DNA from: Bacteroidales bacterium
Lineage (GTDB): Bacteria > Bacteroidota > Bacteroidia > Bacteroidales > F082
DNA length: 64,000 bases
Assembly (NCBI GenBank): GCA_017549805.1
Contig: JAFYNJ010000002.1
Span: 48,429-112,428 of the forward strand
Direction: 5' to 3'
This document shows, piece after piece, positions 1-64,000 of the stretch (its first letter is position 1; the number at the start of each line of letters is the position of its first letter). A model generated the notes under the pieces. The model saw only the letters and a list, made by a program, of their open reading frames with translations, did not search any database and was not told the DNA's origin. Both the position numbers and the translations under genes were made by a program.

Positions 1-2
1 TT

Positions 3-1196
3 ACGTTGTCAATCATATTAAACCTCGGATTGTTGGCTTATTTCAAGTATGCCAACTTCTTCGTGGAGAACTATAACGCGTTGCTATCGGCTTTCGGAAC
101 AAATCCCGTGCGTTGGACAAAGGTGGTACTACCCATTGGCATCTCATTCTTTACCTTCCAAAAGATGAGTTACAGCATCGATGTGTATCGCAAGACTTCA
201 GCACCCTTGAAGAGCATTGCCGACTATGCGTTGTTCATCATGCTGTTTCCTCAGCTCATCGCAGGTCCCATCGTGCGCTACAACGAAGTGGCTAACCAGA
301 TTGTGGACCGCCGCGCCAACGAAACTTCCGACAATAGGATTCTTGGCTTTTATCGCTTTGTTATCGGTCTTTCTAAGAAAATGCTGATTGCCAATATCCT
401 GGCTGAATATGTCGATCAGGTGTTTGCCTTGCCAGCCTCCACTATTGGCATTGGCACTGCTTGGCTGGGCATCCTTGCCTATACTTTCCAAATCTATTTC
501 GACTTCTCCGGCTATAGCGATATGGCCATCGGCATCGGCAAGATGATTGGCTTCAAGTTTCCCGAGAATTTCAACAACCCTTACATCAGCAAAAGCGTGT
601 CGGAGTTTTGGAAACGCTGGCACATCACCCTGGGCAGTTGGATGATGGATTATCTCTACATCCCGCTTGGTGGCAATCGCAAGGGCAAAGGGCGCACCTA
701 CCTCAACCTATGGATTGTGTTCTTTCTCTCGGGGCTATGGCACGGTGCTGCGTGGAACTTCGTGGTTTGGGGTGCTTATCATGGGCTTTTCATCGTGATG
801 GACAAAATGTTTTGGCACAAGGCCAGCCAAAATATCGGTAAGCTTCCCCGAGTGCTCATCACATTTGTCATCGTGATGGTGGGTTGGGTGCTGTTCCGTG
901 CCGACACTCTGAGTTACGCCATTCAATACATCGGCTCGATGTTCGGCGCGTATGGCAATGCCCCTGTTGCTTTCAGCAATCCACAGTTTGTGACCACCTT
1001 AATCATCGCCGCATTCTTCTCCTTCTTTGGCCTGACCAAAGTCGGCAACCAGTGTTTGGACTTCTTCTTCAACAAAAAAGCATATAATACACGACAATAC
1101 ATCTTGGTGGGCATTCTCATGATCATACTATTAGTGCTCTCCGCTTCGTTCATCCTCAAAGGCAGTTTCAATCCCTTCATTTACTTTAGGTTCTGA
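3..1196 (+). CDS. MBOAT family O-acyltransferase (AlgI-like), 5' end cut by window edge
   Basis: Membrane-bound O-acyltransferase of the AlgI/PatA type, expected to pass acyl (usually acetyl) groups across the inner membrane onto an extracytoplasmic polysaccharide. The reading frame is open to the left edge, so the first helices are missing; AlgI proteins are usually about 470 residues and about 397 are seen here. The visible part is strongly hydrophobic with many helices. It carries the family's conserved His in the GLWHGAAWNF segment and the preceding ISKSVSEFWKRWHITL block. The stop overlaps the start of the next gene (TGATG), which encodes an AlgJ/AlgX-like partner, the usual pairing for alginate-type O-acetylation. 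The acceptor polymer cannot be told from sequence. Confidence 0.9.
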   Translation, partial: TLSIILNLGLLAYFKYANFFVENYNALLSAFGTNPVRWTKVVLPIGISFFTFQKMSYSIDVYRKTSAPLKSIADYALFIMLFPQLIAGPIVRYNEVANQIVDRRANETSDNRILGFYRFVIGLSKKMLIANILAEYVDQVFALPASTIGIGTAWLGILAYTFQIYFDFSGYSDMAIGIGKMIGFKFPENFNNPYISKSVSEFWKRWHITLGSWMMDYLYIPLGGNRKGKGRTYLNLWIVFFLSGLWHGAAWNFVVWGAYHGLFIVMDKMFWHKASQNIGKLPRVLITFVIVMVGWVLFRADTLSYAIQYIGSMFGAYGNAPVAFSNPQFVTTLIIAAFFSFFGLTKVGNQCLDFFFNKKAYNTRQYILVGILMIILLVLSASFILKGSFNPFIYFRF

Positions 1197-2545
1197 TGGA
1201 AAAGTTCAAGAAAATATGGTTCATCCTGCTGCTCGTGCTGCTCTTCCTGCCCATGTTGCAGTCGTTGTTCCATTTTGTGGAGGAAAAACCCTTGGACGGT
1301 GCCTTTGTGGAGACCCCGAAACCTGTGATTACGCTCAAGACGCTCTTTAATGAGAGCACCCAAGACTCGTTGATGACTTGGTGTACCGAACAATCAGGGT
1401 TCCGAAACAGCATGATTCGATTGAACAACCAATTGCTCTATTCGGCATTTGGCAAGATTTCCGCCATCGGTCCGGTAAAAGGCAAAAATGGCCAAACCTT
1501 TATTGAGGAATCCTATATCATCAGTTATACTGGCGAAACCTATATCGGTGAAGAGAAAATTGCCGTAACCGCCCATCAAATCAAGGTAATCCAAGAAATG
1601 CTCAAGGCAAAAGACATCACCTTGATCCCAGTTTTTGCCTTGGGCAAAGCCTCCTACTACCCCGAACTCATCCCCGACAAATACATCGCCAGGAGCCATG
1701 GCACCAACAACTATCAAGAATACCTGAAAGCCTTCAATCAGGAACAGGTCGAGATGATCGACTTCAACTGCTATTTCTGCGATAGGAGGGATCAGTTTGA
1801 CCACCCTCTATTCTGCGACTTAAGTGCACATTGGACGGTGTATGCTGCTTCTTTGGCCATGGATTCGCTGGTGTGCCGAATGGAGTCTGTCAACCATCAA
1901 CAGCAAGTCCACGCCTATATTGAAAGCTTCGACAACGATGGCCTGATAAACCAAGACGATGACTTGTATCGGATGATGAACATCATCTTCCCACTGCATC
2001 ACAACACCATTGACAATCCACACTTCGGCTATACTGAAGGCTATAAACCCAAGGTGTTGGCCATCGCCGATTCCTACTGGTGGACCGTCTGGGCTTGGAA
2101 TGTAGCACTTCCTGAAAACCTGTTTAGCAATGGCGGTTTCTGGTTTTATAACAAAACCATCTACCCAGAACGCACCCCCATCCAGAACGTGGACGCCATC
2201 GACTACAAGCAGGAAATTGAAAACCAAGAATTTGTCCTTTTGGTCTGCACCGAAGCCACCAATCATCTTTGGCCATACGGTTTCATTGAGCGTTATCTGA
2301 GCGCCTACGACGAAGTATTCAACTGGAAAAGCCCAGACCAGTATGACGCGGCAGACAGCATTTATGTCAATTACAGAAACGAGGAAATCCAACGAATCAT
2401 CGGACGTATCCAAGACACGCCGGAATGGCTGGAAAACGTTACCCAACAGGCAGAAGAAAAAGGCATCAGCCTTGAGCAATCGCTGTGGAACAATGCGGAA
2501 TACACCTACCGCACAAACATCCAACCCAAAGGCTTTGTGCGATGA
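1196..2545 (+). CDS. AlgJ/AlgX-like (DHHW-type) SGNH-fold acetylation protein
   Basis: 449 residues with an N-terminal signal anchor (about residues 7-25) followed by an extracytoplasmic domain. The segment CDLSAHWT matches the Asp-x-His part, and AIADSYWW the Ser block, of AlgJ/AlgX/DHHW SGNH-like domains. These take acetyl groups delivered by the MBOAT protein and place them on the polymer. The start overlaps the MBOAT stop, so the pair is almost certainly translationally coupled. The gene ends 3 bases from the 3' end of the convergent phosphotransferase gene. I infer a role in O-acylation of a surface polysaccharide; the assignment rests on the motifs and the neighbour, not on close similarity. 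Confidence 0.75.
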   Translation: MEKFKKIWFILLLVLLFLPMLQSLFHFVEEKPLDGAFVETPKPVITLKTLFNESTQDSLMTWCTEQSGFRNSMIRLNNQLLYSAFGKISAIGPVKGKNGQTFIEESYIISYTGETYIGEEKIAVTAHQIKVIQEMLKAKDITLIPVFALGKASYYPELIPDKYIARSHGTNNYQEYLKAFNQEQVEMIDFNCYFCDRRDQFDHPLFCDLSAHWTVYAASLAMDSLVCRMESVNHQQQVHAYIESFDNDGLINQDDDLYRMMNIIFPLHHNTIDNPHFGYTEGYKPKVLAIADSYWWTVWAWNVALPENLFSNGGFWFYNKTIYPERTPIQNVDAIDYKQEIENQEFVLLVCTEATNHLWPYGFIERYLSAYDEVFNWKSPDQYDAADSIYVNYRNEEIQRIIGRIQDTPEWLENVTQQAEEKGISLEQSLWNNAEYTYRTNIQPKGFVR

Positions 2546-2548
2546 TTC

Positions 2549-4564
2549 CTACGGCATCAGCACATCATGCTGCACCACAAAACGACTGACCAGCTCGAAA
2601 TCGTCCAATTCCACCTTGTATTGCTGAAATAGCTTATCATTGTCGATGGCATAGCCAATGATAAAAGGATCCAATTTGATCAGGGTGTTCCTGCTGATGT
2701 AATAATTGTCGCTCAGGTAATCGACCACATCGCGGTTGTTACGCATGAAAGCCAGCTTCCGGGTGTTTCTGTAGTCGGCCACGGTGTCGAACGAAGTGCC
2801 CAGCCAATGGCAATGGTCGTCAATGGCATAATCATAATTGGTGTGGAGATAAGCGTTGACCGAAGGCGTGACATCGAGATGCGAGACCACCGCCTCCATG
2901 GTCTTGGACTGTTTCACCAACGGTGAATAAACAATCAACGGGACGTTGTAATAACGCAAACCGACACCTGGAATTACCGGCGCCATGCGGTGATCCCCCG
3001 TGATCACAAAAACCGTATTGTCAAAATCAGGGCGGGAAGCATAATAGTCGAACAACTGCTTGATGCTTTGATCCAGGTAAAGGAAGCAGGCATAGATGTT
3101 GAGGTTTTTCATCACGTTGTCGCGTTCCTTTTCCGACAAGGCGAGGGTTTGCTCCAACATCGACAGCACTTGCTGTTCGTATGTCTCTATCCCATCTACC
3201 ACAAAAGGTTCGTGGGTGGTCAAGGTCAGATAGATGTCAGCATGGGGCCGTTGCTCATCTACAGTTTTTTTATGCTGGATGGCGCAATCAAACAGTTGGT
3301 CGTCGTCCAAGCCCCAGCGATAGTTTTCCGCCAAAAGCTTATAATGCGCGGAATCGTCCACCACCAGATTGGGCTCGAAAAGATAATCCACATGGTTTTC
3401 ACGCATGAACACGTCATAATGGTCGAAGTTCACGTCACCGCCATAATAAAAGGATGTGGTGAAGCCGTTACGCTCCATATCGAGCATCAGGGAATGGTGT
3501 CGCGGCATGGGCAGATTCCAAGTAAAGCCATGCCTGCCGTGCGGCGCAGAAGCAAATAACGAAGGAAGCACCCCGAAAGTACGTTCAGAGGTGGAGAAAC
3601 AATTGGGCCAAAACAAGCCTTCGGAAGCCAAACTGTCGAGGAAAGGCGTAAACGACAACATGGGATGGGTGACACCTGTCAAACGACGACCCAAACTCTC
3701 CACTACGATAAAGACCAGATTGGGCGGCAAGCCGTCGGAAGTGGGATTAAGAAATGACCCTAACACATCGGGATCATTGGCTTGGCGGTAAAAAGGATAG
3801 CCCGGATGGTCGTAGTTGAATTCAGGATGTAGGGCTTGATAGGCTTCCACTGCTTCGGCCGAGTAGGGATAGCTGTCGCCTTCGGCGTTGCGCTTCATCT
3901 CTTTCCGATAATCATTGATCTTGATCCAGGCGTATGACGGCTGGTTGACGGCAAGACAGAAGTCGTTGTGGTTGGCATACCGGCTCTCCTTACGGATCAT
4001 GTTAGGATAACGGACGAAGATGGTAACTAAGATGGCGATGCCCACGAAAAAGGCGTTATTCACGTCATTGCGAGCGAAACAAGCGCCACACAGTAATAAA
4101 ACCAACACCGGCACTCCCACCAGCAACACGAACCATAACACCTGCACCCACGAGAGCGAAGCCGACGAGAACACTGTTGTCTTGAGCTCTTCGAACGAAT
4201 AAACCAACACCACATGATCCAAAGGCATGCCGAGATTGCAATAATACTCCGCGAACAAAGCCGAAACCACCACATACAAGACTATCAACCCGATGAAGAT
4301 GCCTCGTGCCGTCCTGGGGAAAAACCAATGGATCAAGAAAAACGGGATCAGTCCGTAAGTCATGACACGGCACACCAACAGCAAGTCGAAAAGCCCACCC
4401 GATAGTATGGTGAAAAACTGGCTGAAGGCAACATCAAGCCGAAAATGGACCTCCAGGAAAAACCAAAGCCTCATGACGATCAGGCACAGTAGCAGCAAAA
4501 GGTTCAAACGAACCCATTGCCTCAACCCCTCTATCAACTTGTCTTTATTCATGGACGCCGACAA
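2549..4564 (-). CDS. LTA synthase-type sulfatase-fold phosphotransferase (paralog B)
   Basis: 671 residues. About five N-terminal membrane helices (residues 15-185) precede an extracytoplasmic alkaline-phosphatase/sulfatase-fold domain. The metal-binding and nucleophile regions are visible: FIVVESLG (Glu ligand), SERTFGVLPS (candidate catalytic Thr) and FVITGDHR (Asp-His ligands). This is the architecture of LtaS, OpgB and phosphoethanolamine transferases, which move phosphoglycerol or phosphoethanolamine from phospholipid to a glycan. The start overlaps the 3' end of the upstream paralog by 20 bases, indicating one transcript and a tandem duplication. Unlike its paralog, this copy has an unbroken frame. 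The acceptor is unknown. Confidence 0.85.
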   Translation of the reverse strand: MSASMNKDKLIEGLRQWVRLNLLLLLCLIVMRLWFFLEVHFRLDVAFSQFFTILSGGLFDLLLVCRVMTYGLIPFFLIHWFFPRTARGIFIGLIVLYVVVSALFAEYYCNLGMPLDHVVLVYSFEELKTTVFSSASLSWVQVLWFVLLVGVPVLVLLLCGACFARNDVNNAFFVGIAILVTIFVRYPNMIRKESRYANHNDFCLAVNQPSYAWIKINDYRKEMKRNAEGDSYPYSAEAVEAYQALHPEFNYDHPGYPFYRQANDPDVLGSFLNPTSDGLPPNLVFIVVESLGRRLTGVTHPMLSFTPFLDSLASEGLFWPNCFSTSERTFGVLPSLFASAPHGRHGFTWNLPMPRHHSLMLDMERNGFTTSFYYGGDVNFDHYDVFMRENHVDYLFEPNLVVDDSAHYKLLAENYRWGLDDDQLFDCAIQHKKTVDEQRPHADIYLTLTTHEPFVVDGIETYEQQVLSMLEQTLALSEKERDNVMKNLNIYACFLYLDQSIKQLFDYYASRPDFDNTVFVITGDHRMAPVIPGVGLRYYNVPLIVYSPLVKQSKTMEAVVSHLDVTPSVNAYLHTNYDYAIDDHCHWLGTSFDTVADYRNTRKLAFMRNNRDVVDYLSDNYYISRNTLIKLDPFIIGYAIDNDKLFQQYKVELDDFELVSRFVVQHDVLMP

Positions 4565-5681
4565 TTTGCAGATTGAAATTGGATATCAGGAATTCGATCT
4601 GGTCGCCGTTGACGAAATAGCACATCAACTTGTCACCATCGGCATAATGGACCAACGACTTGCTGAGCGACTGGGTCATCGTGAAATGTTGCCAACGGTC
4701 ATAATACTCGTACCAGTCGTAATTGACCATCAAGGTCTTGATGACCTCTCGGTTGCCGTCGGGATGATCCAAGGCATAACCCAAGGTAATCTTCTTGCCG
4801 CCATTTTCCTGCCAAGGAATATAAATGTCGAAATTGCAATACACGATGACCGACTCCAAGCTGTCATACACCGGCTCCATGAACAGGTTGAACGGATACA
4901 CGTTGTTTAGCTTGAAAGCGTTGGTTTTGTCGAGCGTATCGGCAGGTGACACTTGGGTGTGCAACAAAACATAGTTGACCGACTGGGTGCTGTCAACCGA
5001 CAGCAACAGGCATTGCTTATCCTCATCGAGCAATACCAAGGCATCGTTGTTCATCACATAGTCGTCCATGGCCTTGTAGTCGCTCATCAACTTGACCACC
5101 TTCTCCTCCTCCATCGGCGTAATGGTCAGCCGTTCGTTTTCATAGCCGAACTTGTAGATATTTCCTTCGTCATAGAAATAGTCCTTATAGACCATGTTGT
5201 CCATCTTGCGGGAGTTTTTCAGCTGGGGTGTGAAGGTGTTGGCACGGAAAGCAGGAGATACATCAAGACCCGTATTGATCCAGCTGACGATGTTAGGCGC
5301 TTTGACGCCATAGCAATTCTTCATCAAAGCCAAGAATGAGGGCGTGATATCACGATGCGCCACCATGGCTGGAAAACGATGCGGCTCCTTGAGCATGGGC
5401 GACCATATCACGAGCGGCACATGGTATTTGTCGAGTTCTTCCGACTGGGCATTAAAACAATGATCGCCCGTGATGACGAAGATGGTGTTTTCGTATTCCG
5501 GCATGTCGCGGTAAGCCGTAAAGAATTTCCTCAGACAATCGTCAAAGTACAGATAAGAGGCATACATTTCGTACTGTGAAGGCTGGATTTCGTCCAACTG
5601 GCCGCGCTGTTTCAGCTTGTTGATATAGGTCTGGGTGTATTGCTCCTTGTTGGGATAGTCAAAGGGATCGTGGGTGGTCAA
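4545..5681 (-). CDS. LTA synthase-type phosphotransferase (paralog A), 3' part in shifted frame
   Basis: Second half of a gene that begins at 6946. The open frame carries the rest of the sulfatase-fold domain, including FVITGDHCF (Asp-His metal ligands), plus a C-terminal extension of roughly 130 residues absent from paralog B. Its first Met (in TLTTHD) is internal to the conserved block YLTLTTHDPF, which paralog B has as YLTLTTHEPF, so this is not a natural start. The shift relative to the 5' part lies in a three-copy heptad repeat at 5704-5727. Adding one 7-bp unit gives an 802-codon frame; removing two gives 795. Either a phase-variable OFF state, a degraded gene or a consensus error. Confidence 0.75.
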   Translation of the reverse strand: MTTHDPFDYPNKEQYTQTYINKLKQRGQLDEIQPSQYEMYASYLYFDDCLRKFFTAYRDMPEYENTIFVITGDHCFNAQSEELDKYHVPLVIWSPMLKEPHRFPAMVAHRDITPSFLALMKNCYGVKAPNIVSWINTGLDVSPAFRANTFTPQLKNSRKMDNMVYKDYFYDEGNIYKFGYENERLTITPMEEEKVVKLMSDYKAMDDYVMNNDALVLLDEDKQCLLLSVDSTQSVNYVLLHTQVSPADTLDKTNAFKLNNVYPFNLFMEPVYDSLESVIVYCNFDIYIPWQENGGKKITLGYALDHPDGNREVIKTLMVNYDWYEYYDRWQHFTMTQSLSKSLVHYADGDKLMCYFVNGDQIEFLISNFNLQIVGVHE

Positions 5682-5683
5682 AG

Positions 5684-6946
5684 TCAGGTAGATGTCGAGC
5701 GTAGGTGAGAGGTGAGAGGTGAGAGGTTTCTTTTCTCGTTCAAGGATTCGGAAAAGAGGTATTCATCATAGAGACCCCAGGTGTTTTGCATCTCGGGAGG
5801 ATAGTTGCTGTGGTCGGGAAGGTAACCCTCCACGCCCAAGTCGTTCAGGAAGTAGCACATGTCGTCGAAACAAGTCCATCCACCATAGAAGAATGAAGGA
5901 TAATAGCCGTCGTTCTTTAGGATATCGATCAGGGAATGGAAGCGCGGACAGTTGGATGACTGCATGAAACCCCGTTTGCCGAAGGGAAGGCTGCCGAACA
6001 TGGTGGGAAGCACCGCAATGGTTCGCTGCGACGACGACATGCAGTTGAGCCAGCACAAACTCTGGTCGGCCAAAGAATCCAAGAAAGGCGTGGCTGATGG
6101 ATATTTGCAGTTGTAACCGCTGAACTCACGGCTCAAGCCTTCGGTGATGACAAACACCAAGTTGGGTTTTTTATCAGGATTCAAGTTGAAATAGGGCGAT
6201 AGAACATCGGGCGATTGGTCCACATGGGCAAAAGGATAGCGGTAATCTACGAAGTCGTCTTCGGGAAACATGGATTGGAACTCCAGGATGCGTCCTCGCT
6301 GTGCTTCCAGATCCTTCGGGTTGAAACGGTTAAACATGGCCTCCTTGTCGAACAGGCTCCTCCAGAAGAATTCCTGCTTGTTGCACATCACGCCGGACGG
6401 CATCTTCCAGCAGCACAATCCAGCAACGGCCAAGCCTAACCACACAAACAATCCCCATCGACCTATTTTCACAATATGGCGCGACACCACGAAGAACAAG
6501 ATGGGAATTCCCAATAAGCACACATAGCTCCACCACACAAAACTGCCCGTGGATTTGGAAATATAGATCAGCTCCTTGATGGAATAGTCAAAAAACACCT
6601 TGTCGAGCGGAATGTAAGCCGAGATGAAATACATGATCATCGCGTTGGATACCAATAACATCAAGGCTCCAATGACACGGAATGCCCATTTGGCCACATT
6701 CGGCGACCAGCGATGAAGCAAGAGATAAATCGGACAAAGAACCAATGCGAACTTGCTGAAAACAAGGATGTCGTAGCCAAATCCCTTCAAACACAGCAAA
6801 AAGTGCTTTCCAACTTCCTGATGGTAGTAGCCCAACACCACGGCCTCAAACACCCTGACCGCGAAACCGAACACCAACATCCAGAACAGGAAGTTCAGGA
6901 AACCCTGAATTCCACCTGTTTGCTTTTTGTCCCTATTGTTTTCCAT
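5684..6946 (-). CDS. LTA synthase-type phosphotransferase (paralog A), 5' part, frame broken by heptad repeat
   Basis: N-terminal membrane helices (about residues 15-190) followed by the first half of the sulfatase-fold domain: FVITEGLS (Glu ligand) and SSQRTIAVLP (candidate catalytic Thr). The frame enters the repeat array at 5704-5727, reads out LSPLTSHL and stops soon after, before the Asp-His metal ligands, so the product should be inactive. The ATG at 6946 is preferred over a TTG two codons upstream. The gene lies 11 bases after the acyltransferase stop in the same leftward operon. See the entry at 4545-5681 for the continuation and the finding on phase variation. Confidence 0.78.
   Translation of the reverse strand: MENNRDKKQTGGIQGFLNFLFWMLVFGFAVRVFEAVVLGYYHQEVGKHFLLCLKGFGYDILVFSKFALVLCPIYLLLHRWSPNVAKWAFRVIGALMLLVSNAMIMYFISAYIPLDKVFFDYSIKELIYISKSTGSFVWWSYVCLLGIPILFFVVSRHIVKIGRWGLFVWLGLAVAGLCCWKMPSGVMCNKQEFFWRSLFDKEAMFNRFNPKDLEAQRGRILEFQSMFPEDDFVDYRYPFAHVDQSPDVLSPYFNLNPDKKPNLVFVITEGLSREFSGYNCKYPSATPFLDSLADQSLCWLNCMSSSQRTIAVLPTMFGSLPFGKRGFMQSSNCPRFHSLIDILKNDGYYPSFFYGGWTCFDDMCYFLNDLGVEGYLPDHSNYPPEMQNTWGLYDEYLFSESLNEKRNLSPLTSHLRSTST
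5704..5727. repeat. heptad repeat array a (GGTGAGA x3), inside paralog A
   Basis: Three perfect tandem copies of GGTGAGA plus three bases of a fourth (CTCTCAC on the coding strand). None of the three frames through the array contains a stop. The gene's upstream and downstream frames differ by exactly the amount that +1 or -2 repeat units would correct. Confidence 0.95.
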
Positions 6947-6957
6947 GATCAAAGTAT

Positions 6958-8544
6958 TTAGTACAATATATCCACCTTGGCATTCTCAAAACGGGCATTG
7001 CCTTGTTGGTTGTTCCAAAAATAGATACTTAGTTTCTTTCCTTTCATGCTTTTATTGAAAGGACAAAGGATCTGCTCGTTGAACTCGAAGGTATTCATGT
7101 CTGTTGTGTGACAACTTGCAGGCAATTCAATCGACTTCCAAAAGACATTGGGTATAGACAGCACCAGCTGAGGCAAAGGAGCCGTGGGATCCAAACTGCA
7201 TACATCAACGGAACCTTTGACGGAAAGGGCAGAATAGCGCTGTTCCAACGGAACATTGACAAAAGTGGCGTAAACCATGTCGGTTTGAATGGTTCCTTCT
7301 GTATTGGATTCACCCGTAAAAACCAAAGGTTCGTCAAACTTGTTGAGGTTCTGGTAAATGAAATAACCGAAAACAAAGGCAAAAAACAACCCCAAGGTAA
7401 CGGCGCAAACGTTACTGATTATACGGGTCAAGCGATTTTCGCGAAGATGGATCCGATCCAACAAGGAAACTAAGAAGGTGTACAACGGCTTTGCCGCCAA
7501 GGCGATACCCCAAACCAGCAAGAAGAATAGCAAGCCTGAGGCCAGATGTCCCCAGGCACTTGTCATCGTATTGGCCCATTTCAGCACGGGAACCCTGAAA
7601 TAGCCATGAACGATGAACAGCATCATGGAGATACCGCCGAAATAGTGGAGAACGGAAAGTGGATAACGGAAAACTTTTTTCCATTTTCCGTTTTTTGCTT
7701 TCCAGGCCTGGGTGACAAACACGGTAATGACACAAAGCGACAGGAAAGTGAATGGATAGAATCCCGGGGCGAAGTTACCCCAAACAAACAACACCAAGGC
7801 CAACAACAACCACAGCCAATGGATTCGCTCGTCCTTGTTGAAAGCCAGCATCATGCCGAAACAGAACTCGGGCAGATGGCCAGGGGCGTTTTGCATAAGG
7901 ATGGTACCGTGATGAAGGTTGAGGTATTCGCGGAATAGAAATATCAAGCCGTATGAGACCGCCAACACTACCAAAAACGCTTTCCAACGCCATTTCTTGA
8001 TACAGCGGAACAGCAGCGGAAACAACAAGTACAACTGGAAAATCAATCCAAAAAACCACCAAGGACCGTTGATGCTCAGCCCAGAATTGGGAATCAGGGT
8101 GTGAATGAACAAGAACTTATATCCTATCTCACGCCACTCCCCTTGGTTAAACAACCTTCCGTTCATCACGAGGCAGCCCAACAAACAAACCACCACTCCA
8201 GTAATCAAGAGGGGATAGAGTTTCTTGAGTCGGTTGATCACAAACTCGCCCCACCCCTGCTCACGACGCAACATGGAGAGCGTCAGGCCCAAACCGGAGA
8301 CCATTACAAAAAGCTGCACGCCATAGTGCCCGAAATAACTGAAAAGGATGTTGACGAACTCGCCAGGCTGCTGGCCCAACAAATCAAAGAAGTTATGGAC
8401 CCTGGAGGGAGAAAAGTCGAACTCGTTTTCCCCTGGCGAAGGTGCCAGCCAATGAAAATAGTTGTGAAAGACGATGCACAGGATGGCAAAGCCTTTGATG
8501 ATGTCGGTATCGCGTTTCGTATAACTATTCAATGACAACTTCAT
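6958..8544 (-). CDS. acyltransferase family 3 membrane protein
   Basis: About 528 residues with some ten hydrophobic helices. The N-terminal block RDTDIIKGFAIL, followed by an IVFHNYFHW segment, is the hallmark of the acyltransferase 3 (OafA/NodX-type) family, where a His-containing helix supports acyl transfer to sugars. A C-terminal soluble region of roughly 120 residues follows the last helix. I chose the ATG at 8544 (MKLSLNSY) over an upstream TTG; it overlaps the GH16-like gene by 20 bases. A 7-bp-periodic stretch at 7644-7704 encodes the loop KNGKWKKVFRYPL between helices. Probably decorates the same surface polymer as its operon partners. Confidence 0.85.
   Translation of the reverse strand: MKLSLNSYTKRDTDIIKGFAILCIVFHNYFHWLAPSPGENEFDFSPSRVHNFFDLLGQQPGEFVNILFSYFGHYGVQLFVMVSGLGLTLSMLRREQGWGEFVINRLKKLYPLLITGVVVCLLGCLVMNGRLFNQGEWREIGYKFLFIHTLIPNSGLSINGPWWFFGLIFQLYLLFPLLFRCIKKWRWKAFLVVLAVSYGLIFLFREYLNLHHGTILMQNAPGHLPEFCFGMMLAFNKDERIHWLWLLLALVLFVWGNFAPGFYPFTFLSLCVITVFVTQAWKAKNGKWKKVFRYPLSVLHYFGGISMMLFIVHGYFRVPVLKWANTMTSAWGHLASGLLFFLLVWGIALAAKPLYTFLVSLLDRIHLRENRLTRIISNVCAVTLGLFFAFVFGYFIYQNLNKFDEPLVFTGESNTEGTIQTDMVYATFVNVPLEQRYSALSVKGSVDVCSLDPTAPLPQLVLSIPNVFWKSIELPASCHTTDMNTFEFNEQILCPFNKSMKGKKLSIYFWNNQQGNARFENAKVDILY
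7644..7704. repeat. heptad repeat array b, inside the acyltransferase gene
   Basis: Degenerate 7-bp-periodic tract whose left arm is purine-rich (units such as GGAAAGT and GGATAAC) and right arm pyrimidine-rich, so GGAAAA and TTTTCC can pair as a hairpin. It is read in frame as a cytoplasmic-type loop. Confidence 0.75.
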
Positions 8545-10402
8545 AGACGCGGCCTTCAATATCGGTTTTGTTATAAGGAATCAATCCCTGTTCCCAGACG
8601 ACAGGCGGCCACCATTCGGAGTAATGGTACTCCTGGGTGACAATACACTTCATCTGGTTGTTGGGAATGCTGGTGTGCTGGCTATCCATATAGCCCATCA
8701 CTTCCATGTGGTCAGGATCGGGGCCAAGACGCCAGATGATCGCATCGGGACGCCATTCGATCTCATAAAAGTACCATGGCTCCTTGAAATCGCTGTTCGG
8801 CATCGGGGTACGGGTAGTCAATGCCTTGTAGTTGGGGTACCATCGCATGGTCTCGAACCGGCGTTTTTTGTCGTAATCAATGGTATCAAGCCCTCCTTTG
8901 AACATCGGAGGTTCAGTGGAAGCCAGGTCCCAGTTGGTGCAGCAATACATCACATCGTTGTTCAAGGTGGCGTCTTCCTCGCAGTTCTCCCTGTCGCCAC
9001 GGAACCATTGATAATAACTCCAAGGCCAGTGTTTTGAGGCCTTCACGATCTCGATGTCAATCTCCGAATAAGGATGGTATGGCGTGCGTTGCGGGTTCTC
9101 AGAGTCGTCCCACTTGGGGATGTAGCCGCCGTCTTTAAAACATGGCCGGCGATTGTTCCAAGCTCCTCCATCGGCATAAATGAGCCAGAAAGCGTATGTC
9201 AAGCCGTTCCATAGATTCTCATCGTTGAGCATGACGGGGAACTTGATCTTGCCTCTGAACTTTCCGTATGTGAAGCCCAGTTTTGAGATGATGCCCGTGG
9301 ATTCCTTGCGCAGGTTGCCTTCGGTGCTGGCCGGATTGATCAGCGTGATGTATTCTCCGTCGGGACTGGCTTTCACCGTAGCGCCGGGCGTTTCGCTAAC
9401 TACAGGATAATCCATCATCAGCTCCGTTGAGTCGAAACGGGTTTTATTGGCTTCGTATTCCTCACGGGTATAAGGATCATCGCCCACCACATCCTTGATA
9501 ACCGGGATGTTGCGCAACGTGAATTGACGGCTCACATGGCTGAAAAACTGTTCGAACAGAGGTGCCTTGAGCACCGCACGGGTCTTCAGCATCTTACCCG
9601 AGGTATAAGTCTTGATGTGCTTGGACGGATGGGTTTCATACCAACCGAAAGGATTCACAAAGACACCATGTTCATTGGCTTGTCCAATGAATTGGACATA
9701 ATCGGGAATCTCAGCCAAGCCTTCCTCGTCACAGACCACCAGCATAAAGCCGTATTTCCCTGCTCGGGGATTGCGTTTCCAACGCTGGTTGTCCGCTTTG
9801 CTTAGATCGATTCCATTCATCCATGCTGCATCAATGAGCGTTTGGTCGTCAACACTGATGTGATTGTTCACCGCCTTCTCAACAATGGAATTGTACCATT
9901 GCTTGTCGTTACCGATGTTTTGGACCACCGTGTTGATCTGGGATTTTATGTTGTGGTTTTCAGTCGCGGCATTCCCGTAATAAAGCCTTTCGTCCCTCGG
10001 GTTACCCACAATGCGAAGCTCGTCCCTGACGATCCTGTTTTCAATGGGCTTGAAGCCGATGTTTACATCTTCCCAGCTACCATAGAAATTCTCCGCTGCC
10101 AGCGCACTGGTATCGGGAAACTTATAACTCTCGTTCTGGTAATAGATCTTGTAATAGAAGCCTTTTTTAGGGGCAATGAAACGAAATCCGAAAACACCCT
10201 CCCCTTCCTTGGTCTGTTTGGCAGATGGGATATAGATGCCATCGGTCACGGCGTTTTCCAAGTCCATATCCAGACTAACCGTGCGACCGATGCCAAAATT
10301 GGTCATCGGACGGAAATGGCAGGTCATGCGTTGGCGGATGAAAAAAACAACTATTGCCAGCAGCAGGACAGACAGCAGGAACAAAGGGAAGCGCTTTTTC
10401 AT
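8525..10402 (-). CDS. GH16-like glycan-active protein, membrane-anchored
   Basis: 625 residues. An N-terminal hydrophobic segment (about residues 5-22) acts as signal or anchor, followed by about 310 residues of unrecognised sequence. The C-terminal half resembles a concanavalin-type glycoside hydrolase family 16 domain, with SEIDIEI (Glu447, Asp449, Glu451) matching the GH16 catalytic pattern ExDxxE/ExDxE and with flanking Trp-rich segments. GH16 enzymes cut or transfer beta-1,3/1,4-glucans and galactans. The start overlaps the stop of the CotH gene by four bases (ATGA), so the two are coupled. I infer processing of the polymer handled by this cluster; substrate unknown. Confidence 0.7.
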   Translation of the reverse strand: MKKRFPLFLLSVLLLAIVVFFIRQRMTCHFRPMTNFGIGRTVSLDMDLENAVTDGIYIPSAKQTKEGEGVFGFRFIAPKKGFYYKIYYQNESYKFPDTSALAAENFYGSWEDVNIGFKPIENRIVRDELRIVGNPRDERLYYGNAATENHNIKSQINTVVQNIGNDKQWYNSIVEKAVNNHISVDDQTLIDAAWMNGIDLSKADNQRWKRNPRAGKYGFMLVVCDEEGLAEIPDYVQFIGQANEHGVFVNPFGWYETHPSKHIKTYTSGKMLKTRAVLKAPLFEQFFSHVSRQFTLRNIPVIKDVVGDDPYTREEYEANKTRFDSTELMMDYPVVSETPGATVKASPDGEYITLINPASTEGNLRKESTGIISKLGFTYGKFRGKIKFPVMLNDENLWNGLTYAFWLIYADGGAWNNRRPCFKDGGYIPKWDDSENPQRTPYHPYSEIDIEIVKASKHWPWSYYQWFRGDRENCEEDATLNNDVMYCCTNWDLASTEPPMFKGGLDTIDYDKKRRFETMRWYPNYKALTTRTPMPNSDFKEPWYFYEIEWRPDAIIWRLGPDPDHMEVMGYMDSQHTSIPNNQMKCIVTQEYHYSEWWPPVVWEQGLIPYNKTDIEGRVYEVVIE

Positions 10403-12240
10403 TGGCGGACGATTTTGGTGACAAAGTTATCCATTTTCAGGACATAAAAGCCTGATGGAAGCGAAACATCCAACCTGATCGTGTTGGTACCCGCATTCAA
10501 AACAACGGCTTGAGCATAGACTTCCTGACCCAACATGTTGAATACCCGCACTTCACTATGCTTGGATTCGGTAGAATTTACACAGAGTGTTACATGATCA
10601 ATGAATGGATTGGGATAACAGGCAAATGACAAAGAAGAGTCGGGAACGTCCGACGAAGGCAAGAAATGCTCGAGCCTTTGGCGCATCACTTGATTCAACG
10701 AACGAAGATGCGCATCCACATGGTCCACGTCTTCCTCCCATTTTGATACGCTGGAGGGAAAACCAAAACGATTGCTTTGATTGGGCACTTCCGCTTCGAC
10801 AAGAGAACACAAAGCGTTGAAACGTGGTGTAATCTGTTCGTATCGCAACGGGTCGGACATCAGTTGAATGAATCGGTTTCTAAAACGATATTTGAACTCA
10901 CTATTGTTGAGAAGCTTCCTAAAAAACAGGGTAGCCTGAAAAAAGGAAGGGTTGTTCCCGTTAACGAAGGTGCTGGTGTCCGTAGCACTGGAAAACACAT
11001 CCCAATCACGGAAGAAACAGCCGTCGCCGTCATAGAACATCCAACGCCATGGACCATCGCCGCGTTGCCAACAACGGACATTGTTTTTCGGCCAGTCGAC
11101 ATTGGAGGAATAAAGTTCGAAAACCTGATAATCGATGAAATTATCCATGTCGATCTTTTCGCTCAACAAACGATAGTTCTCCTCGAGCGACATATCGGCA
11201 TCCATCACCCAATTGAACAAGTCGTTCCATTGGGTATCATCGCCGTTTTCCAGAAAAATCCATTGCTTGATGATGTTGCTTTCCTCCACATCGATACCAA
11301 AATGGTCTTCCAGATAACGCTCATCGGGCGTTTCCTCCAAGGCATAGATGCCCCAGTATTCTCCGTTCAGGAAAAGCACCATCTGCCTGGAAGCCAAGCA
11401 GTCGATATGAAGGGATCTGGCAACTTGTTGTGCCAAATGGTCCTGTATGCCGGTAGTCATCCAGTTACTGCATCTGAACGGCTTGATGCTCAAATGCTTG
11501 TAACTTTCAATGGGGAGGTTTTCTTGAAAAAAGACATGTTCAAAACGCTTTTTCCCATAGATTTCCCTGGCATAGATCTTGAAACCTTTTTGCTGGAAAC
11601 GCCTTGAAGCGCCCCCATGGGTACGCAGTCCGGCAATTTGGTTGATGCCGGTATTGTCGGCTTCATAAAACTCAACGTTACAGGCACGTTCCCAATCCAT
11701 CCCCTTGCAGAAATAGTTGCCCGTCCAATCGGGAAGGTTAGGACTTTGATAGCCACCAGGCACCATGATTCCTGTGTAATAGTTGAAGAGTCCAACGGAG
11801 TCGGAACACAACGACATCACTGGAAGACCATGGGTATTACAACCCAAGGCGTGGATAAAGTAGCTGTTGGTGGCTACTTCACTGATGCAATCGTCGTTTT
11901 CGTCAAACACGGCAGCACGGATCACGATGCAATGCTGGATGCTATCGGGATAGAACATCTGTCCGTCTGGAGCAACCTGGATGGTATAGATGTCAGACCT
12001 GGAATAAAGGCTTTCGTCCAACAGCAGCGGACCGGTGTAAAGCCGTGACTGTGCTGTTGGACGATTGCCATTGGTGGTGAAACGAATATGGTGTTGCTGA
12101 TAAAAGGGGAAGATCTCCAATGTGGGCGATTCCTCATAAAAGCCTCCCGGCACCGAGAAACAGGCCTTCTCGGCAGGTTGCGACAATGCAAAAAGCGGTG
12201 CCAGCAATAGAGACCATATCAGTAACCGTTTACCTTTCAC
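10399..12240 (-). CDS. CotH-like kinase protein with T9SS C-terminal sorting domain
   Basis: 613 residues. A signal peptide (cleavage after about residue 20, LFALSQ) is followed by a short chitobiase-like segment (FTTNGNRPT), then a CotH domain (about residues 140-470) with the GLRTHGGASRR and FYDGDGCFF blocks, the latter holding the metal-binding Asp-x-Asp. It ends in a T9SS type A sorting domain (CYPNPF near the beginning, GLPSGFYVLK-like end). CotH of Bacillus spores is a secreted protein kinase; this one should be exported through the outer membrane. The start is GTG at 12240, within a heptad repeat, with a stop two codons upstream in the same frame, so no earlier start is possible. Confidence 0.85.
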   Translation of the reverse strand: MKGKRLLIWSLLLAPLFALSQPAEKACFSVPGGFYEESPTLEIFPFYQQHHIRFTTNGNRPTAQSRLYTGPLLLDESLYSRSDIYTIQVAPDGQMFYPDSIQHCIVIRAAVFDENDDCISEVATNSYFIHALGCNTHGLPVMSLCSDSVGLFNYYTGIMVPGGYQSPNLPDWTGNYFCKGMDWERACNVEFYEADNTGINQIAGLRTHGGASRRFQQKGFKIYAREIYGKKRFEHVFFQENLPIESYKHLSIKPFRCSNWMTTGIQDHLAQQVARSLHIDCLASRQMVLFLNGEYWGIYALEETPDERYLEDHFGIDVEESNIIKQWIFLENGDDTQWNDLFNWVMDADMSLEENYRLLSEKIDMDNFIDYQVFELYSSNVDWPKNNVRCWQRGDGPWRWMFYDGDGCFFRDWDVFSSATDTSTFVNGNNPSFFQATLFFRKLLNNSEFKYRFRNRFIQLMSDPLRYEQITPRFNALCSLVEAEVPNQSNRFGFPSSVSKWEEDVDHVDAHLRSLNQVMRQRLEHFLPSSDVPDSSLSFACYPNPFIDHVTLCVNSTESKHSEVRVFNMLGQEVYAQAVVLNAGTNTIRLDVSLPSGFYVLKMDNFVTKIVRQ

Positions 12241-12276
12241 CTTTTAGTTTTCAATTTTCAGTTTCTTCCACTTCCC
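12233..12276. repeat. heptad repeat array c, S46/CotH junction
   Basis: 7-bp-periodic pyrimidine-rich tract on the + strand (units such as ACCTTTC and AGTTTTC). It supplies the GTG start codon of the CotH gene and the last codons (EETEN) of the upstream peptidase gene. Confidence 0.88.
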
Positions 12277-14470
12277 TGATGGGTTGCGGCTCGCTCTTGC
12301 GGATGTCAAGCTCGTTGATGAGGTTGGTGGCACCGGCGTACTTGTCGATGATGAAAAGCACGTAACGGGCATCCACATTGATGGTGCGTTGCAGGCGAGG
12401 TTCGAAGTTGACGTCGCCACTCATGGCTTCCCAGTTGCCGTCGAAAGCAAGACCAATCAACTCGCCCTTGCCATTCATGATGGGGCTGCCTGAATTACCG
12501 CCGGTGATGTCGTTGGTGGAGAGGAAGCATACGATAAGGTCGCCGTTCTCGTCGGCATACGGACCAAAGTCTTTCTTCTCAATGAGCTCAATCAAACGTT
12601 TTGGAGCGTCGAACTCATAATCGCCAGGCACATACTTCTCAATGATGCCGTTGGCGGTGCACACATAGTCGTAGTGAACAGCGTCGGCGGGCATGTAGTC
12701 CTTCACCGAGCCATAGCTCATACGCATGGTGGAGTTGGCATCGGGATAGAGGCTCTTTTCAGGTTGGGTGGCAGCGTAATATTCACGCAAACCCTTCACG
12801 AAAAGATGGTCGTTCTTACGGATGTCATTCATGGTATTGCGATAATCAAGACCATGTTGTCTGAGGACACCCGTCATCTGCTGACTTACCTGGAAGGCAT
12901 AGTCCTTTTCCATCTTCTTGACACTTGGCTTGGCAATGAAAGCCTTGATGCTTTCAGGCGTGGCAAAGATGGATTTATCATAGACGTAATCTGCAAAAGC
13001 GTCGATGTCGCCTTTGAATTTCTTGTCGATGACAGTATAGATCTCGGGGAGTTCTTCAGCCTTGAAAGCGTTTTTGTAAGTCTTCAGCATCTCGGCATAC
13101 ATCTTATGCTCCACTTGAGGATTCGTCTCGGCAAACATGCCGTCAACATCCATACCTTGAAGCTCCATGAGTGCTGCGGCTTCCATTTCCTTGTCCTTGC
13201 TCTGGGCAGCCATGTAGTAACCCATGAAAGCCGTGGCAAGACCCGAAGGACCCGCTTGGGCAACAAAATTGGGATAGAAGATGTATTTGGCAACATCACT
13301 GAGGTCTTCGTAAGACTTCTTCAGATTCGGGAGGACATCGCCATATTCAGCCTTGCGAGCAGCACTTTCGCCAACCCATTGCTTGAAGCGGTTCTCAAGG
13401 GTGACTTTGGCTTCGCTGACCTTGTTCTTGCGAAGCATGGTGCACTGGCCGATGAAGTTCTTCCAAGTATTGGCCAAACCAGCATGGTTGTCGGCATACA
13501 TCAGGTTGATGGCATCGTCCTTCTGCATGAACTCATCCATCACTTCAAGCTCCTTGCCGAAGATGTCAATGATTATGGGATAGAAAGTGTCCACATTGTA
13601 ATCGATGCCATAGCTCGACATGTAACGTTCGGTGCTGCCCGGGAAGCCCCAAATCATGGTGAAGTCGTCTTGCTTCACGCCATCGAGGCTGATGGGGAGG
13701 TGATGCTTGGGAACCAACGGCACATTGTCCTTGGAGTAATCGGCGGGATTGCCGTCCTTGTCGGCATACACACGGAAGATGGAGAAGTCACCCGTGTGAC
13801 GGGGCCACATCCAGTTGTCGGTGTCGCCACCAAACTTGCCGATGGAAGAGTTGGCCACACCAACCAGACGCACGTCGGTATATACTTGATACACAAACAT
13901 ATAATACTCATTGCCTTCGAAGAAGCCTTTGATGACAGGATTGTACTTGCCTTCCTCTGAAGCAGCGGTCTCCAACTCCTTGATTTTGCCATTGATGGCC
14001 TTGTTACGGGCATCCCAGTCCATATCATCGGTCACAACGCCGAGGACATCCTTGGTCACGTCTTCCATGCGAATCAGGAAAGAAGCGGTCATCTCGGGAG
14101 CGGGCAGTTCTTCGCTGTAGTCCTTGGCCCAGAAACCGTCTTTCAGGTAGTCGTGTTCCACAGAGCTGAGCTTTTGGATGGCGCTATAGCCGCAGTGGTG
14201 GTTGGTGAAAAGCAGTCCCTTCTCGGAGACGATTTCACCGGTGCAGAAGAAACCACGAGGCTTGGCTTCGCTGCCAAGACCCACGATAGCGTCCTTCAGA
14301 CTGTTGTGATTGATGCTGTAAAGCTCTTCAGGAGTCAGCTGAAGACCCATTTTCTGCATATCCACATAGTTCAAACGCTCCACAAACATCGGAAGCCACA
14401 TGCCTTCGTCGGCACGCACTCTGCCAACCATAGCCAGGACGGCGAGAGCAAATACGAGTAATTTTTTCAT
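12251..14470 (-). CDS. S46 family dipeptidyl-peptidase (DPP7-like)
   Basis: 739 residues with an N-terminal signal peptide (cleavage near ADEGMW, residue 20). It has the S46 double-His segment TNHHCGYS (about residue 91) and the serine motif GNSGSP (Ser660). These enzymes release dipeptides from the N-terminus of peptides in the periplasm. The residue 18 positions after the Ser, which sets P1 specificity in the Porphyromonas enzymes (Gly in DPP7, Arg in DPP11), is Gly here in FDGNWEAMSGD, suggesting preference for hydrophobic rather than acidic P1 residues. The gene lies 45 bases after the M49-like peptidase gene and 10 before CotH, so it may be cotranscribed with both. The C-terminal tail is repeat-encoded. 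Confidence 0.93.
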   Translation of the reverse strand: MKKLLVFALAVLAMVGRVRADEGMWLPMFVERLNYVDMQKMGLQLTPEELYSINHNSLKDAIVGLGSEAKPRGFFCTGEIVSEKGLLFTNHHCGYSAIQKLSSVEHDYLKDGFWAKDYSEELPAPEMTASFLIRMEDVTKDVLGVVTDDMDWDARNKAINGKIKELETAASEEGKYNPVIKGFFEGNEYYMFVYQVYTDVRLVGVANSSIGKFGGDTDNWMWPRHTGDFSIFRVYADKDGNPADYSKDNVPLVPKHHLPISLDGVKQDDFTMIWGFPGSTERYMSSYGIDYNVDTFYPIIIDIFGKELEVMDEFMQKDDAINLMYADNHAGLANTWKNFIGQCTMLRKNKVSEAKVTLENRFKQWVGESAARKAEYGDVLPNLKKSYEDLSDVAKYIFYPNFVAQAGPSGLATAFMGYYMAAQSKDKEMEAAALMELQGMDVDGMFAETNPQVEHKMYAEMLKTYKNAFKAEELPEIYTVIDKKFKGDIDAFADYVYDKSIFATPESIKAFIAKPSVKKMEKDYAFQVSQQMTGVLRQHGLDYRNTMNDIRKNDHLFVKGLREYYAATQPEKSLYPDANSTMRMSYGSVKDYMPADAVHYDYVCTANGIIEKYVPGDYEFDAPKRLIELIEKKDFGPYADENGDLIVCFLSTNDITGGNSGSPIMNGKGELIGLAFDGNWEAMSGDVNFEPRLQRTINVDARYVLFIIDKYAGATNLINELDIRKSEPQPIREVEETEN

Positions 14471-14496
14471 TTAGTTATAATTGATTTGATTGATTA

Positions 14497-14520
14497 ACTT
14501 TCATCTTTCACCTTTCACTT
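14497..14520. repeat. heptad repeat array d, between two peptidase genes
   Basis: Three near-perfect copies of CTTTCAC/CTTTCAT on the + strand, in the gap after the M49-like gene and touching its stop codon. Confidence 0.92.
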
Positions 14521-16149
14521 TAACAAAACATCCGGTCCCATGTTGTAGTAAATGTCCGTCGGGACACCGGCTTTGTTGACGCGGTCGAGGTCGGCCTGCA
14601 GTTCGGGATGGATCACGCTCATCTCGCCCAGCCAAGCTTTGGCGGCTTCATAGTCACCATTACCCTGGCAGATCAGAATGTCGCCGGCGAGTTTTTCCAC
14701 AGCAGCCTTCATCTTGTCGAAGTCGATGGCATAAAGGCCATTCTCATCACGAGTGAAAGCGCCTTCTTTTTGCATATAATTGAATTCAAGCATGTTGGCT
14801 TTGCCGTGGGCACTGGCTGCACCGAAACGCACCGAACGGAAGATGCCAGCAAGGAAGGTGACATAGTTGTCAACCATCTCGGTATTGGTGTATTCACCCA
14901 TCTCGGCCAGTTTGGTCACAAGGAACAGACCCAGCACATCGGCTTTGGCTTCTTCGATGGCATTGTAGGTGTTACCAAGGGCGCTGTGGACAGAACCTTT
15001 TCCTGTGATGGTGTTCTTGATGCCCATGCCGTGGGCAGTCTCGTGGAACATCACATTAGCGAAGAAGGCATCAAACTTGATGTGCTCCATCGATTCGGGC
15101 GTCATGAGGGTCTTGGCGATCGGGACGAGGATGTTTTCAAACTTGGCCTGCATGGCGTTTTTCAGCTGAAGCTTGCGGGTGCCTCTTTCGAGCTGCACAC
15201 GCTCGTCGTTCGGAAGATTGATGGCAATGGTCTTGCTGTTGGCGTTGCAGTCGCCGGCATAATATACAGCGTCGTAGGCGGCAAGATCCACATCCGATCC
15301 TGGCACTTCCTTCTTGTACTCATCCGGCACAGGAAGCTGCTTCTGGAGCTCTGGAACAAACTGGGCGTAACGGGCCAGCTGCTTCGTCCACTCCTGGTCC
15401 TTGATCAGGATGAAAGCCTCATGAGAAGCCTTGATGCCGTAACGGGCATCGGTGTAGTTTTCAATGGGACCAATCACCATGTCGATGTTGTTGTTGCGGA
15501 CATCCATCCAACGCATGTCGCTTTCAAAATAGTCGTCGGTGCGGAGCGCCTTGGCGCGAAGGGCCAGATAGGTAGCAAACTCCTCATCACCGGCCAACTC
15601 GGAGGCATCGTCGAGCAAGGAAGCTGCCTTCTTGATCTGTTCTGCAAAATAGTCGTGGTACCACACACATTTCAGATTGCCGTTTTCATCGCGGACAATC
15701 ATGGTGTATTGGCTGGTCTTGTCAGGATCGTCGAAAGCGTTCCATTCCTCCTCAGTCATGTCCTGGGGATAGAACTGGGCACCTGCAGGTTTTTCACCAA
15801 CGCCTTCCACAAAGGGCTTGTTGCCGTCGAGGCCATCCCAGGGACCGTAAGTGATGCAAGCGAACTTTTGCAAGTCGGGATCACCAATCTTGGCCATCAG
15901 TTCCTCTTTGTCGCCATAGTTTTCTTTCCAGAAAAGGTCTTCCATAATGTCGGCCGCTTCGAAAAGCAGAGGCAACATTTCCTTTTCATTTTCGCTCAAA
16001 TGGCTGATGTCGGTTGTCAGCGTGTATTCGGCATACTTGTCGATCAGCTTGGGTTGAGGTTGTTCTTCCACTACTTCTTTAGGTTTGTTGGTACAGGCAA
16101 CGGCTACCAAAGCCACGGCCATAATGTAAGTTAAGTGTTTGATTTTCAT
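14515..16149 (-). CDS. M49-like (dipeptidyl-peptidase III family) zinc peptidase lipoprotein
   Basis: 544 residues with a lipoprotein signal (lipobox LVAVAC, Cys19). The zinc site is visible as HETAH (His369, Glu370, His373) followed by EEAKAD (from Glu399), the spacing of M49 dipeptidyl-peptidases III. Classical M49 enzymes carry a six-residue HExxGH; here the motif is a five-residue HExxH, as in a minority of bacterial members. Bacterial relatives are often labelled Zn-dependent hydrolase. I infer an envelope-anchored exopeptidase acting beside the S46 enzyme. The ATG at 16149 is preceded by a TAnnTTTG-type element on the same strand. Confidence 0.85.
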   Translation of the reverse strand: MKIKHLTYIMAVALVAVACTNKPKEVVEEQPQPKLIDKYAEYTLTTDISHLSENEKEMLPLLFEAADIMEDLFWKENYGDKEELMAKIGDPDLQKFACITYGPWDGLDGNKPFVEGVGEKPAGAQFYPQDMTEEEWNAFDDPDKTSQYTMIVRDENGNLKCVWYHDYFAEQIKKAASLLDDASELAGDEEFATYLALRAKALRTDDYFESDMRWMDVRNNNIDMVIGPIENYTDARYGIKASHEAFILIKDQEWTKQLARYAQFVPELQKQLPVPDEYKKEVPGSDVDLAAYDAVYYAGDCNANSKTIAINLPNDERVQLERGTRKLQLKNAMQAKFENILVPIAKTLMTPESMEHIKFDAFFANVMFHETAHGMGIKNTITGKGSVHSALGNTYNAIEEAKADVLGLFLVTKLAEMGEYTNTEMVDNYVTFLAGIFRSVRFGAASAHGKANMLEFNYMQKEGAFTRDENGLYAIDFDKMKAAVEKLAGDILICQGNGDYEAAKAWLGEMSVIHPELQADLDRVNKAGVPTDIYYNMGPDVLLK

Positions 16150-16189
16150 TTTATTGCGTTATTTTGACTGATTCCACATAATAAGCGTG

Positions 16190-16197
16190 CAAATGTA
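16190..16197 (-). promoter_or_regulatory. -7 element for the M49-like peptidase gene
   Basis: TACATTTG on the minus strand matches the Bacteroidota -7 consensus TAnnTTTG, about 40 bases upstream of the ATG at 16149. No clear -33 TTTG was found. Confidence 0.55.
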
Positions 16198-16234
16198 TGT
16201 CATTTTTCGTAATATTGCAAATCAAATTCAGCCC

Positions 16235-17854
16235 ATGAAAAAGCGTAAGGTTCCGCATACTTTCGTCATCGTTTTTTGCTGCATCCTGTTGGCTGCCATG
16301 ATGACATGGTTCATCAAGCCTGGAAAATACATTCAGGAGCAGGTGGGCGGTGAGTCTGTGATGACATTTTACTATCAGGACCAGTTGCCACAACCTTACG
16401 CCCAGGAATTCCATGCAGAGCCCCAGACTTGGCAGGTATTCTCGGCATTGTTCAAAGGCTTTGAAAAGCAAAGCGGCATCATTGTATTTATCCTGATTGT
16501 CGGCGGCGCTTTCTGGATCCTGAGCAAGAGCCGGGCCATCGACACGGGCATCATGGCTTTTCTACGCTTTACGCAAAGGCTGGAGCGCAAAAGGTGGATT
16601 CGTAAAATTGGGGTCAACAACATCATCATTACCATGGTGATGATCTTGTTCAGCCTATTTGGATCGGTGTTCGGAATGAGCGAAGAGACCATAGCTTTCA
16701 CCTTGATTGTCATTCCTTTGGCAATCTCTATGGGTTACGACTCCATCGTGGGTGTATGCATGGTCTATGTGGCGGCACACATCGGCTTCTCAGGAGCCAT
16801 GCTCAACCCCTTCACCATCGGCATTGCCCAGGGTATTGCCGATATTCCGCTGTTTTCAGGCATTGGTTACCGTACTGTGTGTTGGATCATTCTTACCATC
16901 ATCGGGATCATTTTCGTGCTGATTTATGCCAATAAGGTTAAGAAGAATCCCAAGAGTTCCATCATGTACGATGACGACGCCTACTGGCGCAAAACTGACA
17001 ACGCTCAACTTTCCACTGACGCTAAACCCTCAACTCTAAACGCTAAACCCTCTTGGTTTGTTTATGGCTTTATTGTGATCCTGCTGGTCTACTGTGCCAT
17101 TCGTTTCCCCATGACCACCTTGAAGGTCGGCAACAGCACTTCTACCCTACCCCTTTTGCCCATTGGTGCGGGTTTGTTCCTAATCATCGGGTTCTTTGCC
17201 TTGCGCAAGTCCGTGGCTTATTTTATCTTGACCATGCTTTTTGGCACAGTGTTTTACTTGATTGTCGGCGTGTTGGGTTATGGCTGGTATATCATGGAAA
17301 TTGCCACTTTGTTCCTCTTTATGGGCATCTGCAGCGGCTTTGCCATCGGCAAAAGCGCGAGCGACATTGCCAAGCTGTTCATTGAAGGCATGGGGGATAT
17401 TATGTCAGCTGCCGTCATCGTAGGTTTGGCGGCAGGCATCGTCATTGTGCTACAGGATGGAGGCGTCATCGACACCATCCTTTATGGTTTGTCGAAGTCG
17501 ATGAACAACCTCGGAACCATTGCCTCCACCGAGATCATGTACGGCATCCAAACCTTGATCAACATTGTGATTCCGTCGGGTTCGGCCAAGGCGGCTATCA
17601 CCATGCCTATCATGGCACCTTTCAGCGATTTGATTGGCATCTCGCGTCAAACAACGGTGATGGCATTCCAGTTTGGCGACGGCTTTACCAACATGATCAC
17701 CCCCACCTCAGGTGTGCTCATCGCCACCTTGGGCGTAGCGCGCATCCCATGGGAAAAATGGGTGCGTTTCATCTGGAAGTTTATCTTGGTGCTGATTGTG
17801 GTTGGGGCTTTGCTGCTCATCCCCACCGTGACCATAAGTCTGAATGGGTTTTAG
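16235..17854 (+). CDS. YfcC/DcuC-type membrane carrier
   Basis: 539 residues from the ATG at 16235 (MKKRKVPHTF); an open stretch upstream has no better start. Roughly twelve membrane helices and the conserved blocks FGMSEETIAF and IPSGSAKAA are those of the YfcC family, carriers thought to move basic amino acids or short-chain substrates. The gene is divergent from two exopeptidase genes, which fits uptake or exchange of peptide breakdown products, but the substrate is inferred only. A heptad-periodic stretch at 16995-17052 encodes the loop AQLSTDAKPSTLNAKPS between the two helix bundles. The stop overlaps the convergent small lipoprotein gene by four bases. Confidence 0.85.
   Translation: MKKRKVPHTFVIVFCCILLAAMMTWFIKPGKYIQEQVGGESVMTFYYQDQLPQPYAQEFHAEPQTWQVFSALFKGFEKQSGIIVFILIVGGAFWILSKSRAIDTGIMAFLRFTQRLERKRWIRKIGVNNIIITMVMILFSLFGSVFGMSEETIAFTLIVIPLAISMGYDSIVGVCMVYVAAHIGFSGAMLNPFTIGIAQGIADIPLFSGIGYRTVCWIILTIIGIIFVLIYANKVKKNPKSSIMYDDDAYWRKTDNAQLSTDAKPSTLNAKPSWFVYGFIVILLVYCAIRFPMTTLKVGNSTSTLPLLPIGAGLFLIIGFFALRKSVAYFILTMLFGTVFYLIVGVLGYGWYIMEIATLFLFMGICSGFAIGKSASDIAKLFIEGMGDIMSAAVIVGLAAGIVIVLQDGGVIDTILYGLSKSMNNLGTIASTEIMYGIQTLINIVIPSGSAKAAITMPIMAPFSDLIGISRQTTVMAFQFGDGFTNMITPTSGVLIATLGVARIPWEKWVRFIWKFILVLIVVGALLLIPTVTISLNGF
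16995..17052. repeat. heptad repeat array e, inside the YfcC-type gene
   Basis: About eight degenerate 7-bp units (for example TAAACCC and CTTTCCA) read in frame as a hydrophilic inter-helix loop rich in Thr, Ser, Lys and Pro. Confidence 0.85.
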
Positions 17855-17979
17855 AATTTGGAGCAATTACAGTTTTTCGGTGCCTTGCGTTGGCCGAAAT
17901 GCTGATGGCTGCTGCAGCTCGCTAAAAGCAATGCGATAACCAATACCAAAAGAGATACTATGATTCTTTTACCTTTCAC
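17851..17979 (-). CDS. 42-residue lipoprotein with Cys-rich tail
   Basis: A tiny gene that I found by translating the gap. GTG start, then MKGKRIIVSLLV, a hydrophobic stretch and lipobox LLASC (Cys22), ending in KNCNCSKF. Short lipoproteins with a C-terminal Cys-x-Cys tail are widespread in Bacteroidota, but I know no function. It lies 25 bases downstream of the EnvC-like gene on the same strand, so it is probably the last gene of that operon. A TGA two codons upstream of the GTG rules out an earlier start; the start codon is inside heptad array f. The 3' end overlaps the convergent carrier gene by four bases. Confidence 0.75.
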   Translation of the reverse strand: MKGKRIIVSLLVLVIALLLASCSSHQHFGQRKAPKNCNCSKF

Positions 17980-17997
17980 CTTTCAATTCTCATTGTT
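17970..17997. repeat. heptad repeat array f, at the small lipoprotein start
   Basis: Units ACCTTTC, ACCTTTC, AATTCTC on the + strand. The complementary strand supplies the GTGAAAGGTAAA start region of the small lipoprotein gene, the same 12 bases that begin the CotH gene. Confidence 0.9.
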
Positions 17998-18004
17998 TAC
18001 CTAA

Positions 18005-19258
18005 TCATTTTGCAAGCCAAATCGATGGATTCAAACAATCTGTTCCTTGCCGAAGCTCGAAATGCAATTCCGTCTTGCCTTCCGAACGGTCGGTATGGAT
18101 CTTGCCTATCTCCTGTTTGGTCTTCACCTTGTCGCCACGGTTCACAAACACCGCATCCAGCTGGGAATATACGGTGAAATAGTCGCCATGACGGATGATG
18201 ACGCCGATGTTGGAAGCCGATGGCTTGACCACGCTCACCACCACACCTTCAAACACGCAACGGGCCTTGGCATTTTCGGCCGTTGCAATATCTATGCCGT
18301 TGTTGGTCACCGTGACCTTGCTCGAAACGGATGAGGTGTGCTTGCCGTAGGAACTCGAAATCACACCGCGTTCCACTGGCCAGGGAAGCTTGCCCTTGTT
18401 GGCCGAAAAACTTGTTGCCAGCGCTTTTTCCGAAGGTGTTAGAGCCATTTTGTCGGGCTTGGTGCTGGTGCTTTTCTTGGTGTTTTTGGCATTTTTGGCC
18501 TCTTTGGCGGCTCGTTCATTTGCTTTCTTGATTTCTTCAGCAATAATCTTGTCGATTTCCTTTTGGAACTTCTTGGCTTGAGCTTGTTTGTCCTTAATGC
18601 TTTGCTGGATCTTTCCCTCTTGTTTCTTCAGCTGCTTAACCTGGGTGTTCAGTTCTTCTTTCTCTTTCACCAAAGCATTTTGTTGGGCTTTTTCTTCAGC
18701 CAGCAAAGCGGCCTGTTCTTCTCTTGCCTTTCGGTTATTTTCCACTTCTTCGCTCACTTTTTTCTGAGCACTTGAAATCTGATCCATCTTGGTTTTCCGA
18801 GCATCAGTGAACTGCTGTATGTAGCGCATCCTTTGGAAAGCCTGGTTGAAGTCCTCCGAAGCAAACAGGAATTCCAACTGGTCGTAATGGCTTCTGTTTT
18901 TATAGGCAAACTCCACCATCTTGGAATACTCCCCACGCAGCTTGCCAAGCTCTCCGTTCAACTTCTTTATGTTGCTCTCCCCTTGATTAATGGATTGATC
19001 AAGCAATCTGATTTGTTCATTGCAAGCATTGATGAGTTTCTGGCGGTTTTGGATCTTTTTGTCCAACAAATTCACCTGATTCAAGGTCACTTCCTTGTTT
19101 TTGGAAGTCTCCTTCAACAGCTTGTTGGCGGTCTCTATCTCCTTCTGAAGGGATTTTATCTCCTTTTCCAGCGATGCCTTGGTACGCTGCGCGTAGCCTG
19201 CCCCGACAAAGAGAAGCGTCAGCATCATGATCATTATGGTTTTCAAATAGCGTCTCAT
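18005..19258 (-). CDS. EnvC-like murein hydrolase activator (coiled coil plus degenerate LytM/M23)
   Basis: 417 residues: signal peptide (to about residue 23), a long charged coiled coil (about 25-265) and a C-terminal LytM/peptidase M23 domain (about 290-417). The domain keeps HFELRQG near its end, but the zinc-site His of the usual HxxxD motif is replaced by Asn (NNGID), so it is probably not a hydrolase. That is the hallmark of EnvC/NlpD, which switch on cell-division amidases in the periplasm. The start overlaps the stop of the DUF4292 gene (ATGA). Part of a four-gene envelope operon with the TPR protein, DUF4292 and the 42-residue lipoprotein. Confidence 0.88.
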   Translation of the reverse strand: MRRYLKTIMIMMLTLLFVGAGYAQRTKASLEKEIKSLQKEIETANKLLKETSKNKEVTLNQVNLLDKKIQNRQKLINACNEQIRLLDQSINQGESNIKKLNGELGKLRGEYSKMVEFAYKNRSHYDQLEFLFASEDFNQAFQRMRYIQQFTDARKTKMDQISSAQKKVSEEVENNRKAREEQAALLAEEKAQQNALVKEKEELNTQVKQLKKQEGKIQQSIKDKQAQAKKFQKEIDKIIAEEIKKANERAAKEAKNAKNTKKSTSTKPDKMALTPSEKALATSFSANKGKLPWPVERGVISSSYGKHTSSVSSKVTVTNNGIDIATAENAKARCVFEGVVVSVVKPSASNIGVIIRHGDYFTVYSQLDAVFVNRGDKVKTKQEIGKIHTDRSEGKTELHFELRQGTDCLNPSIWLAK

Positions 19259-19758
19259 GGCTTCAGCTTCATCCTTTCATACTTTTGGTTGATTTTGATG
19301 GGGAAAGTGGTCGGTTCATCCCAATGGATGTCGGCATAACGGATTTTTGCCTTGTATGGACCGAATTGCATCTCCACATGGTCGCTGGTGCCGTCACCCA
19401 GCAGCATGGCCTGCAATTCCTGTAGAGACGGAGTACTTATCGTCTCTGCTACCTCAGAAAACGGCTCGGCAAGATAGCTTTGCTCCACCCGGTTGACGAC
19501 GATGATGGAATCTTGGGTGATCCGTGTGCGGATGCTTTCGATGCCCATCATAGCGGATGCCGAGATCCAAATAGTACTGTCGCGACGCATCCTAAGCGTT
19601 CCAGAAAAAGGAAACTCTCCGCTCTCAACTGTCAACTCTCCGTTTATCTTGGCGCTCATCCACTCATAATTGGCGGCATGTGCCATGGGCGAAACCAACT
19701 TTTTTCGAGAAGAGCACGACGCGGCGAGCAACAATAGCATTGTTGCCATCAACATCAT
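19255..19758 (-). CDS. DUF4292 lipoprotein
   Basis: About 167 residues from the ATG at 19758, giving a compact lipoprotein signal (MMLMATMLLLLAAS, then Cys). A TTG 63 bases upstream would put a long polar tail in front of the signal and overlap the TPR gene, so I reject it. The body (SGTLRMRRDSTIWISASAMMGIE) matches DUF4292, a family related to LolA/LolB-type outer-membrane lipid carriers and usually found beside an EnvC-like gene as here. It is shorter than most family members, which run about 230-270 residues. A heptad repeat at 19613-19641 encodes part of the first strand region. Confidence 0.8.
   Translation of the reverse strand: MMLMATMLLLLAASCSSRKKLVSPMAHAANYEWMSAKINGELTVESGEFPFSGTLRMRRDSTIWISASAMMGIESIRTRITQDSIIVVNRVEQSYLAEPFSEVAETISTPSLQELQAMLLGDGTSDHVEMQFGPYKAKIRYADIHWDEPTTFPIKINQKYERMKLKP
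19613..19641. repeat. heptad repeat array g, inside the DUF4292 gene
   Basis: Four 7-bp units of the form AACTCTC/CGCTCTC on the + strand, read in frame on the minus strand as ELTVESGE. Confidence 0.85.
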
Positions 19759-19774
19759 TCCTATGGAAACTCTG

Positions 19775-21400
19775 TTACTCAACTGTTTTTGCTTTATTGC
19801 GATATTCTTCAGCTTTGTCAAGCTTATTCACCTTCGTGAGGATGTCGGCATAATGTTGAAAATAGGTCTTATCGGGACTCTTCAACAGCTTGATGGACTT
19901 TTCCATTTGGGTTTCGGCGGCTTCGTACTCTCCTTTTTGATACAGCACCCAAGCGTATGTATCAAGATAAATGGCATTGTCGGGTTCCAGTTCTACGGCA
20001 TGACGCGCCATTTCCTTGGCTTGCTCCAAACGCTCCAACCTCAAAGAAAGGTAATAGGCATAGTTGTTCAGCACCAGGGCATTGTCAGGGTCGAAGTTCA
20101 ACACACGGTCGTAGGCATCGAACGATTTTTCCGCCTCGCCAACAGCATGGTAAAGATCACCGAGATAACTGTCGAAATCAGCCAACAACTTCCTATCGGT
20201 CACAAACTTACGACCCTTTTCAAAATAACCGATGGCTTCTTCGTCCTGTTTGTCGAAAGCTGAAGCCACCCCTGCAAACCAATAGAACACGGGTTGCGTA
20301 GGATAGAACTGCAGGGCTTGGACGGAGTGTTTTCGCAACGAGTCCATCTCTTTCATAGGACCATCGCATAGTACCAGATACTGCCAAGCAGCAAAGTTGG
20401 TGGGCTCATATTGCAAGGCTTTCAAAGCAAAGTCGCGGCAGGGTTTGTATTCTTCCCTGTTCATGTAATAGGAAGCCAACACCAGGTATCCCATCTTGTT
20501 ATCGGGATAAGCCGCCACGAAAGCCTTACCCGCTTCAAGCGCCTGTTGATCGATGTTTTTCGATTCTTGGAACTTATTGAACCAATAGTCGTAGATGTTG
20601 GCTTTGGTGTTGAAGTCAAGATTCTTGTTGTTGATTGCGGCAAGCAGCTCATTGAAGGCTTTGTCGAGGTCGCCTTTTTTCTCATAATACTCCAGCAAGG
20701 AAATGTTGATGTAGGGATCGTTGGGGTCGAGGGCCTTGATCTGTTCGTATAGTTTTACGGCTTCTTTTTCCTTCTTGTTTTCCATATACACCTTGGCCAA
20801 CATGTGGTAGTAACGGGTGTTGTCGGGATTGTCATCGATCAAATGCTGCAGTTCGGCGATGGCCTCTTTGGTCTTACCTTGATGCTTATAGATCTCGATG
20901 CGCTGCTCGCTGACCAAGGAATTGGCTCCAGCCTGCTGTTCCAACAGGTTGAGCTTTTCTATGGCTTTGTCATAGTTTTCCGTCATCAGGCAAACATCAA
21001 TCAACTCGGTCAAGAGATCGATATTGTCGGGATATTTTTCAATCAGCGGTTCATAAACCTTGATGAAATCGTCGAACTGTTCCATGTTGCGGTAGAACAG
21101 CCCCAAACGAATTTGGTACCATTTGTTGTCGGGATCCAGCTCTGCCGCTCTTTTGATCATGGCAAAGCCATCCTCCATCCTACCCGCCTTAACATATTGT
21201 TCGCTCAACTCAAACATGCTGGCGGCATCGTCGGGCATGAATTTCAAGGCGTCTTCGAAATTCTTGATGGCGCCTTGAACATCCTCCTTGTATTTGCATT
21301 CGATGCCTTTGGAGAAATAGGTGGCGTTTTTCCGTTTATCCACTTGTGAGAATCCCTCAATGGATAGAACCAACAACAATATGATTAAAAAATGCTTCAT
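19775..21400 (-). CDS. tetratricopeptide-repeat protein, periplasmic
   Basis: 541 residues with a signal peptide (cleavage near SIEGFSQ, residue 19). Many TPR units follow from about residue 25 to the C-terminus, recognisable by repeated A/G-x-x-E/K-x-A and P-D/N patterns such as PDNIDLLTELIDVCL and PDNALVLNNYAYYLSL. TPRs build protein-binding scaffolds. It heads the operon with DUF4292, the EnvC-like activator and the small lipoprotein, suggesting work on the cell envelope, possibly in division or outer-membrane maintenance. This gene order is commonly seen in Bacteroidota, but no precise role is known to me. Confidence 0.88.
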   Translation of the reverse strand: MKHFLIILLLVLSIEGFSQVDKRKNATYFSKGIECKYKEDVQGAIKNFEDALKFMPDDAASMFELSEQYVKAGRMEDGFAMIKRAAELDPDNKWYQIRLGLFYRNMEQFDDFIKVYEPLIEKYPDNIDLLTELIDVCLMTENYDKAIEKLNLLEQQAGANSLVSEQRIEIYKHQGKTKEAIAELQHLIDDNPDNTRYYHMLAKVYMENKKEKEAVKLYEQIKALDPNDPYINISLLEYYEKKGDLDKAFNELLAAINNKNLDFNTKANIYDYWFNKFQESKNIDQQALEAGKAFVAAYPDNKMGYLVLASYYMNREEYKPCRDFALKALQYEPTNFAAWQYLVLCDGPMKEMDSLRKHSVQALQFYPTQPVFYWFAGVASAFDKQDEEAIGYFEKGRKFVTDRKLLADFDSYLGDLYHAVGEAEKSFDAYDRVLNFDPDNALVLNNYAYYLSLRLERLEQAKEMARHAVELEPDNAIYLDTYAWVLYQKGEYEAAETQMEKSIKLLKSPDKTYFQHYADILTKVNKLDKAEEYRNKAKTVE

Positions 21401-21432
21401 TTTCAGTGTTCAGCTTTCAGTTCTCAGCTTTT
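21398..21432. repeat. heptad repeat array h, between the TPR gene and dut
   Basis: Five units of the type TTTCAGT/TCAGCTT on the + strand. They fill the gap between dut and the TPR gene and provide the last codons and stop of dut. Confidence 0.9.
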
Positions 21433-21861
21433 TCCCGTGTGTCCAAACCCTCCTGCACCACGTTCTGTTTCCGACAAAGTTTCCACTTGAACCGTTTCAG
21501 CCTGCTCGCACTTGGCAAAGACCATCTGTGCAATGCGGTCGCCGCTATTGATGACAAACGGTTTGTCGGAAAGGTTGATCAATATAACGCAGACCTGGCC
21601 GCGGTAGTCGGCATCCACCGTACCGGGGCTGTTGAGCACGCTGATGCCACTCTTGATGGCCAAACCGCTGCGGGGACGCACCTGCCCTTCGTAGCCTTCG
21701 GGAATCTCCATATACAGACCCGTAGGCACCAAGGCACGGTGCATCGGCTCAAGGGTGATGGGACCTTCTGGCAAATAGGCACGGAGATCCATGCCGGCAG
21801 AGTTCACGGTCTCGTAAGCAGGCAGGGGATTATTGGATTGGTTGACGATTTTTACTATCAT
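21424..21861 (-). CDS. dut: deoxyuridine 5'-triphosphate nucleotidohydrolase (dUTPase)
   Basis: 145 residues, the normal size of a trimeric dUTPase. It converts dUTP to dUMP and pyrophosphate, keeping uracil out of DNA and feeding thymidylate synthesis. The five family motifs are present: AGMDLRA (1), RPRSGLAIK (2), [10 protein letters not shown] (3, with the catalytic Asp), GDRIAQMV (4) and [10 protein letters not shown] (5, the C-terminal arm that closes over the active site). It lies 2 bases after the flippase gene and 24 before the TPR gene on the same strand. Confidence 0.97.
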
Positions 21862-21863
21862 AA

Positions 21864-23369
21864 TTATTTCTTTTTCAATATTTTACTCTTTACAAAACCC
21901 ATTACGCCTTTCACCAAGTCCTTTTCCATCCAGCAGATGAAAGCGAAGAAGACCAACAACAAACCAGTGTTGATAACCAAGGTCCAGGCTGTGCTTTCGA
22001 CAGGGATGTATTGCTGTGCAAAGAACAAAACCATGGCAAGGGCGAAATAGAGGAAGGCGGATTTCAGGTTATAGGGTATCGGGGCTTTCTTTTGGCCTAC
22101 GAAATACGACAGTACCATGCAAGTGCCATAGCCCGCAAAGCCACCCCAGGCGCAAGCCATATAACCATATTTGGGAACGAAGATAAAGTTGATGGCAAGC
22201 AGCACGGCACAGCCGATGGCGCTGAAAATGGCACCCCACCAGGTTTGGTCGATGAGCTTGTACCAGAACGAGAGGTTGAAATAAATGCCCATGAAAATCT
22301 CGGCCATCATCACGATAGGCACCACCCTTAAGCCTTCCCAATAGTCGCTCTTGATGATGTGTTTCAAAATCGGCATGTACATCACCACGGCAAGGAAAGC
22401 CAACAATGTAAAGATGATGAAGTATTTCATCACCTTGGCTTGGGTCTCACGATCGGCAGTATCGCGCTTTCCGCCAAACACAAACGGCTCGTAGGCATAG
22501 CGGAAAGCCTGTGTAATCATCGCCATGATCATCGCGATCTTCACACAAGCGCCATAGATGCCGAGTTGCACTTCTCCTTCTTTGCCTGGGACGATAAAGC
22601 GATAGCAAATCTTGTCGGCCACCTGGTTGAGGATGCCGGCCAAGCCCAACAACAACAATGGCCAAGTGTAGTTCAACATCTGTTTCAGCAGGGTACGGTC
22701 AAGGCCGTGACGCAACTTCTTGATTTCCGGGATGAAGCCCAGTGTGATCAAGCCGGTGCATATTAGATTGACAATGAAGATGTAACCCACCTGATAGCTG
22801 TTATCATACCAGCCCATCAAAGCGGGATGGCTCTCTTTCCATTCTGGCGCAACGAGAAAAATGAACAAGTTGAGGCCGATGTTCATGATGATGAACAACA
22901 GCTTCAACGCGGCAAACTTGATGGGACGGTTTTCATAGCGTAGGCGGGCAAACAGAATGGCCTGAAAAGCATCCAAGGCCACGATGATGGCCATGATTTC
23001 CACAAACTCGGGATGGGCAGCATAGTCCAAGGCGCCGGCGATGGGTTTTAGGAAGATGCTCACCAGTGCTATGAATACCAAGGCCACAAACCCAACGGCC
23101 AGTCCAGAGGTGGAGAAAGCCTTGTCGGGGTTGACCCCCTCCTTGTTGGAGAAGCGGAAGAAAGTGGTTTCCATGCCAAAGGTCAAGATGACCAAGAAAA
23201 GGGCTGTGTAACCGTAAAGGTTGGTTACGATGCCGTACCCTCCCGATTCAGCGGCAATCTTATAAGTATAAAGCGGCACCAACAAGTAATTCAAAAACCT
23301 GCCAATGATGCTGCTCAACCCATAAATTGCGGTCTGCTTTGCCAAAGAACCTAATCTGTTTTCAGCCAT
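21864..23369 (-). CDS. oligosaccharide flippase / polysaccharide biosynthesis membrane protein
   Basis: 501 residues with about fourteen membrane helices. The N-terminal block [20 protein letters not shown] is typical of Wzx/MVF-type flippases that move lipid-linked glycans from the inner to the outer face of the cytoplasmic membrane. There is a single copy and no O-antigen polymerase nearby; in Bacteroidota such genes next to dut are common and may serve general envelope glycan export. The stop is two bases from the dut start, so the pair is cotranscribed. The glycan carried is unknown. Confidence 0.88.
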
Positions 23370-23393
23370 ATTCCGTATTTGAATTCAGAAACG

Positions 23394-23401
23394 CAAATTT
23401 A
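23394..23401 (-). promoter_or_regulatory. -7 element for the flippase-dut transcript
   Basis: TAAATTTG on the minus strand, 24 bases upstream of the flippase ATG, fits TAnnTTTG. It lies in the short AT-rich gap after the histidine kinase gene. Confidence 0.5.
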
Positions 23402-23410
23402 ATAAATATA

Positions 23411-26400
23411 TTATTTGGGCAACTCGATAACAAATTCTGTCCCCTTCCCTTCCTGGCTCTCAAAGGTAATGGATCCTCCTGCAGCCTGAACGATGTTGTG
23501 TGTCAACGACAGTCCAATGCCCGAGCCTCCGGTTTTGGTGGTAAAGTTGGGCACAAAAATCATTTTCTTGTCCTCTTCCTTGATGCCTTTCCCGTTGTCT
23601 TTGACGGAAATCACGAACGAAGTGTCATTGGATGCCAGGGTAACGTCGATTCTTCCGTCGGGTTTTGTGCCGATGGCTTGAGTGGCGTTCTTGATGATGT
23701 TGCCCACGGCACGGTTCAGGTTGGTCTTGTCACCGTTGAAGATATAGTCCTTGTTTGGATCTACCTCATAATGGAAAGTAATGTTGTCGAAAATGTCGTA
23801 TAGCGTCACCGTATTGCCCACCAGCTTAGTCAGATCCAACGGTTGTGGGTTGTTTTCAGGCAGTTTGGCATATTGTGAGAACGACGAGGCGATATCCGAC
23901 AGGGCGTCGATTTGCTCAATCAAGGTGGCATGGGTGCGTTGCATCTGTTCCGGCGTGGCGTTGCCGTTTTCGATGTTGCGCTGCAACATCTGAACGCTGA
24001 GACGCATGGGCGTGAGCGAGTTCTTGATCTCGTGGGCCACCTGACGGGCCACACCTCTCCAGGCCGATTCGGCTGTGGTGCGACGCAATTCGGCGGCGCT
24101 TTGTTCCAGCTGTTCCACCAATTCGTTGTATTGGTCGATCAAGTCGCCAATCTCATCCTTGCTTTTCCATTCCAACTTCTCGTTATGTTTAGTGATGTCA
24201 ACTTTTCGCATCTTCTCCTGGAGTCGGATCAAAGGAAGGGTTACACTGCCAGCCACTATCAACACGATGGGCAAGAACAGGAAGAATATCAACAGGATGA
24301 TGTTGATGTAGGTCAAGACATAAATGAAAATCTCGGTTCGAAGATCCGACTTGCCAGCAAAATAGGGCGTGTTCAGATAGGCCAGCGTCTTGCCTGTGCC
24401 ATCTTGGATAGCCATATAGGCCGACTGGTAATCGGCATTCCCCAGCTTTTCTTCATGAATGTAATACAGGGCCTTTTCATCATGCATGTCATGAAAAGCA
24501 TCCGCATTCATCAACGAAGATTGTAAACGAAGTTCTGTCACTTCAGGACTGGTGGTAGCCAAAAGCTTGCCATTAAGACCATAAATGTTGATATCAGTAA
24601 AGAAGGTCTCGGCGTAACGCCCGAGGATGTGATCCAGTTCATACTTGAATCCCGGCTGCTTCAGGAAGGAGAAGTCCACTTCGCTAGTGATGTCCAACAT
24701 CAAGGTACGGGTTCGCTCAAAATGATAATCGGCAACTTTTTGGGAGTATTGACTGCGCAAATACAGCACCGATACGGGACCGACCACTAGAAACGACACC
24801 CCCAAAGCGACCAGCATCAGCATTTGGAACTTGTAGCTAAGCGTATTCCAAATCGAGAGGTTGATGTCGCCCACCCCCACAAAATATACCAACAAGAACA
24901 ACAACAGCAAGAAGAAGAAAAAGATTCCGAAAGGCGCCGTAATGTTCATCCAATCCTTGCGAGCGGTGGTAATGGCCAACACTTTGGAATCATCGGCCTG
25001 ATAAGTGTAATGCTTTAACTTCTTACCATAACTGAAATCGTTGATATAGTGCTTGTAACCGGAAAGATAATTTGGATAGACGTAGGATCCATACTTGTAA
25101 ATCAACAGGCTGTCGCTATAGCAAGCCACGGAATAATTCAAGGGTAGCTTGTTTTGGCTGCTTTGAAGCAGCTTGGGCGAACCAAAGCCCTGGGGAGCGA
25201 TGGGCTTTGCAAACTCAAGATACAACAGGCGTTCTGGCAACACCGTGTCGTATTGAATGACACTGATCATAGACAGATAACTTGGATCCAACGAGTTGTA
25301 ATCCAAAAAACTCAAGCCTTCTTCAAGTTCAATACCTTTGTTTCTTTCAATTTTGTCATAGAAATAACTCTTGCAATCCGTAACCAAATCTTCCGGCTGT
25401 ATTTCCAATTCAAGTCCAGGAGTACAAAGCGTAAGAGCAACCTCGTATTGGTTCATCACCGAGTCGAACAAAAAGATTCGCATATAATCCTCGGCAACTT
25501 CATCCATAATGTCTTCAGACAACACGGTCGTGAAGAAGGTGGTGTCTTGCTCAGCCACTGACAAGAATTTGTAATAAGATTGCTCAAATTCCGGATCGCG
25601 TTCATCGGATAGTTCCTTGGCCAATTCTTTAATCTGCCAGTTCTCAAAACGCTCGGATTCCCAATCATAGAGCAAGGTTAGCAACACACTCCACAGCATG
25701 AACTGGGCCAACATCGTCAACACCTTATACCTTCCATGAAGCCATGGCGTAAACAAACCTTGAAGCCACATCAACAACGCCACCAAGGCCAACATGCTCA
25801 AGAAGAAGGCAACAAAGCAATAATCCAAATGCATGTCGGAAGGAATGAAGAAACCATGTTGGAAAAAATACCGGAAAAGAATCCTAAATGCTACCAGAAC
25901 AAGTACGGTGACAATCAGATAGACAACAATTGGAACCCATATTTTATAACGGGATTTTACTTTAGGTTTTTCCTTGTGTCGATTGGTAATGATACGACAG
26001 ATAAACAGAAACAGACAAAGAACCATCAACAAGATACAGATAACAAAAAGTGATAGGTTCTGTGATTTCCACGTCTGAGGAAAATCCATGGAGAGGTAAG
26101 ACAACAGTTTCCCCGAGTGCGAATATATAGGGTAGGCTCCGTCGGATGGGGTAGCATGGAAGTCAATTCTATGATTCCCGAAGATGGGTTGAAAACGATT
26201 GACAAAGTACTTGTTTTCAATGGAATAGGTAGTATTCAATAAAGAAAACAAATAGCACGAATAAGAAGAATGTTTGAAAGAGGTTACCAGGAAATCGCCA
26301 GACCCAAGATTTAAGATGGTGTCTTCGACAACGCCTACTCTTTTTCGAAGCAACTTGGGTTCAACCAAGTTGTTATTCCAAAACAAAAGGGAATCGTTAT

Positions 26401-26674
26401 TAAAAACATAGACCCCATAGGGTTTATTCAAAGCTTTATCGAAAGAAGAGGACGATATAGTACCACCTTGCTCAAAAACCTGCAACATATCTGCCTTGGA
26501 TTGAAGCAAAGAAGCCTCTTGACGAAGCACTGCGTTTTGAACCCGTTTGGCAAATAGCTTATGCGAAGTATCATTAAACGAAAACAAATGTAACAAGAGA
26601 ACGAGTCCAAGGAGAAGAAATAAAACTCCAAGGATCAAGAGAAACGCGCGTTTTTGTTTTGTATTTTTACTCAT
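23411..26674 (-). CDS. NtrY-like membrane sensor histidine kinase
   Basis: 1087 residues, large for the class. Several membrane helices in the first two-thirds (for example around residues 10-30, 200-310 and 600-640) enclose long extracytoplasmic regions. A HAMP-like linker is followed by HisKA (RQVAHEIKNSLTPMRLS, phospho-acceptor His881) and HATPase (N-box NIIKNATQAI, G-boxes DNGKGIKEED and GSGIGLSL). The layout resembles NtrY-type kinases. No response regulator is adjacent, so the partner is elsewhere. The ATG at 26674 overlaps the methyltransferase stop by eight bases; a TTG one codon earlier is less likely. The N-terminal half is AT-richer than the C-terminal half. Confidence 0.9.
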   Translation of the reverse strand: MSKNTKQKRAFLLILGVLFLLLGLVLLLHLFSFNDTSHKLFAKRVQNAVLRQEASLLQSKADMLQVFEQGGTISSSSFDKALNKPYGVYVFNNDSLLFWNNNLVEPKLLRKRVGVVEDTILNLGSGDFLVTSFKHSSYSCYLFSLLNTTYSIENKYFVNRFQPIFGNHRIDFHATPSDGAYPIYSHSGKLLSYLSMDFPQTWKSQNLSLFVICILLMVLCLFLFICRIITNRHKEKPKVKSRYKIWVPIVVYLIVTVLVLVAFRILFRYFFQHGFFIPSDMHLDYCFVAFFLSMLALVALLMWLQGLFTPWLHGRYKVLTMLAQFMLWSVLLTLLYDWESERFENWQIKELAKELSDERDPEFEQSYYKFLSVAEQDTTFFTTVLSEDIMDEVAEDYMRIFLFDSVMNQYEVALTLCTPGLELEIQPEDLVTDCKSYFYDKIERNKGIELEEGLSFLDYNSLDPSYLSMISVIQYDTVLPERLLYLEFAKPIAPQGFGSPKLLQSSQNKLPLNYSVACYSDSLLIYKYGSYVYPNYLSGYKHYINDFSYGKKLKHYTYQADDSKVLAITTARKDWMNITAPFGIFFFFLLLLFLLVYFVGVGDINLSIWNTLSYKFQMLMLVALGVSFLVVGPVSVLYLRSQYSQKVADYHFERTRTLMLDITSEVDFSFLKQPGFKYELDHILGRYAETFFTDINIYGLNGKLLATTSPEVTELRLQSSLMNADAFHDMHDEKALYYIHEEKLGNADYQSAYMAIQDGTGKTLAYLNTPYFAGKSDLRTEIFIYVLTYINIILLIFFLFLPIVLIVAGSVTLPLIRLQEKMRKVDITKHNEKLEWKSKDEIGDLIDQYNELVEQLEQSAAELRRTTAESAWRGVARQVAHEIKNSLTPMRLSVQMLQRNIENGNATPEQMQRTHATLIEQIDALSDIASSFSQYAKLPENNPQPLDLTKLVGNTVTLYDIFDNITFHYEVDPNKDYIFNGDKTNLNRAVGNIIKNATQAIGTKPDGRIDVTLASNDTSFVISVKDNGKGIKEEDKKMIFVPNFTTKTGGSGIGLSLTHNIVQAAGGSITFESQEGKGTEFVIELPK

Positions 26675-27548
26675 CAATTAGGTTATTAAATCGATACACC
26701 AAACTCGAATACATACCAGAACGAAGTGCCTTACAATTGGATATTAAACCCAACAGGGCACCACGGAGCAAAGGAAGCGAATGGTGAAGATAACGCTCGC
26801 TCATAAAGGAAATATAGTATGCATCCCATTTAAGCTTTTGAGTGTCAACAAAATCCATACCAATTGAAGAGATAATCGAACAAATTACTTCAGGACTGAA
26901 ATGATTCAAGTGACGAGGTACGTCCCATGCAGCCCATTTGTCTTTATAATGTTGACAATCAAACGATTTGTAATTTGGAAGAGCGATTATGAGACGGCCA
27001 CCCGGCTTCAACAGTTGTTTCAATTCGGATAGCTGAGTTTTCAAATCATCTATATGCTCCAAGACATGCCACATCGTTATGACATCAAACGAACGATCAG
27101 CAAAGGAAGTTGACTCAGAAGGATCCAAAGGAAGGAATCCAAGACGGTTTTGAGTTATGGACTTAGCATCATCAGAAGGCTCAATACCAGCAACTTCCCA
27201 GCCCTTTTGTTGAACATGCACAAGGAAATCCCCAACGCCACAGCCAATGTCCAATAAACGACCTTTGGGTAAACCATCGATTGCCAGGGAAACCTTGTGT
27301 TTCAAATTCACCGATTTCACCGCTTCATAAATCCGAGGAATCAATCCTTTCTTGTTTTCCTGATGGCTATAGTATTCATCCGACTGATAATATTTGCCAA
27401 TGACATCGGGACCAGGACGAGGAACTGTGAAAAGCAAACCACATTGATCACATTGATAAAGTTTAAATTCTTCTTGCGACAAGAAATAATCTTTCACTTC
27501 AACATAAAGGTGATCCGTTTGATTTCCGCACCAAGGACAAGTATTCAT
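26667..27548 (-). CDS. class I SAM-dependent methyltransferase with zinc-ribbon N-terminus
   Basis: 293 residues from the ATG at 27548 (MNTCPWCGN). A longer TTG start would run into the parS-like palindrome and is rejected. Two Cys pairs (CPWC and CDQC) form a probable zinc ribbon, followed by a Rossmann methyltransferase with motif I LLDIGCGVGDFL and the ITMWHVLEHI block. Proteins of this type methylate sugars or small molecules and are often near glycan genes. AT-rich relative to the flanking mnmG. Cotranscribed with the downstream histidine kinase by overlap. Substrate unknown. Confidence 0.85.
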   Translation of the reverse strand: MNTCPWCGNQTDHLYVEVKDYFLSQEEFKLYQCDQCGLLFTVPRPGPDVIGKYYQSDEYYSHQENKKGLIPRIYEAVKSVNLKHKVSLAIDGLPKGRLLDIGCGVGDFLVHVQQKGWEVAGIEPSDDAKSITQNRLGFLPLDPSESTSFADRSFDVITMWHVLEHIDDLKTQLSELKQLLKPGGRLIIALPNYKSFDCQHYKDKWAAWDVPRHLNHFSPEVICSIISSIGMDFVDTQKLKWDAYYISFMSERYLHHSLPLLRGALLGLISNCKALRSGMYSSLVYRFNNLIDE

Positions 27549-27555
27549 AGCATTG

Positions 27556-27571
27556 GATTTCACGTGAAACA
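27556..27571. other. parS-like palindrome (ParB/Spo0J site candidate) after mnmG
   Basis: GATTTCACGTGAAACA on the + strand matches 14 of 16 positions of the conserved bacterial parS sequence TGTTTCACGTGAAACA and keeps the full central dyad TTTCACGTGAAA. It sits in the 28-base gap between the mnmG stop and the methyltransferase ATG. Confidence 0.65.
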
Positions 27572-27576
27572 ATTCG

Positions 27577-29463
27577 TTATCTTCCTAAAAATATGGCTAA
27601 TACAGAAATATCCGACGGAGATATGCCACTGATTCTACTGGCTTGACCTAAAGTTTCAGGCTTGTAGCGATTCAGCTTTTCACGGGCTTCATACGACAAG
27701 GAAGTCAGAGAATGGTAATCGAAATCAACCGGTAGCTTAACATAATCCAAACGGTTAAGCTTCTCTGCCAAATCATATTCCTTGTTGATATAACCGTCAT
27801 ATTTAATTAAGATTTCAGCTTCCTGGATGCATTCACGAACAAAGTGGTCAGTGAGATCGTATTTGGAGGAGAGAACGTCCAGTTGCGACACCATATCGAA
27901 TAAATTCAACTGTGGACGCAACAGGATATATCCCAAACGAGCCCGTTGAGCTATGGGTGAAGTGCCATGCGATTCCAAGAAACCGTTGACCTCATCGGGG
28001 GTAATGTTGGTGGCATTCAAGAACTCGATCATGCCATCAACTACATGCTTCTTCTCCAAATACTGCTGGTAACGCGCTTCCGTAGCCAGACCCAATTGAT
28101 AGGAACGCTCGGTAAGTCTTGCATCGGCATTGTCTTGTCGTAAAAGAATACGATACTCCGCCCTACTGGTGAACATTCTATATGGCTCATCCACGCCTTT
28201 GGTAATCAGATCGTCAATGAGCACGCCAATGTAAGCTTCAGAACGCGAAAGTACTAAGGGCTCTTCGTCGTGAATCAAACGATGAGCGTTGATGCCCGCC
28301 ATCAAACCTTGACAAGCGGCTTCCTCATAACCCGTGGTGCCATTGACTTGACCTGCAAAAAACAAGCCATGAACGGCACGGGTTTCCAAGCTGTGATGGA
28401 GTTGAACCGGTGGGAAATAATCATATTCGATGGCATAGCCAGGCCTGAAGATCTTGGCGTTTTCGAATCCTTCGATAGCTCGAAGCGCTTCATACTGGAT
28501 ATAGTCGGGCAAAGATGAACTAAAGCCATTCAAATAGTATTCCTGGGTAGTCCACCCTTCCGGCTCAACAAACAATTGATGTGAATCCTTGTCGGAAAAG
28601 CGCTCGATCTTGTCCTCAATACTCGGACAATAACGAGGACCAACACCTTGAATTCGGCCTGCAAACATGGGCGAATATTGGAATCCTTTTCTTAAGATAT
28701 CATGAACCTTGGTTGAAGTACGAGCAATATAACAACTACGCTGTTTGGCAATGGGCTCATGCTGAAGATAGGAAAAACCAGTCACCTCATCGTCACCAGG
28801 CTGTTCAACAAGTTTGGAAAAGTCAATGGTGCGCCCATCGATTCGAACAGGAGTACCTGTCTTAAGACGCTTCACCTCAAAGCCACGTTCCTTAAGTTGT
28901 TCAGAGATGCCATGGCTCGCCTGTTCACCCATCCGACCGCCAGAGAAATGCATCTCGCCAATATGAATCAAGCCATTGAGAAACGTGCCATTGGTAAGGA
29001 TGACGGTTTTGGAATAGACCTCGCCTCCCATAAAGGTGTGCACACCGCAAACCTTGTCACCGTCAAACAACAAGCCGTCCACTACATCTTGCCAGAAATC
29101 CAAATTGGGAACCTTTTCCAATTGCGAACGCCATTCGGCGGAAAACATCATCTTGTCGCTTTGGCAACGCGGACTCCACATGGCCGGTCCTTTCGAACGA
29201 TTCAACATGCGGAATTGGATCATGGTCTTGTCAGAAACCAAACCCGAATAGCCACCCATGGCATCAATCTCGCGCACAATCTGACCCTTGGCGATACCAC
29301 CCATGGCAGGGTTACACGACATGGAGGCAAACAGCCTCAGGTCCATGGTCACCAACAAGACCTTGTTGCCTAAATTGGCACCCGCAGCAGCAGCCTCGCA
29401 ACCAGCATGACCGGCACCAACGACAATGATATCATATTTCTCGAACAACATCTTATCATGCAT
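27577..29463 (-). CDS. mnmG: tRNA uridine-5-carboxymethylaminomethyl modification enzyme MnmG (GidA)
   Basis: 628 residues, normal length. With MnmE it installs the carboxymethylaminomethyl group on the wobble uridine of several tRNAs, using FAD, NADH and methylene-tetrahydrofolate. The FAD-binding motif VVGAGHAGCEAA is near the N-terminus, and the MnmG signatures GPRYCPSIEDK and GQVNGTTGYEEAA are present; the C-terminal helical domain is complete. ATG at 29463 (MHDKMLFEKYD); the ATG four codons later is an equally good start. Both ends are bordered by parS-like palindromes. Confidence 0.97.
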   Translation of the reverse strand: MHDKMLFEKYDIIVVGAGHAGCEAAAAGANLGNKVLLVTMDLRLFASMSCNPAMGGIAKGQIVREIDAMGGYSGLVSDKTMIQFRMLNRSKGPAMWSPRCQSDKMMFSAEWRSQLEKVPNLDFWQDVVDGLLFDGDKVCGVHTFMGGEVYSKTVILTNGTFLNGLIHIGEMHFSGGRMGEQASHGISEQLKERGFEVKRLKTGTPVRIDGRTIDFSKLVEQPGDDEVTGFSYLQHEPIAKQRSCYIARTSTKVHDILRKGFQYSPMFAGRIQGVGPRYCPSIEDKIERFSDKDSHQLFVEPEGWTTQEYYLNGFSSSLPDYIQYEALRAIEGFENAKIFRPGYAIEYDYFPPVQLHHSLETRAVHGLFFAGQVNGTTGYEEAACQGLMAGINAHRLIHDEEPLVLSRSEAYIGVLIDDLITKGVDEPYRMFTSRAEYRILLRQDNADARLTERSYQLGLATEARYQQYLEKKHVVDGMIEFLNATNITPDEVNGFLESHGTSPIAQRARLGYILLRPQLNLFDMVSQLDVLSSKYDLTDHFVRECIQEAEILIKYDGYINKEYDLAEKLNRLDYVKLPVDFDYHSLTSLSYEAREKLNRYKPETLGQASRISGISPSDISVLAIFLGR

Positions 29464-29478
29464 GTTTCATGTGAAACA
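29463..29478. other. parS-like palindrome (ParB/Spo0J site candidate) before mnmG
   Basis: TGTTTCATGTGAAACA differs from the conserved parS sequence TGTTTCACGTGAAACA at a single central base. It covers the first base of the mnmG ORF and the region just upstream, about 1.9 kb from the second site. Confidence 0.7.
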
Positions 29479-29503
29479 AAAATATCAACTATTTGTAATT
29501 CAA

Positions 29504-29923
29504 TTACTTATAAAATTGATTCAAGCATTCCTCCTCTTTGGTGCGCATGGCTTTTTGATCTTCCTCGGTCAAATCATCGAAACCCGTCAAGTGCAGTACA
29601 CCATGGATCATCACACGAAGCAACTCGCTCTCAAACGAACGCCCAAAGTTAAGACAATTCTCCGCAATACGATCCAAACTGATACAAAACTCACTTGAAA
29701 TGTATTCATTGCAATCGTCCAACGGAAAAGTGACAATGTCGGTGTAAAAGTCATGGCCCAAACGCTCACGATTAATGCCCAACAAGGTCTCGTCACTGCA
29801 AAAATAATAGTGCAGCTCCCCTACTTGATATCCAGCGGCGGTAATGACATCGGCGATCCACTGGCGCACTTTCGTTGTGTCCAGCAGAGGCATCATCACG
29901 TCGATTGTATGAAATTGAATCAT
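29504..29923 (-). CDS. ybeY: endoribonuclease YbeY (rRNA maturation factor)
   Basis: 139 residues. A single-strand-specific metal-dependent endoribonuclease that matures the 3' end of 16S rRNA and takes part in ribosome quality control. The zinc motif reads HGVLHLTGFDD, where most YbeY proteins end in Asp-His; the third ligand position is Asp here, a variant I associate with Bacteroidota homologs. The ATG at 29923 is one base from the stop of the DUF4175 gene, so the two are cotranscribed, with mnmG following 40 bases after the ybeY stop. Confidence 0.93.
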   Translation of the reverse strand: MIQFHTIDVMMPLLDTTKVRQWIADVITAAGYQVGELHYYFCSDETLLGINRERLGHDFYTDIVTFPLDDCNEYISSEFCISLDRIAENCLNFGRSFESELLRVMIHGVLHLTGFDDLTEEDQKAMRTKEEECLNQFYK

Positions 29924-29924
29924 A

Positions 29925-32900
29925 TTAAAGCTTGTTTTTCTTTAGATAATAGTCATTAATCTTCGATTTGTAGTAAGGATTGTATTGAATAGGGTTCTTT
30001 TTTAGGAATTCCCGATTCTTCTTCATTTGTTGTTGATAAAACAGCTCTTCAACCGAACGGTCAAACTTTGAACCCTTAAATTCATTCGATTTGCGTTTTT
30101 CGTCTTGGTCGCGCTTTTGCTGCGCCTTCTCCGATTCAAGCATCCGAGAAAGGATTTCCCTGTTTCGTTCAATGGTCTTGTTCGTCACACGCTTGTTCAC
30201 CAAGTCCTCCTCAAGCTTCTCCATATCCTTGATGATCTGGGTTAAGCCATCGTCGCCCAACTGACCGTTTTTCTTCATCTCATTCAACATCTGCTGCATG
30301 CCCTGACGAATCATCTCCTGCTCAGCCGCCATGCGCGCCAGCTCCTCCGCTTGCGAGGAAGGCATGCCTTGAGGACCGCTTTGTTGCATCTGCTGCTGCA
30401 ATTTCTTGAGTTGTTCGCCCAACTGTTCTTGAAGTTGCTTCATGTTTTGCATGCTCTGGTTTTGCTGGCCGGATTTAGGCTTGCTTTTACTCATCGAACT
30501 ACCCGAACCCATCATCATGCTTTCCATTTCTTTCAATGATTCGGCAAGCATCAAGGCAAGGTTGTTCATGGAGCGCAAAGCCAATTGTTGGTTGCCCACT
30601 GCAGATGATACATGCAGGTCATTCATATATTTCAACGCATTTTCGGTTTGAAGGTCGATGACGGCTATTTCGTCGAAAACAAAGTTTTGGATGGTCGGTT
30701 GGCGCAAGGCCATTGCCTTCAGGGAGTCTTTGACCATGGCGAAATTAGAGGACAGCTCCTTTTGCAGGACGATCTTGTCGCTCAACGAAGGATCGTCGGT
30801 GCGCATCTTGCCAAGCTCATTCATCAGAGCTTCTTGCTGGTGGGAAGCGCGGATAACATTCTCCAGCAGGATACGTACCAGATGGGAATCCTCGGCAAGT
30901 TGCTCCTGGCCACCCATCTGCATTTGCATCATCATGGAATTGGCCATTTTTTGCATCTTATTACCGGCATCCTGTTTCTTTTGCTGAGAATCGCTACCGT
31001 CTTGTTCGCTATTGTTTTCTTCGTTTTCCAAGTCAGAGGCCTCTTCCAAGTCTTGTTCGATTTGTTGCTCCAATTCTTCGTCCTTTTGGATATTGAAGGG
31101 ATCTTTCAGGGTTTCGTTCTTTTTCTGCAAGCTATCGAGGGTTTGCATCATTTCCTCAAACTCTTTCTTGGCTTCCTCCGCAGAAAGGGATTCTTCTTTG
31201 TTCTTCAAATCCTCACCCAACTTGTTCAATTGATCCAGAAGCTCATTCAATTCCTTTTCCATCTTGAGCTGCTCCAGCAATGAAAGGTTACGATCCAACA
31301 AATCCTGCATTTTCTGGTTGTCCTTTTTCATCTCTTGAAGCAACTGTTGCATGCGGTCGCGTGGCATTTCATCAAGCATGCGCTCTATTTCTTCCATGAG
31401 TTTCTTCAGCTCCTCAGGAATCAATTCATCAAACAACTCATTAATCTTTTCTTGTTTTTCCAGTAATTCCTCGTTGGCCAAGTCGTGGTCTTGCATGAAA
31501 TCGTTCAATTGCTTCTGTTCTTCCTGTAGTTTGTTCCATTCTTCTTCGATTTCCGACTGTTTCTGAAGCAATTCCTTCATTTTCTCTTTGTCCGACCAAT
31601 CCAATTCCTTTTTTGAAGCCAGCTCTTGAAGCATTTTTTCGATATCGTCTTTTAGCTTGGAAGCTTCATCGGATTTGTTGGACATGCGTTCCAAGATATC
31701 GTTTTCCTTTTGGTCGGCAACAGAATCCAAAGCGGCCAAAGATGGCTTGTAATAGCTGAACGTCTCCGAACGCTTCGACTTAGGTCCATGAAAACCGTCA
31801 TTATCCCAAACCTCAAAGTAAACCTCCATGTTCTGGCCAGGTAGCACACCCAGGCTGTCCATATTGAAATGATAGAAAAACGAGGTCCTCAACGAGGTTT
31901 TGTCAAAGGCAATGGGTAGCATGACATGACGCTCGACAGGCTGTTTGATCTCACAATGACAAACCAATTTGGTGAAACCATAATCATCAGCGAGGAGGCC
32001 GGAATAATAGACAATGGAAGAGAAATCTTCCTCGAACGATTCTACACGGATGTCAGGATAAGCATCGGGAATCACATCGACTGTGAATCGCAAAGGATCG
32101 AACCGATTGGACCAACGGTTTTGGCACATCAGATCGAAACCCATGGTGGACGCTGCCGTCATGGTCAAGGAAGCCTTGTCGTCATCAACAATCAGGGACC
32201 GTGACAGGGAGTCTTGGACGATGGACACGCTATCGCAATCGCGGACAAAGAATGCAAATTGAAGTTTCGATCCTTGGGGAACCATGAGCCTGGTTTTACC
32301 CTCAAAGGTTTCGGCCATGCGGTGGATATAGGCCGGATAAAGCACTTGGCAACGATAGGAGAGTAGGGCAGGGGTGGGGTGAACCGTGATTGAAATCGGT
32401 TTGCTGACATAGTCACCACCCAAGACTTGAAACGAAAGGTCGTGATACAGGTTCTTGAAAGTGTATTCGTATTCGTTCAAAGAGTTTTTCTTAAAGGCCT
32501 GCTGTCCCAATGAACTTTTCACATAGAACACATCCGGGATATGAGTCCCTTCCACATGGATTGAAAAAGACACGTCGGCACCCTGCACCGTTTCAATAGC
32601 TTCTTGGGAAAGTTCAACCTTAAAAGGCAAAGGCTTTTCGAATTCCTGTTCGTAATTGATGATGCGTTGCGTAGGCTGAATGGCGTACTTGGGCAAAAAA
32701 AGCATCAAGGCGAGCAACACAAACAACAGGACCAAAAAAAGGTAGAGATAACGCAAGTTGCCTTTTAAGTCAACGGCATCGGTAAACCGAACCGGACTCA
32801 GTTGCGCGGTGCGTTGCTCAATGGTGGCCAGCAATAACTCGTCATTTGAGCCGTTGACGGCAGCGTTTGACAACTGAAAGGTATTCAGCAGCTTGTCCTG

Positions 32901-33212
32901 AACATCAGGGAAAAATTTCCCGATCAACAAGGCAGCCTGCTCAAGCGACATCTTCTTGCGGAAGCGAATCAAATTGACCAATGGAACAAAGAAATAAGCT
33001 ACAATAACGACAGCACTTCCCAACAATAGCAGGAGAAACAAGGCAAACCGCACTTTGGAGGAGAACCATGAAAAAAACTCCAAAGTGTTCACCAGCAGGT
33101 AAAACACAATCCATAAGGCAGCGCCAATCAAAACACCTTGGATAAGACGATTGATATAATACTTCCTAACGAAACGCTCGGTTTTCTCAATCAAAACATG
33201 TTCCGCCGACAT
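29925..33212 (-). CDS. DUF4175 family membrane protein
   Basis: About 1095 residues from the ATG at 33212; a TTG two codons earlier is possible. Three N-terminal membrane helices (about residues 15-75 and 150-170) are followed by a beta-rich extracytoplasmic region (200-480), then long charged coiled coil and Met/Gln-rich segments (500-1000, with runs such as QMQMGGQEQ) and a basic C-terminus. This matches DUF4175, a large Bacteroidota family of unknown function. It begins the operon with ybeY and mnmG. The low-complexity Gln/Lys/Glu content makes some similarity searches misleading. Confidence 0.88.
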   Translation of the reverse strand: MSAEHVLIEKTERFVRKYYINRLIQGVLIGAALWIVFYLLVNTLEFFSWFSSKVRFALFLLLLLGSAVVIVAYFFVPLVNLIRFRKKMSLEQAALLIGKFFPDVQDKLLNTFQLSNAAVNGSNDELLLATIEQRTAQLSPVRFTDAVDLKGNLRYLYLFLVLLFVLLALMLFLPKYAIQPTQRIINYEQEFEKPLPFKVELSQEAIETVQGADVSFSIHVEGTHIPDVFYVKSSLGQQAFKKNSLNEYEYTFKNLYHDLSFQVLGGDYVSKPISITVHPTPALLSYRCQVLYPAYIHRMAETFEGKTRLMVPQGSKLQFAFFVRDCDSVSIVQDSLSRSLIVDDDKASLTMTAASTMGFDLMCQNRWSNRFDPLRFTVDVIPDAYPDIRVESFEEDFSSIVYYSGLLADDYGFTKLVCHCEIKQPVERHVMLPIAFDKTSLRTSFFYHFNMDSLGVLPGQNMEVYFEVWDNDGFHGPKSKRSETFSYYKPSLAALDSVADQKENDILERMSNKSDEASKLKDDIEKMLQELASKKELDWSDKEKMKELLQKQSEIEEEWNKLQEEQKQLNDFMQDHDLANEELLEKQEKINELFDELIPEELKKLMEEIERMLDEMPRDRMQQLLQEMKKDNQKMQDLLDRNLSLLEQLKMEKELNELLDQLNKLGEDLKNKEESLSAEEAKKEFEEMMQTLDSLQKKNETLKDPFNIQKDEELEQQIEQDLEEASDLENEENNSEQDGSDSQQKKQDAGNKMQKMANSMMMQMQMGGQEQLAEDSHLVRILLENVIRASHQQEALMNELGKMRTDDPSLSDKIVLQKELSSNFAMVKDSLKAMALRQPTIQNFVFDEIAVIDLQTENALKYMNDLHVSSAVGNQQLALRSMNNLALMLAESLKEMESMMMGSGSSMSKSKPKSGQQNQSMQNMKQLQEQLGEQLKKLQQQMQQSGPQGMPSSQAEELARMAAEQEMIRQGMQQMLNEMKKNGQLGDDGLTQIIKDMEKLEEDLVNKRVTNKTIERNREILSRMLESEKAQQKRDQDEKRKSNEFKGSKFDRSVEELFYQQQMKKNREFLKKNPIQYNPYYKSKINDYYLKKNKL

Positions 33213-33232
33213 GGTCAAAAAATATCAGGTTG

Positions 33233-33240
33233 CAAAGATA
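33233..33240 (-). promoter_or_regulatory. -7 element for the DUF4175-ybeY-mnmG transcript
   Basis: TATCTTTG on the minus strand, 20 bases upstream of the DUF4175 ATG. Exact fit to TAnnTTTG; no convincing -33 element. Confidence 0.65.
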
Positions 33241-33261
33241 GCTGATTTCTATTAATTAATG

Positions 33262-33269
33262 TATTTTTG
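33262..33269 (+). promoter_or_regulatory. -7 element for the BACON lipoprotein transcript
   Basis: TATTTTTG, 27 bases upstream of the ATG at 33297, divergent from the DUF4175 -7 element. It overlaps a small dyad (TTTTGC and GCAAAA) similar to the one at the tRNA promoters. Confidence 0.6.
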
Positions 33270-33296
33270 CAGCAAAACTCTAAGGAACCGAAACGC

Positions 33297-34109
33297 ATGA
33301 AAAAGAATATCATTTGGATCACCACGCTGATTCTTGCCGTAATAATTGGAGCGACCTCCTGCGGCAAACGACAACACATCGAGCTTTCGAAAGATTCCGT
33401 CACATTTTCTTCAATGGGAGGCTACGACTTTTTTAAAATCACGGCAGATTGTGATTGGACCATTGAGACGGATCCATCACAAGACTGGTATTCCATAAGC
33501 CAGACCCAAGGAAGCAACGACACGATCATTGCGATAAACGTAAGCCCAAACGAAAACCATTTCGACCGAAGCAGCATGTTGAAAGTGATTTCCGACAATG
33601 GTAGGACCGTCAAAAAACTATCTATCGTCCAAGGCAATGTTGAAATCAACAAAGTCATTAGAAAAGTTTGGTTTACAAGATTATATGAACGATGGAACAC
33701 CGATTTTCACGATCAGTACATCGAAGAATCGTATAGGTCGTGGTTGTTTTATGCCGAACCGCAATATGTGAATTGGTTCTTTTATTTCTTGAACGACGGT
33801 ACTGGGTATGAAATCCGGACTCACAATTACGACACCATTTATTACCCTTACAATTACATCTACTATCCCAACGGCGACAGTCTTTACATCAGTTTCCAAC
33901 TTGCTGACGATACCATCACAGAGGATTATCACGCTACCATTTACGAGTTGAATCAAGACAGATTTGTATTCCTTAACGAATACCGTCCCCACCAGTTTGA
34001 GAAGATCAACACGGTGAATGTTTCAATAAACAGAAAAAGTGAAATCAAGATCAATCCGAAGAAGGTAGTCAAGAAGCCTACTGGACCGTTGATTCAAGTT
34101 AAAGACTAA
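33297..34109 (+). CDS. BACON-domain lipoprotein
   Basis: 270 residues from the ATG at 33297 (MKKNIIWITTLIL). Lipobox ending IGATSC (Cys21). Residues about 30-115 form a BACON domain (VTFSSMGGYDFFKI, then CDWTIETDPSQDW, ending LSIVQGN), a beta-sandwich common on Bacteroidota surface proteins and thought to bind carbohydrate or mucin, or to act as a spacer. The C-terminal 150 residues are rich in Tyr and unrecognised. The stop and the next start overlap (TAATG), coupling it to a membrane glycosyltransferase. Confidence 0.82.
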   Translation: MKKNIIWITTLILAVIIGATSCGKRQHIELSKDSVTFSSMGGYDFFKITADCDWTIETDPSQDWYSISQTQGSNDTIIAINVSPNENHFDRSSMLKVISDNGRTVKKLSIVQGNVEINKVIRKVWFTRLYERWNTDFHDQYIEESYRSWLFYAEPQYVNWFFYFLNDGTGYEIRTHNYDTIYYPYNYIYYPNGDSLYISFQLADDTITEDYHATIYELNQDRFVFLNEYRPHQFEKINTVNVSINRKSEIKINPKKVVKKPTGPLIQVKD

Positions 34110-35521
34110 TGCCTGATAAACTCCATAGACATTTTCAGTGGATAGGCGTTGGCGTTTATCTGCTGTCGCTCATTATCGTTAGTGTTTGGCTCAGGCCCTA
34201 TGCGCTGAAACCTTTATGGATGGCGTGGGGCATCGGAACAGTGTGTTTTTTCTTTTTAACCACCTGGTTTTTCCATAAACAATGGCGCCACGACGATGTA
34301 AAGAAATTCACAAGAAAAGTGTTTTTGACCGCCTTGGGCATTCGTATGGTCTATGTCGGAGCCATCATTTTTTATTATTATTATCAGACGGGGGTTGCCA
34401 TGGAGTATGGTGCCGCCGACAGCATGAGATACCACCAATGGGCCATAGCCTTGGCTAAATTGGCTCGAGAAGGAGAGTTTGGGATCATCTTCCGATGGCT
34501 GAATGCCAATACCATAGGCTTTTCAGACCAAGGCTATGTATTGTACCTGACTTCGCTATATACTTGTTTCGACAACAACATCTTGGGTCCCAGGTTGCTG
34601 AAAGCACTCATGAGCGCCTATATGTGTGTGGCCATCTATAAGCTCGCATCAAGAAGTTTGGGTGAAAAAACCGGCCGACTGGCAGCCGTCATAGCCGTAT
34701 TCCTTCCCCAATTCATTCATTATACAGGAACTTACCTGAAAGAAACGGAGCTTATCTTTTTGGCCACGCTGGCCTTGGAAAGGATGGACTATTTGGTTCG
34801 CAGCAAACGCTATACGTTTTGGAACATCGTCTTTCTGCTTTTGTTGACTGTCTTGACTTTCGGTTTCAGAACCATTGTTGGCATGATCCTGTTGTTTTGT
34901 TTCTTTCTGTTTGTCCTCTTCGGCGACGCCTCCACCATCAGCAAAAAAGCCAAGATCATCACCTTGTGCGTCATAGCAGGAATCGTCGTGGGTCTTTGTT
35001 TCACCCCGATAGGGAGGGAGATGTACTTCATGGCAAGGGTCAATGTTAAAACTGCCAATGCCATGACGGTGATATGGGAACAGGAGGGCTTGAAGTATAC
35101 CGAGTATGCCGATGGGAAATACATGGTGCCGGGATTGTTCACCCTGCCTTTGACCAGCATGGTGGAAGTGGCCAATGAGAACCAAAAAATGATGAACGGC
35201 ACCTATTTCGTCAAGAATTACTTGGCTTTCTTTGCCTTGTGGTGCATCGTGGTGGCGTTCAGGGAAAAGAAATGGAGAAACTTCAGCTTGATCGGGTCGT
35301 ATGCCATCGTCTATGCGTTATGCATTGTCTTCTCCTTCGCCTTCAACAGTGAGCGGTACCATCTTCCCGTGATGCCCTGTTTGTTGATTATGGCGGCGTT
35401 TGCCATGACTCATTTCCGAAAAAAGGACTTCGCTTGGTTCTACACCTACAATGGGTTGTTGGTTGTCGCAATAGTGGCCTGGAACTGCATCAAATTGGCT
35501 GGAAGGGGATTATTTTTTTAA
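34109..35521 (+). CDS. multi-pass membrane protein, GT39/GT83-like glycosyltransferase
   Basis: 470 residues with about eleven membrane helices. The first large periplasmic loop contains AADSMRYHQWA with an acidic residue placed as in the dolichyl/undecaprenyl-phosphate mannosyl- and arabinosyl-transferase superfamily (GT-C fold), and the later YLKETELIFLATLAL block fits the same superfamily. Such enzymes transfer sugars from polyprenyl phosphates to lipids or proteins on the outer face of the membrane. Translationally coupled to the BACON lipoprotein. Assignment to GT-C is by topology and motif, so moderate. Confidence 0.65.
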   Translation: MPDKLHRHFQWIGVGVYLLSLIIVSVWLRPYALKPLWMAWGIGTVCFFFLTTWFFHKQWRHDDVKKFTRKVFLTALGIRMVYVGAIIFYYYYQTGVAMEYGAADSMRYHQWAIALAKLAREGEFGIIFRWLNANTIGFSDQGYVLYLTSLYTCFDNNILGPRLLKALMSAYMCVAIYKLASRSLGEKTGRLAAVIAVFLPQFIHYTGTYLKETELIFLATLALERMDYLVRSKRYTFWNIVFLLLLTVLTFGFRTIVGMILLFCFFLFVLFGDASTISKKAKIITLCVIAGIVVGLCFTPIGREMYFMARVNVKTANAMTVIWEQEGLKYTEYADGKYMVPGLFTLPLTSMVEVANENQKMMNGTYFVKNYLAFFALWCIVVAFREKKWRNFSLIGSYAIVYALCIVFSFAFNSERYHLPVMPCLLIMAAFAMTHFRKKDFAWFYTYNGLLVVAIVAWNCIKLAGRGLFF

Positions 35522-35528
35522 AGATTTG

Positions 35529-35558
35529 TTGCGGATAAGGTATATTTATGTATCTTTG
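35529..35558 (+). promoter_or_regulatory. tRNA-Cys promoter
   Basis: TTG at 35529, 19-base spacer, then TATCTTTG at 35551-35558, a textbook Bacteroidota -33/-7 pair. The -7 element runs into the palindrome TTTGCAGCCGCAAA (35555-35568), which ends one base before the tRNA. Confidence 0.8.
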
Positions 35559-35569
35559 CAGCCGCAAAT

Positions 35570-35640
35570 GGTACCTTGCCCGAGCGGTTAGGGATCGGTC
35601 TGCAAAACCGGGGACGGCGGTTCGAATCCGCCAGGTACCT
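35570..35640 (+). tRNA. tRNA-Cys (anticodon GCA)
   Basis: 71-base cloverleaf. The acceptor arms GGTACCT and AGGTACC pair fully, the anticodon loop is CTGCAAA (GCA), and the T arm contains GGTTCGAATCC. Discriminator T; CCA is not encoded. Followed directly by a strong terminator. Confidence 0.97.
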
Positions 35641-35646
35641 CACCTG

Positions 35647-35682
35647 CAGGGCTGCCACAATGTGACAGCCCTGCTTTTTTTT
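35647..35682 (+). terminator. terminator after tRNA-Cys
   Basis: Perfect 8-bp stem CAGGGCTG/CAGCCCTG with an 11-base loop, followed by a run of eight T. Confidence 0.92.
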
Positions 35683-35724
35683 CAATCATAGACTAAACAG
35701 ACAAATTTCGAGTTATTGTTGAGT

Positions 35725-36675
35725 ATGAAAAAGCTGAACCAATATATTGCACTGGCATTTCTCTTGATGATAGCCTCGCTAAGCCTCGCCCAACAACCCG
35801 ATACCCTTTGCCTGAAAAGCATCGACAGTTTGACCCTGGTGAACCAGGACCTAGAGGGACAGGTAAAAAAACTCGAGCAACAGGTGGAACGGCTTCAAGA
35901 GAAGCAACAGTTTTACGAGGAGAAAGAGTCATTCTACAAAGTTGAAATGATGCGCGACCTACGCGAAACCAACGAAAAACTCCTCGACGAAAAAGAGCGA
36001 TACCAGCATTTGAGCGACTCACTTCGCAATAGCCTCATTGAAGCCGAGAAAACCATCATCCGTTCCAATGAAGAGCTGAAATACACCCAACAACGCGCCA
36101 AGGATGCAGAAGCTAAAATCAGCGCTGCCACTTCGAAGAAGAAAAAAGTCAGCGCCATACAAGGCATCGCCATGAAGACCTTCAGAACGCCCAACTGGTC
36201 GCTCGCACCCGATAAGATTGTCGAGCAGGACGGAACGCAACGGACATTCTATAGAATCGTCAATAAAAATGGGGGAGAGGTGGAGTTCGACTACACCGCA
36301 GGGGCCTACGTAATGCTTTGGGACCTGACCCGTAAAACCAAGCTGGTTGAGACCGACTCCATCGGTAAAAAAATCATTGAAATCAAGAAATTCGACCAAG
36401 ATTTCTCGTATAGCCTGGGTCTGTATGTGGGCTTCGGCGGGAGCAACCTGTTCAAGAACTTTTACGTGGGACCTTCGTTCAAGTTCCTCGACTTCTTCCA
36501 CCTTTCGGCTGGTTTCAACGTTTGTGAATACGAGATGCTGACGGGGGCCTATCAAGAAGGGGATGAACTTCCGGCGGGCTTTTCGCTTACCGACCAAATC
36601 TCGAAGGTGTGGAAGGCCAAACCTTTTGTGAGCCTTTCATTCGACCTCGACTTTATCTCATACATCAAAAAATAA
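35725..36675 (+). CDS. secreted coiled-coil protein of unknown function
   Basis: 316 residues from the ATG at 35725 (MKKLNQYIALAFLL); a TTG three codons earlier is weaker. Signal peptide with probable cleavage after LSLAQ (about residue 20). Residues about 30-140 are a charged coiled coil (Glu/Lys/Gln rich), and the C-terminal half is mixed alpha/beta with glycine-rich stretches (YVGFGGSNLF) recalling small outer-membrane barrels. I do not recognise a named family. It follows tRNA-Cys and is followed by a hairpin terminator and the convergent tRNA-Thr, so it is a single-gene unit. Confidence 0.75.
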   Translation: MKKLNQYIALAFLLMIASLSLAQQPDTLCLKSIDSLTLVNQDLEGQVKKLEQQVERLQEKQQFYEEKESFYKVEMMRDLRETNEKLLDEKERYQHLSDSLRNSLIEAEKTIIRSNEELKYTQQRAKDAEAKISAATSKKKKVSAIQGIAMKTFRTPNWSLAPDKIVEQDGTQRTFYRIVNKNGGEVEFDYTAGAYVMLWDLTRKTKLVETDSIGKKIIEIKKFDQDFSYSLGLYVGFGGSNLFKNFYVGPSFKFLDFFHLSAGFNVCEYEMLTGAYQEGDELPAGFSLTDQISKVWKAKPFVSLSFDLDFISYIKK

Positions 36676-36700
36676 AAAACCCCGATGACTCGGGGTTTCG
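36669..36700 (-). terminator. terminator for tRNA-Thr (and 3' end of the coiled-coil gene)
   Basis: Stem AACCCCGA/TCGGGGTT with a four-base loop. The T-rich tail lies on the minus strand, downstream of tRNA-Thr, and the stem starts within the last codons of the + strand gene. Confidence 0.85.
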
Positions 36701-36707
36701 TGCCGTG

Positions 36708-36780
<73 letters not shown>

Positions 36781-36794
36781 TTGTTTTGCGGCTG

Positions 36795-36824
36795 CAAAGA
36801 TAACAATATTTGACAATACAACAA
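36795..36824 (-). promoter_or_regulatory. tRNA-Thr promoter
   Basis: On the minus strand TTG (36822-36824), 19-base spacer, TATCTTTG (36795-36802), then the same 14-base palindrome as at tRNA-Cys (36785-36798). Confidence 0.78.
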
Positions 36825-36858
36825 CGTTTTATCAAAAAAACCTTAAAAACCCTACCCA

Positions 36859-37596
36859 ATGAATCCCCCGAAAAGAACAGCAACAGCATGGAAACAAGTC
36901 ACACAAGGCTTGACCGTCGTGGTGCTGTGGTGTGCCTTGTGGCTCATCACGCCAAGGATTCCATACGTGGGCAAGGTCTTGCACGGCATCTTGACCGTTT
37001 ATGGACTGGGCCAAGTCGGTATCGGCGTATTGGGGTTTTTCCTAGGGGTGTTCAACCAAGGATGGAAGGGAATGAAACAAAGCGCGAAACTGCTCTTGGG
37101 CAACTTGGTTTATGATGAACACAGCTGGATAAAAGGTGTTCTCCAGGGACTGCTTCGCCACACTTGGGAGATGCCACAAACCCTTATCGGACATGCCTAC
37201 TCACAATTCCGCAACGCCTTTGGAGGAGTGACGACTATCGCATGGCTCGGTGGCGATACCTTTGTGATCAAGGAAAACAGCCGACACGAAAACGGCATCA
37301 GCTTAGGAAACTACCTAAACATCAACCTGTGGGAGACAATACAAGGCAACTTTGAAGCCTACGCCAAACAGGAGCCTTTGCTGTTACACGAATTCGGCCA
37401 TTCTTTCGACAGTCGGCTTTTCGGATGGCTCTATTTGTTCGTCATTGGCATCCCAAGCCTTTACAGTGCCATGGGCAAAGGCAACCACAGCGTCTTTTGG
37501 ACGGAGAAGAGAGCCAACCGCAAGGTCAGCCGTTATGCCACAAAAAACCTGGCTGTCAACTGGAAAGACTTTGAGGACCAGTATCCAACCGCCTAA
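36859..37596 (+). CDS. putative membrane-associated zinc metallopeptidase (HExxH)
   Basis: 245 residues. Two N-terminal hydrophobic stretches (about residues 14-35 and 45-66), then a soluble part with LLHEFGHSFDSRLFG, an HExxH zinc motif, followed by a hydrophobic segment (LYLFVIGIPSLYSA) and WTEKRANR, whose Glu could be the third ligand. I do not recognise a characterised family; small Bacteroidota membrane proteins share this HExGH...GxPS...ExxA pattern. Convergent with rnr, the 3' ends overlapping by four bases. Substrate unknown. Confidence 0.65.
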   Translation: MNPPKRTATAWKQVTQGLTVVVLWCALWLITPRIPYVGKVLHGILTVYGLGQVGIGVLGFFLGVFNQGWKGMKQSAKLLLGNLVYDEHSWIKGVLQGLLRHTWEMPQTLIGHAYSQFRNAFGGVTTIAWLGGDTFVIKENSRHENGISLGNYLNINLWETIQGNFEAYAKQEPLLLHEFGHSFDSRLFGWLYLFVIGIPSLYSAMGKGNHSVFWTEKRANRKVSRYATKNLAVNWKDFEDQYPTA

Positions 37597-39785
37597 CAAC
37601 GCTTTTTCCTTTGCTTCTTGGTCCCTTCGAGAATCAGCTCGAAGTCCATTTGGCGTTTCAGCAGGTTGACGGATTTGATCAATACCTTCACCTCGTCGCC
37701 AAGTCGTAAAACGCGTCCCGATTCCTGGCCTATGACGCGGAAGTTGTCCTCGTCGAGGTAGTAGTAGTCGCCCGGCATGTCGTCGTAACGCACCAAGCCC
37801 TCGCATTTATTGTCCTTGAGTTCCACATACAGGCCCCATTTGCTCACGCCAGAGATCAAGCCGTCGAACACCTGTCCGATCTTGTCCATCAGGTATTCCG
37901 CTTGTTTGTACTTCACGCTCTGGCGTTCCATCTCCTCTGCCTGTTTCTCCATTTCACTGGTATGGACGCAATACTCTTCGTATTCCTTCTTATCAACCGA
38001 ACCCTGGTTTTGCAATAGGTACCTCTCTATTAATCTATGCACCATCAGGTCGGGATAACGGCGGATGGGGGAGGTGAAGTGGGTGTAATAGTCGAAGGCC
38101 AAGCCATAGTGCCCGATGTTTTCAGTGCTGTAAACCGCCTTGGCCATGGTACGGATGGCCACGGTTTCCACCAGGTTTTTCTCACCCTTGCCTTCCACAT
38201 CCTCAAACAGCTTGTTGTACGACTTCACCAGTTTCGAGCGTGTACTGATGTCCATGGTATAGCCCAAGCGCGAGATCAAACGCAGGAAGTTGTTCAGTTT
38301 TTCGGGATTCGGCTCGTCGTGCACACGATACACAAACGTACTGTTATGCCATTTGCTGTCGGGCTTGCCGAAAGTTTCTGCCACGGTACGATTGGCCAGC
38401 AACATGAAGTCTTCTATCAATTCATGGGATTCGTTCTGCACCCGGATGTAGGTGTCGATGGGTTTGCCGTGCTCATCCAAGATAAACTTCACCTCTTCGG
38501 AATGGAAGTTCAAGCTGCCTTGGGCCATGCGTTTCTCACGTAGTTTGGTGGCCAATCGGTTAAAGGTCATGATTTGTTCCTTATAGTCGCCCTCACCACC
38601 TTCGATCATGGCTTGGACTTCCTCGTAGGCATAGCGACGGCATGATTTGATGATGGTCTTACCAATCCAATGTTGCAGCACATTGGCATTGTCGTCCATC
38701 TCAAAAACCACCGAGAATGTCAGTTTCTCCTCGTTGGGACGCAAGGAACATACATTGTTGCAAAGCTTTTCGGGCAACATGGGGATGGTGCGGTCCACTA
38801 AATAGACTGAGGTGCCGCGGTTGTAAGCCTCCTCGTCGATGGCCGAGCCTGGCTTCACATAATGCGACACGTCGGCGATGTGTACGCCTACCTCCCAATG
38901 GCCGTTGGGCAACGGCTGCAAGGAGATGGCATCGTCGAAGTCCTTGGCATCCTGTGGGTCGATCGTGATGGTGAACACATCCCTGAAATCCTTCCGGTTT
39001 CTGACTTCCGACTTCTGTATTCTGGAAGGAATGGCTGCCGCTTCCTTTTCCACTTCCTTCGGGAAGTCCAACGGATAGTCGTGTGCCAACAGGATGGATT
39101 GCATTTCCACATCGTTTTCACCGGGGTTGCCGAGCACGCGGACGATCTCACCGAAGGGGTTGCCCGAGTTCTCTGGCCAATCCACCAGATGCACCACCAC
39201 CTTCTGACCGTTTTTGGCACCATTGAGTTCACCCTTGGGAACGAAGATGTCCACTGGGATCGACTCCATGTCGGGCACTACAAACACATAGCCGTGCGAG
39301 ATATGGAGCACGCCAACGAAGTCGGTATGCTTGCGTTCCAGCACTTCCACGATTTCGCCTTCCGGCTTTTTGTTCTTGCGTTTCGGAAACATGGCCACCT
39401 TTACACGATCGCCATGCAAGGCCTGACCCGTATTGTTGGAAGCAATGAACACATCTTCTCCCGATTCGTCGTCAAGAATCACGTAGGCCTTGCCCGTCGA
39501 TTTCATATCGACGGTTCCTTCCACATATTGCTTCTTAGGACCGAATTCTTCCAGATAGACAGGGTTGAGCACATAGCGGTACGGTCGTTCCTCCATGAGC
39601 TTTCCTTCCTCGAAAAGATCTATTAAGATATGATAGACGACATCCTTTCCGGCCGCGTCACGGATGCCGAGAAGCTTACAAATTTGCTTGTAGTTCATCG
39701 GCTTGAAAGGGTTCTCTCCGAAGATGCTCAGAATCGCATTTGTAAAGACTGTTAATTTATTTTCAAGTTTTTTCTTTTTTTTCAT
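37593..39785 (-). CDS. rnr: ribonuclease R
   Basis: 730 residues: N-terminal helix-turn-helix-like region, cold-shock OB folds (about 70-230), the RNB catalytic domain with TIDPQDAKDFDDAISL (metal-binding Asp residues, near residue 270) and a C-terminal S1 domain ending in a basic tail (KKQRKKRC). A processive 3'-5' exoribonuclease that degrades structured RNA. A five-unit heptad repeat (38990-39024) encodes PSRIQKSEVRNRK just before the RNB core, apparently replacing an equally long linker seen in relatives. Preceded by its own -7 element. Confidence 0.96.
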   Translation of the reverse strand: MKKKKKLENKLTVFTNAILSIFGENPFKPMNYKQICKLLGIRDAAGKDVVYHILIDLFEEGKLMEERPYRYVLNPVYLEEFGPKKQYVEGTVDMKSTGKAYVILDDESGEDVFIASNNTGQALHGDRVKVAMFPKRKNKKPEGEIVEVLERKHTDFVGVLHISHGYVFVVPDMESIPVDIFVPKGELNGAKNGQKVVVHLVDWPENSGNPFGEIVRVLGNPGENDVEMQSILLAHDYPLDFPKEVEKEAAAIPSRIQKSEVRNRKDFRDVFTITIDPQDAKDFDDAISLQPLPNGHWEVGVHIADVSHYVKPGSAIDEEAYNRGTSVYLVDRTIPMLPEKLCNNVCSLRPNEEKLTFSVVFEMDDNANVLQHWIGKTIIKSCRRYAYEEVQAMIEGGEGDYKEQIMTFNRLATKLREKRMAQGSLNFHSEEVKFILDEHGKPIDTYIRVQNESHELIEDFMLLANRTVAETFGKPDSKWHNSTFVYRVHDEPNPEKLNNFLRLISRLGYTMDISTRSKLVKSYNKLFEDVEGKGEKNLVETVAIRTMAKAVYSTENIGHYGLAFDYYTHFTSPIRRYPDLMVHRLIERYLLQNQGSVDKKEYEEYCVHTSEMEKQAEEMERQSVKYKQAEYLMDKIGQVFDGLISGVSKWGLYVELKDNKCEGLVRYDDMPGDYYYLDEDNFRVIGQESGRVLRLGDEVKVLIKSVNLLKRQMDFELILEGTKKQRKKRC
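38990..39024. repeat. heptad repeat array i, inside rnr
   Basis: Five consecutive 7-bp units (for example ACTTCCG, ACTTCTG) on the + strand, exactly 35 bases, read in frame as the linker before the RNB domain. Confidence 0.88.
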
Positions 39786-39839
39786 GTTGTTTTTCCTAAA
39801 AAAAGCCGTTTTTTATTTCATTTTTTAAAATCGAAAGTG

Positions 39840-39847
39840 CAAAGATA
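39840..39847 (-). promoter_or_regulatory. -7 element for rnr
   Basis: TATCTTTG on the minus strand, 54 bases upstream of the rnr ATG, in the 222-base AT-rich region between rnr and nrdD. No clear -33 partner. Confidence 0.6.
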
Positions 39848-39931
39848 ATGAAATCAAACGATTAGGTTGTTGATATTTTTGTTGATATATAAATCGAACA
39901 TTATTTTCAAAGCCTAAAAGGTTTTTGCTTT

Positions 39932-39939
39932 ACCTTTGC
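39932..39939 (+). promoter_or_regulatory. -7 element for nrdD
   Basis: TACCTTTG, 68 bases upstream of the nrdD ATG. I looked for an NrdR box in this gap and saw none. Confidence 0.5.
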
Positions 39940-40007
39940 AAAACAAGGTCCCAACGGGAAATCACGAGATACTTATTTTTACAACTACCTGTAAACGAGC
40001 ACATTAT

Positions 40008-42113
40008 ATGAGCAACGGAGGTTTATACATCAAAAAAAGGGATGGTCAGGAAGAACCTTTTTCTGTTGAGAAAATCAAAAACGCAATCAGCAAGGCTTTT
40101 TTAGCTTCCGGGTTTTATGCCACGGATGAAGACCTCAACGCGATCTTGAGTCGGGTGAGGATCACCAACGGCATCACCGTGGAGGAAATTCAAAACCAGG
40201 TGGAGACCGCTTTGATGGCGGAACAGTACTACACCGTGGCCAAGAATTACATCCTCTATCGGCAGAAACACACGGAAGACCGTGAGGTGCGCGAAAAGAT
40301 TGAGTTTTTGAGCAACTACGTCAACGCTTCGAACGCCGCTACAGGCTCCAAGTTCGATGCCAACGCCAATGTGGAGAAGAAAAACATCGCCACATTGATG
40401 GGTGAGTTGCCGAAGTCGAGCTTCATCCGCATCAACCGACGTATGCTTACCGACCGTATCAAGGAAGTATATGGCAAGGAGCTGGCTGACCGTTACATGC
40501 ATTTGCTCAACAACCATTTCATCTACAAAAACGATGAAACTTCCCTGGCCAACTACTGCGCCTCCATCACCATGTACCCATGGTTGAACGAGGGAACCGC
40601 CTCCATCGGCGGTAACTCGACGGCGCCCACCAAGCTCCGCTCGTTCTGCGGTGGTTTTATCAATATGGTGTTCATGGTTTCCTCGCAGCTCTCCGGAGCT
40701 TGCGCCACGCCTGAGTTCCTGATGTACATGAACTACTTCATCGGCAAGGACTACGGCAAGGATTACTACAAGCGCGCCGACGAGATCGTCGATCACTCGA
40801 TCAAGCCACGCACCATCGACAAGGTCATCACCGACTGCTTCCAGCAGATCGTGTATTCGCTCAACCAACCGGCCGGTGCCAGAAACTACCAATCGGTGTT
40901 CTGGAACATTGCCTACTACGACCGTTACTATTTCGAGTCGCTGTTTGGCAACTTTTATTTCCCCGACGGGTCACAGCCCGACTGGGAGTCGTTGAGCTGG
41001 CTACAAAAACGTTTCATGAAGTGGTTCAATGCCGAACGCCTGAAGAGCGTGCTGACCTTCCCTGTGGAGACGATGGCGTTGCTCTCGAAGGACGGCGATG
41101 TCATCGACCAGGAATGGGGCGATTTCACCGCCGAGATGTATGCCGAAGGTCATTCCTTCTTCACCTATCTCAGCGACAACGCCGACTCCCTGTCGTCGTG
41201 CTGCCGTCTGCGCAACGAGATCCAGGACAATGGTTTCAGCTACACCCTCGGTGCCGGTGGCGTTTCCACAGGTTCCAAGAGCGTGCTCACCATCAACCTG
41301 AACCGCTGCATCCAGTATGCCGTGCGCAACAACATGCATTATCTCACCTTCCTTGAGGAGATCGTCGATCTCTGCCACAAAGTACAGATCTGTTACAACG
41401 AGAACCTGAAGGAGTTGCAATCAAAAGGCATGTTGCCATTGTTCGACGCGGGTTACATCAACCTTTCACGCCAATATTTGACCATTGGCGTGAACGGTTT
41501 GGTGGAAGCAGCCGAATTCCTCAAAATTCCGATCAACGACAATCCCGACTACGAGAAGTTCGTGCAGGATGTGCTCGGCCTCATCGAGAAGTACAACAAG
41601 AAGTACCGTTCGAAAGAGCTGATGTTCAACTGTGAGATGATTCCTGCCGAGAATGTCGGCGTGAAACATGCCAAGTGGGATAAGGAAGACGGCTACGAAG
41701 TGCACCGCGACTGCTACAACAGTTACTTCTACATCGTGGAGGACCCCAACACCAATGTGCTTGACAAGTTCCGCCTGCATGGCGAGAAATACATCAAGCA
41801 TCTCACCGGAGGATCGGCCCTGCACTGCAACTTAGAGGAACACCTCAGCAAGGAGCAGTACAGGCAGCTCCTCCGCGTAGCCGCACGCGAAGGCTGCAAC
41901 TATTTTACTTTTAACATCCCGAATACCATCTGTAACGACTGCGGACATATCGACAAACGCTATCTCAAAGAATGTCCCAAGTGCCATAGTCACAACATAG
42001 ATTACCTAACCCGCATTATTGGCTACCTGAAACGCATCAGCAATTTCTCTGAAGCACGACAAGAAGAGGCACACAGAAGGTATTACAGCAAAAAAGAGAT
42101 TGACCGATGCTAA
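40008..42113 (+). CDS. nrdD: anaerobic ribonucleoside-triphosphate reductase
   Basis: 701 residues from the ATG at 40008 (MSNGGLYIKKRDG), placing an ATP-cone at the N-terminus (about residues 5-90). Class III reductase that makes dNTPs without oxygen, using a glycyl radical. Visible elements are the catalytic Cys region LSGACATPEF, the C-terminal zinc site (CNDCGH and CPKCHS) and the glycyl-radical segment RIIGYLKRIS close to the C-terminus. The stop overlaps the nrdG start. Points to an anaerobic lifestyle. Confidence 0.97.
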   Translation: MSNGGLYIKKRDGQEEPFSVEKIKNAISKAFLASGFYATDEDLNAILSRVRITNGITVEEIQNQVETALMAEQYYTVAKNYILYRQKHTEDREVREKIEFLSNYVNASNAATGSKFDANANVEKKNIATLMGELPKSSFIRINRRMLTDRIKEVYGKELADRYMHLLNNHFIYKNDETSLANYCASITMYPWLNEGTASIGGNSTAPTKLRSFCGGFINMVFMVSSQLSGACATPEFLMYMNYFIGKDYGKDYYKRADEIVDHSIKPRTIDKVITDCFQQIVYSLNQPAGARNYQSVFWNIAYYDRYYFESLFGNFYFPDGSQPDWESLSWLQKRFMKWFNAERLKSVLTFPVETMALLSKDGDVIDQEWGDFTAEMYAEGHSFFTYLSDNADSLSSCCRLRNEIQDNGFSYTLGAGGVSTGSKSVLTINLNRCIQYAVRNNMHYLTFLEEIVDLCHKVQICYNENLKELQSKGMLPLFDAGYINLSRQYLTIGVNGLVEAAEFLKIPINDNPDYEKFVQDVLGLIEKYNKKYRSKELMFNCEMIPAENVGVKHAKWDKEDGYEVHRDCYNSYFYIVEDPNTNVLDKFRLHGEKYIKHLTGGSALHCNLEEHLSKEQYRQLLRVAAREGCNYFTFNIPNTICNDCGHIDKRYLKECPKCHSHNIDYLTRIIGYLKRISNFSEARQEEAHRRYYSKKEIDRC

Positions 42114-42607
42114 AATATGCCAATTTTGATATTGTTTTTCAAGAAGTCCCCGACGAAGTAACCTTAGCGATCAACATCTCCAACTGTCCCAATCAGTGCG
42201 TGGGATGCCATAGCAAGTACCTTTGGCAAGATGTTGGATATACGCTCGACAAGGAAGCTTTGGATGAGTTGGTTGACAAATACAGGTCGGGTATCACTTG
42301 CGTCTGTTTCATGGGCGGCGACGCTGAGCCATACGACGTGGCCAACCTTGCCATGCATGTGAAGAACAAGTACAAGGATATGAAGACCGCTTGGTATTCA
42401 GGCAAGAATGAGCTGCCCGAAGCTTTTCATGCCGAGACATTCGATTATATCAAGACCGGAAGATACGATGAAAAATTCGGTCCCTTGAATTCCCTCACCA
42501 CCAACCAACGCATGATCAAGCGCTTGGCCGATGGCCGCGTGAAGGATATCACCAGTAGGTTCCAGAAGGCAGAAGAAAGAAGTCAGAAATCAGAATTGAC
42601 CAGGTAA
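42107..42607 (+). CDS. nrdG: anaerobic ribonucleotide reductase activating protein
   Basis: 166 residues. Radical-SAM activase that installs the glycyl radical on NrdD; the cluster motif CPNQCVGC (Cys-x3-Cys-x2-Cys) is near residue 27. The start overlaps nrdD by seven bases. The C-terminal tail ([15 protein letters not shown]) is encoded by heptad array j and is probably an acquired extension. The 3' end overlaps the convergent ABC ATPase gene by 18 bases within the same repeat. Confidence 0.96.
   Translation: MLKYANFDIVFQEVPDEVTLAINISNCPNQCVGCHSKYLWQDVGYTLDKEALDELVDKYRSGITCVCFMGGDAEPYDVANLAMHVKNKYKDMKTAWYSGKNELPEAFHAETFDYIKTGRYDEKFGPLNSLTTNQRMIKRLADGRVKDITSRFQKAEERSQKSELTR
42562..42601. repeat. 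heptad repeat array j, nrdG / ABC ATPase 3' ends
   Basis: Five units such as CCAGAAG and TCAGAAA. It encodes the nrdG tail and reaches the last codons of the convergent gene, so two stop codons sit in or beside one repeat array. Confidence 0.9.
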
Positions 42608-44305
42608 GGCCGCTATCAGCTTTTTCGTGTACGCATTCTGTGGGTTGTCGAACAGCTCATCGGCATCGTTGTATTCAACAGGCTGGCCGTTGTACATCAC
42701 CAGCACACGGTCGCTCATGAAGCGCACCACGCTGAGGTCGTGCGAGATGAAGATATAGGTCAGATGACGCTCTTCCTTAAGTCGGTTTAGCAAGTTGAGC
42801 ACCTGAGCCTGAACCGAAACGTCCAAGGCAGAAACCGATTCGTCGCAGATCACAAGCCGAGGATTGACCGCCAAGGCACGGGCAATACAAATGCGTTGCC
42901 GTTGGCCACCAGAGAACTCATGAGGATAGCGGTCGTAATGGTCGGCTTCCAAACCCACCTGTTCCAACAAATCACAAACGATTTGCCTGCGTTTACGCCT
43001 GTTTTTCTCGATGCCATGCACTTTCAAGGGCTCGGCAATGGCCTCGCCTATGGTGAGGCGAGGATTCAAGGAAGAGTAGGGGTCTTGAAACACAATTTGA
43101 GCTTGTTTGCGGAAGTCGCGCAATGATGCTGCATCAAGCGCGGTGACCTCTTGTCCGTCGAAAAACACCTTGCCGCCGGTAGGCTCTTGCAGTCGCAGGA
43201 TGCTCCTCCCAAAGGTTGTCTTGCCACAGCCTGACTCACCCACCAAACCCAACGTTTCACCTTCATAAACTTCCAGATTAATGTCATCCACAGCCTTTAC
43301 ATGATCGTAAACCCTACCGAAGACCCCTTTTTTCAAGGGATACCATGTTTGCAGATGCTCGACCTTCAACAAAGGAGGCTGGGAATAGAGTTGTTTCAGA
43401 TGCGCTTGTCGTTCCTCGTCGGTGATTTGCAATTCGCGAAGGATTTGTTCTTTTCCGCCTGACCATTGTCCGTCGAGAAATTCCTTTACAATGGGAAGTT
43501 TCTTGAGTCGGATCTTCATCGGGGGACGGCAGGCAAGGAGGCCTTGCGTATAGGGATGTTGGGGGGATTGCAGCACTTGACGCACCTCGCCTTGTTCCAA
43601 GATCTCGCCGTTGTGCATCACCGCCACGTCGTCGGCTATTTCGGAAACCACCCCAAGGTCATGGGTGATGAAGACCATGCCCATGCCGGTTTCCCGTTGG
43701 AGCTTTCGCAACAACTTGAGGATCTCTTTCTGTACCGTCACGTCGAGAGCGGTAGTCGGCTCGTCGGCGATAAGGATTTGCGGGTTGCAGGCAATGGCCA
43801 TGGCGATCATGACGCGCTGTTTCTGTCCGCCGCTGAGCTCATGGGGATAGCTGTCGTAAATCGCTTCAGGCCGCGGCAACATCACCTGACGGAACAGCGA
43901 GATCACCCGGTCGCGAGCGGCCTTGCGTGTCACTTTTTCATGTTGACGAATCATTTCCGACACTTGGTGGCCGCAAAGATAAACAGGATTCAGGCTGGTC
44001 ATCGGCTCCTGGAAGATCATGGCAATGCGCTTGCCCCGAACACCAGCCATTTGTTTCTCATTAAAATCTTTGATATCCATGCCTTCCAGCAACATGGCAT
44101 CGGCTTTCACCCGACTTTGTTTGGCGTTCAGCAGATGCATCACCGAAAGGTTGCTCACCGACTTGCCCGAACCCGACTCGCCCACAATACCGAGGGTACG
44201 GCCGGCATGGACCGCAAAGTCGATCCCGTGGACTACCTCACACCATTCACCATCATGGCGGAAGTCGATTTTCAGGTTTTTTATTTCAAGTAGCGGTTGA
44301 GACAT
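42590..44305 (-). CDS. fused double-ATPase ABC protein (oligopeptide/dipeptide type)
   Basis: 571 residues with two complete ABC cassettes: first Walker A GESGSGKS with signature LSGGQKQRV, second GESGCGKT with signature FSGGQRQRI. Between them is the [11 protein letters not shown] region typical of the Dpp/Opp C-terminal extension. This is a DppD-DppF fusion like GsiA/YejF, powering import of peptides. No permease or binding-protein gene is near, so the rest of the transporter must be encoded elsewhere. Peptide uptake fits the envelope exopeptidases in this window. Confidence 0.92.
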
Positions 44306-44341
44306 CTATTATTTTTTTGAAGCAAAAATAAGAATAAAAGG

Positions 44342-45031
44342 CTATTCTTTAAGGTTTTTTATCTCTAACTGTAACTTGGATATAGTTTCTCGAAGTTCAG
44401 AGTTTTCCTTTTGCAAGACAGCGATTTCATAATTAGCTGCCTCTAGAGCTTGGTTTTGATTATTTCTGTATTTAATTCGAGCTGCCGTCATACGTTCCTT
44501 AATACCACCTTCTTTGATGAATTCGTTCTCTTTTCTCTTTTGGTAGGTCATCAACATCTTATCAACCATACGGCACAGGCTTATGGCAATATTACACATT
44601 TCCTCACTAGTCCATCTATCGAAATAAGGCTCGTAATCAGAAAGAAGGTTATGGTTACGGCAAAACATTAACATGCCGTTGAAACGAGGATGTCTTTTTG
44701 TCCATTTTACTAATTTATGACTAATGATGAAATCTTCATAATCCTCCAATAATTCTTGTATACTTGCCCGAGCTACATTGAGCAGTTTTAGTTCAAGTTC
44801 CATTGAAGTCACTCCATCTGCCGAACCTTCTACAATATTCTGTTTTCCTGACCGGGCAGCCTGAACCATCTGGTCAACTGTCCTGTTACCATACGTAGGC
44901 AAAAACTTCTTTGTAAAAAAATAAGTCATCTGATAAAGCACAACTGTTTTTTGATAAAACCAAAGATTTTTCCAATTGGTCTGCTTTTTTAATACTGATT
45001 CTATGTTTTCAGCTAGTTTTTTATATCCCAT
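44342..45031 (-). CDS. four-helix-bundle (S23/Avd-like) protein with coiled-coil tail
   Basis: 229 residues from the ATG at 45031 (MGYKKL); a TTG two codons earlier is less likely. The N-terminal 130 residues match the four-helix-bundle family first described from 23S rRNA intervening sequences (blocks VDQMVQAARSGKQNIVEGSA and ELLEDYEDFI); the C-terminal part is a coiled coil (about 165-229). Relatives are found alone in many Bacteroidota, and the fold also occurs in the Avd proteins of diversity-generating retroelements, but no reverse transcriptase is present here. Distinctly AT-richer than its neighbours, suggesting acquisition. Function unknown. Confidence 0.85.
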   Translation of the reverse strand: MGYKKLAENIESVLKKQTNWKNLWFYQKTVVLYQMTYFFTKKFLPTYGNRTVDQMVQAARSGKQNIVEGSADGVTSMELELKLLNVARASIQELLEDYEDFIISHKLVKWTKRHPRFNGMLMFCRNHNLLSDYEPYFDRWTSEEMCNIAISLCRMVDKMLMTYQKRKENEFIKEGGIKERMTAARIKYRNNQNQALEAANYEIAVLQKENSELRETISKLQLEIKNLKE

Positions 45032-45108
45032 AAACAACTAATTATCAAATTTCTAACAAACTAGATCACCTAGAATAACTAGAAAATCGAGAGACTCTAA
45101 TTGTTTTA

Positions 45109-45801
45109 TTACCCTGCACAAGCTGCAGTGGCACAACTTATATTGATACCTGGAACAGCTGACAAAGTTAAGGCACAAGCCTCCAAGGTAGCACCTGTAG
45201 TAAGCACATCGTCAACCAACAACACATACTTACCCTCTAACCGCTCGGGATGTTTCACCGCAAAAATGTCCTTCACATTTTGCCATCGTTCCTCCTTGGT
45301 TTTATGCGTCTGGGTGGCGGTATTCACTGAACGAAACAGAAACTTGTCACCTACTGGAATGCCCGTCACCTCGGAAATACCCTGGGCAATCATTTGGCTC
45401 TGGTTATAGCCGCGTTGTCTTTCCCTTTTGGGATGCAGCGGCACGGGAATCAGATAGTCGAGGCCTTGGAACAGCGGAGCCTCCTTGAGCGATTTGCCCA
45501 ACTCTTGACCAAGAAAGATACCCGCGTCGCCATTGCCTTTGTACTTGAGTTCATGGATCAGATGCTGCACCTTACCCTCTTTGGAAAAGAAAAAACAAGC
45601 CGTCACGGCTTTCAATCGCACCTTGCCGTAAAACATCCGAGCCAAGGGATTGTCTTCATTCATTTCATAACCCGTCTTGGGCAAGAGATTGCGGCAACGG
45701 GTACAGACCAGTTTTTCCCACTTGAAGAGGGAGGAACCGCAAGCAGCACACACAGAAGGATATAGTAATCCAATAAGAGCGTTGATGAAGGATAATTTCA
45801 T
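45109..45801 (-). CDS. ComF family phosphoribosyltransferase-like protein
   Basis: 230 residues: an N-terminal zinc ribbon (CAACGS and CTRCRN) followed by a type I phosphoribosyltransferase domain with the PRPP motif LLVDDVLTTGAT near the C-terminus. The family includes ComFC/GntX, linked to DNA uptake and recombination in competent bacteria, but it is widely conserved in non-competent species too and the reaction is unknown. Followed by the AT-rich four-helix-bundle gene. The ATG at 45801 is the only good start. Confidence 0.92.
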   Translation of the reverse strand: MKLSFINALIGLLYPSVCAACGSSLFKWEKLVCTRCRNLLPKTGYEMNEDNPLARMFYGKVRLKAVTACFFFSKEGKVQHLIHELKYKGNGDAGIFLGQELGKSLKEAPLFQGLDYLIPVPLHPKRERQRGYNQSQMIAQGISEVTGIPVGDKFLFRSVNTATQTHKTKEERWQNVKDIFAVKHPERLEGKYVLLVDDVLTTGATLEACALTLSAVPGINISCATAACAG

Positions 45802-45833
45802 ATATTGCGAATTGATTCCGCAAATATAGATAT

Positions 45834-46532
45834 TTATTTTATATCATCAGCTTCATAAACACGATATTCGATGGAATAATCCAAAGAATCGGGAAGAAGT
45901 TCGTCGGTGCGACCTTGCTCCCGAAGGACATCGTTGAACATTTTACGGTTACGGAGCAGCTTCTTTTGTCGTCGCGCACTCGCATTGTATTGGTCATACA
46001 AATATTGGATGGGACTGGCGGTAAAGCCCATGTTTTCCACATTGAAATACGGATCGCGCTTTTTGCCCGTCTTCATGCCGGCCAACTCTTCGTTGAGGCG
46101 TTGTATCTCCTTTGGAACGGGCTTGGAAGGCATTTCGATGATCATCTGTTTAAAGGTCTCATAATCGTAGAACGGCAACACTGTGACCTCTTTAAGCGTG
46201 ATGGTATCGGGATGAAGGACGATGAGCATGGTATCGGTACTTACCATAGTGGAATCGACAGGGATCAAGCGACGACGATAGCCGAGGCAGCTGACCCACA
46301 GTGTATCGACAGGTTTGATGGGAATGAAGAAATCGCCATCACGATTGGAAATGGTGCCACAATGCGCCATTTTACTGATCACGTGGGTATTGCGAATAGG
46401 TTGCAAGCTATCGGCAGCAACGATCTTACCCAAAATAGGAATCCTATTACGCGATTCTATAGCATCTTCCCCTTGGGAAAAGGTTTTCAAAACCAAGGTC
46501 AGCAACACTATGATGAGTAAAAATCGTTTCAA
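45834..46532 (-). CDS. secreted protein with carboxypeptidase-regulatory-like domain
   Basis: About 232 residues from a TTG at 46532 (read as MKRFLLIIVLLTLVLKTFSQ), which gives a clean signal peptide; another TTG 24 bases upstream is possible, and no ATG lies in frame before a stop. Residues about 35-110 form a CarboxypepD_reg-like beta-sandwich (GKIVAADSLQPIRNTHV, then SNRDGDFFIPI), common at the N-terminus of TonB-dependent receptors and in small surface proteins. The C-terminal part is polar and helical. It stands alone, with no receptor next to it. Function unknown. Confidence 0.8.
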   Translation of the reverse strand: MKRFLLIIVLLTLVLKTFSQGEDAIESRNRIPILGKIVAADSLQPIRNTHVISKMAHCGTISNRDGDFFIPIKPVDTLWVSCLGYRRRLIPVDSTMVSTDTMLIVLHPDTITLKEVTVLPFYDYETFKQMIIEMPSKPVPKEIQRLNEELAGMKTGKKRDPYFNVENMGFTASPIQYLYDQYNASARRQKKLLRNRKMFNDVLREQGRTDELLPDSLDYSIEYRVYEADDIK

Positions 46533-46592
46533 GATATCAGATTTAGACGGCTTCAATAAAACATTTCATTTAACGCAAAAGCCAGGTTTTTA

Positions 46593-47162
46593 TTATCCAC
46601 CTAGCTTATGAATAGCTTTTTCCAATCGTTCATACCAATCCTCGCCAAACTTGCGAACCATAGGACCTTTCAAGAACTTCCACAACGGGATGCCTTCTGT
46701 TTCGCCTTTGCGCTTTGCGGGAACACAGACACTCCATTCATGGTAAAGGATATGCGTAAAGCCGTCTTTTTCAAGGAGACGGATAGGGTAGAGGTGACAG
46801 GAAATCGGTTTCCAGAAATCGCATTTGCCTTCAAGATAAGCCTTCTCAATGGCACAAAGGGCGGTGCCGTTCTCATGAAAATACACGAAGGCACATTCGG
46901 CGCCATTTACCAAGGGCGTAACGAGTTCGCCGTTTTCGTCATAGTCATACACGTCGCCCTTTTCGATGACTTCAAGTCCTTCGGGACGCATATATTCCTT
47001 GATAGCTTCAAGATTCTCCTCAATCTGACCGACTTCATCCTGTTCCAAAGGCGCCCCAGCATCGCCGTCCACACAGCACCAACCCTTGCAACGCGGCAAA
47101 TTGCAACAGAATTTGGCGTTCAGGAATTCGTCTGATACAACAACGTTATCTAAAATAATCAT
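46593..47162 (-). CDS. DUF3109 family Cys-rich protein
   Basis: 189 residues from the ATG at 47162 (MIILDNVV); the upstream frame is open but the -7 element lies inside it. The N-terminal CCNLPRCKGWCC block and the later CDFWKPISCHLYP segment hold the conserved cysteines of DUF3109, a family resembling YkgJ-type zinc/iron cluster proteins. The -7 element ends only five bases before the ATG, so the mRNA is probably leaderless or nearly so. Divergent from the ornithine carbamoyltransferase gene. No known function. Confidence 0.9.
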   Translation of the reverse strand: MIILDNVVVSDEFLNAKFCCNLPRCKGWCCVDGDAGAPLEQDEVGQIEENLEAIKEYMRPEGLEVIEKGDVYDYDENGELVTPLVNGAECAFVYFHENGTALCAIEKAYLEGKCDFWKPISCHLYPIRLLEKDGFTHILYHEWSVCVPAKRKGETEGIPLWKFLKGPMVRKFGEDWYERLEKAIHKLGG

Positions 47163-47163
47163 G

Positions 47164-47196
47164 TTTGCAAAGTTAAAAGAAAAAAGACTAATTTTG
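47164..47196 (+). promoter_or_regulatory. ornithine carbamoyltransferase promoter
   Basis: TTTG (47164-47167), 21-base spacer, TAATTTTG (47189-47196); about 40 bases before the ATG at 47237. The -33 element overlaps the divergent DUF3109 promoter. Confidence 0.75.
47168..47175 (-). promoter_or_regulatory. -7 element for DUF3109 (near-leaderless transcript)
   Basis: TAACTTTG on the minus strand ending five bases before the ATG at 47162, so initiation would fall at or within a few bases of the start codon. Confidence 0.6.
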
Positions 47197-47236
47197 CAGC
47201 GCTTTTTTGAATCATTCACATTTAAATCATAACGTA

Positions 47237-48238
47237 ATGGCTTTCAACCTTAGAAACAGAAACTTCCTGAAGTTGTTGGACTTCACTCCGGAAGAGATTA
47301 AGTTTTTCCTGAAGCTTGCTGCCGACCTCAAGGCCGCCAAGTATGCAGGTACCGAACAACCCCGCCTCAAAGGCAAGAACATTGCTCTTATTTTCGAAAA
47401 GACCTCGACCCGCACCCGCTGCGCTTTTGAGGTTGGTGCCAAAGACCAGGGTGCCCACGTGACCTATCTCGGTCCCACCGGTAGCCAGATCGGCATCAAA
47501 GAAAGCATGAAAGATACCGCCCGCGTGCTGGGTCGCATGTTCGACGGCATCGAGTATCGTGGCTTCGACCAGGCCACTGTCGAGGAACTGGCCAAATACG
47601 CCGGTGTCCCCGTGTGGAACGGTCTTACCGCCGAAGCGCACCCCACCCAAATTCTGGCCGACTTCCTCACCATCCAGGAGCATACCGACAAGCCCCTCAA
47701 CCAGGTGAAGTTCGCTTATATCGGCGATGCCCGCTACAATATGGGCAACAGCCTGATGGTCGGCGGTGTGAAGATGGGTATGGACATCCGCATCATCGCC
47801 CCCAAGAAACTGCAGCCGGCCAAAGATCTTGTCAAGAAGTGCCAGGAAATCGCCAAGGAAACCGGTGCCAAGCTTACCGTCACCGACGATGTGGAGAAGG
47901 GCGTGAAGGGTCTTGATTTCATCTACACCGACATCTGGGTGTCGATGGGCGAGCCCGACAGCGTGTGGAAAGAGCGCATCAATATGCTGATGCCTTACCA
48001 GGTCAACGCAGCCCTGATGAAAAAGACAGGCAATCCCAAGTGCAAGTTTATGCACTGCCTGCCTTCGTATCACAATCTGGAGACCAAGGCTGGCCGCGAC
48101 GTTTATGAGAAGTTCGGCTTGAACGGCATCGAGGTCACCGAGGACGTGTTCGAGAGCGAGAACAGCATCGTCTTTGACGAAGCCGAGAACCGCATGCACA
48201 CCATTAAGGCTGTGATGGTGGCTACTTTAGGCGACTAA
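47237..48238 (+). CDS. argF: ornithine carbamoyltransferase
   Basis: 333 residues from the ATG at 47237 ([13 protein letters not shown]). Forms citrulline from ornithine and carbamoyl phosphate, or runs in reverse in arginine catabolism. The carbamoyl-phosphate site STRTRCAFE, the AHPTQILAD block and the FMHCLPS loop are all present, with DIWVSMGE of true ornithine carbamoyltransferases. Many Bacteroidota instead use an acetyl- or succinyl-ornithine carbamoyltransferase; this one looks like the classical type, so a catabolic (arcB) role is also possible. No other arginine genes are nearby. Confidence 0.92.
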
Positions 48239-49455
48239 TACGTGACAATACGGTGTGAATGCACCTGCATCGCATCGTCAATTACACGCAGCACGTACAC
48301 TCCTGCCGCGAGCGAAGAAACATCCAAAGTTGTTTCTTCCCCGTGGCAGGTTTTATTTAACACCTTTTGACCAAACAGGTTATAAACTTCTACCTGCATC
48401 ATCGGAACGCCTTTCACGGTGAGCGTCCCTGAAACGGGATTGGGATAAACCGTCAAACGCTCAACGGCGACATCGTCCACCGAAGTAGAGACCAAGCCCG
48501 CCAAGGTGGTCACCAAGCCTACATTCAATTCGGTGAAGCGTTTGACCTGATCCATGTTGTTGACACTCGTCCCCAACAAATCAGCGGGCGTGTGGATGAA
48601 TGGCGAGCTGTAATGAACGTCCTCAAAAGTATGAACCGCGGCATATCCGTTACGGTTGAACGAAGAATAGTCGCTGTCGCCCCATGTAAGCCAATTCTGG
48701 CGAATAGGCATCTCGGGAAAATAAACCTCGCTGACATTGTAAACGTAGTTGGCAATAATGGAATCGCGGGTAGTGTACATCAGATGGACATGGATGTCGG
48801 AACCTTCTTTCAAATAGCCGATCATATCCAGGTTAAAATAGCCCACAATGTCCATCAGTTGGTCGGCACAATCCTTGGCGTAAGCCGCACTGCCAATGAG
48901 TCCGATTTCCTCGGCTGCCCAATGACCATAGATAATGGAACGCTCAAACTTGTATTTACTGAGCAGACGGGCGGTTTCCAAGATGCCAGCTGTGCCCGAG
49001 GCATTGTCGTCGGCACCTGGAGCACGCAATGAGTCGGGATCGCCCGCATTGAGGTTATAGGAATCATAGTGCGCCCCGCAAACCACATATTCATCGGGAT
49101 AAAGCAAGCCTTTCTGAACGGCAATCACATTGTCGGAAGTTTCATATAGCGTATCGTGATACAGGACCGGGAAATCGTGCAACGTCACCGAGTCGAGGCC
49201 CATGCCGACATAGGTGTTGAAAAGCCAATCCTGAACATCATAAACCATACGGCTGTCCCAACGACGGGTATGGTACGACTGAAGATGGTCAATGGTCGCA
49301 TAGAGGCTGTCCTTTGAAACCTCATCCATCATCCGACGGATACGGGCATCTTCCTGCTCTACCACAGGATAAGTGTGCTCGAACAGGTGTTGTGCCCATC
49401 CTTGAGTTGCCCAACAACTCAACACCAAACAAATCGCTAAGTATCTTTTCTTCAT
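48235..49455 (-). CDS. M28 family zinc aminopeptidase with T9SS sorting domain
   Basis: 406 residues: signal peptide (cleavage near TQGWAQ, residue 21), an M28 peptidase domain (about residues 90-310) with metal-binding segments [19 protein letters not shown] and AAEEIGLIG, and a C-terminal T9SS type A sorting domain ([12 protein letters not shown] to GVYVLRVID). Probably exported across the outer membrane to release N-terminal amino acids or dipeptides outside the cell. Convergent with the carbamoyltransferase gene (four-base overlap) and 11 bases downstream of tsaB. Confidence 0.92.
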
Positions 49456-49466
49456 AACTTTCCGCT

Positions 49467-50174
49467 TTACAATCCTTTCACATGCGGTTTTCCCGCCACA
49501 AAATCCTTCAGATAGAAAGGCTCGAAATAAGCCACATCCACAAAGTCTTTTTCCTTTAAGGCTTGGTCGGCCAAAGCCGCCATATAAGCTGCCGAAGGAG
49601 CAAAGTCGTCAACAACATGAACCTGATCCACTGCATCAAAAAGCCCGTGAAGCTTGGGAGCGCCGTCGCCGAAAAGCCAAAGACGTTGAGGTGAGAGGTG
49701 AGAGGTGAGAGATGAGAGGTGAGAGCCATTATCGAACACTACGGCATTGGTATCTTTAATGCGATTCAAGTTGGCACCGAATACAGAGCAATACACTTCC
49801 ATGCGGCGCGCATCGATCATGGGAACGAACAAATCGGCAGGCTGCACATCGTCACCCAAACGGGAACGCATCCCGTAGGCCATGGCATGCATGGTATCTA
49901 TCGCCATCAAAGGCAATCCTGCAGCATAGCATACGCCCTTTGCAGTACTGACACCGATGCGCAAGCCTGTGTAGGAGCCAGGCCCCTTGCTCACTGCCAC
50001 CGCGTCCAGCTGGGCATAGTCAATCCCAACTTCATCCATCACTTCCTTGATGAAAATGGTTATCTTCTCCGAATGGGCGTTCTGGCCTTTGCACTCCCTT
50101 AACGCCAAGGTTTTCAGTCCGTCGTTCAAGGCTACGGAACAAGTGGGGGTGGCCGTTTCAAGGCATAGGATCAT
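49467..50174 (-). CDS. tsaB: tRNA threonylcarbamoyladenosine biosynthesis protein TsaB
   Basis: 235 residues. Partner of TsaD in making t6A at position 37 of ANN-decoding tRNAs, normally essential. The N-terminal ILCLETATPTCSVAL and the VSKGPGSYTGLRIG segment are characteristic. Heptad array l (49688-49725) encodes NGSHLSSLTSHLSPQ in the middle of the protein, just before LWLFGDGAPK, in a region that varies in length among relatives. The frame stays intact, unlike the same repeat in the phosphotransferase gene. The M28 peptidase gene follows. Confidence 0.93.
   Translation of the reverse strand: MILCLETATPTCSVALNDGLKTLALRECKGQNAHSEKITIFIKEVMDEVGIDYAQLDAVAVSKGPGSYTGLRIGVSTAKGVCYAAGLPLMAIDTMHAMAYGMRSRLGDDVQPADLFVPMIDARRMEVYCSVFGANLNRIKDTNAVVFDNGSHLSSLTSHLSPQRLWLFGDGAPKLHGLFDAVDQVHVVDDFAPSAAYMAALADQALKEKDFVDVAYFEPFYLKDFVAGKPHVKGL
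49688..49725. repeat. heptad repeat array l, inside tsaB
   Basis: Five units GAGGTGA (the fourth is GAGATGA) plus three bases; the same repeat sequence as array a. Read in frame in an essential gene. Confidence 0.95.
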
Positions 50175-50194
50175 CGTTTTTTTGTTTAAAATGC

Positions 50195-50202
50195 AAAATT
50201 AG
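50195..50202 (-). promoter_or_regulatory. -7 element for tsaB
   Basis: TAATTTTG on the minus strand, 20 bases upstream of the tsaB ATG, in the AT-rich divergent gap with galE. Confidence 0.5.
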
Positions 50203-50215
50203 TAAAGATTTTTGT

Positions 50216-50223
50216 ATTTTTGT
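50216..50223 (+). promoter_or_regulatory. -7 element for galE
   Basis: TATTTTTG, 20 bases upstream of the galE ATG. No -33 TTTG at the right distance. Confidence 0.5.
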
Positions 50224-50243
50224 AAGTTTGAAATAATAGTGAA

Positions 50244-51269
50244 ATGAAAATACTGGTCACAGGAGGCACTGGATTCATCGGTTCTCATACACTGGTTGAA
50301 CTGTATGCGGCAGGTCACGAGACGGTTGTCGTGGACAACCTATCCAATTCCAATCCAGCCTCCTTGGCAAGAGTGGAAGAATTGGTCGGAAAAAAGATTC
50401 CTTTCTACAAAGTGGATATCCGCGACCGCCAAGGACTCAACCATGTGATGGATACCTATCGGTTCGACGCCTGCATTCATTTCGCCGGACTGAAAGCGGT
50501 AGGTGAGAGCGTGGAAAAGCCTTGGGAATATTATGAGAACAATATCGGAGGCACCCTGACACTCCTCGATGTGATGCGCCAACACGGTTGCAAAAACATC
50601 ATCTTCTCGTCATCGGCCACCGTTTATGGCGAACCCGATGTGATGCCCATCACCGAAGACTGCCCAAAAGGCCACTGCACCAATCCTTACGGCAAAACCA
50701 AGAGCATGCTGGAAGAGATCATGATGGACATGCAAAAAGCCGATCCAGAATGGAATGTCGTACTGTTGCGCTATTTCAACCCCATTGGAGCGCATCCGAG
50801 CGGCAAGATAGGGGAGAATCCCAACGGCATTCCCAACAACCTGATGCCCTACGTCACTCAGGTGGCGGTGGGCAAGCGCGAGGAGTTGGGCGTGTTTGGC
50901 AAAGACTATCCCACACCCGACGGCACTGGCGTACGCGACTACATCCATGTGGTTGACCTCGCTCGGGGACACGTCGCGGCCTTGCAAGCCATCGAAAGGC
51001 ACTGCGGCTGCGCCATCTATAACCTCGGCACGGGGCAGGGCTATTCAGTGCTTCAGGTGGTCAAAACATTCGAAAAAGTCAATCATATCATCATACCCTA
51101 CAGCATCAAGCCAAGAAGGGCAGGCGACATCGCCACCTGCTATTCCGACCCCACCAAGGCAGCCCGCGAACTCGGATGGAAAGCACAATACGGACTTGAG
51201 GAGATGTGCCGCGATTCGTGGAACTGGCAGAAGAACAATCCGGAAGGATATGGGGAGGCTGAGAGTTGA
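50244..51269 (+). CDS. galE: UDP-glucose 4-epimerase
   Basis: 341 residues, an extended short-chain dehydrogenase. NAD-binding TGGTGFIGSH at the N-terminus, catalytic Tyr-x3-Lys in NPYGKTKSML, and SSSATVYGEP upstream. Interconverts UDP-glucose and UDP-galactose, and in many bacteria the N-acetyl forms as well. Twenty-two bases before the DUF4954 gene and probably cotranscribed with the amino-sugar genes that follow. The last residues (GEAES) and the gap are made by heptad array k. Confidence 0.95.
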   Translation: MKILVTGGTGFIGSHTLVELYAAGHETVVVDNLSNSNPASLARVEELVGKKIPFYKVDIRDRQGLNHVMDTYRFDACIHFAGLKAVGESVEKPWEYYENNIGGTLTLLDVMRQHGCKNIIFSSSATVYGEPDVMPITEDCPKGHCTNPYGKTKSMLEEIMMDMQKADPEWNVVLLRYFNPIGAHPSGKIGENPNGIPNNLMPYVTQVAVGKREELGVFGKDYPTPDGTGVRDYIHVVDLARGHVAALQAIERHCGCAIYNLGTGQGYSVLQVVKTFEKVNHIIIPYSIKPRRAGDIATCYSDPTKAARELGWKAQYGLEEMCRDSWNWQKNNPEGYGEAES

Positions 51270-51284
51270 GAATTGAAAACTATT
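51257..51284. repeat. heptad repeat array k, galE / DUF4954 junction
   Basis: Four degenerate units such as AGTTGAG and AATTGAA; it supplies the galE stop and most of the gap. Confidence 0.82.
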
Positions 51285-51291
51285 TTAAACT

Positions 51292-53502
51292 ATGGATAAA
51301 GTTACGCTACTACCTTACGATCGGATCTACAAGAACTTCATCGACGAGAAATACCTCCATGATGGGCATGACGAGTATTACTATCGCAACCAACAGGTGA
51401 AAAAACCCGCCAACGGCTGGCGGCATCTTCATTCGGAGGAAATCGAGCGACTGGTTAAAAACAGCAATACTTGCACCAACTGGGACGAAATCTGGGTGAC
51501 CGACGAATTTGATACCAACATGGTTCGCAACAACCATTTCTTCGGGATGTGCCGAATCGGAAGGGTTGCCAACGAAATACTGCAATATCACGACTTGCGT
51601 GTCCCGGTGGGCATTACCGACAGTAGCATCATCTCTTGCGATATCGGCGACAATGTGGCCATCCACGATGTGCACTACATGGCCAACTACATCATCGGCG
51701 ACAAGTGCATCCTGTTCAACATCCAGGAAATCTCCACCACCGACCACTCGAAATTCGGAAACGGTGTCATCAAAGAAGGGGAGCCAGAAGATGTCAGGGT
51801 GTGGCTGGAAGTGATGAACGAAAACGGTGGCCGTAAGATTCTGCCTTTCGACGGCATGATCACCGCCGACGCCTACCTTTGGGCCAAGTATATCGACGAC
51901 AAGCCCCTGCAACAAAGGCTGTTCGACATCACCAACAACGCTTTCGATCCTCACCGCGGCTATTACGGCACCATTGGGGAATCGTCGGTCATCAAGAACT
52001 GCTGGATTCTGAAAGACGCCAAAATCGGTCCGTTCTGTTACATCAAGGGAGCCAGCAAGCTCAAGAACATTACTATCAATTCTTCTGAAGAAGAGCCCTC
52101 GCAAATCGGCGAAGGGGTCATCCTGGTGAACGGCATCACGGGTTATGGATGCCATATCTTCTATTCCGTGGTGGCCGTAAGGTTTGTTTTGGGCGACAAC
52201 TGCAATTTGAAGTACGGCGCCCGCCTGATCTATTCCGTGTTGGGCGACAACTCCACCATTTCCTGCTGCGAGGTGCTCAACAACCTCATCTTCCCCTCCC
52301 ACGAGCAGCATCACAACAACTCGTTCCTGATCTCCGCCTGCGTGATGGGTCAGAGCAACATGGCTGCCGGTGCCACCTTGGGTTCCAACCACAACAGCCG
52401 CGCCACCGATGGCGAAATCGTTGCCAGCCGCGGCTTCTGGCCGGGATTGTGCTCCAGCATCAAGCACTCGTCGAAGTTCGCTTCCTTCACCTTGCTGTCG
52501 AAGGCCGACTACCCCAACGAGATGAACATCATGCTCCCGTTCTGCTTGGTCAACAACAACGCCAAGACCAACGAATTGGAAATCATGCCCGCCTATTGGT
52601 GGATGTACAATATGTTCGCCATCGCGCGCAACACCTCGAAATACCAGAAACGCGACATCCGCAAGCGAAAGATCCAGAATATCGAGTTCGAGACCTTCGC
52701 GCCCGACACTATGGAAGAGACCATCGAGGCACGCAAGCTGCTCGAGGTGTGGGTGGCCAAGGCCTATCTCCGCTCCAAAGGCGAGAACCCCGACACCCAT
52801 GAGTACTACGACCTGAGAGCCGTTGGCAAGAACCTGCTCGATCACGAGCCTGAAGTGTGCAAACAACTCGAGGTGTTCGGCGAAAACATCGAAAAAAGCA
52901 AGCGCCGCACCCGTATCTTGAAAGCTTACGAAGCCTATCACGCATACGGCGACATGCTGGTTTACTACGCCGTGAAGAACATCGTTCATTACTTGGAAAA
53001 CCACGAGGAAGCCAGCATCGAGAACCTGAGCCGCATGATGAAAGGCAAGCGCCTCAGAAAATGGATCAACCTGGGCGGCCAGACCATGCCGGAGGAAGAC
53101 GTGGACCAACTGCGAAAAGACATCAAAAACGGTGTCCTGAACACCTGGACGGAAATCCACAACCGCTACAACGAGCTTTGGAAGAGCTATAAGATGGAAA
53201 AACTTCGCCACGCCTATTTCTCCTTGATGTTCCTCTACAAGGACGAGACCGATGTGTTGACCTCCGAGATGTGGGACGAGTGCCTTGAAAAAGCCATTAA
53301 GATCCAGCAGTTCATCTGCGACCAGGTCTATGAGTCACGCAAGAAGGACTACGAGAACCCCATCCGTAGCGCCACCTTCCGCAACGAAGAGGAGAAGATT
53401 GCCGTGATCGGCCGTATCGAGGACGTTTCGTTTGTCAAGCAAATCAAGAAGGAAACCGACGAATTCATCGCTTCCATCAATAATATCCGTAAAGATTCTT
53501 AA
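51292..53502 (+). CDS. DUF4954 family protein (left-handed beta-helix)
   Basis: 736 residues. The middle (about residues 90-400) has hexapeptide-like repeats such as [13 protein letters not shown] and GENPxx-type turns that predict a left-handed beta-helix, as in sugar acyltransferases and nucleotidyltransferases; the C-terminal third (about 450-736) is alpha-helical. The family is restricted mainly to Bacteroidota and spirochaetes and is uncharacterised. It sits between galE and nagB in a run of amino-sugar genes, so I infer a sugar-nucleotide or sugar-phosphate substrate, without direct evidence. Confidence 0.88.
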
Positions 53503-53513
53503 TTCATAAATAT

Positions 53514-55273
<1,760 letters not shown>

Positions 55274-55293
55274 CACACTAAATCTTTTCAATC

Positions 55294-57219
55294 ATGCGGT
55301 TCATTCTGCTTAAGTTTTGTCAATTCCTGTTTGGAAAACAAGCCAACAACTCCCTTCCCAGGATCTGGGTGTTGTTGTTCGACATCGTGGTTCTTTTTGT
55401 CGCCTATCTCATCTCCATGTTCCTGGTCAATTACAACAGCCTTGGTGATGGCATACTGTTCAAGGGGTGGCAAAGGATTTTCATCGTCATGGTGATCTAT
55501 ATCATTATGTTCCTGATATACCGCACCTATTATGGCATGATCCGATACTCCGGATTCGACGATATCCGAAAGATCTTCAATTCATGCACCACCGCATTGA
55601 CCGTGTTGATCCTGCTCAAGGTCATCATCGTGCAGATCAACCCTTCCATCGTCAAGCACTTCCTGCCTGGATACAAGATCATTATCTACCATTACTTCAT
55701 CACCGTGCTCATCATGGTCTTGAGCCGATTCACAATCAGGCGTATCTACAATGAATTCTTCAAGGAGAGCAACACCAAGAAGAAAAACACCATCATCTAC
55801 GGTGCCGGGGAAGGTGGTGTCATGCTCTTCAGGGCTCTTCAACAGGACAAGGAGTCGATGTATAAAATCGTCACTTTCACTGACGACAACCCGAAGAAAA
55901 CCAACAAGAACATCAATACCGTTCCGATCAATCCACCTGCAAAGGTGCTCAATAACCACTTTATCACCAAGTACAACATCGAGGTGTTGATCCTAGCATT
56001 GCCGAGCATCTCCGGCGAACGCAAGAAAGAACTGATCGAACAGGGTATGAACCTGGGCCTGAAAGTGAAGACCATGCCTTCGTTTATCGAATGGGTGGAC
56101 GGGGAAGTGAAGGCCAACCAGGTGCAGGATATCAAGATCGAGGACTTGCTGGGCCGTGAGCCGATCGTGTTGGACAAAGAAAACGTGAAACGCGAGATCG
56201 ACGGTAAAGTGGTCATGATCACGGGGGCCGCCGGATCCATCGGTAGCGAGATCTGCCGACAAACCCTGCACTACAATCCCAAGATGCTGGTCATGGTGGA
56301 CCAGGCCGAATCGCCGATGTACGACTTGCAGTTTGAGTTGAAAAACACGCCTGAATTCAAGAACATCATTGACAAGATGGTGTTTGTGATTGCCAACGTG
56401 AAAGACAAACGGCGCATGAGGGAAGTGTTCGAGACTTACCATCCGCAACTGATCTACCATGCCGCGGCTTACAAGCATGTACCCTTCATGGAGGAAAACC
56501 CCTACGAAGCCGTCTATGTGAATGTGTTCGGCACCAAGAACATCGCCGACCTGGCCATCGAATTCGGGGCGGAGAAATTTGTGATGATCTCCACCGACAA
56601 GGCTGTGAACCCCACCAACGTGATGGGCGCCACCAAACGCATCGCAGAAATTTACACCCAAAGCCGCAAATGTAACACCCAGTTCATCACCACGAGGTTT
56701 GGCAACGTACTCGGATCCAACGGTTCGGTGGTGCCATTGTTCCAAAAACAGCTGGCACATGGCGGACCGCTGACCATCACTGACAAGCGCATCATCCGCT
56801 TCTTTATGACCATCCCCGAAGCCTGTAGTCTCGTCATGGAAGCCGGCTCCATCGGCCAAAACAACGAGATCTTCGTTTTCGACATGGGACAGCCCGTCAA
56901 GATTTACGACATGGCCAAGAAGATGATCCAGTTGTCGGGCCAAACCAACGTCGAGATCAAGGAGATCGGCTTGCGTCCGGGAGAAAAGCTGTATGAAGAG
57001 CTGCTCGCCACCAAGGAGAACACCAAACCCACCGACAATCCGAAGATCATGAGGGCGCAGGTGCGCGACTACGAGGCCGAAGAGGTCAACGCCATGCTGG
57101 AAGAACTGGACAAGGCTTTGTCGTCGTGCCAAGACTTCCCCATCGTCACCCAGATGAAACGGATCGTCCCAGAGTTCATCTCCAACAACAGCGTTTTCTG
57201 CCAATTGGACCAACACTAA
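55294..57219 (+). CDS. membrane nucleotide-sugar 4,6-dehydratase (PglF/WbpM/CapD type)
   Basis: 641 residues. Four N-terminal membrane helices (about residues 15-125), a first Rossmann-like region (about 135-260) and a C-terminal short-chain dehydrogenase domain with TGAAGSIGSEICRQ and STDKAVNPTNVMGATK, where Met replaces the usual catalytic Tyr as in PglF, WbpM and FlaA1. These make UDP-4-keto-6-deoxy sugars from UDP-GlcNAc, the first step to bacillosamine or QuiNAc residues. Follows the WlbA-like gene; a glycosyltransferase follows. Confidence 0.92.
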   Translation: MRFILLKFCQFLFGKQANNSLPRIWVLLFDIVVLFVAYLISMFLVNYNSLGDGILFKGWQRIFIVMVIYIIMFLIYRTYYGMIRYSGFDDIRKIFNSCTTALTVLILLKVIIVQINPSIVKHFLPGYKIIIYHYFITVLIMVLSRFTIRRIYNEFFKESNTKKKNTIIYGAGEGGVMLFRALQQDKESMYKIVTFTDDNPKKTNKNINTVPINPPAKVLNNHFITKYNIEVLILALPSISGERKKELIEQGMNLGLKVKTMPSFIEWVDGEVKANQVQDIKIEDLLGREPIVLDKENVKREIDGKVVMITGAAGSIGSEICRQTLHYNPKMLVMVDQAESPMYDLQFELKNTPEFKNIIDKMVFVIANVKDKRRMREVFETYHPQLIYHAAAYKHVPFMEENPYEAVYVNVFGTKNIADLAIEFGAEKFVMISTDKAVNPTNVMGATKRIAEIYTQSRKCNTQFITTRFGNVLGSNGSVVPLFQKQLAHGGPLTITDKRIIRFFMTIPEACSLVMEAGSIGQNNEIFVFDMGQPVKIYDMAKKMIQLSGQTNVEIKEIGLRPGEKLYEELLATKENTKPTDNPKIMRAQVRDYEAEEVNAMLEELDKALSSCQDFPIVTQMKRIVPEFISNNSVFCQLDQH

Positions 57220-57242
57220 GCTCAAACTTGGACGAATACATC

Positions 57243-57998
57243 ATGGAGCGTCAACCCCTGGTTTCCGTTATCATGCCATGCTACAACATGGAAAGGTTTC
57301 TGCCGCAGACCATCGCGTCGGTGGTGCAGCAGACCTTTGAGGATTGGGAACTGATTATCGTTGACGATGCCTCCACCGACGGAACCGTGGAAGTGCTACA
57401 GCGCGCCGGGGAGCAAGACCGGCGCATCCATTGGACAGCCAAAACGGAACATTCAGGCATTGCCGACACCCGCAACCGCTGCCTCCAAACCGCCAAGGGA
57501 CGTTTTCTCGCCTTCTTGGATGCCGACGACCTTTGGTATCCCGAGAAACTCCAACGGCAGTTGCAGTTCATGGAAGAACACGGAAGCTGTTTCAGCTACA
57601 CTTCCTATCGGCTCATCGACGAAGAGGGTAACGACCTCGACAAGACCGTCCGGGTGTCCGGCAACCTCGATTACAACGCCTACCTGCGCAACACCATCAT
57701 CGGCTGTTCCACCGTGATGATCGACCGGGAGGCCGTCGGCGAGGTGAAGGTGCCTTCGTTTCGCACCAGCGAGGACACCGCCACTTGGCTCGACATCCTG
57801 AAAAAAGGCTTTGTCGCCCATGCTTTCGACGAACCCTTGACCGCCTACCGCGTCAGGCGACAATCTGCCAGCTCCAATAAAATGAAGGCCTCCTACGACC
57901 TTTGGAAGGTTTACCGCAACCACGAAAAACTGCCTTTCTTCAAGGCTTTGTATTGTTTTTGCCACTATGCATTCAACGCCGTCAAAAAACGTCTATGA
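57243..57998 (+). CDS. family 2 glycosyltransferase
   Basis: 251 residues from the ATG at 57243 (MERQPLVSVIMPCYNMERF). GT-A fold with VDDASTDGTVEVL and FLDADDLWYPEKL (DxD-type motif), typical of GT2. Adds a sugar from a nucleotide donor to a lipid carrier or glycan. The start is 23 bases after the PglF-like gene, and its stop overlaps the next start (ATGA). The acceptor is unknown; probably builds the glycan whose donors the upstream genes make. Confidence 0.92.
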   Translation: MERQPLVSVIMPCYNMERFLPQTIASVVQQTFEDWELIIVDDASTDGTVEVLQRAGEQDRRIHWTAKTEHSGIADTRNRCLQTAKGRFLAFLDADDLWYPEKLQRQLQFMEEHGSCFSYTSYRLIDEEGNDLDKTVRVSGNLDYNAYLRNTIIGCSTVMIDREAVGEVKVPSFRTSEDTATWLDILKKGFVAHAFDEPLTAYRVRRQSASSNKMKASYDLWKVYRNHEKLPFFKALYCFCHYAFNAVKKRL

Positions 57999-58783
57999 GG
58001 CACAATTTTCACCTATATCGTAATGCCTGGCGTTTTTCGGGAGCGCCGCACGAGGAGCCACGGCTGCAACAAGAGGAATGGAAGGCGCTCTTGAAACAGG
58101 GAGGATTGCTGGTCAGGAATACCTATGATTTCGATGGCGAGGACGAAACAAGTTTTTGGTATGTCATCAAAGACCGTTTCGGCGATTTGGAAGAATTGAG
58201 TCCCAGGGTCCGCAACAAGATACGGCATGCCCAAAAGGCCTTTGAATACCGACTGATCGACCAGGCCTTGTTGAAGGAAAAAGGTTACCCCATCATAGCC
58301 GATACCTTCGCCGACTACGCCCATACCGACCGCACCATGAGCGAAACCGTTTTCTTGGAGTATCTCGATCGGTATGATTTCGACTTTTGGGGTGTTTTCG
58401 ACAGGGAGCGCTCCGAGTTGGTGGGGTTCAGCTGCGTCAGGCGGTGGACCGACAGTTGCGAATACGACCTGAGCGGCATGACGACCCGTTACAAGCGCAA
58501 CGGCAGTTATCCCTTCTATGGACTGTACCATGCCATGAACGAATACTATCTTGGGGAAAAAGGGTTCAGATACGTTTCTGACGGCTCCAGAAGCATCACC
58601 GAGCACTCCAATATTCACGAATTCCTGATCCAGAACTTCAATTTCAGGAAGGCATATTGCCATCTACAAGTGCAATACAATTGGTGGTTGAAACCCGTGG
58701 TGAAGCTGCTTTATCCCTTCAGGAAGATCATCACCCTCCCGAAAGTGAAAGCCATCCTTCGGATGGAATCCATGACCCACTGA
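57995..58783 (+). CDS. GNAT/FemAB-like acyltransferase family protein
   Basis: 262 residues from the ATG at 57995 (MRHNFHLYRNAWRF), overlapping the GT2 stop. The middle has RNKIRHAQKAFEY and the segments FWGVFDRERSELVGF and FRYVSDGSRSITEHSN, recalling the GNAT/FemAB superfamily that acylates sugars or adds amino acids. I cannot name the family more exactly. Last gene of the glycan run, ending before the tRNA-Asn terminator. Probably modifies the amino sugar made upstream. Confidence 0.6.
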   Translation: MRHNFHLYRNAWRFSGAPHEEPRLQQEEWKALLKQGGLLVRNTYDFDGEDETSFWYVIKDRFGDLEELSPRVRNKIRHAQKAFEYRLIDQALLKEKGYPIIADTFADYAHTDRTMSETVFLEYLDRYDFDFWGVFDRERSELVGFSCVRRWTDSCEYDLSGMTTRYKRNGSYPFYGLYHAMNEYYLGEKGFRYVSDGSRSITEHSNIHEFLIQNFNFRKAYCHLQVQYNWWLKPVVKLLYPFRKIITLPKVKAILRMESMTH

Positions 58784-58794
58784 ATGTCGGGCAT

Positions 58795-58830
58795 AAAAAA
58801 AGTAGGAAATCCTCGACGGACCCCTACTCA
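58795..58830 (-). terminator. terminator for tRNA-Asn
   Basis: Stem GAGTAGG/CCTACTT around a 16-base loop, with a T-rich tail on the minus strand. It lies between the convergent GNAT-like gene and tRNA-Asn. Confidence 0.72.
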
Positions 58831-58851
58831 AAAAATTAATAACATGAAACG

Positions 58852-58925
58852 CGCCCCCTTCAGGACTTGAACCTGAGACCCCCTGATTAACAGTCAGATG
58901 CTCTAACCAACTGAGCTAAGGAGGC
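58852..58925 (-). tRNA. tRNA-Asn (anticodon GTT)
   Basis: 74-base cloverleaf on the minus strand. Acceptor GCCTCCT pairs with AGGGGGC, D arm TAGCTCAGTTGG, anticodon loop CTGTTAA (GTT), T arm with GGTTCAAGTCC. CCA is not encoded. Confidence 0.97.
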
Positions 58926-58936
58926 ATTTGCGGCTG

Positions 58937-58966
58937 CAAAGGTACAGCTTTTTTTTATCCCCGCAA
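58937..58966 (-). promoter_or_regulatory. tRNA-Asn promoter
   Basis: On the minus strand TTG (58964-58966), 19-base spacer, TACCTTTG (58937-58944), then the palindrome TTTGCAGCCGCAAA (58927-58940), one base before the tRNA. Confidence 0.8.
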
Positions 58967-58985
58967 GTTTTTTTTCATTTTTTTT

Positions 58986-58993
58986 TATCTTTG
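58986..58993 (+). promoter_or_regulatory. -7 element for the PfkB-type kinase gene
   Basis: TATCTTTG, 22 bases upstream of the ATG at 59016, in a T-rich stretch shared with the divergent tRNA-Asn promoter. Confidence 0.6.
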
Positions 58994-59015
58994 CGCTTTC
59001 ATAACAACAAGTACT

Positions 59016-59999
59016 ATGGCATACAAAAACATTCTCGGCATAGGCAATGCCTTGGTCGATATCCTGACCCAAATCCCCAACGATGAAATCCTCGAACAAC
59101 TCCGTCTTCCCAAAGGAGGCATGTATCATGTGGACGCCGAAACATCGCTTCATATTGGTGAATTAATCAAACCCTACGGCTTCGCCATGGCCGCCGGCGG
59201 CTCGACGGCGAACACCATAAGTGGTGCTTCGAAGTTGGGCGTAACAACAGGTTATATTGGAAAAGTTGGCAAGGACGAGAGAGGACGCTTTTTTGAACAA
59301 GAAATGGTAAAGACCAACGTAAAGCCTTTGATGATGACCACTGAAACTCCGACAGGATGCGCCGAGGCTTTCGTCTCCAAGGATGGCGAACGAACCTTCG
59401 CGACCTATCTGGGTGCCGCTTTGGAATTGAATGCCGGCGACATCCGTCCTGAAATGTTCGACGGGTGGGATATCTTGTATGTGGAAGGTTATCTCATCTC
59501 AAACAGAGAGCTTCTCGACAAGGTGCTGCCTTTGGCCAAGGCCAAGGGAATGACCATCGCTTTGGACATGGCCAGCTACAATATCGTGAGAGAAAACCGC
59601 GAATACATGGAGCAGCTGGCAAAGGATTATTTGGACATTCTTTTCGCCAACGAAGACGAAGCCAAGACCTTTACGCTGATTGAAGATCCCGTGGAGGCGC
59701 TGCATCGGATGGCATCGATGTGCGACATCGCCGTGGTGAAGGTGGGTGCCAAGGGTTCATACGTGCAGCACGGTGACCAAGTGGTCAAGGTGGGGCCTAT
59801 TCCTGCCAAGGTCATCGACACCACAGGGGCTGGCGATTTATGGGCTGCCGGCTTCATGGCAGGGCTTGTCAAAGGCGAAACGTTGGAGAAGTGCGCCAAG
59901 ACGGGTGCCACCCTTGCTGCCAATATCATTGAGGTGTTGGGGGCCAAGATGGATGAAAAACGGTGGCAAAAAATATTCAATTCTTTAGAACAATTGTAA
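59016..59999 (+). CDS. PfkB family carbohydrate/nucleoside kinase (adenosine-kinase-like)
   Basis: 327 residues. The N-terminal GNALVDILTQ and AAGGSTANTISGASKLG and the C-terminal DTTGAGDLWAAGF (PfkB signature 2 with the catalytic Asp) define the ribokinase/PfkB fold. The overall pattern is closest to adenosine-kinase-like members, but substrate specificity in this family cannot be read from sequence alone. It lies 69 bases before fusA2, which has its own -7 element. Confidence 0.9.
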   Translation: MAYKNILGIGNALVDILTQIPNDEILEQLRLPKGGMYHVDAETSLHIGELIKPYGFAMAAGGSTANTISGASKLGVTTGYIGKVGKDERGRFFEQEMVKTNVKPLMMTTETPTGCAEAFVSKDGERTFATYLGAALELNAGDIRPEMFDGWDILYVEGYLISNRELLDKVLPLAKAKGMTIALDMASYNIVRENREYMEQLAKDYLDILFANEDEAKTFTLIEDPVEALHRMASMCDIAVVKVGAKGSYVQHGDQVVKVGPIPAKVIDTTGAGDLWAAGFMAGLVKGETLEKCAKTGATLAANIIEVLGAKMDEKRWQKIFNSLEQL

Positions 60000-60015
60000 T
60001 TTTTTCGTACCTTTG
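59984..60015 (+). promoter_or_regulatory. fusA2 promoter candidate
   Basis: TTTA at 59984, 20-base spacer, TACCTTTG at 60008-60015; 53 bases before the fusA2 ATG. The -33 match is imperfect and lies inside the end of the kinase gene. Confidence 0.5.
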
Positions 60016-60068
60016 CACGCTGATTTTCAAATGGATTATTAATCAATATAGAAGACATTTAGATAAAA

Positions 60069-62204
60069 ATGAAGGAATTCAAGACAAACGAAATCCGGAA
60101 CATTGCCCTTATCGGTGCAGCGAAGTCCGGCAAGACCACCCTCGCGGAGAACATGCTCTTCGAAGGCAAGCTCATCAACAGAAAAGGAAGCACGGAAGAA
60201 AAGAACACGGTTTCCGACTATCGTCAAATCGAGATGGATCGTCAGATCTCCGTCCACGCCACGATGATGTACACCATCATCAACGACAAGAAGATCAACA
60301 TCCTCGACGCTCCCGGCTTCTCCGATTTCTCCGGTGACATCGTATCCTGCCTCAGCGCTGCCGATACCGCTGTCCTCACCGTCAACGCGCAAGCCGGCGT
60401 TGAAGCCACCACTGAGAACGCTTGGCGTCACACCGTGACCACCAAGAAGCCCGTGGTGTTCTTCATGAACCAGCTTGACCACAGCAACGCCAACTACGAC
60501 AATGCCATTCGCAACCTGAAGGAGTATTTCGGCGACAAGGTCACCCCGATCCAGTATCCCGTCACCACCGGTGAGGATTTCAATGCTGTCATCGACCTCA
60601 TCCTCATGAAGATGTTGGTCTTCAAGAACGGCAACGGCGCTCCTGAGATCCAAGACATCCCTGCCGCTGAGATGGCCAAGGCCGAGGAGCTGCACAGCAG
60701 CCTCATCGAGCATGCCGCCGAAGGCGACGAGGCCCTCATGGAGAAGTTCTTCGAGGAGATGACTTTGAGCGAGGAAGACATGGAAAAGGGTATCCGTTTG
60801 GGTATCATCAACCGTGACATGTTCCCGGTGCTCTGCGGCGCTGCCAAGCGTGGCGTGGGCGTGTATCGTCTCTGCGAATTCCTCCTCAATGCCTGCCCGT
60901 CACCTGCCGACATTCCCGCCATCAAGGCTGAAAACGGCACCGAGTTCCACAACAGCAACGACGACCCGACTGCGCTCCAGATCTTCAAGGTCACCACAGA
61001 GCAAAACCTCGGCGATGTGGCTTGGATGCGCGTTTATGGCGGCACCGTTACGAAAAGCCAAGACCTCGTGAATCCGCGTACCGGCAACAAGGAACGCATC
61101 TCACAGCTGCTTGTTTTCCGTGGCAAGAACCGCGAGGAAGTCGAAAAGGTGAACGCTGGCGACATTATCTGCACCATCAAGCTGAAGGACGGCCGCGTGG
61201 GCGACACGTTGGTTGACGCCAAGGTTGCTGAAGCCGCTTTCCCGCCCATCCCGTTCCCGGAACCCATCTTCCAGATCGCCATCAAGGCTGCCAACTCACA
61301 AGAAGACGAGAAACTCGGCGGCATCCTCAACGACATGCACAAGACCGACCCGACTGTGATCGCCGGCATGTCGCGTGAGCTCCGCCAGAACATCCTCCAG
61401 TGCCAGGGCGAATATCACCTCAACACCTTGAAGTGGTATTTCGACAACGTCTATAAGATCGGTGTCGAGTTCAGCACGCCCAAGGTACCGTATCGTGAGA
61501 CCATCACCAAGTCGGCCAAGGCTGACTACCGTCACAAGAAACAATCCGGCGGTAGCGGTCAGTTCGGCGAAGTGCACCTCTGGCTCCAGCCTTACTTCGA
61601 AGGCTACACCGATCCCGAGGAACTCGCCGTGCGTACCAAGGATGAATACGAACTGCCTTGGGGCGGCAAGCTCATCTTCGCCAACTGCGTGGTGGGTGGT
61701 GCCATCGACGCCCGTTTCATGCCCGCCATCCTGAAGGGCATCAACGAGCGCTTGGAGCAGGGTCCATTGACCGGTTCTTACGCTCGCGACATTATCGTGT
61801 ATGTGTATGACGGTAAGATGCACCCCGTTGACTCCAACGAAATGGCCTTCAAGATCGCCGGCCGTATGGCCTTCTCCATGGCCTTCAAGAACGCAGGTCC
61901 CAAGATCATGGAACCCATCTACGACCTCGACGTGCGCATGCCCGCCGACCTCATGGGTGCCGTGATGACCGACCTTACCGGCCGCCGTGGCATCGTGATG
62001 GGTATGGATAGCGACCATGGCTACCAGACCATCCACGCCAAGGTTCCGTTCGCAGAGATGGACCGTTACTCCACCACCCTCAGCTCTCTCACCTCGGGCC
62101 GTGGCACCTTCACCATGAAGTATGCCGAATACGCCCAGGTTCCTGCCGACGTGCAACAGCGTCTGCTCAAGGAATACGAAGAGAGCCAGAAGGAAGAAGA
62201 GTAA
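60069..62204 (+). CDS. fusA2: elongation factor G paralog EF-G2
   Basis: 711 residues with the full five-domain EF-G layout. P-loop GAAKSGKTTL and the NQLD version of the NKxD motif are present, but the switch-II motif reads DAPGFSDF, with Phe84 where canonical EF-G has the catalytic His of DTPGH. Published work on Bacteroides thetaiotaomicron describes an EF-G2 that supports translation without GTP hydrolysis and aids gut colonisation under control of the regulator Cur; this gene looks like its ortholog. Short stretches of the coding sequence are strongly C-ending and G/C-rich, suggesting high expression. Confidence 0.92.
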   Translation: MKEFKTNEIRNIALIGAAKSGKTTLAENMLFEGKLINRKGSTEEKNTVSDYRQIEMDRQISVHATMMYTIINDKKINILDAPGFSDFSGDIVSCLSAADTAVLTVNAQAGVEATTENAWRHTVTTKKPVVFFMNQLDHSNANYDNAIRNLKEYFGDKVTPIQYPVTTGEDFNAVIDLILMKMLVFKNGNGAPEIQDIPAAEMAKAEELHSSLIEHAAEGDEALMEKFFEEMTLSEEDMEKGIRLGIINRDMFPVLCGAAKRGVGVYRLCEFLLNACPSPADIPAIKAENGTEFHNSNDDPTALQIFKVTTEQNLGDVAWMRVYGGTVTKSQDLVNPRTGNKERISQLLVFRGKNREEVEKVNAGDIICTIKLKDGRVGDTLVDAKVAEAAFPPIPFPEPIFQIAIKAANSQEDEKLGGILNDMHKTDPTVIAGMSRELRQNILQCQGEYHLNTLKWYFDNVYKIGVEFSTPKVPYRETITKSAKADYRHKKQSGGSGQFGEVHLWLQPYFEGYTDPEELAVRTKDEYELPWGGKLIFANCVVGGAIDARFMPAILKGINERLEQGPLTGSYARDIIVYVYDGKMHPVDSNEMAFKIAGRMAFSMAFKNAGPKIMEPIYDLDVRMPADLMGAVMTDLTGRRGIVMGMDSDHGYQTIHAKVPFAEMDRYSTTLSSLTSGRGTFTMKYAEYAQVPADVQQRLLKEYEESQKEEE

Positions 62205-62210
62205 TTCTTT

Positions 62211-62245
62211 CAGAAGTCGGAAGACAGAAGAAAGAAGCAAGAAGA
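62211..62245. repeat. heptad repeat array m, downstream of fusA2
   Basis: Five units such as CAGAAGT and AAGAAGC directly after the fusA2 stop and in front of its terminator hairpin. Confidence 0.9.
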
Positions 62246-62247
62246 AA

Positions 62248-62273
62248 AGCCAGCCGAAAGGTTGGCTTTTTTT
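62248..62273 (+). terminator. terminator after fusA2
   Basis: Stem AGCCAGCC/GGTTGGCT (one G-T pair) with a GAAA loop and seven T. The hairpin's right arm and T tract are part of a tandem duplication (62262-62296). Confidence 0.9.
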
Positions 62274-62296
62274 ATTATCTTGGCTTTTTTATTATC
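62262..62296. repeat. tandem duplication of terminator tail (18 and 17 bp)
   Basis: Two consecutive copies of TTGGC, a T run and ATTATC. The second copy, followed by TTTG, creates the -7 element TATCTTTG of the next gene; the first copy has only TATCTTGG. Confidence 0.85.
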
Positions 62297-62300
62297 TTTG
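62293..62300 (+). promoter_or_regulatory. -7 element for the TPR-HTH regulator gene
   Basis: TATCTTTG ending five bases before the ATG at 62306, so the transcript would have almost no leader. Confidence 0.55.
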
Positions 62301-62305
62301 TAGCG

Positions 62306-64000
62306 ATGAAAACCAATATGCTCATATTGGTATTAATGGTGTTGGCGGGATGTGGGAATCCCTCACCCATAGCGACGCGGCATGCCATGTCGCTGCCCGC
62401 GGAATTGGTGGCCATCGACAGCCTGATGCAGATCCGACCCGACAGCGCATTGACAATGCTGTTGAATTCCCCAGTGGACGACCATTATTACCAACTGCTG
62501 CTATCCGAAGCCCTCTACAAAAACTACGAGCCTCAACATAATCGTCCGGAATTATTGCAGGCGATGGCGTATTTCGATTCGATCGACAATGCTTTTCTGG
62601 CTGCCCGTTGCCATTACATGAACGGTGTGGGCTATTACGAAATGGATAGCGTGGTGCCAGCCTGTGCCGAATACTTGAAAGCCTTGGAGACCATGGAAAA
62701 CTCTTGGGGTGTTGCAGAAAAACTCCCTAACGCGTCTTTGCCGACAAATCATATAGTCAAATTTATCGCCTTGACCTATACCCGTTTATGCCTGTTGTTC
62801 TCCAACTTATATATGCAAGAACAATCCATTTATTTCGGCAAACAATCATTAAACTATTATTACAAATGCAATACTTCGCCACGTCAATTGGCATGGATGT
62901 TAGATGAAATTGGCTCACAATACGAAATGAAAGAAGTTCTTGATAGTGCTAGTTATTACTATCGTAAGGGATTAGCAATATTATCAGACACAAACAACTT
63001 AACATACAGAGATTTAAAAACACATCTTTCGTATTATTCTTATAAGTTGGAAGACAATCCATCCCAAAACAGAAAAAACCTTTATGCTCTCTTACATCAA
63101 GCAGAAAGTGATAAAGAAGCTCTATCACGTTGCCTTATTCTAGGCGAACTATTCTTTCATGAATCCAATTACGATTCGGCAAGTTTGTATTTGAACAGAG
63201 TTTATGAAAATACAGAAAGCGTTGTTTCCAAGAAACAGGCTGCTGAATGGATGGTGGAAACTTGTAAGTATCAGGGAAAAAAATATGAGCAATATGCTAA
63301 TTATTTGGTTCAATTTGCAAATCAAGAGGAAAAGAATAGCATAATAAAGTCTCAACTGACGGAATTATGTAATGATTTTGAAAAGAGAAGGCACGATAGC
63401 ATACAAAAACTAAATGCAAGAAAAGCCCAAATTAGGGTGGGAAAAGTCATTTTAGGAATTGTGTTTGCTTTTTTGGTGGGTTTTATTGTCTATCATTTTG
63501 TTAACAAGAGAAAACAAAGAATATTAAGAAACCAAAAAGAGACAATTGAAAAGCAACTGGAAACTGAGCGCCAAGCACATCGCATACAGCAAACAGCATT
63601 AGGTAATAAATTGAAACAAAAAAACAAACTGCTAAAGGAGCTAAAAACAGCACAAAAACCCACCGAACCAATAGAACTAATGCAAGAAGAGGTTCAAGGC
63701 GATTATTTTGACGAAGCAATCTGCCAATACATCCTAAATGTCTGCAACGACCACCAAAAACCAATAAAATCTACTATTCCGATCTCTGCTTATGCTGATA
63801 TTGCCTTGAATCACGAACAAGAGGCGCAATTAAAAGATGCCGCAACTCGACATTTTGGACAGCTATTCGAGTATTTAAAGGCAAATTATCCTAAGCTATC
63901 AAGGAAAGACTTCTTCTATTGCTATTTATGTCTCCTTGGGCTTGATAATTCGCAAATCGCCGTAATGACACAGCATTCCTATCGTACAATTTGGGAGCGG
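62306..64000 (+). CDS. TPR-HTH membrane regulator lipoprotein, 3' end cut by window edge
   Basis: Open from the ATG at 62306 to the window edge, 565 codons with no stop. Layout: lipoprotein signal (MKTNMLILVLMVLAGC, Cys16), a TPR-like helical region (about residues 30-370), one membrane helix (about 378-398, VILGIVFAFLVGFIVY), a coiled coil (400-450) and a C-terminal segment with a LuxR-like helix-turn-helix (GLDNSQIAVMTQHSYRTIWER). This matches a Bacteroidales family of membrane-bound TPR/HTH regulators that sit beside nutrient or surface-glycan genes. GC content drops clearly after about 62750. The target genes probably lie to the right. Confidence 0.88.
   Translation, partial: MKTNMLILVLMVLAGCGNPSPIATRHAMSLPAELVAIDSLMQIRPDSALTMLLNSPVDDHYYQLLLSEALYKNYEPQHNRPELLQAMAYFDSIDNAFLAARCHYMNGVGYYEMDSVVPACAEYLKALETMENSWGVAEKLPNASLPTNHIVKFIALTYTRLCLLFSNLYMQEQSIYFGKQSLNYYYKCNTSPRQLAWMLDEIGSQYEMKEVLDSASYYYRKGLAILSDTNNLTYRDLKTHLSYYSYKLEDNPSQNRKNLYALLHQAESDKEALSRCLILGELFFHESNYDSASLYLNRVYENTESVVSKKQAAEWMVETCKYQGKKYEQYANYLVQFANQEEKNSIIKSQLTELCNDFEKRRHDSIQKLNARKAQIRVGKVILGIVFAFLVGFIVYHFVNKRKQRILRNQKETIEKQLETERQAHRIQQTALGNKLKQKNKLLKELKTAQKPTEPIELMQEEVQGDYFDEAICQYILNVCNDHQKPIKSTIPISAYADIALNHEQEAQLKDAATRHFGQLFEYLKANYPKLSRKDFFYCYLCLLGLDNSQIAVMTQHSYRTIWER

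What the first reader, a model, noticed from the sequence alone, without database searches (positions are those of the whole stretch)
4545..6946. Heptad repeat splits a phosphotransferase gene in the way a phase-variation switch would
The LTA-synthase-type gene is interrupted at three perfect GGTGAGA copies. Upstream and downstream parts are in different frames; 2402 bases from ATG to stop is not divisible by 3, but one extra unit (2409) or two fewer (2388) is, and no stop arises in the repeat in any frame. Slipped-strand mispairing could therefore switch the product between a truncated protein lacking the Asp-His metal ligands and a full 802- or 795-residue enzyme. The intact tandem paralog next door would provide basal activity. 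A consensus or assembly error at the repeat is the main alternative.
Basis: partly seen in the sequence, partly recalled or inferred. Interest (0 to 1): 0.8.

Follow-up and report, generated by a model that had tools for sequence, protein, structure and literature searches.

The report
Seven-base repeats threaded through bacterial genes
The broken gene holds a short seven-base repeat that relatives carry intact at the same place, and the same kind of repeat sits inside many housekeeping genes of this bacterium, so it looks like a widespread slip-prone repeat rather than a purpose-built on/off switch.

Summary
In detail: an LTA-synthase-like gene is split at a 25-bp GGTGAGA array, and 2402 nt is not a multiple of 3. 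Context weakens the switch reading. The array belongs to a dispersed family (RGTKRRR heptads: 124 overlapping 21-mer hits in this genome; hits in 25 of 80 genomes of the order, own included). Many lie inside genes. In three complete site sets (40 sites), 20 of 23 arrays that I could place inside genes keep frame (chance 1/3). At the finding's site 5 of 6 relatives carry heptads; all six are open, and the two closest measure 96 nt against 89 here. The half after the array is under the same purifying selection as the half before. In the same assembly single-copy asd and a manC-like gene are out of frame at the same heptad; tsaB is in a relative. Since asd cannot be lastingly off, such breaks are recent one-unit slips or consensus artefacts. 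I favour an old in-frame microsatellite that lost one unit, with switching unproven. New is the sight of in-frame heptads in core genes, at kept sites, with unit sequence changing between species.

The parts
5703..5727 (.). GGTGAGA heptad array, 3.6 perfect units; the coding strand reads TCTCACC (SPLTSHL in every frame)
   Evidence: TRF; pattern
5684..6952 (-). First half of the LTA-synthase-like phosphotransferase gene: membrane helices and first part of the catalytic domain; the frame ends a few codons after the array
   Evidence: ORF; Pfam PF00884 profile 1-156; alignment
4545..5681 (-). Second half of the same gene (rest of the catalytic domain with the invariant Asp-His, then a C-terminal part), open in another frame
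   Evidence: ORF; Pfam PF00884 profile 173-299; dN/dS
2549..4564 (-). Intact tandem paralog, no heptads at the matching loop in the alignment
   Evidence: ORF; PF00884; alignment
49688..49725 (.). Second GGTGAGA array in the window, 5.4 units, in frame inside the tsaB-like gene
   Evidence: TRF; ORF 49467-50174; homologs
49467..50174 (-). tsaB-like gene (name read by eye) carrying the in-frame array
7644..7672 (.). Imperfect period-14 repeat that reads as related heptads, inside the intact acyltransferase frame 6958-8559
   Evidence: TRF; ORF; Pfam PF01757

Best explanation
The split gene encodes a membrane phosphotransferase of the LTA-synthase/alkaline-phosphatase superfamily. A heptad microsatellite (RGTKRRR family, here GGTGAGA) has occupied a loop between a helix and the strand that leads into the second half of the active site since before these species diverged, normally with a unit number that keeps frame. 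It belongs to a family of heptad arrays spread over this genome and its relatives, which are tolerated in genes where they keep frame, mostly read on the stop-free strand, and which turn over by gain, loss and substitution of units. In this assembly the array is one unit shorter than in the two closest intact relatives, which breaks the frame. The loss is either a recent slip in the sampled cells or arose in sequencing or assembly; it is not evidence of a dedicated phase switch. Shown: the array, the shared site, frame keeping, no visible decay, the same break in other genes. Inferred: slippage as the cause, the exposed position of the loop, the lack of a regulatory role.
For: Six distinct relatives are open (frames of 802-842 aa); five carry heptads at the same loop, one (G010/L093) has none; the site measures 96 nt in the two closest and 89 nt here. 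Frame keeping in complete site sets: G000 GGTGAGA 6 in frame and 3 shifted; G000 AGTTGAG 7 of 7; G049 GGTGAGA 7 of 7; together 20 of 23, P 1.6e-7 against one third. Left out of the 40 sites: 2 unclear and 15 at gene ends or between genes. Counting only sites where the codon model alone gives the same verdict, 12 of 15, P 2.9e-4. All three G000 shifts change phase the same way. asd: heptads of differing unit sequence in one loop in the 7 array-bearing genomes that I could read there, in frame in 6; G070 and G049 asd differ at dS about 0.1, yet their arrays differ by 21 nt, three units. Downstream half of the finding's gene: dN/dS 0.064 and 0.053 to the two closest relatives, upstream 0.062 and 0.067. 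AlphaFold2 model of the intact relative (mean pLDDT 73.7): residues 407-412, inside the heptad-encoded stretch and between helix 392-405 and strand 416-422, are one of seven segments below 50.
Against: No within-species copy-number polymorphism could be shown; the 30,774-base redundant contig overlap has one mismatch and no gap, so its arrays are the same. Three units is short for a fast-slipping repeat. The gene sits near surface-polymer genes (MBOAT, AlgX-like, acyltransferase, CotH), where phase variation would make sense. dS exceeds 1 to the closest relatives, so a very recent loss of constraint would not be visible. Frame status rests on open frames, a codon model and partial homology, not on expression; for 8 of the 20 in-frame sites the codon model alone did not give that verdict. 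At tsaB and the manC-like gene most of the other genomes examined have no clear heptads.
Confidence: 0.7

Rival explanations
1. True phase variation: slipped-strand mispairing at the array switches this phosphotransferase on and off in the population, with the tandem paralog giving basal activity.
For: Perfect tandem units, not a multiple of 3, and no stops; no decay of the downstream half; unit number and sequence differ between species; neighbours that look like surface-polymer genes.
Against: Same family of arrays in genes that read as asd, tsaB, mfd, ileS, nqrA/B, frdA/sdhB and sufS; in frame in the five array-bearing relatives; asd and a manC-like gene also shifted in the same assembly. 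Intragenic heptad tracts proposed as phase variable in Haemophilus have 8-14 units and the hmw promoter tracts 13-38, though one tract upstream of a receptor gene has 1-7 (PMC2651432, passages); here three to four.
Confidence: 0.13
2. Consensus, library or assembly artefact: the true array keeps frame and one unit was lost in amplification, read correction or assembly.
For: asd, found once, is out of frame in a genome scored 100% complete, which is hard to reconcile with living cells; tsaB likewise in G051; the three shifts of G000 lie among its six perfect intragenic GGTGAGA arrays of 23 nt or more and change phase the same way.
Against: A 30.8-kb dovetail contig overlap with one mismatch suggests a long-read, string-graph type of assembly (inference), where k-mer collapse of arrays this short is not expected; the other three arrays of that size class kept frame; intragenic AGTTGAG arrays of 28-33 nt kept frame in 7 of 7 cases.
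Confidence: 0.37
3. Recoding: the genes really are out of frame and ribosomes or RNA polymerase recover the frame on the array, since in a heptad every codon recurs 7 nt further on, in another frame.
For: asd in G000 and tsaB in G051 appear frameshifted at the array while both asd halves stay conserved. Precedent: a frameshift in E. coli rpoB suppressed at 5% on a heptanucleotide (PMC7022156, abstract).
Against: With efficient recovery about two thirds of intragenic arrays should be out of frame; 3 of 23 are. No slippery motif or stimulator was looked for beyond RNA folding; the window's array does not fold clearly better than shuffles (z -1.2), though that of asd does (z -3.75).
Confidence: 0.05
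4. Dead gene: the frameshift is fixed and the locus is a pseudogene.
For: A paralog is present next door.
Against: Both halves are open end to end and under equal purifying selection, within the limits of high dS.
Confidence: 0.08

Closest known systems
Heptanucleotide long simple sequence repeats of prokaryotes (Mrazek 2007, known to me through PMC4679880; not read itself), with the heptamers of cyanobacteria, Xanthomonas and Beggiatoaceae
   Same: Dispersed tandem 7-mers with a patchy distribution; TAACTGA repeats are reported in five Bacteroidetes (PMC4679880, passages); GGGAATC-type repeats in Xanthomonas and Nostoc (PMC4692102, passages)
   Different: Described there as mainly intergenic (68% in Nostoc); here 25 of 40 sites of the three complete sets are inside genes or unclear, 20 of them in frame, and some sites are shared across species; the unit is RGTKRRR
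Heptanucleotide phase-variable loci of Haemophilus influenzae (hmw1A/hmw2A promoters; intragenic tracts in hmw1A of PittAA and in HI1369 homologs)
   Same: 7-nt units, also within frames, with a frameshift put down to unit number (PMC2651432, passages)
   Different: Mostly more units (8-38, one tract 1-7) and at surface genes; here three to four, and the family also fills housekeeping genes
LtaS / phosphoglycerol transferase branch of the alkaline phosphatase superfamily
   Same: Sulfatase domain PF00884; best solved matches 3lxq and LtaS by sequence and by fold; membrane helices at the N-terminus
   Different: 19% identity to 3lxq in the structural alignment; further C-terminal part; substrate unknown
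Rickettsia palindromic elements (recalled, not tested)
   Same: Small repeats tolerated in frame inside many unrelated genes
   Different: Those are longer palindromic elements (recalled); these are 7-nt tandem units

Membership tests
Heptanucleotide simple sequence repeat (LSSR) | Tandem 7-nt units above chance | tested here: met
Heptanucleotide simple sequence repeat (LSSR) | Dispersed over the genome and shared with relatives | tested here: met
   17 distinct GGTGAGA sites in G000; the GGTGAGA trimer in 8 of 60 genus genomes, own included; RGTKRRR trimers in 25 of 80 order genomes, own included
Phase-variable contingency locus | Unit not a multiple of 3 within a frame, so that unit change breaks the frame | tested here: met
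Phase-variable contingency locus | Copy-number polymorphism within a species | not testable with these tools
   one genome per species; no reads; the redundant overlap is identical but for one base
Phase-variable contingency locus | Repeats concentrated at surface or host-interaction genes | tested here: not met
   By listing only, no enrichment test: genes that read as mfd, asd, tsaB, ileS, sufS, nqrA and frdA carry them
Phase-variable contingency locus | Off states seen among orthologs | tested here: not met
   six of six distinct relatives open; a small sample, one genome each
LTA-synthase-like phosphotransferase (PF00884) | Sulfatase/alkaline phosphatase fold with conserved metal ligands | tested here: met
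   ligand roles recalled from LtaS
LTA-synthase-like phosphotransferase (PF00884) | Catalytic activity and lipid substrate | not testable with these tools
   no NCBIfam equivalog cut-off reached

The most novel reading that the evidence does not exclude
The heptads are not only passive slippage products. An active copying or templating process seeds and homogenises them across the genome: genomes differ in their leading units (GGTGAAA in G004, GGTTAAA and AGTTGAA in G070, AGTTGAG and GGTGAGA in G000, AGTGGAA in G010), the same protein loop carries different units in different species (asd), and some forward arrays are paired with reverse arrays as hairpins. Core proteins then evolve around them in frame, with out-of-frame copies in essential genes tolerated for short times.
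Probability: 0.2. Interest if true: 0.78.

Novelty: new variant of a known kind. Interest (0 to 1): 0.5.

Why it matters
The heptads in the papers that I saw are described as mainly intergenic. Here a non-triplet microsatellite is carried in frame by many core genes, at sites partly kept across species, while its unit sequence changes. That is a natural experiment on slippage, frame selection and loop tolerance, and it warns that frameshifts at such repeats in draft genomes should not be read as phase switches or pseudogenes without reads. If the out-of-frame essential genes are real, the lineage would test frame recovery on repeats.

Tried and rejected
A transketolase thought to be split by a sense-strand array (L018): rejected, since the N-terminal half has its own frame of 275-308 aa in the eight genomes with a close match; the array lies between two genes. 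Arrays scored as shifts by the codon model but lying at gene boundaries were not counted: L013, L024, L183 and, in partial sets, L061 and L062. L011 and L212 were left out of the frame count as unclear. L004, L010, L017, L160, L178, L198, L200 and L207 were counted as in frame from open frames and homologs although the codon model alone did not say so; without them the count is 12 of 15. RGTKRAR as unit consensus was wrong: it misses GGTGAGA, and its reversed control matches a rotation of GGTGAGA; the control shares GTG units, so neither control is a null, and control counts exceeded pattern counts in four of eight genomes. Hairpin of the window's own array: not clear (z -1.2, 21 of 200 shuffles as good). 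Literature: a search for literal heptad repeats in six spellings found 4 papers, judged unrelated from titles and abstract starts; among the papers listed (capped lists in most) I saw none on this family beyond the heptad papers cited; the library lacks most subscription journals. Other split genes in the window: two regions of overlapping frames (18005-21400, 55294-58783) looked ordinary by eye; no full check was made.

Full report
Observation. The array (5703-5727, 3.6 perfect units), the frame arithmetic (2402 nt, remainder 2) and the split of one Sulfatase domain into two frames are as described. The lack of stops is not a special property: on this strand any TCTCACC tandem reads the same seven codons in all frames, whereas the other strand meets TGA in every frame.

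Not alone. The same heptad sits at 49688-49725 inside an intact tsaB-like frame. The genome holds 27 overlapping hits of the dimer, 18 places, 17 once a 30.8-kb contig overlap is taken off. With the broader unit RGTKRRR, the 21-mer pattern has 124 overlapping hits in this genome and at least one in 25 of 80 genomes of the order, one per family and own included; my rough estimate from even base frequencies is about 0.04 per genome by chance, and the tool's reversed control is not a null here because it shares units. GGTGAGA trimers occur in 8 of 60 genomes of the genus, own included. The named relatives are Bacteroidales or Bacteroidia MAGs by record title, one from sheep reticulum and several with RUG names, which I take to mean rumen (recalled).

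Inside genes. I placed sites by open frames across the array, a codon-usage model trained on 24 clear genes of the window, and homologs where at hand. Complete sets: G000 GGTGAGA, 17 sites: 6 in frame (U32 peptidase, tsaB, mfd, OAD gamma, a kinase-RapZ fusion, EtfB), 3 shifted (the finding, asd, a manC-like gene), 1 unclear, 7 at gene ends or between genes. G000 AGTTGAG trimers, 9 distinct sites: 7 in frame, 2 at gene ends. G049 GGTGAGA trimers, 14 sites: 7 in frame, 1 unclear, 6 at gene ends or between genes. Together 20 of 23 keep frame against one third expected (P 1.6e-7); by the codon model alone 12 of 15 (P 2.9e-4). The sites are not fully independent: mfd holds two, and the finding's gene and some others occur in two sets. 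Among loci of other genomes that the tool returned (partial sets) most intragenic ones are in frame too, but cysQ of G070 is shifted. Gene names without a Pfam call (mfd, ileS, sufS, nqrA, frdA, tsaB, asd, manC, cysQ) are my reading of the sequences; Pfam supports U32, OAD gamma, RapZ C-terminal, ETF and a 2Fe-2S subunit.

The site. Six distinct relatives of the gene have open frames of 802 to 842 aa across it. Five have heptads at the same loop, with units varying from TCTCACC to TTTCACC and ACTTTCC (the last imperfect, judged by eye); one has none. The two closest measure 96 nt over a stretch that measures 89 nt here. The heptad-encoded residues of the intact relative fall in a segment of low model confidence (407-412, one of seven such segments) between a helix and a strand, before the invariant H426, D495 and H496. 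The fold is that of 3lxq and LtaS. The truncated product would therefore lack a large part of the active site.

Selection. The part after the array has the same dN/dS as the part before it, 0.05-0.07 to the two closest relatives. dS is above 1, so a very recent loss would not show. asd gives a like picture, 0.02-0.06 on both sides.

Essential genes. asd is found once in each of 13 genomes, open in 12 and split at its array only in G000. I could read its loop in 11 of them: heptads in G000, G004, G010, G049, G051, G066 and G070, none in G011, G015, G017 and G020; two rows failed my motifs. tsaB is open in 12 of 13 and split at its array in G051; besides G000 and G051 only G070 and G049, and perhaps G066, show heptad-like remains there. 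The manC-like gene of G000, its only match, is split at its array; G070 carries an in-frame array there, and the more distant copies of the other genomes show none where readable. That asd and tsaB are essential is recalled. Such breaks cannot be steady off states, so the break in the finding cannot by itself be read as a switch.

Turnover. In asd seven species carry differing units in one loop, and G070 and G049, nearly identical in asd, differ by three whole units. Leading units differ between genomes (listing cut by the tool). Some arrays are followed or preceded by their reverse complement and fold as hairpins (z -7.8, -3.75 and -3.0 at L072, L015 and L059; not L017, z -0.75).

Reading. 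An old, in-frame, slip-prone microsatellite of a genome-wide family, which in this assembly is one unit short. Whether the unit was lost in cells or in the making of the assembly cannot be told here. The contig overlap speaks for a long-read assembly and against simple k-mer collapse, while the broken asd speaks for an artefact or a very recent slip. Dedicated phase variation remains possible but is not favoured.

Prior work. Papers seen: PMC4679880 (passages), PMC4692102 (passages), PMC2651432 (passages), PMC7022156 (abstract and opening of the introduction). Heptads as the commonest long simple repeats are known from work described in the first. Among the papers listed in searches I saw no report of in-frame heptads in core genes of Bacteroidales.

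Noticed in passing
window 7644-7672: Imperfect period-14 repeat that reads as heptads of a related kind inside the intact acyltransferase frame, preceded by what looks like inverted heptads (fold z -1.6).
   Followed up: partly
window 12235-12264, 14497-14521, 17966-17985, 21401-21431: Further period-7 or period-14 arrays of TTTCAAC, CTTTCAC or TTTCAGC type at or between gene ends.
   Followed up: no
L004 and L011 (G000), L208 (G049): Stretches such as HCEERSDEAIQ or SLRGAEPSGATRQS in open frames resemble a palindromic repeat recalled from other bacteria, apparently inserted in frame.
   Followed up: no
G000 contig C8:1-30774 and C30:43460-74233 (L172-L175): Two contig ends overlap over 30,774 bases with one mismatch; this may be part of the 7.58% contamination score.
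   Followed up: yes
L072 (G049 C3): Right after a stop codon a long forward-reverse heptad hairpin (z -7.8) is followed by what looks like a second hairpin with a T run.
   Followed up: partly
L130, L135 (G051 C145): tsaB of a relative is split at its heptad array.
   Followed up: yes
L078 (G070 C31): A cysQ-like gene is out of frame at its GGTGAGA array.
   Followed up: partly
L213-L220: The N-terminal part of transketolase has its own frame of 275-308 aa in eight genomes of this genus, so the enzyme is probably made of two subunits.
   Followed up: yes
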